Positions 1 through 31,830 of a DNA stretch of 31,830 nt are shown in pieces (position 1 is the stretch's first letter; each line of letters opens with the position of its first letter). Source of the stretch: a virus; the IMG/VR virus record IMGVR_UViG_3300030107_005800, positions 1 to 31,830 of that record; one strand, written 5' to 3'. Made by a program: the position numbers and the translations under genes. Under the pieces are notes generated by a model that saw only the letters and a list, made by a program, of their open reading frames with translations, did not search any database and was not told where the DNA came from.

Positions 1-327
1 ATTCATCTCTTCATCAACTTCTCTAACTTTTTTCTGAAGTTCCATTAACTTATCAGTAGTATCAGCAACTGACTTGAGAATTTGACCAGCAACCTCATAA
101 GCTCTAGGGCTTGCAGTTTCACCTGCTACTTCCATTATTCCATTAAGAGATTCTTGGCCCTTTTCAATCAAAGAATATAAATTAGCACGAGTGTATTCAT
201 AATCTTTATTAACTTCAGTAACATTTTTAAGACCCTCTTTTCTTGTAACACATCCATTCTCTGGAGTATTACTTACTTCAATACTACTTGTATTGAGTGC
301 CTCATCAATAGGATCATAACTAGACAT
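1..327 (-). CDS. gp16: Terminase small subunit gp16 (3' part cut off by window edge)
   Basis: DNA-packaging protein of the T4 terminase; it regulates the large-subunit motor gp17 and recognises the DNA to be packaged. The frame opens at ATG 325-327 and stays open to base 1 (109 codons seen), so the C-terminus lies outside the window. The first 40 or so residues are polar and probably flexible (MSSYDPIDEAL...). A helical region follows with ARANLYSLIEKGQ (by translation TRANLYSLIEKGQ) and PRAYEVAGQILKS, then TDKLMELQKKV. This AYEVAGQ...TDKL.ELQKK pattern is characteristic of T4-like gp16. It follows gp15 after a 5-base gap, as in T4, and gp17 would be expected next beyond the edge. Family assignment is from recalled similarity and gene order. 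Confidence 0.88.
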   Translation of the reverse strand, partial: MSSYDPIDEALNTSSIEVSNTPENGCVTRKEGLKNVTEVNKDYEYTRANLYSLIEKGQESLNGIMEVAGETASPRAYEVAGQILKSVADTTDKLMELQKKVREVDEEMN

Positions 328-332
328 GACTC

Positions 333-1130
333 TTAAATATCCTCTTGTCTTGTTGGACTATAAGATTTAGCATCACCCAAATCTTGCCAATTTTCACTAA
401 ATCCAAAATCATCACCAGGTCCAGCATCAGCAGGAACAGGAGTGACAGTATATCTCATTTCTCGTTTAGCAGTCTTAGTATCAGTACTACTATAGATATC
501 TGCTTGAACTTTCTTAATCAGGCCATCCGTAGTAGAAGCAATAGGACCGAATAGATAAGTCTTAGCAGTAAAATTTAAAGTATAGATAAGTGCTCTTCTA
601 GTTGAAAAATCACCTTCATAATCATCTTGAAATGATATATTATCTAAAATTAATGGAATATCTCTTTTTTCCCCAATTGAACTTATTAAATCAACTGTTA
701 AAGTAAATGCAGGTTGAAAATAGGGTAATATCTGTTCTACAATTTGTAATGCATCATCATTTAATTTTGTAAAAATACTCAATTCAAATCCAATATTATA
801 AGGAACTGGCATATAAACCTTTTTCAAATTAGTTCCATCAGAAGTCTTAAATGTTTGAGTAACCCCAGCTTTTCTTGTAGGATCATAAGCAATATTATTC
901 ATTTCAAAAGACATTCTAGGTAATGTGGTTTGAACTGATTTATTTAAATCTGCTTGTTGTTCTAATCTAGCAAGAAATTTTTGAGCAGGACCATATGATA
1001 AAGGAACTTTTAATTCCGAATACTGGTCTCCTGCCCCATCTTTATGTTGAATATCTATAGCATTGAAGCACGTTCCAAAAGCTATAATAGTCTTTCTAAT
1101 AATTTCGTGGTAATAATAAGTTCCTAACAT
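333..1130 (-). CDS. gp15: Tail sheath stabilizer / tail completion protein gp15
   Basis: T4 gp15 forms a hexameric ring that caps the tail tube and contracted or extended sheath and connects the tail to the neck. The 265 residues match the usual length (T4 about 272). Diagnostic stretches are the N-terminal MLGTYYYHEIIRKTI, the LKVPLSYGPAQKFLARLE segment, and a central ELSIFTK...DALQIVEQILPYFQP block that is nearly identical in pattern to T4 gp15. The start ATG overlaps the stop of gp14 by one base (TAATG), indicating translational coupling. The acidic, proline-containing C-terminus (PVPADAGPGDDFGFSENW) resembles the variable tails of the family. Function is assigned by family and neighbours. 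Confidence 0.93.
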   Translation of the reverse strand: MLGTYYYHEIIRKTIIAFGTCFNAIDIQHKDGAGDQYSELKVPLSYGPAQKFLARLEQQADLNKSVQTTLPRMSFEMNNIAYDPTRKAGVTQTFKTSDGTNLKKVYMPVPYNIGFELSIFTKLNDDALQIVEQILPYFQPAFTLTVDLISSIGEKRDIPLILDNISFQDDYEGDFSTRRALIYTLNFTAKTYLFGPIASTTDGLIKKVQADIYSSTDTKTAKREMRYTVTPVPADAGPGDDFGFSENWQDLGDAKSYSPTRQEDI

Positions 1131-2566
1131 TATACTTGGCCAAAGGGATTTGATTCACTGAAATCAACAATAGAATCAGCTTCTGACTCTATTATTTCAT
1201 TCTGATCGTATTTATCAGCAAATTCAGCTGACTTAATATAGTCAATACTATATTGTGCACCAGAAGTAGATCCTACTGCTATTTCACCACCACCAAATTC
1301 ACCTTCTGTAGTTCCAAGTTTGAGGATACCTGTATCCTTATACCAACTCTTAACTCTACCTATAGCACCTGTAACAGACCCTACAACCTGTTCATTGAAT
1401 TGATACGTTCCAATACCTGTTATCAAGTGAGGAGAACCCACTGTGGCAATTCCTGTTCCAACAGTATACCCAATACCAGCATCCGCAATAAGAATTTCAC
1501 TGACTGTGTTTGATGCACCGACTACTATTCTTCCACTTGCAGTTACAATTCCAGCAGCAGCAGTTGGGCTACCAAAGTATAATTCTGGTGTATTGACATA
1601 ACCAGAACCTTGATCAACAATAGTGACTGTTGAAATACCAATACCATCAGTAACCAATCTAGCAGTTGCGGCAGCACCAACACCATGATAAGTAGTAAGA
1701 CCATTTGTAGCAGTAGTTGCGGCACTTACTATAGTAACTGTTGGTGCTACAGTATATCCAAAACCTGGTTGCGTTAATAAAATTTCTTTAACAGAATATA
1801 TGTTATCAACATGAGTTGTTATTGCAACTGCTGTGGCATCTACACCTCCCGATGGAGCTGTAGTAATTGCAACTGTAGGAACTTCTGTATAACCCGATCC
1901 ATCATCATTAAGGAAAATATTTCTAATATATCCTGATGTTGTAGTTACTCCTACAAGGGCAGTTGAACCTATAGAAATTAATTGCAATTCGGTTGTATAT
2001 CCATATTCTAAGACACTATTATCAACCTCTTCAATACCCGTAGAAGCTTCATCCCATCCACCAACTTCATCTTCAAGTTCAAATAATTCACACTGTAATT
2101 CATATACATAATTTTTTTGTAATTGATAAAATGGTTTTTCATGTTCTACAAATTTTATCTCAAACATTCTTTGTCCCAATGGGAAATATATTAAATCACC
2201 TTCCCTTGGTCTAGTTGCTACATTAATTTCACCCTCTGGCATCGTTAATAAAAATGGAGAAATGAAATCTTCAAATCTCTCTTTTGATATTGTTACCACT
2301 AAATCATCTTTAAGACTCATACCAAATTTAGTCATTATATCTCCAGCACCAGTATATCCCTCATATGTGTTAACATATGCTTCTATTGCAAAGTTATCAT
2401 TGAACGCAGAAGATTCTACTTCCCTAAAAATATTATCTGTATTAATAAGTTTTCTAGGTAAATAAAGTACTTCAACTCCATACATTGATAACTGTTCGTT
2501 AATCAAATCTTGGAGTAATCTTTGTTCTCCTTGAGAACCTTGTAGAAAAAAGGAATTTAGTGCCAT
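1130..2566 (-). CDS. gp14: Neck protein gp14 with a large beta-repeat insertion
   Basis: gp14 with gp13 forms the head-to-tail neck (head completion). The N-terminal 170 or so residues carry the family signature: MALNSFFLQGSQGEQRLLQDLI, YGVEVLYLPRK, then a domain with DDLVVTISKERFEDF and GDLIYFPLGQRMFEI. The C-terminus (FADKYDQNEIIESEADSIVDFSESNPFG) is also typical. T4 gp14 is about 256 residues; this one is 478. Most of the excess is at residues about 205-420. It holds four GxGY units (GSGYTEVPTVAI, GFGYTVAPTVTI, GSGYVNTPELYF, GIGYTVGTG), then a G.VTGAIGRVKSW...G.F.GGE module. These are predicted beta-rich and resemble repeats in the two giant proteins of this window. The insertion probably projects from the neck as a decoration, which is inference. 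It shares one base with both neighbours. Confidence 0.9.
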   Translation of the reverse strand: MALNSFFLQGSQGEQRLLQDLINEQLSMYGVEVLYLPRKLINTDNIFREVESSAFNDNFAIEAYVNTYEGYTGAGDIMTKFGMSLKDDLVVTISKERFEDFISPFLLTMPEGEINVATRPREGDLIYFPLGQRMFEIKFVEHEKPFYQLQKNYVYELQCELFELEDEVGGWDEASTGIEEVDNSVLEYGYTTELQLISIGSTALVGVTTTSGYIRNIFLNDDGSGYTEVPTVAITTAPSGGVDATAVAITTHVDNIYSVKEILLTQPGFGYTVAPTVTIVSAATTATNGLTTYHGVGAAATARLVTDGIGISTVTIVDQGSGYVNTPELYFGSPTAAAGIVTASGRIVVGASNTVSEILIADAGIGYTVGTGIATVGSPHLITGIGTYQFNEQVVGSVTGAIGRVKSWYKDTGILKLGTTEGEFGGGEIAVGSTSGAQYSIDYIKSAEFADKYDQNEIIESEADSIVDFSESNPFGQV

Positions 2567-3411
2567 TATCCTATCAAATCAAGAGGTGGTAATTCATATT
2601 CACTACTCATTTTTTCTCTAATATAATCTATTTCTCTTTGACCATCATCATATATTTCTCTTCCATTAAACTCAATTCCACCAGGTAATTTGACTCCTCT
2701 AAACTTAATTAAATTTTGACCCCACTGTCTTTTTATAAGAGCAGTTGCATATCTCTTTAAGAATGAATCATTCCATACACCAGTAAATGTGGTAGGATCT
2801 AAAAGTCTGTAACAATCAAGAACAAAATAAGTGCCAACTTCTTCTGAAGCCCAATCAATATCCAAATATAATCTATCTTGTCTTTGATTAAATCTTATTT
2901 GCTTATCCGTAGTTAATAGAAAATCTATATCTTCTAGATAAGTTTTAACCATAGAATATTGTAGTAATTCAATAGAATTGAAAAAATACAAGTCATTTAG
3001 AAATAATTGATACTTAATACTAAACATTCCCCCGGAAATAGAACTAGTATCAAACTTAAATATCTTTTCTACACCAATAACTGATTCAGGAACTTGGAGG
3101 AAATTAGAATTTTCATACCAATTGAATGACATGGTTCCTACACCACTTACATTAGTAGAATTGGCAGTTGTTGTAACAATACCAACACCAGTAGTAGGAT
3201 CCGCCTTTCCCCTATCAATATCATCTTGTGTTAGCTTATATTTTAAATACATCCTCTCAACACCATCAAAATGACGTTCATTGAAAAGTTGTAACGCATC
3301 ATCTATTAAATCATCTACCTGATCATCATCCACATTAATCTCCAATACAGGAGATCCTAATTGTCTCAAACAATAATCTTTAAATTCTTGTCTAGTTGTT
3401 GGTTTTGCCAT
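2566..3411 (-). CDS. gp13: Neck (head completion) protein gp13
   Basis: Partner of gp14 in the neck ring that seals the filled head and receives the tail. The length of 281 residues is close to T4 gp13 (about 309). The N-terminus (KPTTRQEFKDYCLRQLGSP, then ELEIN-type VLEINVDDDQVDDLIDDAL) and the C-terminal segment with LIKRQWGQNLIKFRGV and GGIEFNGREIYDDGQREIDYIRE are standard for marine T4-like gp13. Only a short GVGIVTTTANSTNVSGVGT linker near residues 75-93 is unusual; its composition echoes the repeat proteins nearby. Start and stop overlap neighbours by one base each (TGATG upstream, TAATG downstream), so it is translated as part of the 13-14-15 chain. Confidence 0.92.
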   Translation of the reverse strand: MAKPTTRQEFKDYCLRQLGSPVLEINVDDDQVDDLIDDALQLFNERHFDGVERMYLKYKLTQDDIDRGKADPTTGVGIVTTTANSTNVSGVGTMSFNWYENSNFLQVPESVIGVEKIFKFDTSSISGGMFSIKYQLFLNDLYFFNSIELLQYSMVKTYLEDIDFLLTTDKQIRFNQRQDRLYLDIDWASEEVGTYFVLDCYRLLDPTTFTGVWNDSFLKRYATALIKRQWGQNLIKFRGVKLPGGIEFNGREIYDDGQREIDYIREKMSSEYELPPLDLIG

Positions 3412-4967
3412 CAGTAAGTACCTCCATCGATTAATCCAGCAGTTAATGTTCCACTAACATTAGCAGTTGCTGCAGTTAAAATACCAGTAATATTAGCATT
3501 TCTCGCAGTAAATTCATCGAATGTTAGATCATCTTTTACATATAAATCTCCACCAACATAAAGATCACCACCTGTAGTAGTAATACCTCCACTACTTGCT
3601 AATGTTGTAATTCCAACAACATTTAAAGTATCGGTAATATCAACTCCAGAAGAGCTAGTTTCAAGACGTTTTACATCATTATAAAATATGGATACAGATC
3701 CACCATCAACAGCTAAAAGGTAATCCTCACTATGATTTTGAGTTTGTAATCTTATATCATTACCAGCAATTCTAAATTGCCCGGTTTCATTCCTTATAGT
3801 ACTATTTCCACTCTGGTGGAATAGTTTCATATCACCACCTGATGCACTACCAAATACTAATTGGGCACTGTCATCAAACTTAAACTTACTTGTTGCTTTA
3901 TCCCATAGAATATTATATGCAGCACCAGGGAATTGTACATCATCATTGAATGTAGTAATACCAGCAGTTACAACTATTCCACCAGTGGTAACTCTAAGTC
4001 CCTTTCCAGCAGTAACAATTCCAACAGAATCAATATTAGTTACATCTTCTTTTGTTAATGTTCCTGCAATAGAAACATTACCACTAAAGGTTCCATCAAC
4101 TGCAGTTACATTACCAACTACATTTATACCTTCAAGAGTGGTGGCAACTTTCTCAACACCATTAAAGAATAATTTTACGTCATTATTAACATTAGCTTCA
4201 AGATATGTCTCACTACCATCTTCTCTTTTAAGTAATATTTTATCACCACGAATCCTTAAATCACCACCACTATTTTTCATAAAGGTATGAGAACCTCCAT
4301 GCCATATCTCAAAATCTTTATTATCTCCAAATTCTAATCGAGTATTATTAAATAGAATTAAATCACTTGTAGAAGCATCCCATCTTGCATTAGATGTTGC
4401 ACCAACAAATTTTACATCATCATTAAATGTAGAAATACCAGTTACATTTAAACTACCAATACCAGCATTTCCAGGAACTACTAATTGCTCAATAGTACCA
4501 ATACCAGTAATATTAATATTTCTACCAGTTACTTCATCATATACAATATCATCTTTAACAAATAAATCACCACCAACATATAAATCACCACCAGTGGTTG
4601 TTATTCCACCAGCAGATGCTAAGGTAGTAATTCCACTAGATCTTAAATTTCTAGTGTCAATATCGGTACCAAAAATAGTATCTCCAACTTGAAGAGTTCC
4701 ACCAATGGTAACATTACTAGTTACATTTACACTCGAAAGGAAACTAGATACTCCTACAAAAGTAGAAATTCCACTAATAAAAACATTATCAGTAAAAGTA
4801 GAGAAACCTACAAAGGTAGAAAGACCAGAAACATGTAAAGCTGTTACTGATGCAATTCCCCCAATAACATTGGTCGCTTCTTCGGCAAAAAGAGCACGAC
4901 CACCAGATGCACTGGAAAGAACTTTTATTGCATTTTGGGCCCCTACTCTTACCTTAACATTTGCCAT
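3411..4967 (-). CDS. Repeat-rich tail-fibre-like virion protein
   Basis: The 518-residue protein has no catalytic motif. It is built of two related halves, each with a beta-strand block (ISTFNDDVKFVGAT / ITTFNDDVQFPGAA, then FGDNKDFEIWHGGS / FGSASGGDMKLFHQSGN, then LRIRGDKILLK / FRIAGNDIRLQ, then VKLFFNGVEKVAT / VSIFYNDVKRLET). Each half also has a cassette GGITTTGGDLYVGGDL(F/Y)VKDD. The N-terminus carries shorter LSTFVG/ISTFVG repeats. This GD..DL.I.H.GS...Y.N..K..ET design is common in cyanophage fibre-like structural proteins, probably trimeric beta-fibres. In T4 the corresponding place upstream of 13 is held by wac (fibritin), so a whisker- or fibre-like role is possible but inferred. It overlaps gp13 and the Ig-like gene by one base each. 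Confidence 0.75.
   Translation of the reverse strand: MANVKVRVGAQNAIKVLSSASGGRALFAEEATNVIGGIASVTALHVSGLSTFVGFSTFTDNVFISGISTFVGVSSFLSSVNVTSNVTIGGTLQVGDTIFGTDIDTRNLRSSGITTLASAGGITTTGGDLYVGGDLFVKDDIVYDEVTGRNINITGIGTIEQLVVPGNAGIGSLNVTGISTFNDDVKFVGATSNARWDASTSDLILFNNTRLEFGDNKDFEIWHGGSHTFMKNSGGDLRIRGDKILLKREDGSETYLEANVNNDVKLFFNGVEKVATTLEGINVVGNVTAVDGTFSGNVSIAGTLTKEDVTNIDSVGIVTAGKGLRVTTGGIVVTAGITTFNDDVQFPGAAYNILWDKATSKFKFDDSAQLVFGSASGGDMKLFHQSGNSTIRNETGQFRIAGNDIRLQTQNHSEDYLLAVDGGSVSIFYNDVKRLETSSSGVDITDTLNVVGITTLASSGGITTTGGDLYVGGDLYVKDDLTFDEFTARNANITGILTAATANVSGTLTAGLIDGGTY
3481..3614 (-). repeat. Direct repeat, distal copy (inside fibre-like gene)
   Basis: This segment matches 4501-4634 in the same frame with no gaps, at an offset of exactly 1020 bases (340 codons). 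Both begin with the same 15 bases (ataccagtaatatta on the plus strand), and roughly three quarters of positions agree by eye. It encodes the GGITTTGGDLYVGGDLYVKDD cassette and the following R-N-x-N-ITG strand. The pattern is that of an old in-frame duplication within the gene. Confidence 0.8.
4501..4634 (-). repeat. Direct repeat, proximal copy (inside fibre-like gene)
   Basis: Partner of the repeat at 3481-3614. It encodes GGITTTGGDLYVGGDLFVKDD followed by RNINITGIGT. Many differences between the copies are at third codon positions, while the GGDLYVGGDL.VKDD core is kept, which suggests selection on the protein. Confidence 0.8.
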
Positions 4968-5308
4968 TATCGTGTTACCCCTTCCCTTACAAGAACCGTT
5001 CCTTCAACAACAACTTCTTTTGTAGTGCCTTTAGTAATAACAACATTATAAACATGTCTACCTGCCTTTAAACTGGTAGTTTCAGTAGCAGTCAGAGTCA
5101 AAGATATTTCTCCTGCTGTAGGAGGAGAAGCAATAATGGCAGTAAAATCAGTTTTTGTAGAGCTTCCAGCCCATTTCCTCATTTGAGAACTGATAGTATA
5201 ACCAGTCAAATCTAATGGAGCATTGGTATTAGTTGCTTCTAAGTTAAATGTTTGGGTAAAAGTACTTCCCGTATTGATTACAAGATTACTAACATATACG
5301 GCGGCCAT
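4967..5308 (-). CDS. Small Ig-like / BppU-N-like beta-sandwich protein
   Basis: The 113-residue protein is predicted all-beta. It has an opening INTGSTFTQTFNLE strand, then DLTGYTISSQMRK, FTAIIASPPTAGEISLTLTATETTSLKAGRHVYNVVIT and a final VVVEGTVLVREGVTR. The pattern LTGYT..SQ.R...GEI.L.LTA.ET..L.AG..VY.V.IT...V..GTV.V is widespread in small phage tail-associated Ig-like domains. In marine T4-like phages it usually accompanies fibre genes. It has its own late promoter box 26 bases upstream and a GTGAGAA stretch before the ATG, and it overlaps the fibre-like gene by one base. A virion accessory or fibre-adaptor role is inferred; the exact function is unknown. Confidence 0.7.
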   Translation of the reverse strand: MAAVYVSNLVINTGSTFTQTFNLEATNTNAPLDLTGYTISSQMRKWAGSSTKTDFTAIIASPPTAGEISLTLTATETTSLKAGRHVYNVVITKGTTKEVVVEGTVLVREGVTR

Positions 5309-5332
5309 ATATTCTCACAAGAACCTTACTAG

Positions 5333-5536
5333 TTATTTATATTTCGATTCAACCAGCCTTTTTAAAAGACCTTTCAATTCATCAATTTCCTCTCTCATTC
5401 TCCTTAATTCATTTTTTTCCTTGTTCATGGAAGTAATTGTATTTAATCTTGAACGATACCCAATACTATCAGTATTAATAATCGCACCTGATTTTTCATC
5501 ACGGTATAGATGAGGATGACCTTCAACTCTAATCAT
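5333..5536 (-). CDS. Small conserved coiled-coil protein
   Basis: The 67 residues fall in two parts. A short N-terminal part (MIRVEGHPHLYRDEKSGAI, then INTDSIGYRSRL) is of a type often seen in marine T4-like phages as a stand-alone small gene. The C-terminal half is charged and heptad-like (KEKNELRRMREEIDELKGLLKRLVE), predicted to be a coiled coil. The start overlaps the stop of the giant DUF4815 gene as ATGA, so it is translationally coupled to it. It may be a minor virion or assembly factor for the large protein, by context only. No function is established from the sequence. Confidence 0.75.
   Translation of the reverse strand: MIRVEGHPHLYRDEKSGAIINTDSIGYRSRLNTITSMNKEKNELRRMREEIDELKGLLKRLVESKYK
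5334..5341 (-). promoter_or_regulatory. T4-type late promoter box TATAAATA
   Basis: A perfect TATAAATA reads on the minus strand 26 bases before the ATG of the Ig-like gene and overlaps the stop codon of the 67-codon gene upstream (AAA TAT AAA TAA). It matches the T4 late-promoter -10 element recognised by gp55-type sigma factors. It would drive the Ig-like, fibre-like, 13, 14, 15 and 16 genes. Confidence 0.75.
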
Positions 5537-8500
5537 TTAACAGCAATAGTACGAAGATCTCTAATTCTAGGAGCACTTGCTTGATTTGTTCCTGAAAGTA
5601 TGATTTTAATAGAATATCCAACAAATTCACCTAAATTATCAGCACTAAATTGATACTCTAAAAATTGACCATCTATGCTTGCTGGAACAAACGCATCGGG
5701 TCTTCCATTATTTTGAGATGGATCTATTACCCTATCTCCAAAACCATCTCCCGTCGAATCCGTCAAATTATCATAACCAGGGAATAATTCAAATGTAGGA
5801 TTTGATTGGTTAGAACCTGCTCTAATCAAATTGTAAAGAACTCTAATATCGGAAGAAGTACTTCTAAAAGCAGAGAAAAGAACTTTTAAAGAATCTGCAG
5901 GTTTATCTAAAGAAACTGTTCGAGAAACATAAATTGCACTGTTAGGATCATAAGTTCCCGAACTAACTAAATTACTATCTGCATAATTGATTATAGGATT
6001 ATTTAACCTATTAGATCTGAATTCAGTATAAGAAATGTCAGTTTGAATTATAGGAGATACATTCTCATTGTTAGTGGTTAAATTTATTGCTGTTGTAAAT
6101 GACTTATTTCTCTCCATATTAGTTAAATAAGTTGTTTCATTTACTTTAGAACATACAAGTCTAGGAGTGCTAAAGTTATTTAATGTATTCAATTGAACAG
6201 GTTGGAATCCTTGATCAATAAATGAAACTTCGTTACCATCAATACTAGTTCCAGTTACAGTTCTTACCGATGCTGTTGCCCCAGTGACTGCTGCTGGAGT
6301 TAATACACTATAATTAGGAACTATTGCATCAAACTGAATATTTCTAGTTGCAGTGGCATTAGATCCCCCACAGAATACATCTTCTGTTCCACCAAAGGCT
6401 AAGGCAGGTATATCATCGGTATTATTATCAGTAGATCTATTTTTACCTGCAGTAGCAGCAAATCCAACATAATAACTATCTAAAGCAATATTAATAGGAG
6501 AAATAGTATGCTGCCTATTTATTCTTCTTAAAGATACGTTACTAAGTTCGTATTTTTGAACTGGAGTAGTAACATCATGATTTATAGATTGAGTAGAATC
6601 TACCCCTCTTGTAATAGTTTCTAAAACTCCAACACCAACAGATTCATATCCAATAATTTCATCACCAATTCTAATATAACCAGTATTCGCAGCACCAACT
6701 GCAATTCCTTCAAATGTATTAAGATCAGGAGATAATGTAGAACCAACACTGATAGTGCTATCAGTGGCCACTAAATTAGATGACAATGTAGTAGTATTTA
6801 AATTACTCTTAATATTTTTCAGTTCCAATTTATTATTAGTAGCATTCATGCCATGTTCAAATTGATCAACTTTTATATAATTTCCATCATATGGTGCAGC
6901 ATTAACTTGTAAACCTTCCCAAAGACCACCTACCAAATCTTTAAGAGCCCCAGCATCATCATAATATCTTATATTTTGATTTTTTATAAATCCACCACCA
7001 CCTGCAGATCCAGTTCCTTGAATACCAGACAGATAAAGAGTATCCAAACCGCCAGTGTCAGTAATTGTTATTAATGCACCAGTACCAACATTACCTTCCA
7101 TATCTCCTGTTACAATACCTACCACATCTCCTCCAGTATATCCAGTTCCTACACGAGAAGTTTGGAATCCTGTAATAACACCGTCACTGACAGTTATATT
7201 ATTAAGTTCATAATTAACACCACTACCTATAATATTAAATGTCTTAACAACACCTGTAGTTGCATTATAACTGGTTCCACCAGCACTTATTGTACTAGCA
7301 CCACTAACTGGACCACCTCCACCTATCACATATGCATTAGCTCCATTATTTGTATATCCTACAATTTTTCTGGTAGTATCAGTAAGTGTATTAATTCCAG
7401 TATTACCTGTTGTAAGAGTTGTAATACCTATTTGACCTTTTTTAGGTAAAGTTGTTATAGCATTACTAGCAAGATTCGATACATATCCATTACTTTCACT
7501 TAAAGTGGGATTAGCAAAGAAAGCAGTTCCAGAATTCTCTGTAAACTTAGCCTTATATAATTTAAATTTAAGATCTTCTTTCTGTTTAGGTGTCCAAATA
7601 GATCCGTTTTGAGATAAGAATAAACTACCTAAAGCCCATTGTTGGGTATATTTTTTAGCAGCAACATTAGGAAGAGTAGCTATATTTACTGCCTCTTCAT
7701 CCATTACTGCAACCCATACTTGATACTTATCACTTGTAGGTGCAAGAAGAACTACTGCATATTCTCTACCTGGTGGTAAATAAATTGGTTGAGGGAATAC
7801 AACCTTAGTTGCTACATCAGCTGTATCCGAAATTAAAATATCAGCTGAAGGAACAACAACAGGAGTTCCCACAACTCTTCTAGTGGGAATACCCAATTCA
7901 AGGGTTCTAATTTCTACTGTTACACTGCTATTTCCAGGAACTCCATTATCATCTTCATCTCTAGATTGGAAAAATAAATCAACAGAAGTCACAAAAACTC
8001 CATGCTGATCATCTTCCAGACCTACATTAGGATCTGGAGCTTCTATATTACCACCAACAGTAAATGATTGTGCCAGAGGATCAAGCCGTTCTCTATCTGC
8101 TATAGTTGTGGTTGCGGTTGTAATAATAGTAGTAGTTTGAACTTGTCTAGTTACAAATGTACCTCTAGATTCATATTGTGCCTGTGCAGCAGAAATTATA
8201 GTACCTCCTTTTACTGGACTTTTATTAACAGAACTACTACTAAGTCTATAAATTTTATTTCCCGTTTCAATTCTAACTGCAGGTGCAGGATCTTGCCAAG
8301 GATCCCTTAAGAAAAATGTTCCTATTACATTACCAAACGAATCAGTTTTTAAAGTTAAATCCTTAACATATGCAATAGCATTACTACTTTCACCTACCAA
8401 TCTTGTTCCTACAGTTACATATCCACTATATAATCCTTGATTTTCACTTGCTAATGCTAATGTATCCACATTTAGAATTGGAGAAGAATTGGTATAATCT

Positions 8501-11500
8501 GCCTGTAGAGTCTCCTCATCAACATATGGATTATCTCCATATGTGGTAGTTGGATTATTGAATGGTCCTGATTTATGGTTAGCAGTAGCAACTCTAAAAC
8601 TAATGACTTCTTCACCATCCACATATCCTCTTACTGTTTCACCAACTTCAAATGTACCAGTAGATCCATAAGTTGCTAATGAAGTATCTGTTGCAATTTC
8701 TAATAATTTTGGAACGAAATCAACATCAGAATTTCCATCAAAGAATTGATAATATCTAGTACGTGGTTTTAAATCATCAGCAATAAATTGTGTATTTCTA
8801 GATCTCATCCAACCTTCTTCACCACTATTAATAATAACATCATTACTTCTAACTTGAGTCTCAGTATTTGTAGTGGTGGTGATATCCCCCCATACCCAAT
8901 TAAAGTTTACATTATCAGGCTCCCAAGTAGAATCTGCTTCACCTTCTTCCAATTCTCTTCTTACACCATCAATTATTTCTACTCGAATGTTCCTCTCTTG
9001 AGTTTGAACCAATTCATCCAATCTTACAGTTCTTATCCAACTATCACTTGCAGGAGATAGTGCAACAATTCCTGCATAAGCAATTACATGAAATTCATTA
9101 ACATTTCTAACACTTGTAGCATATGCTTGCTCTAACCAGTCAACTTCATCATATTTCAAAGTTACTATATTCCCAGTTTTTTGAACTCTTGGATCTAATA
9201 ACTCATAATTCACACCAAAATCAAGTTCAGAATCAACAGTATTAGTTGCAGGTAAAAGTTGACTTTGAAGAGTATTCGAAGCAACTATAGGTCTCATTTC
9301 TCTACTTCTGGTATCAATATCAATAGAAGAGTAATTATAATCAACAGAACTATTATCTATAAAACTATCAACAAAAAATCCACTCTTAAATCTATCCCTA
9401 CCATTTACATCTCTAATACTTAATGCTTCGGTACTCACTTCAAGAAGTGAAAGAGTAGTCATATCTTCTAAATTTTCAATACGATCTTCTAAAAGACCAA
9501 TATCTCTCATAGTATATCTTCTATTATCTGTTAATCGTATTTGAGCATTTTTAGGATTATACAAATATGGAGGTAACTTGATAGTAGCCAACTCCATAGA
9601 TTCATTAATATTTTGAGGGGGTTGTGGATTTCTAGCAGATTGACCTTTTTGAACAGATAAAACTCCATATTCATTTAAATAAATTTTATCAATCCTTCCC
9701 AAATAAAACTCATATCCTAAAAGTGTACTACCATTAGGTGATAATAAAAACTTGGGAAGAGTATTAAAAGTATTTGTTCTGGATGTAAAATCAAAAGGAG
9801 ATTTTGCAGTACCACTAAAAGCAGTTACTCTAGGTCTAAAGTCTAGTGTATCTGTTGCTCTTATTTTAGAATCACCTAAAAGAGGTATATCCTGACTATA
9901 TCTTTCTTTACCATAACTTAAAACAGTAAATACATCTCCAGAATCATTAGAAGGAACCGTATAATTATCATAAACAATTAAAAGTCTCTTAGAAGGTATA
10001 GAAGCACTTCTTTTTCTAACTATACGTGAATAATCATAATATTGATTTCTTTGACCTTTATCTAAAGTATAAGATTTTGTAATATTACGATACTGTGCAT
10101 CTGTATCTGATTCATTAATACCTTCAATAGTTGTTGTAATATTAGATTCTTCAAAAACTACTGTTTCAAAATTACTGAATACCTTATCATTCAAATAAAC
10201 AATTCCTAATTTATTAGTTCCACCTGAAGATGGATCAGAATTATTATTAGTAACTACTCTTGCTATTGCATTTGAAGATTGACCTACAATATTTTCACCA
10301 ATAATTGCATTGGTAGCAACAGTAGCAATAGGATTAAAAGAAATTACATCGAAAGTGGGTTGTGAATTATCTAAAGATTCATATATTGCTAAAACCCTTA
10401 CCACATCAGGTACATTCAAGGATATTTCTTCATCTTGAACTCTCAAACCATAAGCAACAGTATTAGCAGTTAATCCATCATTAAGTGTATTATTTTCATT
10501 AGATCCAGATTGTCTAAGTCTTGATAATGTTACATTAAGTATTTTACTCCTTTCGTAATTTTTTATTTTACTCTGAATTCCATTCTTCTTAGCTGTAACG
10601 GTAACAACCGATTTATTATCATCAGTTAATCCTGTAAATGATGCCTCTTGACCTTCTCCAACTAAAGTAAAACTATCTGAGGTAACCGTACCAATTCCAT
10701 CATTAGAACCATCACCATAGAATATAGAATATCTACTAACACCATATGACTCAAAGAAAGCTGTTGAAATTGCTACTCCTCCACCATCAGAAACATTATT
10801 TACACTAACAGTAGCAGCAGCACCACTAACAATTTGATTGGTTAATTGTGCAGAAACAATAAGGTTTGATGATGATAAATCAACGGATGCAATATTTGGT
10901 TGAGGTAATACTTCATATAATGGACTATTATTACCACGTGACCATACACTTCCAACTGCTACCCTAAAATTAGTATATGCACTTGCATTGTTTTGTAAAG
11001 ATCCATCATACACATCAACAACACTTTGCCCTAAAGCCTCAACCGTTAATGATAATAAATTAGCTGCAACAAATGTTACTCTATTGTAAACAACATTAGT
11101 GGCATTATCAGAATATGCTATTATATCTCCAACTTTAATTCCATTAAAAGGACCTTGTGGACTAGTTATATCAGCAGCTGAGGAACCAGTTGCAATATCT
11201 ATAATTCCTGGTACAATTTTTAAAGATAATGATACATCTGCAACAAAATCTTGCCAATAAGATGAACTATCTTTTGTTTGTTTTACTGCTTTAATATCTT
11301 CGTCACCATACGTAGTTACTTCAACAATACTTCTAGAATAATTGATTCCATTAATACTAATCTGTTCTCCTACAATAAATCTTCCAGAAACTTGACTCAA
11401 CATAACAGTGGCTCCACTACCAGCTGCATTGGCATATCCTATGGCACCACTGTTCAATCCTCTTATTACACCACTTTGAGGTAAATCAGCTGTAGTAACA

Positions 11501-12918
11501 TTATCATTAAGTACTAATTTTGTATATAATTGAACATCATAAACATAAGCATTCCATTGACTATTAACTCCACTATAAGAAGAATCTTTAGGATTTAATG
11601 AATATAATCTTGCTTGACCTATAAGAGTGGCACCTCCTTTAATTTGATTTACACTACTACTAAGTTGATCGTAGAAATTAATAATTTTTCTATACTGAGG
11701 TTGACCCACTAAATTATTCAATACTATACGATCACCCATTTGGTAATCAACATTAGCAGTTTCTACTTTTTCAATATCTCGTGGTTTATCAGTATCTAAA
11801 ATTGTTAAAGAATCAGTGGTTACATCATAACCTTTAACATAGGCTTCTCCTCCAGAAACCTTTACACACATTAAATCATCTGAAGGAATATTACCCTGAT
11901 CAGTTCTTTCTCCACTAAAGAATATACCACCATTTCCTAATCTATTATTTAAAGAATTATCAAGAGCTATACTAAAAGGTTGTAAAGCATAATTTCCCGA
12001 TTCTTCATATGTTCTTTCAGCAATCCAATCTTTAATTATATTATAATCAGTTTTAGTTACTATTTTTCTAATATTTCCATCATCAACTCTTAATATCTCA
12101 AAGAAATCTGGATCGGTAGTATCATCTAATAATCTTTTAGTAAGAGTTAATGTAATTTTTAATCTATCAGCACCAGGAGCAGCATAATTAGTAAATCCTT
12201 GTGCATTATCATAAAGTGAAGGATCATCCTTTGCACTAATTATTTCTTCATCAACTTTTAATCCAACTTGATATGAAGGGTTATTTGTATAATAATCTAA
12301 AATTATTCTTTGACTTTGAACATTTACAAATGTTCCTCTAATAAAATAAACACCTTCCGCTACAGATGCTGCAGACCCAACCGAAGTTGCATTAGAAGAT
12401 ATTAATGTAGCTACTGCACTACCCGAATTAATAGTGGTATTTCCATATGTAATATTTTCTTGAGCTAATAATACTTCTCCATCAAGGAAAGTGTATAAAT
12501 TAGGATCAGTAGATCCACTATTCAAATATTTTACATATAGGGTTACATCTTCTACATTATTACCATCAGGATATGCTACCATATCTACTGATGCAGTAAC
12601 ACCAGAAGATTGACCCTTTAAAATTTTTCCTACAAGTTTATCTGTATAGATGGAAATATCAATACCAAATTGAGTAGCATTAAGTTTTACGGAATTGAAA
12701 TTATTATCAAAAGTAGGAGCTCCAGGAATTACAATAGAGCCTTCTTTAAATACATGGGTTCCAAAAGTTTGTACTTGATTTTGAAGAATAGATTGTAAAT
12801 TAGTTAGTTCTCTTGCTTGAACTGGTAATCCTGGTTTGAATAAAACCCTATAAAAATTATTCCTGGGGTCAAAGTCATCATAATAAGGACTTATATTTAA
12901 ATCTTGTGCTTGTGCCAT
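5533..12918 (-). CDS. Giant virion structural protein, DUF4815-type N-terminus
   Basis: The 2461-residue protein is probably part of the baseplate periphery. The N-terminus (SPYYDDFDPRNNFYRVLF, KPGLPVQARELTNLQSIL, FGTHVFKEGSIVIPG) is the DUF4815 signature of cyanophage virion proteins. That core seems to resume around residues 960-1180 (RLLIVYDNYTVPS, TDTLDFRPRVT), with a short coiled coil near 1135-1165 (LEDRIENLEDMTTLSLLE). A separate beta domain spans about 1610-1745 (DPLAQSFTVGG, VFVTSVDLFFQSRD, IYLPPGREYAVVLLAP, YQVWVAVM). Residues about 1880-1960 hold GxGY repeats, 2080-2130 an RG...H module (IRIGDEIIGYE...ITRG), and about 2250-2461 a jelly-roll-like C-terminal domain (VSRTVSLDKPADSLKVLFSA). 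It lies between gp8 and the fibre genes, where T4 has 9-12, so it may replace some of them. No enzymatic site is seen. Confidence 0.85.
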   Translation of the reverse strand: MAQAQDLNISPYYDDFDPRNNFYRVLFKPGLPVQARELTNLQSILQNQVQTFGTHVFKEGSIVIPGAPTFDNNFNSVKLNATQFGIDISIYTDKLVGKILKGQSSGVTASVDMVAYPDGNNVEDVTLYVKYLNSGSTDPNLYTFLDGEVLLAQENITYGNTTINSGSAVATLISSNATSVGSAASVAEGVYFIRGTFVNVQSQRIILDYYTNNPSYQVGLKVDEEIISAKDDPSLYDNAQGFTNYAAPGADRLKITLTLTKRLLDDTTDPDFFEILRVDDGNIRKIVTKTDYNIIKDWIAERTYEESGNYALQPFSIALDNSLNNRLGNGGIFFSGERTDQGNIPSDDLMCVKVSGGEAYVKGYDVTTDSLTILDTDKPRDIEKVETANVDYQMGDRIVLNNLVGQPQYRKIINFYDQLSSSVNQIKGGATLIGQARLYSLNPKDSSYSGVNSQWNAYVYDVQLYTKLVLNDNVTTADLPQSGVIRGLNSGAIGYANAAGSGATVMLSQVSGRFIVGEQISINGINYSRSIVEVTTYGDEDIKAVKQTKDSSSYWQDFVADVSLSLKIVPGIIDIATGSSAADITSPQGPFNGIKVGDIIAYSDNATNVVYNRVTFVAANLLSLTVEALGQSVVDVYDGSLQNNASAYTNFRVAVGSVWSRGNNSPLYEVLPQPNIASVDLSSSNLIVSAQLTNQIVSGAAATVSVNNVSDGGGVAISTAFFESYGVSRYSIFYGDGSNDGIGTVTSDSFTLVGEGQEASFTGLTDDNKSVVTVTAKKNGIQSKIKNYERSKILNVTLSRLRQSGSNENNTLNDGLTANTVAYGLRVQDEEISLNVPDVVRVLAIYESLDNSQPTFDVISFNPIATVATNAIIGENIVGQSSNAIARVVTNNNSDPSSGGTNKLGIVYLNDKVFSNFETVVFEESNITTTIEGINESDTDAQYRNITKSYTLDKGQRNQYYDYSRIVRKRSASIPSKRLLIVYDNYTVPSNDSGDVFTVLSYGKERYSQDIPLLGDSKIRATDTLDFRPRVTAFSGTAKSPFDFTSRTNTFNTLPKFLLSPNGSTLLGYEFYLGRIDKIYLNEYGVLSVQKGQSARNPQPPQNINESMELATIKLPPYLYNPKNAQIRLTDNRRYTMRDIGLLEDRIENLEDMTTLSLLEVSTEALSIRDVNGRDRFKSGFFVDSFIDNSSVDYNYSSIDIDTRSREMRPIVASNTLQSQLLPATNTVDSELDFGVNYELLDPRVQKTGNIVTLKYDEVDWLEQAYATSVRNVNEFHVIAYAGIVALSPASDSWIRTVRLDELVQTQERNIRVEIIDGVRRELEEGEADSTWEPDNVNFNWVWGDITTTTNTETQVRSNDVIINSGEEGWMRSRNTQFIADDLKPRTRYYQFFDGNSDVDFVPKLLEIATDTSLATYGSTGTFEVGETVRGYVDGEEVISFRVATANHKSGPFNNPTTTYGDNPYVDEETLQADYTNSSPILNVDTLALASENQGLYSGYVTVGTRLVGESSNAIAYVKDLTLKTDSFGNVIGTFFLRDPWQDPAPAVRIETGNKIYRLSSSSVNKSPVKGGTIISAAQAQYESRGTFVTRQVQTTTIITTATTTIADRERLDPLAQSFTVGGNIEAPDPNVGLEDDQHGVFVTSVDLFFQSRDEDDNGVPGNSSVTVEIRTLELGIPTRRVVGTPVVVPSADILISDTADVATKVVFPQPIYLPPGREYAVVLLAPTSDKYQVWVAVMDEEAVNIATLPNVAAKKYTQQWALGSLFLSQNGSIWTPKQKEDLKFKLYKAKFTENSGTAFFANPTLSESNGYVSNLASNAITTLPKKGQIGITTLTTGNTGINTLTDTTRKIVGYTNNGANAYVIGGGGPVSGASTISAGGTSYNATTGVVKTFNIIGSGVNYELNNITVSDGVITGFQTSRVGTGYTGGDVVGIVTGDMEGNVGTGALITITDTGGLDTLYLSGIQGTGSAGGGGFIKNQNIRYYDDAGALKDLVGGLWEGLQVNAAPYDGNYIKVDQFEHGMNATNNKLELKNIKSNLNTTTLSSNLVATDSTISVGSTLSPDLNTFEGIAVGAANTGYIRIGDEIIGYESVGVGVLETITRGVDSTQSINHDVTTPVQKYELSNVSLRRINRQHTISPINIALDSYYVGFAATAGKNRSTDNNTDDIPALAFGGTEDVFCGGSNATATRNIQFDAIVPNYSVLTPAAVTGATASVRTVTGTSIDGNEVSFIDQGFQPVQLNTLNNFSTPRLVCSKVNETTYLTNMERNKSFTTAINLTTNNENVSPIIQTDISYTEFRSNRLNNPIINYADSNLVSSGTYDPNSAIYVSRTVSLDKPADSLKVLFSAFRSTSSDIRVLYNLIRAGSNQSNPTFELFPGYDNLTDSTGDGFGDRVIDPSQNNGRPDAFVPASIDGQFLEYQFSADNLGEFVGYSIKIILSGTNQASAPRIRDLRTIAVK

Positions 12919-12924
12919 GTTTCT

Positions 12925-14514
12925 TTAAAATTCCAGAATAATTTTAATGTCTTCTTTTTGTCGAATATTGCGAGTGATTTCTTCTCTATTGTCTATGTAA
13001 AGAATATCACCAGATGTTTTATTTATCTCAGGTTCGGCAACGCCTCCTGTAAAATAAACTCCTAGATCAATTTGTTTAGAACCAGAGGTAAGTGTTCTAC
13101 CAGTAAAGGCAGTGCTAACCGATGCATCAGTAGGAGTTCCACCTGTAAATTTAATGCTGTTAGAAGAGGATTGAAAAGATAAAACTTTTGATTCTGAACT
13201 AACTCCAACATAATCTGTTTGATTTCCAGTAGTGGAATTATAATATAAAGATCTATCTTGATAATATTTTAAAACAGTAGTTGTTTTATCATATGAAGCA
13301 ACATATCCCTTAGCCGTACCATCCGTTACTACTTGAGTTATTTTAGAACCTATAGTGGGTGTAGTAGACCAAGTATCAGTATTAGCAGAATCTAATTTAA
13401 TAGCTCCTAAAGAAGAATATTCACTAGAAGTAAAAGTTGACCCTATTGAAGTATATGATGATGGATTTTTTACAATACCTACTTGTGCAAATTTTGTATC
13501 ACTTGGAAAGTCTTTAGTTGAATCATCAAAACGTGCATATACCAATACTCTATCAGCACCTAATTCTTTATAGATATCATATCCATGACCTCTGGAGGGT
13601 GGAATAATAACAATCAAATCTGCATATGTAGCAGGGACTCCTGTATCGGGTTGAAGAGGGCCTAAATCCACCATTCCATAACTATATCCCGTTCCACCTG
13701 CAGTCACTATTGCTGAAGTAATAATACCATTAACAGTGGTAATAGAAACTTTACCTCCCGTACCATCACCCAATATATCACAAGAGAAAGTTCCTACTTT
13801 ATAACCATCTCCAGCATTTTTAACATATATGGTTTTAATTTGATTCAAATTAATAGTAGAATCACCTGCTTCTCTAACACTTTGAATTTGTGAATTAGTG
13901 GAGGTTTCCCAATCATTAGGAACTACAATATATTCGGTAGAATCAAATTTTACAATATCACTAGCAGATAAAGAATAAAGATATTTCCAAATATAACCAT
14001 CCCCACTTGTTCCTGCTGCTGAAGGTTCTAAATCAGTAAAAGTCGGTTCATCTTTAGATTTATTACCTGTTAAATTTGTGCCACTTGATCCATTATCAAT
14101 ACAAATATAAACATTAAAATCACTATTAACTACAAAATAATTAGCATCATATAATCTCGCAGTATCTGAAATAGGAGCTTTATTATTAATACTATAATCT
14201 TGTCTATACATATCATACGCAACATTACTTTGCCATTGCGTTTTAGGTACAACTCGTCTTATATTAGTACTATTAATTCTTTTTCCAAAAAGAGAAGTAC
14301 TTCCATATTGCCATTCATAACTAAAATTATCAATAGGATTGGGAGGACCTGAACTAGAAGTATTCCAATCTGATGTTCTCCCAAAACCTGGGTTAGGAGT
14401 TGTAGGATTACTTAAACCTAGAAATACATAATAAGAATTATTAGTATCCAGTACAGAACCTACAAAATTACCAGCGTTAGATATTCTAAATTGATCTGTG
14501 ACTACAGCAGACAT
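12925..14514 (-). CDS. gp8: Baseplate wedge subunit gp8, enlarged
   Basis: gp8 is a baseplate wedge protein that dimerises and binds gp7 and gp10 in T4. The match is clearest at GDGYIWKYLYSLS...TEYIVVPNDWE (residues about 170-203; T4 has GDGYVWEYLFEI...EYIVVPWPEE) and at the C-terminus ILYIDNREEITRNIRQKEDIKIILEF (T4: MIYMENR...INILFTF). It has 529 residues against 334 in T4. One insertion at about 228-290 carries two GxGY units (GDGYKVGTFSCDIL and GTGYSYGMVDLG) like those in gp14 and the giants. Later come the marine-type RGHGYDIYKELGADRVLVYARF and SDTKFAQVGIVKNP. It starts the second late unit, has a TATAAATA box just upstream, and is followed after 6 bases by the DUF4815 giant. Confidence 0.88.
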   Translation of the reverse strand: MSAVVTDQFRISNAGNFVGSVLDTNNSYYVFLGLSNPTTPNPGFGRTSDWNTSSSGPPNPIDNFSYEWQYGSTSLFGKRINSTNIRRVVPKTQWQSNVAYDMYRQDYSINNKAPISDTARLYDANYFVVNSDFNVYICIDNGSSGTNLTGNKSKDEPTFTDLEPSAAGTSGDGYIWKYLYSLSASDIVKFDSTEYIVVPNDWETSTNSQIQSVREAGDSTINLNQIKTIYVKNAGDGYKVGTFSCDILGDGTGGKVSITTVNGIITSAIVTAGGTGYSYGMVDLGPLQPDTGVPATYADLIVIIPPSRGHGYDIYKELGADRVLVYARFDDSTKDFPSDTKFAQVGIVKNPSSYTSIGSTFTSSEYSSLGAIKLDSANTDTWSTTPTIGSKITQVVTDGTAKGYVASYDKTTTVLKYYQDRSLYYNSTTGNQTDYVGVSSESKVLSFQSSSNSIKFTGGTPTDASVSTAFTGRTLTSGSKQIDLGVYFTGGVAEPEINKTSGDILYIDNREEITRNIRQKEDIKIILEF

Positions 14515-14531
14515 ATTAATTAGTTTTTAGG

Positions 14532-14539
14532 TATTTATA
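14532..14539 (-). promoter_or_regulatory. T4-type late promoter box TATAAATA
   Basis: A perfect TATAAATA on the minus strand sits in the 31-base gap between the gp7-like giant and gp8, 18 bases before the gp8 ATG. It is the only non-trivial spacer in this 24-kb stretch and it holds the late consensus. It is expected to drive gp8, the DUF4815 giant and the 67-codon gene late in infection. Confidence 0.78.
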
Positions 14540-14545
14540 AGAGTA

Positions 14546-17500
14546 TTATGAATAGAATTTATCCAAAGCCCCAGTATCTCTTAAACCAATACCTCTTCTT
14601 TGAATAGATGGGAACGTAGTTAATCCTGAATCAACAGTCAATCCAGTTACTGCAATCGCCACTGGATTATTTCTTGTAAGAGAACCAGATAATCTACCCC
14701 ATGAGAATCTACCAACTGCATCCATCGAACTTCCTGTGGAAGTAAGACCAACTATTTGAGGACTATCTATTACATTACATGTAATAACTCCTGCATTAGC
14801 ACCATCATCCCATGGTTCGAAAGATACATTATAGATATTATCTAAAAATGTAGTTCCAATACCAACTACTCTATCATTTGCATCATAAATTGAAGTTACA
14901 CCAGTTCCTATTTGTGTATTGGAAATGTAAATAGGATAATTAATATTTAAATCACTATATCCTGTGCTATTTTTATATAAATTAAATTTCAGTGCTAAAG
15001 ATGTGCCATTACCTGTAGTTGTTCCAATACCAGTAACAATTCCAGAGAAACCTTTAACAACTGTTATATTTTCAACTAACTCAGAATCAAATGGTGGGAA
15101 AGATGCTAAAACACTTGGAACAGCACTTTGAGTGTATCCCCAACCAACATTGGTAGTAGTAATTCCAGTTATTACACCATCAGTTAAAGTTGCTGATACA
15201 GCAGCTGTAGATCCTATTCCCACAGTTCCATCTGACTGTAAAAATGTACCAATACCAACAGTAGGAATACCAACAGAAATTGTAGCAGATGTATATCCAC
15301 TACCACCATCAACAATATTAATAGATGAGATAGTGCCCGTATCAGAAACAGTAGCAGTTAATGCTGCAGCAACTCTATTTGTATTTCCAACAACTCTTCC
15401 TTGAGCCGGAGTGGATCCTGTTATCTTATTTTCTTCATTAAATAAATCAACATTATCTACAAATATTTCATTATCTGTAAGTGATAATTTACCGATAATT
15501 TTTGCTGTTGGGAAAATTAATGGTTCTAAACTATCTCTTGATTTAGAAATAATTCTACCATTAATTACCTTATCAACTTTTTGTTTTGACCAATTTAATG
15601 ATTTTTGTTCACTAGTAATGCCAGGTCCACCATATAAATTACTTTCTATAGTATCAGACGTTCTAAGAGATTCTACTATTCTAGATTCTTGATTAAATCT
15701 AGCATTTAAAATTCTATCGAGTTGAACATCATCACCCACTTTTATAGAAGGGTAGATATTAGAGACTAATGAAGAATCTGATTCGGAAGATCCTCTATAG
15801 AAGAATATAGTAACATCATCCGCAGCATTTGGTGCTTCTGTAAATACAAAAGAACTTCCACCTTCAAATTTATAAGCAAACTCAGGTTCTTGTATAACCC
15901 CATTTATAATAATCAATAAACAATTTGATAAATTAACTTTTCTGAAACTAGTTGCATCAGAAACTTCAAAACTTAAAAGTTCTCCATCATATCTCAATTC
16001 AAATCTCTTACGTGAACCATTCTGTAAGTCTTTTATAGAGTCAATATAATCAAACTGACCAAATTGCCAAGCACCAAAAGTATCGGAATAAGTATCCAAT
16101 ACCGTCATCTGGAATTCGGATAATGGAGATGCTAAACCAGAAGCAGTTACTAATCCAACAGGAGCCAATACATCTCCTTTCTTAAATCCATAACCCTTTC
16201 TTGCAATCTCCCAATGAGTGACTCCAAAATAAGTAGAAGAAGAACCTACAGTAGAACCTGAACCAATTTCTACATTTAATAATAAACCAGTTCCTGTCTC
16301 AGTAGTTGCACCAATTCCTAATCTAGAAACTCCAGTAACTTCTAAGTCGCTATAAGATGCAGAAGGAATATTGAAATAAGGATTTACATAATCTGTTCCA
16401 CCAGCACCAATAGTGAATATTAAAGTACCTCCTATCCCGACTGTGGCAGTAACATTTGCACCAGATCCTTGATTAGCTCCTACATTTGCTGTTAAAGTAT
16501 CAGAGGTATATGCAGTAATAGCAGTCATAAGACCAGCAACTGGATCAGTTGCTCTAGGATAAGTATGCTCAGTTGCATAATCATCTTTTGAACATGTAAA
16601 GGTTAAAGATCCTGTTCTAATTCCCACTGTATCAGCAGTAGTAAGACCGTGATTAGGAATTGTTAATACTAAATTTCCACTAGAAGGTGTATAGGATGCA
16701 CTTTGAGCAGTAAATGCTGCACCCACCCAACTATTAGCATATAAGGTAGTAGATATAGCACCTACAAATTTATGAGTATAAGAAACATCCGTTACGGCAA
16801 TAGCAACACTAGATCCTCTATATCCAGAACCAAAAGTAGCATTACCATACCATGGCATAACAGAACCACCCTGAACATAAGTATGAGGAATTGAATTAAC
16901 ACCAACATTGGTTGTAAATTTATTAGTAGCTCCAGTACCAATAATATTAAATACCACCGTTGTAGATCCAATTCCCACACTAGGATTAGATGGGAAGAAA
17001 TAAGTAGTTATTCCAGAATATCCACTCTTAACCATAACAGCATCACTAATAACCTGTGAAACAAATGTATGAATTCCTGCTGTAGGATCAACTGCAGTTC
17101 CTACACCAATAGTAACTGTGCTATTGGTAGTTGCAGTAATAGGAGTAGATATTCCAGCAATAGGATCACTCACACGTGGATAATCATGATCAGTAGCATG
17201 ACCATCCTTAGCACAAGTAAATCTTAAAGAACTAGTTTTTATTTGAATGTTTTGACCAATATGAAGATAATGATCACCAATAGTTAATTGTAAATCTCCT
17301 GTAGAAGGATTATAATCTGCATCATAAACATTAAAGGTGCCACCACATGTAAATTCCAATCCTACCATTCTAACTTGATTAACAATTCCAGCTTCAAAAT
17401 TATGCTCTTCAGATGTAGTAACTTCCAACAATCCCGTTAAATTATTATATGTCGAAGTCGTAATAGAAAGAGCAGGCCCAGTGGTTGCTACACCTACTAT

Positions 17501-20500
17501 TCTATTAATAACCCCCTCACTGTCTTTCTCTGCATATACTATTGCTCCTTGTGCTGGTGCATATCCTAATCCAGGAGTAGATCCTAAAGAAACAATTAAT
17601 CCACCTCTTGGTAGTTCATTTTGATTTACATCACTTTCATTAATAATTACAGGATCTTCTAGAGAAGTTCTAATACCTGTAAATCTAACACTACTTATTC
17701 CACTATTTTCAATAATTTGGAAATTATTGTTAGGATTATTTTCCGCAGTTGGATTTTGGAAAATATTTCCAATTAATACTAATCCATTACCTCCACTAGT
17801 TCCCAATCCAACCGTATTAATTCCACTATTTGTAAGAGTAAACGTTTGACCTATTCCAGTAAATTGATCCGAAATATCATCATATATTTGATTAGTATCA
17901 TAATTATTTCTAAAATATACTCTTCCATTAAAATCAGAAGTTGCATAATTTAAATTACTAGGTGTCTTAATTACTTGAGGATTTCCTTTAGGAGCATCAG
18001 TAAAGTGTATTTTTTCTCCAACAATTTTAAAGGATCCTCTGTAAATATTGATAGTAGAAGAATTAGAATGATTGGTTGCTGCAGATCCTACAAATCCTCT
18101 TTCAACCTCAATTAAATTTTCAGTTCCAATACCAGTAATTGGACCTACTGTAGTAGTTCCTACACCAACATTCAAAACCTTCATATATTCATTATCAATT
18201 TTTATTGTATCTTTAGAAGTTAAAGATGAAATTCCACTAATGGATAATATAGTTCTTGTGGTACTAATTCCAGTTCCTGTATCATCTGTATTATGTGATA
18301 GAGAATAGGATAGGGGAACATAGGCTAAAGGAGATTGAATTACATTGTCAATAGTAATAATAGACTTGGTATTACTCTTCGCCATTTCAAATTGATGAGC
18401 ATTTCCTGTTCCTACACCAATAAAAGTAACAGCACTACCACCTCTAGTTGTAGATATCTGGAATTGATCAGCATCGGTTCGAATTGCAAACACTGAAGAA
18501 GGAAGTTCGTCAATAGCTCCAGTTGAACTCTGATATAACATTGGAGTAGAACCAACACCCACAAATGTTGATCCAGGTGTATAAATTAACTCTTCATTTG
18601 TTCTAAAGAAATGATTATCAATATTAAAAGTATTCCCTCCTGATCCTATATCAATAATAGACGATATGGAAGGATCGAAAGTTTTAGCAAAAATCGGAGT
18701 ATTATCATTTGTTAATGTAAAACTAGTTCTATCAACTCTATTTCCACTAAGAGCATTATAATAATAAACATTAACCGAATCTACAACACCACCATAAGTA
18801 AGATCATTAGGAATATTAACTGAATCTACTAGTGTATATAAAATCTTATTGAAAGAAGAAACTTGAATATTATCACCAATAAATTCTGGTTCAGGATGGA
18901 ATTTTAATACAAAATCAGCAGAATCATATACTCCTTCAAAAGTTCCGATTCCTAATCTAGTATCAACTTCAATATCACCTGCATTTGAAAGAATTGGGCC
19001 TGATTGTGTATAAACATCAGTTGTATCATGATTCATCGTAATTTGATGAATTGCTCTAGTAGAACCCACACTTACTTCAACTACTGAATGAGATGCATTA
19101 AAGGAATTTTTATTTAAAGAAACAACCGTAGTAGTTCCTATTCCAACACCAAAATTGGATTGATAAATTGCAGTTCTTTCATTTCCTTCTGGTTGATTCG
19201 TGCTTCTAAATCTGTAGATATCAGTACCGAAAGAAGTTGAACCAAAACCAACTATATTTGACTTATATTCTATTTCATCACTTGAATCGTTTTCATATTT
19301 TAAAGAGAATGTGGATCCACTAAGATCCCCCTTCCAAGATCCCATTAAAGTATCAGAATAACCATCTCTTTGAGAATGAGTATCTGTATAATATTCGGCA
19401 ATAAAGGTATCTGTTCCATCGTGAGTCAAATAAGTCTCAACATAATTCATTTCACCCGTAGATTTATTAGTTACCTGATTTTTTACAAAGAATGAATTAA
19501 CTAGTGTAGAAGCAGCTGATACAATAGTTGTAGTTGTAACACCTGCAACACTATCTACTGTAGCAACCCCTATAGACCCTGTAAGATCGATAAAACCTAG
19601 TGAATTAGTACCAATACCATTATTGCTTGTAAAATCGCTTTCAATCGCTTTTAAATCATAATCATAATCATCAGCATTAGGTAATGGAGTAAACCTTAAA
19701 TAAGAATCTCCTTGAGCATCCTTTATAATTCCAAAAGAACCAATCCTCTCTTCATCTTCCAATTCATCTCTTTGTAAAAGAACTGACGTAGTTCCATTAT
19801 TCAATATTATTAAATCATTTGTTTGAACATCAGTTGTAGTAGGATTAGATATTCTCAATAAAATATTTTTAAAGGATACATTTGAATCTATTTTGAGTAT
19901 ATTCAAATAAGGACTAGGATCTCCAGCTAAATTAGAAAATTGATCTTTAATATTATCAATTACTAAAACTTCATTACTATTCAAATCTGTATATGGGGAT
20001 AATCTCTTACTACCAAATTTTATAAATCGAGAACGATCATTTACACCTAAATCACCTGCACTTAAAGTGCTTGAACCAATACTAACACCTAAATCAAAAG
20101 CAAAATCGTAATTATAAACAGTATCCACTCTATTATCTTCGATAACATCTTGAATTGAACTTACAAAACTACTACTTCCAATACCTACTGTCGATATGGA
20201 TGTAATTCCTGTATTAGCAAAATTCTTCAATCCACTAGTATGGAGTAAAGAAGTAACAGGACTTCTTAATTCGTCAAAAGTTCTAGAACTCTGAACCGCA
20301 TATGACATATTCTGATAATAATCATTATTTGGAGTTACTTGTGTATCTAAATTTAATGCTCCTATATTATCATTCCATCCAATATCCTTTTTAACCATGT
20401 AATCAACTAAAAATCTACCTTTATTTTCATTGACTTGATTAATAGTTCCTGTTGTTCCAGAATCTTTACCAGTAATAACTTCACCAACACTTAATCTATA

Positions 20501-23500
20501 ACTACCATCTACTTTAATAAAATCATTTTCACTACTTGTAATAACAAGATCTCTTTCAATATTATCAGAAAGAAGTTTTTCTCCTATATTAAATTGTGAA
20601 GGTTGAGTAGTTACTACAAAAGTAGGATAATCTTTTTTATTTACAAGAACTGATACAGAAGACTGATTGGTAACTGCTATTCCTGTATTTGTAGTTACTC
20701 CTGTAAAATCAATAGTAACAGCATCTTGGCTTCCTGTTATTGCTTCCACATAATTAGTAACCTTACCAAATCTATATCCCAAATCAGCAGAATTAAATCC
20801 AGAACCACCTGCACCCACTACACTAACGACTCCTTCCACATAAACTTCATCGTTGACCGCAAATGGAATGGTACTGAATCCTAATACAGGTGCAGTAATA
20901 TAACACGTAAATGATGAGGTAGAATCTGAGTAAATTGTATTAATACCTACACCATTTGAATTATTTACGGCAAATAATTCTACTCCTGAATCGGGTAACC
21001 CATTAGGAGCAACTAGAGTTTCAATTGAAGAAATTGTAGTATTATTTAATTTAACTTCTAACAAACCATTATCAATTTTTTCTCTACTAATAGAATCTAC
21101 AACATCAATAAGGGGAGGAATTAAATAATCACTACCACCATCTGTTACAGTAATAATACCAATAGTATTGGAATTTTCAGTAACGATAAGTGGAGAAATA
21201 TAAGATTGAGGTTGTAGTGTCTTATCAGATGAATATTCGAATCCCTCATTAAGAATTCTAACTTTATTTGAATTACCAATAGAATCTGATTTAGCAACAA
21301 CATATGCTCCTACTCCTTGAGTAGATGAAGATCCCACATAATTTGGCAATTTCTTATAATTAATACCACCAGATAAAATATTAATACCACTAATACCACC
21401 TGTAGCTGTTACCGATTTAGTAGTATAATCTAATGAAGAACATTCTGATAAATTATAAGATAATTTTTCTGGAACTTTTTCTAAAGAAATATCAAAAGTT
21501 GTATTACCTATACCAATAATATCATAAGACCCATTATAAGAACTATTAACAAATGTTATTTCAGAATAATTAGAAACCGATATATCACTAGTACTAATAG
21601 AACCAGATTTTTCCGTATTATAATATAATTTTTCTGGTAATAAATTGTCATAATTAACAGTAGAAGTAGCCTCACTAGATACACCTACTGTTCCAAAACC
21701 AACAACATTAAATGTGGTACCTGCAGTAGAAACAAATTCATTTTTAAACTCATTATCATAATATAACTTAAAGTTATAATCTTTCAATGAAGAATGAGAA
21801 AGATTAAAAACTATATTATTATTCCTAATAATCTCAAGTTGTGGATTTACCAAAGCAAGATATTGAGATACTCCACCAGTAGATCCTACACTAATTGTAG
21901 CTGGAGGATTTTTTTGAGAATCAATATAAGTTTCCGATAACTTTATAGAATCATCATCAACCTTATACACATAATAACTTTGTGAAGAAATTCCACTAGG
22001 TAAAAGATCACCATAATAAGAAACTTTATCACCAGTTTTTAAATTATGGGAAGTTAAATTTATTTGATCTGTAATTGTATTGATACCTGTTGAATTAAAT
22101 CCTATAGGATTAACTAAAAGATAACCTGTATCAAATTGTTTTTGAAGATTTATTGCTGTAGAATTTCCAATACCAACTGATAAATCTGGTTTAACATTAA
22201 GAGTTATATTATCATCCCTCTTCAAATTATGAGAAGTTGATATAGAAACTGTTGAAATTATTTTTTCAACCTTCCCCCTTACTTGTGGATATCTACTTTC
22301 CAAAGAGTAATTATCTTTATCATCACCACTACTATCTCGGAAATACACTTCCGAGAACATTGTTCCAATACCTGTTTTTATACCAATTGTATTTTTACCC
22401 TGATCGGAAATATAAACAATAGAGGGTAAATCAAATTTTCCACCAGTTGGTGAAGTTGAAATGGATATACTTGTATTACCATCCCTATTAAATGTTACTT
22501 GTTGATTATTATTAAATGGATGATTATTAAGATAAATTCTTTGCGTTAAAATATCTCTAGTAATATCTACACCACCAAATTCAAATGTCATAGTGGAAGA
22601 AATACCACTTACAGTTCCAAACCCAACATCTTGACGAGGATTGAAATAAGTTTTCTTATTTGCAGAAGATTCAAAATATTTTACATTTTTACCAATATTT
22701 CCAATATCAAAAGAATCGGGTACATAAGAAACTATAGAAGTTGCAGTGTGTGCAATACCTGTTACCCCTCTTTCAACCTTTAATAAATTACTTTCTTCAT
22801 AAATATTCAACAATCTTAAAGTTTCAGTTCCAATTTTTAAACTACTTCCTACTGAAACAGTTGATGGAATTCTAGAAACCCATATCTCTGTAGTTAACCC
22901 TACAGTGGAGGATTCTAATGGATAAGTTAAAGATGCTAAAGAAGTTGTAAGACCAACAAGATGTTGACCATTTAATTCTGATAGTTGAGTAGAAAAACCA
23001 GAAATAACAATGTTATCATTATTTTCCCAATCATGAGAAGGTGAAATATTAACCTTTACCTTATTTTCATCTTCCCAAGTAAATACAACATTACTAAAAG
23101 TGCTAACAGCTGTGCTAACATTTACTATATCTTTACCTTTTAGTGATGAAACTTGAGCTATAACTCCACTACCACCAGCAGTAATACTATCAAATGTTAA
23201 GGAATCCTTAATTTTATAGTTATCACCAGCAGAAACAATGTCTAATTTTTCAACTGAACCTGATGTTACTGATTCTATGATGGATTTTTGCCTTGAAATT
23301 TCATTAGTTTCAATTATAAAGTCATTATCAGCATTTGGATCGGCAACTTTATAAGGAAATGTGTTTCTAATAAGGTCAGATTGGGAAAAATCGAAGGATT
23401 GATCCATATTTTGGTCTAATGGAACCGATCTATAAGCATCTCCAACAAAATAGGGGAATTGTGGGTCATTATTAGTGTCTAATGTCGCAAAATATGCATA

Positions 23501-26500
23501 AATTCCGTCAGGAAATTCTGGAGTTTTACCAAATCTACCATTATTTTGGTCTAAATCACCAGAATTTGTAAATTTATAGTCTTCTACAAAAAATCCTGCC
23601 GCAAAATCGTTAAGTGAGGGTCTATCAATGATATTAGAGGTGTCAATTTCATAACCAGAGACCATTCTTCTTACTGAAAGGTCAGTATTGGGGTCTGAAT
23701 ACCCATAAGGCCCATAAATGGGATTACCATCATATGCCCATCCAATGATATCAGACACTTTTGTGTCATTTTCACCAAAAGACTCTATATAATCTTCGGT
23801 TAAACCACCAATACTATACTGTAAATTACTTCCAGTATCTAATAACAACTCACTCGTTCTATATTTTTTGTTTATATCTATAGATAATGGTCGAATACTA
23901 ACATCTAACAGTGCATTTTTACCTGCAGATACAACATTTATTGTCGTATCAATGCTAGAATACCCAATACCAGGATTAACAATCTTAACAGATGATATTT
24001 TATTGTTAGTAATAACTGGTCTAAGTTGAGCTCCACTACCTTTTCCACTCCCATCTGTAATAACTAGGTCTGGAATGGAGAAATATTCACTACCACCATA
24101 TTGTAAATTAACAGCTTCAACTCTTCCATTAACTATTAATGGGTTTAATTGACCATCTTTACCATTTTTTATTGAAATTATAGGTTTTTTCTCAAAATTT
24201 AAGACCGAAGATCCATAACCAGTACCTGTTTCGTAAAGATAAGCATCAATAATCTCTCCTCTTACTGTAGGAGTAAGATTTATACTTTCAACAGTTTGTG
24301 TATCAGTTCCAAATCCCAGAGGAATATACTGTAAAGATACTATAATAGGAGGATATGCAAAATTATGATATCCAGTACCAGTAGATCCCAAACTTACATA
24401 TTTTCCACTATTGTAATTAGATGCTATTGTGGCACCTAAACCAGCATTAGCAAGTCTAAATGAATGTTCATCAATTTTAATAACCTTATATTGATTAGTT
24501 GTGGTTAATCCCGATATAGCATTTCCAGTAGTAGAGTATTCAACAACTTCACCTTCACTAAATCCATGATTATTAAAGGTAATACTATCATAATTTGTTG
24601 AAATACCACTAGGTTTAACAATTAATTTTCTATTTGTAAAATTACCACTTTCAACTACTTCAACACCAGTAACAGATTTTTGAGATGGAAGAGTAGCAAA
24701 TTTATGAACTCCAGAAAGGTTAGTAGCGGCAAATCCAACTGTATTAATACCTACGATGGAATCACTACGTGAATTATATAATTGAACTGTAGTATTGTTA
24801 ATTACATTTACAAAATAAGAAGAACTATTAACTAGATAAGCATCACCCACGAAACTACCAATACCAATTCCACCATTTCCATTCGACTGATATATTACTT
24901 GTTGATGATTCTGAAAATAATGATCATCTAAAAATGTAAGGTAACCTGTAGAAGTATTAATTCCCCCAGAATTGGTAGTTGCTCTACCATCAAAATCAAC
25001 AACTCTTGCTTTTTTTGTTACTAAAGTTTTTAAAACTGCAGTAGAATTACCACCAGTAACTCCAATAGATACCACACTATTAATATTGAATCCTTGAGGA
25101 TCTACATAAACCTTGGAAATCTTTCCACTAATTACAGGTTGAATTAATGCAGTATTTCCACTACCAGCAGAAACTTCTAATTTAGGGAGGTCAATAACAT
25201 CATAATCACTTCCACCATTTAAAACATTTACTGTTTTTAAAGGACCATAATAAATTTTATCATTAGATTTATAATTCGTAATTTCTACTCCATCAATCAT
25301 CATTCCAATTGATCCTGTAGGAGTTTTAACTTGAGTTCCTCTATTAATAGTAGAATCTAAAGAAAACTTTTTAAGTAGTTTTTGAGGCCCAATTACATTA
25401 GATTTCTGAGAAAATAATGTAAATTTGTGACTAGTAACAGTGGTACCAATTCCAGAAGAAATACTCAAATCTATATTATCTTGATCTCCTATAAAAGATC
25501 TAGAATTATAAAGTTTCATTTGCTTTGGATTTGTAGTTACTAATCCAACATAATATCTTCCAGTTTCCAATCCTGCATAAGTGACAGGTTCAACTGTGGA
25601 TATACCAGATGATACATTATAATAAACTTCATCACCATCAATAAAAGGAACTGAAGATCCAAAAGAAATTATTCCATATTTTTCTGTAAGAGAATTATAT
25701 TGAGTTAAACCAGTAGAAACTAAAGATTGAATATTAAGATCAATTGTGTTGACAAAACTAGTCGTAACACCGCTAATTGCTGCTGATGGTAAAGAATTAG
25801 AAGCTACATAAGCAGTATTTCCATTTCCTACATATAAGTTCTGCGTATCAGATATTATCTTATTAAATTCTAAGGGAACTATAGTGCTACCTGCATAATT
25901 TATTCTTCTTCTAATATCATATTCTTCGGTTGAAGACCATGCAATAGAATCACTAATTGTTATATCTGTACCATTAACAATGTTCAGAACATATACTCCA
26001 CCATTTTCCCCTAAAACTACATTATTGGTTCCTCTTAAAACTATTTCAATCTGATCATCTTTTTTAAGACTTGATCTATCTACTTTTCCTAATGATATAC
26101 ATTCGGTTCCACTTACACTTCCTAACTTATATCTTACACTTGTATTATAAATCCATGAATTAGCAAAAATTTCTTTATATGTTTTATTAAGAGTAGGATT
26201 TTCTATTAAATCTCCAATATTATTAACAGAAATTATTTGACCTTCATCTATAGTAATATTCTTTGATACTTGTTCAAATTTTGATAATACTCCAGTAAGT
26301 CTTAATTTTACTTTTTTAGTAACATCTCCATCTTCATAACCATAATAAGTTTCATCATTTGTTACTACAGATGTTGACTCAATTTCAGAATCAATACCAG
26401 TACAACCAAAGAATTGATCAATACTTTTAGATGTATATTTAATATTAGTATTGTTATCAGAAATAAGATTTCCTGTTTGCCCAAATCCTACTGTAGAATC

Positions 26501-27502
26501 TACAGAAATTACAGAAGATCCAATAGCAACAGTTTGTAGACATTTAGATGCAGGTGTAATTGTAAAATCACCCTGTATTGTAGAAGCAGAATCATCATAA
26601 CCAAGAAAAAGAGAAATTCTAAAATACTGCTTATTTTCAGTTAAAGCTACTCCAACCCTACTAAATGCTTCAACTTCAGAAATTGCTGCATTAGTATCAG
26701 AATCTGATTCTTTAAATAAAGTTTGACCAACTAATTTTAAAGGATCACCTGAAATTACATCGGCTATTACGATTTCTCTTCTAATAAAATTAGCTGATGA
26801 AGGTTTAAGTAAATAATCTTCTAAATTGACAATTTTAGGGGTTTCACCATAAAGAACATTAAATAAAATCCTATAAGATTCTTCAGTTCCTTTAGATTCA
26901 TATAATGACCTTGCTTCTTTTATAAAATTACCTGCATTTACACCATCTGCAAAATCAACCTGTTCTAATCCTGGTGTTAAGGTAGATTTCTGTTTTTTAT
27001 AAAATTCTTTAAGGAATAAAGAACTCAAATTCGTTATTTGTGAATCATTTGAATGTTCTTCTGCTGTAGTATCACTAAAAACCAAGTCTCCTTGATTTAA
27101 TACTTGATGATAACTGGTAATACCACAAAATCCCCTAATACACCCCGTAAATGTGTTAGTAGTTAATCCTGTATATGTAATAACTTCATCATCAATTTTT
27201 AATAATCCATATTCATTCGGAAATCCTTTAGTACTACTGACATTTATCGTAGTAGCACCTGTAGTAGTAATACCTACAGTTGTAGTGTTATCAACCACTA
27301 CATCTGGTGTTAAATTATCTAATTTTAAATATTGATCTAAATTATCTGTAATATCAACAGGGCCACCCTGATACTCTTGAGAAATATAATATTGCTTTAA
27401 AAAATCTACCGCATTAGGGTTTTCGCTTACTACATATTGCGGAAGTTGATTGTCAATTATTTGCTGAATCTTAACTTTAGATTCAAAACCAGTCTGTATC
27501 AT
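14546..27502 (-). CDS. gp7: Giant gp7-like baseplate wedge protein with YHYH domain
   Basis: The 4318-residue product lies between 6 and 8, the place of T4 gene 7 (1032 residues). Residues about 28-60 and 160-280 (AVDFLKQYYISQEY, FIKEARSLYESKGTEESY, RILFNVLYGE, LVGQTLF) resemble the C-terminal part of T4 gp7 (FYSTKG.EASYKFLFKVLYNE...LVGQTIY). Between them, at 86-133, sits an RG...H module. Residues 1235-1360 form a YHYH-type domain (GWAYDGNPIYGPYGY at 1254-1268, NGRFGKTPEFPDG at 1321-1333, YAYFAT at 1335, FPYF at 1349). Much of the rest is tandem beta modules: GxGY...P units, two more RG...H modules (about 1545-1590 and 3096-3155), FTC...YPR modules (3385-3690), and NVIQ.P modules (about 3055, 3248, 3866). 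The frame is uninterrupted. It is likely a wedge scaffold with a very large peripheral extension; the role of the extension is unknown. Confidence 0.83.
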   Translation of the reverse strand: MIQTGFESKVKIQQIIDNQLPQYVVSENPNAVDFLKQYYISQEYQGGPVDITDNLDQYLKLDNLTPDVVVDNTTTVGITTTGATTINVSSTKGFPNEYGLLKIDDEVITYTGLTTNTFTGCIRGFCGITSYHQVLNQGDLVFSDTTAEEHSNDSQITNLSSLFLKEFYKKQKSTLTPGLEQVDFADGVNAGNFIKEARSLYESKGTEESYRILFNVLYGETPKIVNLEDYLLKPSSANFIRREIVIADVISGDPLKLVGQTLFKESDSDTNAAISEVEAFSRVGVALTENKQYFRISLFLGYDDSASTIQGDFTITPASKCLQTVAIGSSVISVDSTVGFGQTGNLISDNNTNIKYTSKSIDQFFGCTGIDSEIESTSVVTNDETYYGYEDGDVTKKVKLRLTGVLSKFEQVSKNITIDEGQIISVNNIGDLIENPTLNKTYKEIFANSWIYNTSVRYKLGSVSGTECISLGKVDRSSLKKDDQIEIVLRGTNNVVLGENGGVYVLNIVNGTDITISDSIAWSSTEEYDIRRRINYAGSTIVPLEFNKIISDTQNLYVGNGNTAYVASNSLPSAAISGVTTSFVNTIDLNIQSLVSTGLTQYNSLTEKYGIISFGSSVPFIDGDEVYYNVSSGISTVEPVTYAGLETGRYYVGLVTTNPKQMKLYNSRSFIGDQDNIDLSISSGIGTTVTSHKFTLFSQKSNVIGPQKLLKKFSLDSTINRGTQVKTPTGSIGMMIDGVEITNYKSNDKIYYGPLKTVNVLNGGSDYDVIDLPKLEVSAGSGNTALIQPVISGKISKVYVDPQGFNINSVVSIGVTGGNSTAVLKTLVTKKARVVDFDGRATTNSGGINTSTGYLTFLDDHYFQNHQQVIYQSNGNGGIGIGSFVGDAYLVNSSSYFVNVINNTTVQLYNSRSDSIVGINTVGFAATNLSGVHKFATLPSQKSVTGVEVVESGNFTNRKLIVKPSGISTNYDSITFNNHGFSEGEVVEYSTTGNAISGLTTTNQYKVIKIDEHSFRLANAGLGATIASNYNSGKYVSLGSTGTGYHNFAYPPIIVSLQYIPLGFGTDTQTVESINLTPTVRGEIIDAYLYETGTGYGSSVLNFEKKPIISIKNGKDGQLNPLIVNGRVEAVNLQYGGSEYFSIPDLVITDGSGKGSGAQLRPVITNNKISSVKIVNPGIGYSSIDTTINVVSAGKNALLDVSIRPLSIDINKKYRTSELLLDTGSNLQYSIGGLTEDYIESFGENDTKVSDIIGWAYDGNPIYGPYGYSDPNTDLSVRRMVSGYEIDTSNIIDRPSLNDFAAGFFVEDYKFTNSGDLDQNNGRFGKTPEFPDGIYAYFATLDTNNDPQFPYFVGDAYRSVPLDQNMDQSFDFSQSDLIRNTFPYKVADPNADNDFIIETNEISRQKSIIESVTSGSVEKLDIVSAGDNYKIKDSLTFDSITAGGSGVIAQVSSLKGKDIVNVSTAVSTFSNVVFTWEDENKVKVNISPSHDWENNDNIVISGFSTQLSELNGQHLVGLTTSLASLTYPLESSTVGLTTEIWVSRIPSTVSVGSSLKIGTETLRLLNIYEESNLLKVERGVTGIAHTATSIVSYVPDSFDIGNIGKNVKYFESSANKKTYFNPRQDVGFGTVSGISSTMTFEFGGVDITRDILTQRIYLNNHPFNNNQQVTFNRDGNTSISISTSPTGGKFDLPSIVYISDQGKNTIGIKTGIGTMFSEVYFRDSSGDDKDNYSLESRYPQVRGKVEKIISTVSISTSHNLKRDDNITLNVKPDLSVGIGNSTAINLQKQFDTGYLLVNPIGFNSTGINTITDQINLTSHNLKTGDKVSYYGDLLPSGISSQSYYVYKVDDDSIKLSETYIDSQKNPPATISVGSTGGVSQYLALVNPQLEIIRNNNIVFNLSHSSLKDYNFKLYYDNEFKNEFVSTAGTTFNVVGFGTVGVSSEATSTVNYDNLLPEKLYYNTEKSGSISTSDISVSNYSEITFVNSSYNGSYDIIGIGNTTFDISLEKVPEKLSYNLSECSSLDYTTKSVTATGGISGINILSGGINYKKLPNYVGSSSTQGVGAYVVAKSDSIGNSNKVRILNEGFEYSSDKTLQPQSYISPLIVTENSNTIGIITVTDGGSDYLIPPLIDVVDSISREKIDNGLLEVKLNNTTISSIETLVAPNGLPDSGVELFAVNNSNGVGINTIYSDSTSSFTCYITAPVLGFSTIPFAVNDEVYVEGVVSVVGAGGSGFNSADLGYRFGKVTNYVEAITGSQDAVTIDFTGVTTNTGIAVTNQSSVSVLVNKKDYPTFVVTTQPSQFNIGEKLLSDNIERDLVITSSENDFIKVDGSYRLSVGEVITGKDSGTTGTINQVNENKGRFLVDYMVKKDIGWNDNIGALNLDTQVTPNNDYYQNMSYAVQSSRTFDELRSPVTSLLHTSGLKNFANTGITSISTVGIGSSSFVSSIQDVIEDNRVDTVYNYDFAFDLGVSIGSSTLSAGDLGVNDRSRFIKFGSKRLSPYTDLNSNEVLVIDNIKDQFSNLAGDPSPYLNILKIDSNVSFKNILLRISNPTTTDVQTNDLIILNNGTTSVLLQRDELEDEERIGSFGIIKDAQGDSYLRFTPLPNADDYDYDLKAIESDFTSNNGIGTNSLGFIDLTGSIGVATVDSVAGVTTTTIVSAASTLVNSFFVKNQVTNKSTGEMNYVETYLTHDGTDTFIAEYYTDTHSQRDGYSDTLMGSWKGDLSGSTFSLKYENDSSDEIEYKSNIVGFGSTSFGTDIYRFRSTNQPEGNERTAIYQSNFGVGIGTTTVVSLNKNSFNASHSVVEVSVGSTRAIHQITMNHDTTDVYTQSGPILSNAGDIEVDTRLGIGTFEGVYDSADFVLKFHPEPEFIGDNIQVSSFNKILYTLVDSVNIPNDLTYGGVVDSVNVYYYNALSGNRVDRTSFTLTNDNTPIFAKTFDPSISSIIDIGSGGNTFNIDNHFFRTNEELIYTPGSTFVGVGSTPMLYQSSTGAIDELPSSVFAIRTDADQFQISTTRGGSAVTFIGVGTGNAHQFEMAKSNTKSIITIDNVIQSPLAYVPLSYSLSHNTDDTGTGISTTRTILSISGISSLTSKDTIKIDNEYMKVLNVGVGTTTVGPITGIGTENLIEVERGFVGSAATNHSNSSTINIYRGSFKIVGEKIHFTDAPKGNPQVIKTPSNLNYATSDFNGRVYFRNNYDTNQIYDDISDQFTGIGQTFTLTNSGINTVGLGTSGGNGLVLIGNIFQNPTAENNPNNNFQIIENSGISSVRFTGIRTSLEDPVIINESDVNQNELPRGGLIVSLGSTPGLGYAPAQGAIVYAEKDSEGVINRIVGVATTGPALSITTSTYNNLTGLLEVTTSEEHNFEAGIVNQVRMVGLEFTCGGTFNVYDADYNPSTGDLQLTIGDHYLHIGQNIQIKTSSLRFTCAKDGHATDHDYPRVSDPIAGISTPITATTNSTVTIGVGTAVDPTAGIHTFVSQVISDAVMVKSGYSGITTYFFPSNPSVGIGSTTVVFNIIGTGATNKFTTNVGVNSIPHTYVQGGSVMPWYGNATFGSGYRGSSVAIAVTDVSYTHKFVGAISTTLYANSWVGAAFTAQSASYTPSSGNLVLTIPNHGLTTADTVGIRTGSLTFTCSKDDYATEHTYPRATDPVAGLMTAITAYTSDTLTANVGANQGSGANVTATVGIGGTLIFTIGAGGTDYVNPYFNIPSASYSDLEVTGVSRLGIGATTETGTGLLLNVEIGSGSTVGSSSTYFGVTHWEIARKGYGFKKGDVLAPVGLVTASGLASPLSEFQMTVLDTYSDTFGAWQFGQFDYIDSIKDLQNGSRKRFELRYDGELLSFEVSDATSFRKVNLSNCLLIIINGVIQEPEFAYKFEGGSSFVFTEAPNAADDVTIFFYRGSSESDSSLVSNIYPSIKVGDDVQLDRILNARFNQESRIVESLRTSDTIESNLYGGPGITSEQKSLNWSKQKVDKVINGRIISKSRDSLEPLIFPTAKIIGKLSLTDNEIFVDNVDLFNEENKITGSTPAQGRVVGNTNRVAAALTATVSDTGTISSINIVDGGSGYTSATISVGIPTVGIGTFLQSDGTVGIGSTAAVSATLTDGVITGITTTNVGWGYTQSAVPSVLASFPPFDSELVENITVVKGFSGIVTGIGTTTGNGTSLALKFNLYKNSTGYSDLNINYPIYISNTQIGTGVTSIYDANDRVVGIGTTFLDNIYNVSFEPWDDGANAGVITCNVIDSPQIVGLTSTGSSMDAVGRFSWGRLSGSLTRNNPVAIAVTGLTVDSGLTTFPSIQRRGIGLRDTGALDKFYS
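16440..17450 (-). repeat. Diverged tandem repeat, FTC...YPR module (protein level)
   Basis: Within the gp7-like giant, the pattern SG.L.LTI..H.L......I.T.SL.FTC.KD..AT.H.YPR..DP.AG..T.ITA occurs in full twice, with FTC at residues about 3428 and 3634. A third copy, truncated right after GLEFTC (about 3385), precedes them. The module occurs in many marine phage virion proteins. At DNA level the copies have diverged, so the duplication is old. Confidence 0.7.
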
Positions 27503-27503
27503 A

Positions 27504-29459
27504 TTACTGTCGTATTAATTGTCCGTTAGAATAACTAGAAGTGTAGAAGTCTTTAATAAAGGTGGTGCCTGTTATCTCATCACCAGAACTAATAACATCT
27601 CTCACCATATTTATTTTACTTTTTGAAAGACTTAAATTGAGATACAATTCTTTCAATCCAACCACGTCATTTGATTCGGGTATAGCTTGTATTTCTATAA
27701 TATTACTTGTATTAAAAGTAGAAGTGATATTTATCGTATTTAATATAACTTCACCCTTAATATAATCAACTGTTCCTGCATTTTGAGCAACAACGTTGTA
27801 TACACCCTCATTATCAATTTCGATAAGTGCAATAATACCTCCTTTTAAGTTACTATTAGGAATATCAGTTAAATATACTGTTTTATTACTTCCACTTACC
27901 TTAAATCCAGTAGATTTAATGTTACCACCTGCAGGAATTACATGGAATTGGTTACCATAACACAATTCATATTGAGCAAACTGATTAATAGCTGCTTTTA
28001 AATCTCTTCTAATCTTAACTTTTGTTATATTAGAGGTAATTGCAGTATCTGTATTATCAATTACTTGCTGAATTTTACTATATTTGAATCTTCCACCAAA
28101 TTTGTTCATATCTACCGAATTTCCATAGGCAGTAAGTGAATTAACCACCTGTGTTAGTAAAGAAGAAGGTGATGAAACCTTTGTATTGTCAAAATAGACT
28201 GCAGAATCAATTTCAACATATAACATTTTAAGATCTGTTATTTTTTGATTGATTCCTGATACTGTATATTGCTTTAATTTTGATAAAATCAAAGATTTGT
28301 TAAAATCAGAGACAAATGAACCATTTTTTGGTTTTATACTGATATAAACATTACCAAATTCAGGTGGATCCATTTCTTCACCTCCTACAACCGCAACAGA
28401 TTCAGTATCTGGGTAAATTTGCTTAATTATTGCCTCATAATCTCTGGGTGTAACTGCCCTATATTGGGAGGAATAGATCCGAGGGGCATAATACTTAATT
28501 GAACTCACATCTTCTATGTCAGACCCATTCTGAGATGCCTGGTTGGTGATAACAACAGGTGATTCAGTTAATAAAAGAGTTTGAGATTGTGTTTGATCGG
28601 TATTTAAAGAAATAAATTTTCCAGAAAAGGAAAATGAGTTGTCAAACCCTACACCATTACCTTCTTTACCATCTGTAATGATATATTGAACGGTAATAAC
28701 AGCTTCATTCTCTAATTTTTTACCAATATGACCATCTCCAAATAATAATTCGTATCTTTGGTCTTGTACTTCCTGTATTAAGAATATTTCCGAAGTTCCA
28801 TCAACATTTAATATGTTATTTACTAATGAATACTCATTACCAAGTGCTCCATCGGCATTTCCATCACTTTCACCAGGAGGATTAACATATACTTTAATTG
28901 TAGAGGTATCTATTCCTGTATTATCTAATACAAATCTTTGATCTAACGATGCATCTACCTTAAATGTCTTAGTTAAAAAGGTACCTTCTCTAATATTGAG
29001 ATTTGAGAATGTAGATTGATATCTTCCATTAATAAATTGTATAGGTGATGATACATTCTCTGGAGTAGAGAACACATACGAAGTATCAGATGCATTTCCT
29101 GTGCACACTAAACCTGCCTGTAAGGTTGCTATATTGACTCCAGGGTTAGTGTTTCCGAAGTTAGCAACGAATGTTATCTCTGCTGTTGCTGCCGTCTTAG
29201 AACGTGGTACATATCCAATATTTCTTGCCAATGAAACTACATTTTCTCTCACTGTAGCAGAGTCTAAAAAAGACTCATTTACAATCATATTAGAGTTAAA
29301 TGCAGTAATGTAAGTATTATAAGCTAACGTATCAATTAAAACAGAAAAATTAGACCCCTCAAAGTCAAATCCCGTAAACGTAGAGTTAGCACGGAGATAA
29401 TCTTTGATAGAGGTCTTTATTTGATCAAAATCAAGGTTTTGGAATTTGGTAAAGGGCAT
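27504..29459 (-). CDS. gp6: Baseplate wedge subunit gp6
   Basis: gp6 is the universal baseplate wedge protein (baseplate J-like in simpler phages); in T4 its dimers form the ring around the hub that triggers contraction. The 651 residues compare with T4's 660. Characteristic stretches are the N-terminal DFDQIKTSIKDYLRANSTFTGFDFEGSNFSVLID (given here only as landmarks DYLRAN, DFEGSNFSVLID), then LAYNTYITAFNSNMIVNESF, ARNIGYVPRS, a YELLFGDGHIGKKLENEAVI segment, and APRIYSSQYRAVTPRDYEAI with IYPDTESVAVVGGEE. The last two are the conserved Baseplate_J core. It begins one base after the gp25 stop and is followed one base later by the gp7-like ATG, so all three are co-transcribed from the late promoter upstream of gp25. 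Confidence 0.94.
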   Translation of the reverse strand: MPFTKFQNLDFDQIKTSIKDYLRANSTFTGFDFEGSNFSVLIDTLAYNTYITAFNSNMIVNESFLDSATVRENVVSLARNIGYVPRSKTAATAEITFVANFGNTNPGVNIATLQAGLVCTGNASDTSYVFSTPENVSSPIQFINGRYQSTFSNLNIREGTFLTKTFKVDASLDQRFVLDNTGIDTSTIKVYVNPPGESDGNADGALGNEYSLVNNILNVDGTSEIFLIQEVQDQRYELLFGDGHIGKKLENEAVITVQYIITDGKEGNGVGFDNSFSFSGKFISLNTDQTQSQTLLLTESPVVITNQASQNGSDIEDVSSIKYYAPRIYSSQYRAVTPRDYEAIIKQIYPDTESVAVVGGEEMDPPEFGNVYISIKPKNGSFVSDFNKSLILSKLKQYTVSGINQKITDLKMLYVEIDSAVYFDNTKVSSPSSLLTQVVNSLTAYGNSVDMNKFGGRFKYSKIQQVIDNTDTAITSNITKVKIRRDLKAAINQFAQYELCYGNQFHVIPAGGNIKSTGFKVSGSNKTVYLTDIPNSNLKGGIIALIEIDNEGVYNVVAQNAGTVDYIKGEVILNTINITSTFNTSNIIEIQAIPESNDVVGLKELYLNLSLSKSKINMVRDVISSGDEITGTTFIKDFYTSSYSNGQLIRQ

Positions 29460-29460
29460 T

Positions 29461-29862
29461 TTATCTTGTTGACTCTAAGAGGAATGAATATTCTTGTGCA
29501 GGAAACTCTTGTCCAACAATATCATAATATACCGTTACTTCAAATGTATTTTCGTCTGGTTGTGGATTAACCAATACTCTTACATCATCAATTCTAGGTT
29601 CAAAGTTGTCTAGTGCAACTCCAATTTGTTCCCGAATTGTTGTAGCGGTTCCAAAATCAACAAAATTAAATAGACTATCATAAACGTCAGATCCAAAGAC
29701 AGGATTAAAAAACTTTTCAGTAGGGATAGTTTGAACTATATTACGTACTGATCTGCGAATAGCATCTTCATTTTTTAATACCTTCAGATCATTTGTGATA
29801 GGATGAGGAATAAAGGATAAACTAATATCTTTATATGCTCTTGATATCCTTTTAATAGTCAT
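29461..29862 (-). CDS. gp25: Baseplate wedge subunit gp25 (GPW/gp25 family)
   Basis: gp25 joins gp6 and gp53 in the inner baseplate wedge and contacts the first sheath ring. The 133 residues equal T4's length. Family features are an N-terminal RISRAYKDISLSFIPHPIT, then DAIRRSVRNIVQTIPTEKFFNPVFGSDV, then the GPW/gp25 motif with an EPR core (DNFEPRIDDVRVLV) and a terminal strand VTVYYDIVG. It is the first gene of the first late unit, with a TATAAATA box 19 bases before its ATG. No clear Shine-Dalgarno sequence is visible. Despite the old 'lysozyme-like' name in databases, there is no sign of an active lysozyme site. Confidence 0.95.
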   Translation of the reverse strand: MTIKRISRAYKDISLSFIPHPITNDLKVLKNEDAIRRSVRNIVQTIPTEKFFNPVFGSDVYDSLFNFVDFGTATTIREQIGVALDNFEPRIDDVRVLVNPQPDENTFEVTVYYDIVGQEFPAQEYSFLLESTR

Positions 29863-29880
29863 TGAACAAAGGTTTATATT

Positions 29881-29888
29881 TATTTATA
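29881..29888 (-). promoter_or_regulatory. T4-type late promoter box TATAAATA
   Basis: A perfect TATAAATA on the minus strand, inside GGTATAAATAAATATAAAC, lies in the 42-base spacer between the 48-codon gene and gp25, 19 bases before the gp25 start. The second half (AATATAAA) is a weaker shifted copy. It is expected to drive 25, 6 and the gp7-like giant. Confidence 0.8.
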
Positions 29889-29904
29889 CCCAGTTCTTAA
29901 TATT

Positions 29905-30051
29905 TTATTTTCCTTGGCCTCTTCTTTTCTTACGAGCCGAGTTACGAGAGGTCGCCGCATACTTTGTATGTTTGCCATTTCCTTGACGAGTTTTCTTCGG
30001 GGGTGATTGAATAAAATCCCCTCCACTTACTCCACCACTTGCTTTTGCCAT
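29905..30051 (-). CDS. Small, highly basic conserved phage protein (48 aa)
   Basis: The frame from ATG 30049-30051 to TAA 29905-29907 encodes 48 residues. The N-terminus is glycine- and serine-rich (MAKASGGVSGGDF), followed by QSPPKKTRQGNGKHTKY and a C-terminal SRNSARKKRRGQGK. About a third of its residues are Lys, Arg or His, and there is no hydrophobic core, so it is probably disordered and able to bind nucleic acid or another acidic partner. I recall very similar small genes (GGDF...SPPKKTRQG...K.TSRNSARK) in marine T4-like phages near gp25, which supports it as a real gene. The role is unknown. It starts 2 bases after the upstream stop, so it is co-transcribed with the 55-codon gene. Confidence 0.82.
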   Translation of the reverse strand: MAKASGGVSGGDFIQSPPKKTRQGNGKHTKYAATSRNSARKKRRGQGK

Positions 30052-30053
30052 AA

Positions 30054-30221
30054 TTAGTCTTCTGTGTAAATTTCAGTTTTAATACTATCAGGAGTTGGAG
30101 AACCTGTCTGATAAAATTCAAGAGCATAGTCCTCCATTATATTGAAGTATTCTCCCTGCCCTAGAGCAGTGTATACTTCTTTACCGTTTATAAAGATCTT
30201 ATATAACTCTGGTTTTTTCAT
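30054..30221 (-). CDS. Small acidic conserved phage protein (55 aa)
   Basis: ATG 30219-30221 to TAA 30054-30056 gives 55 residues: MKKPELYKIFINGKEVYTAL, then GQGEYFNIMEDYALEFYQTG, then SPTPDSIKTEIYTED. It has a short strand-strand-helix look and an acidic C-terminus. Similar proteins (MKKPELYKVF..NG.E...EYF..MEDLA..FY.TG.P.P) are, from memory, a recurring small gene of marine T4-like phages. The start lies inside the end of the glycosyltransferase-like gene (23-base overlap, different frame), which suggests coupled translation. Function is unknown. Confidence 0.8.
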   Translation of the reverse strand: MKKPELYKIFINGKEVYTALGQGEYFNIMEDYALEFYQTGSPTPDSIKTEIYTED

Positions 30222-30954
30222 GCCCGACTCTTACACGAGGATCGCACCAAATTTCGAAACCTGCGTCTTTTGCATCAAGACAGAAAGAGACATCTTCTCC
30301 ACACATGTCTTGAACTTCGCCACTTTCGAAAACTTGCATCTTAGGAGCGAACCATGGGTAAGGTAGACCTTCATGTTCGAATACACCGTTCTTAATTAAA
30401 AGCCATCCGAAACCTGTATAATCTACTGTAAATGGTTTTTTACGCTTGGATATACTTTCGATAGTTTCGTGATTCATCACTCCACCGTTGTTACGAAAAT
30501 CATCCTCATCTAACCAATGTGCTACAGAGGTAGTCTTACCATCTTCGGTGCAATACCATCCTGCTGCAATATCCTTCTGCATAAGAATTAATTGCCAGAA
30601 CTTTTCAGTATTAAAAACAATATCGGAATCAATCCATAATTGCCAATCATACTTTAATTTTCCATCCCATGGAATTTGATTTGGGCCTCTGAGAACATTT
30701 GCTCCAAGACACTTACATCTTGCAAAGTTCACCATTGAACTATAATCTTGAGATATCTGAATACTTGCACCACACTGAACAAGATCAAAACAAAGTTGAA
30801 CGAATGCCTTTAAGAAGTTGTAAGAAACTCCTCTACCTGGTAGACAAAAAACTATTGCTTTTCCTTTAACAATATCCTTAGCGTGATCATAATCCCATTC
30901 AGGTCCTTTTGCCACTGTGGGAGTCTTTGCTTTTACTGTAAATCCTTTAGCCAT
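30199..30954 (-). CDS. Glycosyltransferase-like protein (GT-A fold, DxD)
   Basis: The 251-residue protein has the features of a small GT-A type transferase, which moves a sugar from a nucleotide sugar using a divalent metal. A Rossmann-like start is visible at residues 32-40 (KAIVFCLPG). The metal-binding DSD motif is at 109-111 within WQLWIDSDIVF. Then come AAGWYC (130-135), GFGWLLIKNGVFE (181-193), PYPWF (198-202), GEDVSFC (219-225) and a late GH (244-245) that could complete metal binding. The N-terminal 25 residues are extra and lysine-rich. Similar stand-alone genes occur in cyanophage genomes. The acceptor is unknown: virion protein, phage DNA and host envelope are all possible. A sigma70-like promoter just upstream suggests earlier expression than the structural block. 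Confidence 0.75.
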   Translation of the reverse strand: MAKGFTVKAKTPTVAKGPEWDYDHAKDIVKGKAIVFCLPGRGVSYNFLKAFVQLCFDLVQCGASIQISQDYSSMVNFARCKCLGANVLRGPNQIPWDGKLKYDWQLWIDSDIVFNTEKFWQLILMQKDIAAGWYCTEDGKTTSVAHWLDEDDFRNNGGVMNHETIESISKRKKPFTVDYTGFGWLLIKNGVFEHEGLPYPWFAPKMQVFESGEVQDMCGEDVSFCLDAKDAGFEIWCDPRVRVGHEKTRVI

Positions 30955-30976
30955 AACGTTTTGTAATTACATCAAT

Positions 30977-31005
30977 ATCATACAGCATTATATAGTATTT
31001 GTCAA
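30977..31005 (-). promoter_or_regulatory. Sigma70-type promoter (TTGACA, 17 bp, TATGAT)
   Basis: On the minus strand a perfect -35 box TTGACA (31000-31005) is followed after exactly 17 bases by TATGAT (30977-30982), one mismatch from the consensus TATAAT. It ends about 22 bases before the ATG of the glycosyltransferase-like gene. The -35 overlaps the TGA of the 55-codon gene upstream. A host-sigma (early or middle) start is inferred. Confidence 0.7.
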
Positions 31006-31169
31006 TATGAAGATTCTTCGTATTCTTTGTGGGGGTTTTCCGTAATCTCTGAAAATGTTAACTCTGAATTATAGTCTCTATTAAGTAATGGCCATATAAG
31101 TCTAAACTGCATTTCACTAAGTTCTTTAAATATACAACGTTCCTTGAAATATATGTGATATTCCTTCAT
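31002..31169 (-). CDS. Small phage protein (55 aa), partner of AbrB-like gene
   Basis: ATG 31167-31169 to TGA 31002-31004 encodes 55 residues: MKEYHIYFKERCIFKELSEM, then QFRLIWPLLNRDYNSELTFS, then EITENPHKEYEESSY. The start overlaps the AbrB-like stop as ATGA and is preceded by a strong purine-rich ribosome-binding stretch (AAGGAAAGGAAAGA), so translation is coupled and probably efficient. The MK.YHIY.K..C.F..LSE..F...W..LN pattern is one I recall from small genes next to AbrB-like genes in marine T4-like phages. The predicted form is a short beta-hairpin followed by helix. Function is unknown; the arrangement resembles a two-gene regulatory or antitoxin-toxin type pair, but no toxin motif is visible. 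Confidence 0.72.
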   Translation of the reverse strand: MKEYHIYFKERCIFKELSEMQFRLIWPLLNRDYNSELTFSEITENPHKEYEESSY

Positions 31170-31339
31170 TCTTTCCTTTCCTTGATAATGGCTTCATCAC
31201 CATCAACGTTCCATTGAATTTCACTCTCTTCATATAAATTCAGATCATTGATAACCTGCTCTGGTATCGTTGTATAATACTCCCCACTTACTGTATCGAT
31301 CTCTATGGTCGAAAAAATTTCCCCAAAATTTTTCTGCAT
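31166..31339 (-). CDS. AbrB/MazE-like swapped-hairpin small protein
   Basis: The likely product has 57 residues starting at ATG 31337-31339 (MQKNFGEIFSTIEID), followed by VSGEYYTTIPEQVINDLNLY, EESEIQWNVDGDEAIIKERK and a final E. The order of a strand, then T-x-P-x-x-(V/I)-x-x-x-L, then W-x-x-x-G-(D/N)-x-(A/V)-I-I is that of AbrB/SpoVT/MazE swapped-hairpin DNA-binding domains or antitoxins. The frame could extend upstream to GTG 31418-31420 (84 residues). However, those 27 extra codons run through an AT-only stretch with direct repeats that looks like leader DNA, so the internal ATG is preferred. It probably acts as a dimer and may bind its own leader repeats (inference). It is coupled by ATGA to the next gene. 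Confidence 0.65.
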   Translation of the reverse strand: MQKNFGEIFSTIEIDTVSGEYYTTIPEQVINDLNLYEESEIQWNVDGDEAIIKERKE

Positions 31340-31359
31340 ACCTGTAAATCCCTGTATTG

Positions 31360-31390
31360 TTTTTATATAGCGAAAAAAATTTTTATATAG
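31360..31390 (-). promoter_or_regulatory. Two 11-base direct repeats in leader of AbrB-like gene
   Basis: CTATATAAAAA (minus strand) occurs at 31380-31390 and again at 31360-31370, exactly 20 bases (two helical turns) apart, with A/T-only DNA between apart from a CG. A second pair, TACAGG, recurs at 31351-31356 and 31341-31346, 10 bases apart, just before the ATG. The TATATAAAA cores could be -10 or late-type promoter elements; the spacing also fits a dimer-binding operator. No direct evidence separates the two. Confidence 0.45.
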
Positions 31391-31436
31391 AGAGGAAAAC
31401 ACAGCTGCCTTGGGTAACACTTTGTAGGTTAGGGAA

Positions 31437-31465
31437 GTTGCCCTTTTTTATAAACGGGGGGCAAC
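31437..31465. repeat. Inverted repeat GTTGCCC ... GGGCAAC
   Basis: A perfect 7-base stem (31437-31443 with 31459-31465) encloses a 15-base loop containing six T's. It lies between the GC-rich edge gene and the AT-rich leader of the AbrB-like gene. No U-tract follows on the minus strand, so it is not a classical terminator, although it may still contribute to stopping transcription from the edge gene. Confidence 0.45.
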
Positions 31466-31480
31466 ACGGCGGGGCGGCAA

Positions 31481-31499
31481 CCCCCCGATCAACGGGGGG
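31481..31499. repeat. GC-only hairpin CCCCCCG ... CGGGGGG
   Basis: A perfect 7-base GC-only stem has a 5-base loop (ATCAA on the plus strand). It lies 25 bases after the stop of the edge gene in that gene's direction of transcription. It is very strong for this AT-rich genome. It could stop transcription or protect the mRNA end, or mark a sequence junction; no T-run follows it directly. Confidence 0.5.
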
Positions 31500-31524
31500 A
31501 CTGTCTGATTAACGAACGCATGAC

Positions 31525-31830
31525 CTATTTGGCAAATGCGACAAACCGATCATTTTGAAAATTAGCATATGAGAAGGCACGGCGATTAACCAGTTTGAAA
31601 TATCCAAACCGACTGACCATGACGTACCCCTCACCCTGAATAGGTTGAGGATCACCCATCACGCATGTCTGAAAGTCTGACTCATCTTTGCAACTCTGTA
31701 ATGCTGCCAACTTGATTTCATTTACAGTATGCCAGAGTTCGATCAACGACGCATCACATAAACCCGCCCACTCAAACGCATCGCTGTCAATGTCTTTGCC
31801 GTCACGGATGAGAGCGTTAATGTTCAATTT
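31525..31830 (-). CDS. Unrecognised GC-richer open frame, 5' end probably outside window
   Basis: The frame ends at TAG 31525-31527 and is open to the window edge. The first possible start inside is TTG 31825-31827, giving 100 residues, so the true start may lie beyond. I do not recognise the family. The protein begins with an acidic helical half (KDIDSDAFEWAGLCDASLIE, LWHTVNEIKLAALQSC, KDESDFQTCVMG) and ends with a compact beta part (PIQGEGYVMVSRFGYFKLVN, RRAFSYANFQNDRFVAFAK). There are three cysteines and no signal peptide or membrane segment. Two fully counted lines (31621-31680 and 31741-31800) are about 52% GC, clearly above the AT-rich structural genes. It may belong to a separate transcription unit or a transferred segment. 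Confidence 0.5.
   Translation of the reverse strand, partial: KLNINALIRDGKDIDSDAFEWAGLCDASLIELWHTVNEIKLAALQSCKDESDFQTCVMGDPQPIQGEGYVMVSRFGYFKLVNRRAFSYANFQNDRFVAFAK

Follow-up and report, generated by a model that had tools for sequence, protein, structure and literature searches.

A conserved GC-rich element with a predicted late promoter and leader, next to the structural genes of T4-like cyanophages

The window, by which we mean the whole stretch of DNA analysed (a complete virus record of 31,830 bases, IMG/VR IMGVR_UViG_3300030107_005800), ends on its right side in a GC-rich stretch that is a real, conserved element of the T4-like viruses of Synechococcus and Prochlorococcus. We consider it reasonably probable that this element marks the border of two transcription units, its hairpin serving as insulation and its late promoter and conserved leader opening the structural operon. 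On the minus strand the element has four parts in the order box A, GC hairpins, TATAAAAA and a leader box with a less constant tail. These parts and their immediate neighbours are as follows.

31525..31830, minus strand: C-terminal 101 codons of a DUF6267 gene (phrog_455; PF19782, E 2.5e-13), the start of which lies beyond the contig.
31500..31523, minus strand: box A, TCATkCGTTCGTkAATCAGACAGT, just after the DUF6267 stop codon; identity 0.81–0.82.
31481..31499, no strand assigned: hairpin 1, CCCCCCG/CGGGGGG with a 5-nt loop; found at the same place in relatives, its stem often flipped to GGGGGGC/GCCCCCC.
31437..31465, no strand assigned: hairpin 2, GTTGCCC/GGGCAAC with a 15-nt loop; lineage-specific, with the TATA box inside the loop.
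31445..31452, minus strand: late-promoter-like TATA box TATAAAAA (P1), assigned from the AAAA at a fixed distance in relatives and the NATAAATA late motif.
31420..31438, minus strand: leader box ACTTCCCTAACCTACAAAG, assigned from its conservation and single copy; predicted transcription start at about 31439.
31380..31389, minus strand: second TATA-like box TATATAAAAA (candidate P2), assigned from the test for downstream TATAAA/TATATAA in representatives.
31360..31369, minus strand: third TATA-like box TATATAAAAA, adjoining the first gene, assigned from its sequence and the same downstream test.

An earlier note on this DNA had described a shift to GC-richer sequence from about 31430, two perfect 7-base stems and a 100-residue gene of higher GC. 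The shift is real, with GC rising from 32.5% (1–31420) to 58.2% in the spacer (31430–31520) and standing at 44.5% in the gene (31521–31830), values unmatched by any stretch of 91, 310 or 401 bases within 1–31420. Three of the four runs of six G or C in the window fall here, at 31456, 31481 and 31494. Both stems (31437–31465 and 31481–31499) are exact, and two such stems within 81 bases arose in 0.23% of 3000 dinucleotide shuffles (P = 0.0023). The gene does have the higher GC (44.5%), with a GC3 of 0.47 relative to 0.11–0.21 in the genes tested between 333 and 29862, but it is not a 100-residue unit: a search with the protein identified it as the C-terminus of DUF6267 (PF19782; phrog_455), and it is the 3' end of a longer gene that starts beyond the contig. 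Full-length relatives are 303–320 aa long (one lies at L002:1245-2195). A frameshift in this gene, first suspected, was ruled out, as the frame is intact. No tRNA or tmRNA was found.

The right part of the window matched T4-like cyanophages of Synechococcus and Prochlorococcus, and a search with the right-end protein returned 37 other IMG/VR contigs that DNA comparison showed to be collinear with the right end of the window. In 37/37 of these the spacer was followed by a phrog_661 gene and, beyond it, phrog_1574, and gp25 was present in 35. The isolate S-SKS1 has the order DUF6267, two small hypothetical genes, the element (with a variant box), one small gene and the gp25 region. These results bear on an assembly chimera at 31430–31530, one of the origins that had been proposed. 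A chimera would accord with a contig that stops shortly after this point and with the ends of relatives' contigs clustering on the same side, but since 37/37 independent contigs have the same gene, spacer and downstream gene in the same order, and S-SKS1 has its genes arranged alike apart from small intervening ones, it is ruled out and we give it a negligible probability. The earlier note had itself named the same gene and composition at this place in related phages, together with even coverage by spanning reads, as what would speak against its reading, and all 37 contigs have the same gene.

The conservation of the element was measured on the window and its 37 protein-found relatives, none of which was picked by motif. 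In these 38 sequences, mean pairwise identity in 10-base bins was 0.92 and 0.87 over the leader box (core 0 to +19) and 0.81–0.82 in the two bins covering most of box A, vs 0.34 in the hairpin spacer. The leader box is near-invariant, with the consensus ACTwCCCTAACCTACAAAG. A pattern scan of IMG/VR returned at least 120 stretches, which serve as a sample; the 118 pattern loci are those without L003 and L084. The latter is a chance match with no conserved flanks and was left out of the contig-end, stem and downstream-gene counts and of alignment A1; L059, L077 and L119, in which the box matches and the usual upstream part does not, were kept. By blastn, the element of Syn30 matched 298 phage records and that of L042 matched 322, of which one was a Mycobacterium phage and the rest were cyanophages or marine viruses. 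Variants of the box are carried by S-SM2, RN05-S, S-SRM01 and S-SKS1.

The element occurs as one copy per genome in 16/16 records searched with model R1; no second full copy of the box was found in these 16 records, and no further copy within 3 mismatches was found in the window. RN05-S (L165), the record of which opens inside the element, has an extra partial copy at its other end. The core pattern, in which 22 bases are fixed and one is free, had no exact match in 84,980 bacterial and archaeal species genomes. No Rfam 15 family matched the window or 7 related loci at gathering score, the best lax match scoring 15.3 bits relative to a cutoff of 45. A literature search with the box sequence as text returned nothing, and one for a transcript start at the element found none, most subscription papers lying outside the scope of both; a description elsewhere is possible. 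Within Rfam and the literature searched, therefore, no family or paper describes the conserved leader.

The same sample indicates why the right end resembled a break. Over 89 loci among the matches listed, mean GC in the spacer was 58.1%, compared with 42.8% on its upstream and 37.5% on its downstream side; it exceeded both flanks in 84/89 of these listed loci and the upstream 1 kb was GC-richer than the downstream in 63/89. In some relatives the interval from DUF6267 to the element has extra genes or lacks some; L029, for instance, has a phrog_2053 gene there. A further relative has at this place, at L013:1710-1877, a HicA-toxin gene (PF07927, E 7e-8) just upstream of the faintly antitoxin-like phrog_661; the HicA-like gene is absent in the window. 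Contigs among the matches listed ended within 2 kb upstream of the element in 62/118 cases and downstream in 8/118, with 20.2 expected on each side if ends were uniform. Thus, the break in the window's record falls at a usual place, presumably through gene-content diversity or extreme GC; dropout at GC and hairpins or a diversity effect is a likelier cause of the clustering than a physical genome end.

Horizontal acquisition of the right end, with a border of no shared function, had also been raised. It draws on the GC difference between the flanks (63/89 loci, means of 42.8 vs 37.5%, among the matches listed), on the variable inserts beside the element, including the HicA-like gene, and on the GC3 of 0.47 in the DUF6267 piece. 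Against it, relatives of DUF6267 occur in 283 phage records, all from cyanophages or marine viruses, and in hundreds of contigs, and throughout the group the spacer and box have been retained, in conserved synteny. What holds of this proposal is that a cluster of small genes, variable and richer in GC, borders an AT-rich structural module here; the spacer is in itself a regular, conserved feature of the phage group, and we regard the proposal as a whole as highly improbable.

Hairpin pairing is kept in relatives while the letters of the stems change or flip. Among the matches listed, a perfect stem of at least 6 bp was present in 45/101 non-redundant spacers (8.65 expected, shuffle maximum 16 in 100 shuffles) and one of at least 7 bp in 22/101 (2.4 expected, maximum 6); the stem arms in these matches were of 21 kinds, with the 5' side G-rich in 25 and C-rich in 19. 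Also among the matches listed, the mean fold z was -1.0 for 102 spacers, -1.12 for the opposite strand and -0.11 for downstream sequence. Since the reverse strand folds equally well, the hairpins do not tell the strand. The single-sequence folding energy of the window's own spacer is unexceptional for its composition (z -0.7 and -1.3), and among the relatives compared in the alignment the stem at 31437–31465 is confined to the window and its closest relatives. A GC-rich stem-loop conserved as a structure, as in an intrinsic terminator, is present, but a terminator scan of 29000–31830 on both strands found no T-tract directly after a stem and no terminator, and termination at the hairpins is thus a guess. 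Within the leader, no consistent covarying stem was apparent by eye. Pairing between the sequences on either side of the leader box was rejected, as these change without matching each other when compared by eye.

Next to the hairpins lies the predicted promoter. The late promoters of cyanophages are given as NATAAATA (S-PM2) in the accessible text of PMC2984593, and that of T4 as an 8-bp TATA box with its first base at -13 in the accessible text of PMC2988020. The T4 octamer is TATAAATA, and the window has TATAAAAA, one base off NATAAATA. We examined 77 representatives among the matches listed, omitting L029, L030 and L041 for their variant core. AAAA was found at -15/-14 from the core in 71/77 of these listed representatives; strict TATAAA/TATATAA stood at the TATA-box site in 34/77 (9.9 expected) and a looser form in 58/77; and TATAAA/TATATAA occurred at +38..+120 in 52/77 vs 9.9 expected from shuffles. 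If the first T of TATAAAAA (31452) is taken as position -13, the predicted start falls at about 31439, the point at which conservation increases. This agreement between the start site and the onset of near-invariant sequence is suggestive support, at the level of sequence, for the promoter reading, and it would make the first 20–35 nt of the predicted late transcript the conserved leader.

Downstream of the leader on the minus strand follows the structural unit, and these genes were named on that side of the window.

31166..31339, minus strand: first downstream gene, phrog_661 (E 4e-9), 57 aa, faintly AbrB/PrlF-antitoxin-like (sub-threshold to the PrlF antitoxin model).
30199..30954, minus strand: phrog_1574 protein of the downstream unit, glycosyltransferase-like, from weak matches to phage glycosyltransferase families.
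29461..29862, minus strand: baseplate wedge gp25 of the downstream unit (PF04965, E 2.1e-15; phrog_261).
27504–29459, minus strand: gp6.
12925–14514, minus strand: gp8.

Between gp6 and gp8 a single ORF of 4318 aa (14546–27502, minus strand) forms a very large gene of the structural region, as does an ORF of 2461 aa at 5533–12918. In S-SRM01, the gene adjoining the gp6 counterpart is annotated as baseplate wedge initiator.

The element keeps its position and orientation relative to this unit. Among the matches listed, 109 of the 118 pattern loci have at least 1 kb downstream, and in 107/109 of them a gene for phrog_1574, gp25 or a gp94-like structural protein follows within the next 9 kb, read in the same direction, with none reversed. 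The first downstream gene in these 109 listed loci was phrog_661 in 58, phrog_707 (gp91) in 39, phrog_2626 in 1 and of no matched family in 11. Since the first gene differs while the box stays, we infer that the element belongs to the transcription unit and not to one gene. In annotated phages with both flanks, it has small hypothetical genes on one side (gp90 in Syn9) and the structural region on the other.

Overall, the transcription-unit border, one of the options that had been named for the right end, is supported, with its promoter and terminator roles predicted. On the minus strand, the upstream unit would be the variable small-gene cluster, here ending with DUF6267, and the downstream unit the structural (baseplate) genes. 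The GC-rich hairpins at the border would probably stop or insulate transcripts coming from upstream; the TATA box right after them is expected to be recognised by RNA polymerase with gp55, the late sigma factor of the phage; and after the leader, one or two more TATA-like boxes would precede the first gene. The leader would act in cis, on initiation, elongation or the stability of the long late transcript.

Two other readings of the conserved box deserve weighing. If P1 yielded a separate short RNA (~60–80 nt) with host or phage RNA as its target in trans, the operon would use its own P2, and the second TATA-like box (52/77 representatives among the matches listed), the A/T-rich tract before P2 in several relatives and the conservation of the box while the first gene changes would all be accounted for; no terminator was found between box and gene in the window, there is no Rfam match, and we judge such an RNA rather unlikely. 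The box may instead be a DNA site (a replication origin, or a packaging or phage-protein binding site), with the hairpins as cruciforms. Its single copy per genome, its long invariant stretch, for which no RNA stem is supported, and its AT-rich composition beside GC-rich hairpins are consistent with this, as are the assemblies that often end nearby and the RN05-S record that opens inside the box. The constant orientation in front of one operon (107/109 loci among the matches listed) and the onset of conservation at the predicted transcript start argue against a DNA site, and for an origin in particular, the cumulative GC skew of Syn9 and S-SM2 has no extremum there, a weak test as coding is one-sided; we consider a DNA site unlikely.

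Beyond the transcription-unit border itself, we tentatively suggest a bolder possibility, to which we give a good deal less credence: that the leader, ACUwCCCUAACCUACAAAG-GUU..., is an undescribed regulatory RNA common to marine T4-like cyanophages. It would start the predicted late structural transcript, be insulated by fast-evolving GC hairpins and be independent of the first gene, and could be, for example, a processivity or antitermination signal for the long baseplate operon or a short trans-acting RNA. The sea is rich in T4-like cyanophages, whose switch to structural genes has for the most part been extrapolated from T4. The near-invariant, single-copy box in front of the structural operon, present in about 300 genome records, offers a concrete site for testing, and the element helps to explain why many metagenomic cyanophage contigs end here.

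The gene upstream of the border can also be given a testable function, as the DUF6267 family is likely to be an RNA-ligase-like nucleotidyltransferase, judging from motifs and from the ranking of a predicted fold. K34, D36, G37, Q103, D105, E283, G284 and K295 were invariant in 51/51 aligned rows, and we take these residues to represent ligase motifs I (KxDG), IV (EG) and V (Lys). KxDG (K34, D36, G37) is present in the family, in a part of the gene outside the window, and EG and the motif V Lys (E283, G284, K295) are present inside the window as EGYVM and FKLV. With an AlphaFold model (pLDDT 88.5), nucleic-acid ligases filled the best 28 rows of a Foldseek search, at a best E of only 8e-3, and all of the best 50 rows of VIA-align, with RNA ligases on top and Z no higher than 7.9, under the trust level of the tool. 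The VIA-align matches included Naegleria RNA ligase (Z 7.9, rmsd 3.7, 173 aligned), T4 Rnl1 (Z 6.6, rmsd 3.8, 155 aligned) and T4 Rnl2 (Z 6.2, rmsd 4.2, 177 aligned); being below 8, these Z values are weak, and the fold by itself is no proof. The family profile found no ligase among the sequences of solved structures, where its three matches (E 0.11 or worse) were not used, and a literature search returned no paper naming the family, most subscription papers lying outside its scope.

Compared to known systems, DUF6267 shares with the ATP-dependent RNA ligases of Naegleria and T4 (Rnl1, Rnl2) the KxDG and EG motifs and the downstream Lys, and ligases take the top fold ranks, if at weak E and Z; it has a helical stretch before the EG motif and is a predicted ligase only. 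The cyanophage psbA leader and promoter region is also a long intergenic region with early and late promoter motifs and, in cyanomyoviruses, a 5'-UTR hairpin, but it belongs to another gene and place, and the present box is not mentioned in the accessible text of its description (PMC5931967). With the gp55-dependent late promoters of the T4 type, the element shares an octamer rich in A and T that precedes structural genes, a spacing compatible with the predicted start and no need of a -35 element; it differs in having TATAAAAA in place of NATAAATA, GC hairpins directly upstream and near-invariant sequence past the predicted start, and neither such hairpins nor such sequence is described for T4 or cyanophage late promoters in the accessible text of PMC2988020 and PMC2984593. 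The element resembles an intrinsic terminator in that a stop codon closing a gene cluster is followed by a compact hairpin rich in G and C, the stem of which is kept while the sequence changes; it differs in that the window stem is without a T-tract. The put-type antitermination RNA of lambdoid phages is an element that heads a long operon independently of the first gene, and the present element resembles it by analogy only, in its position at the operon head.
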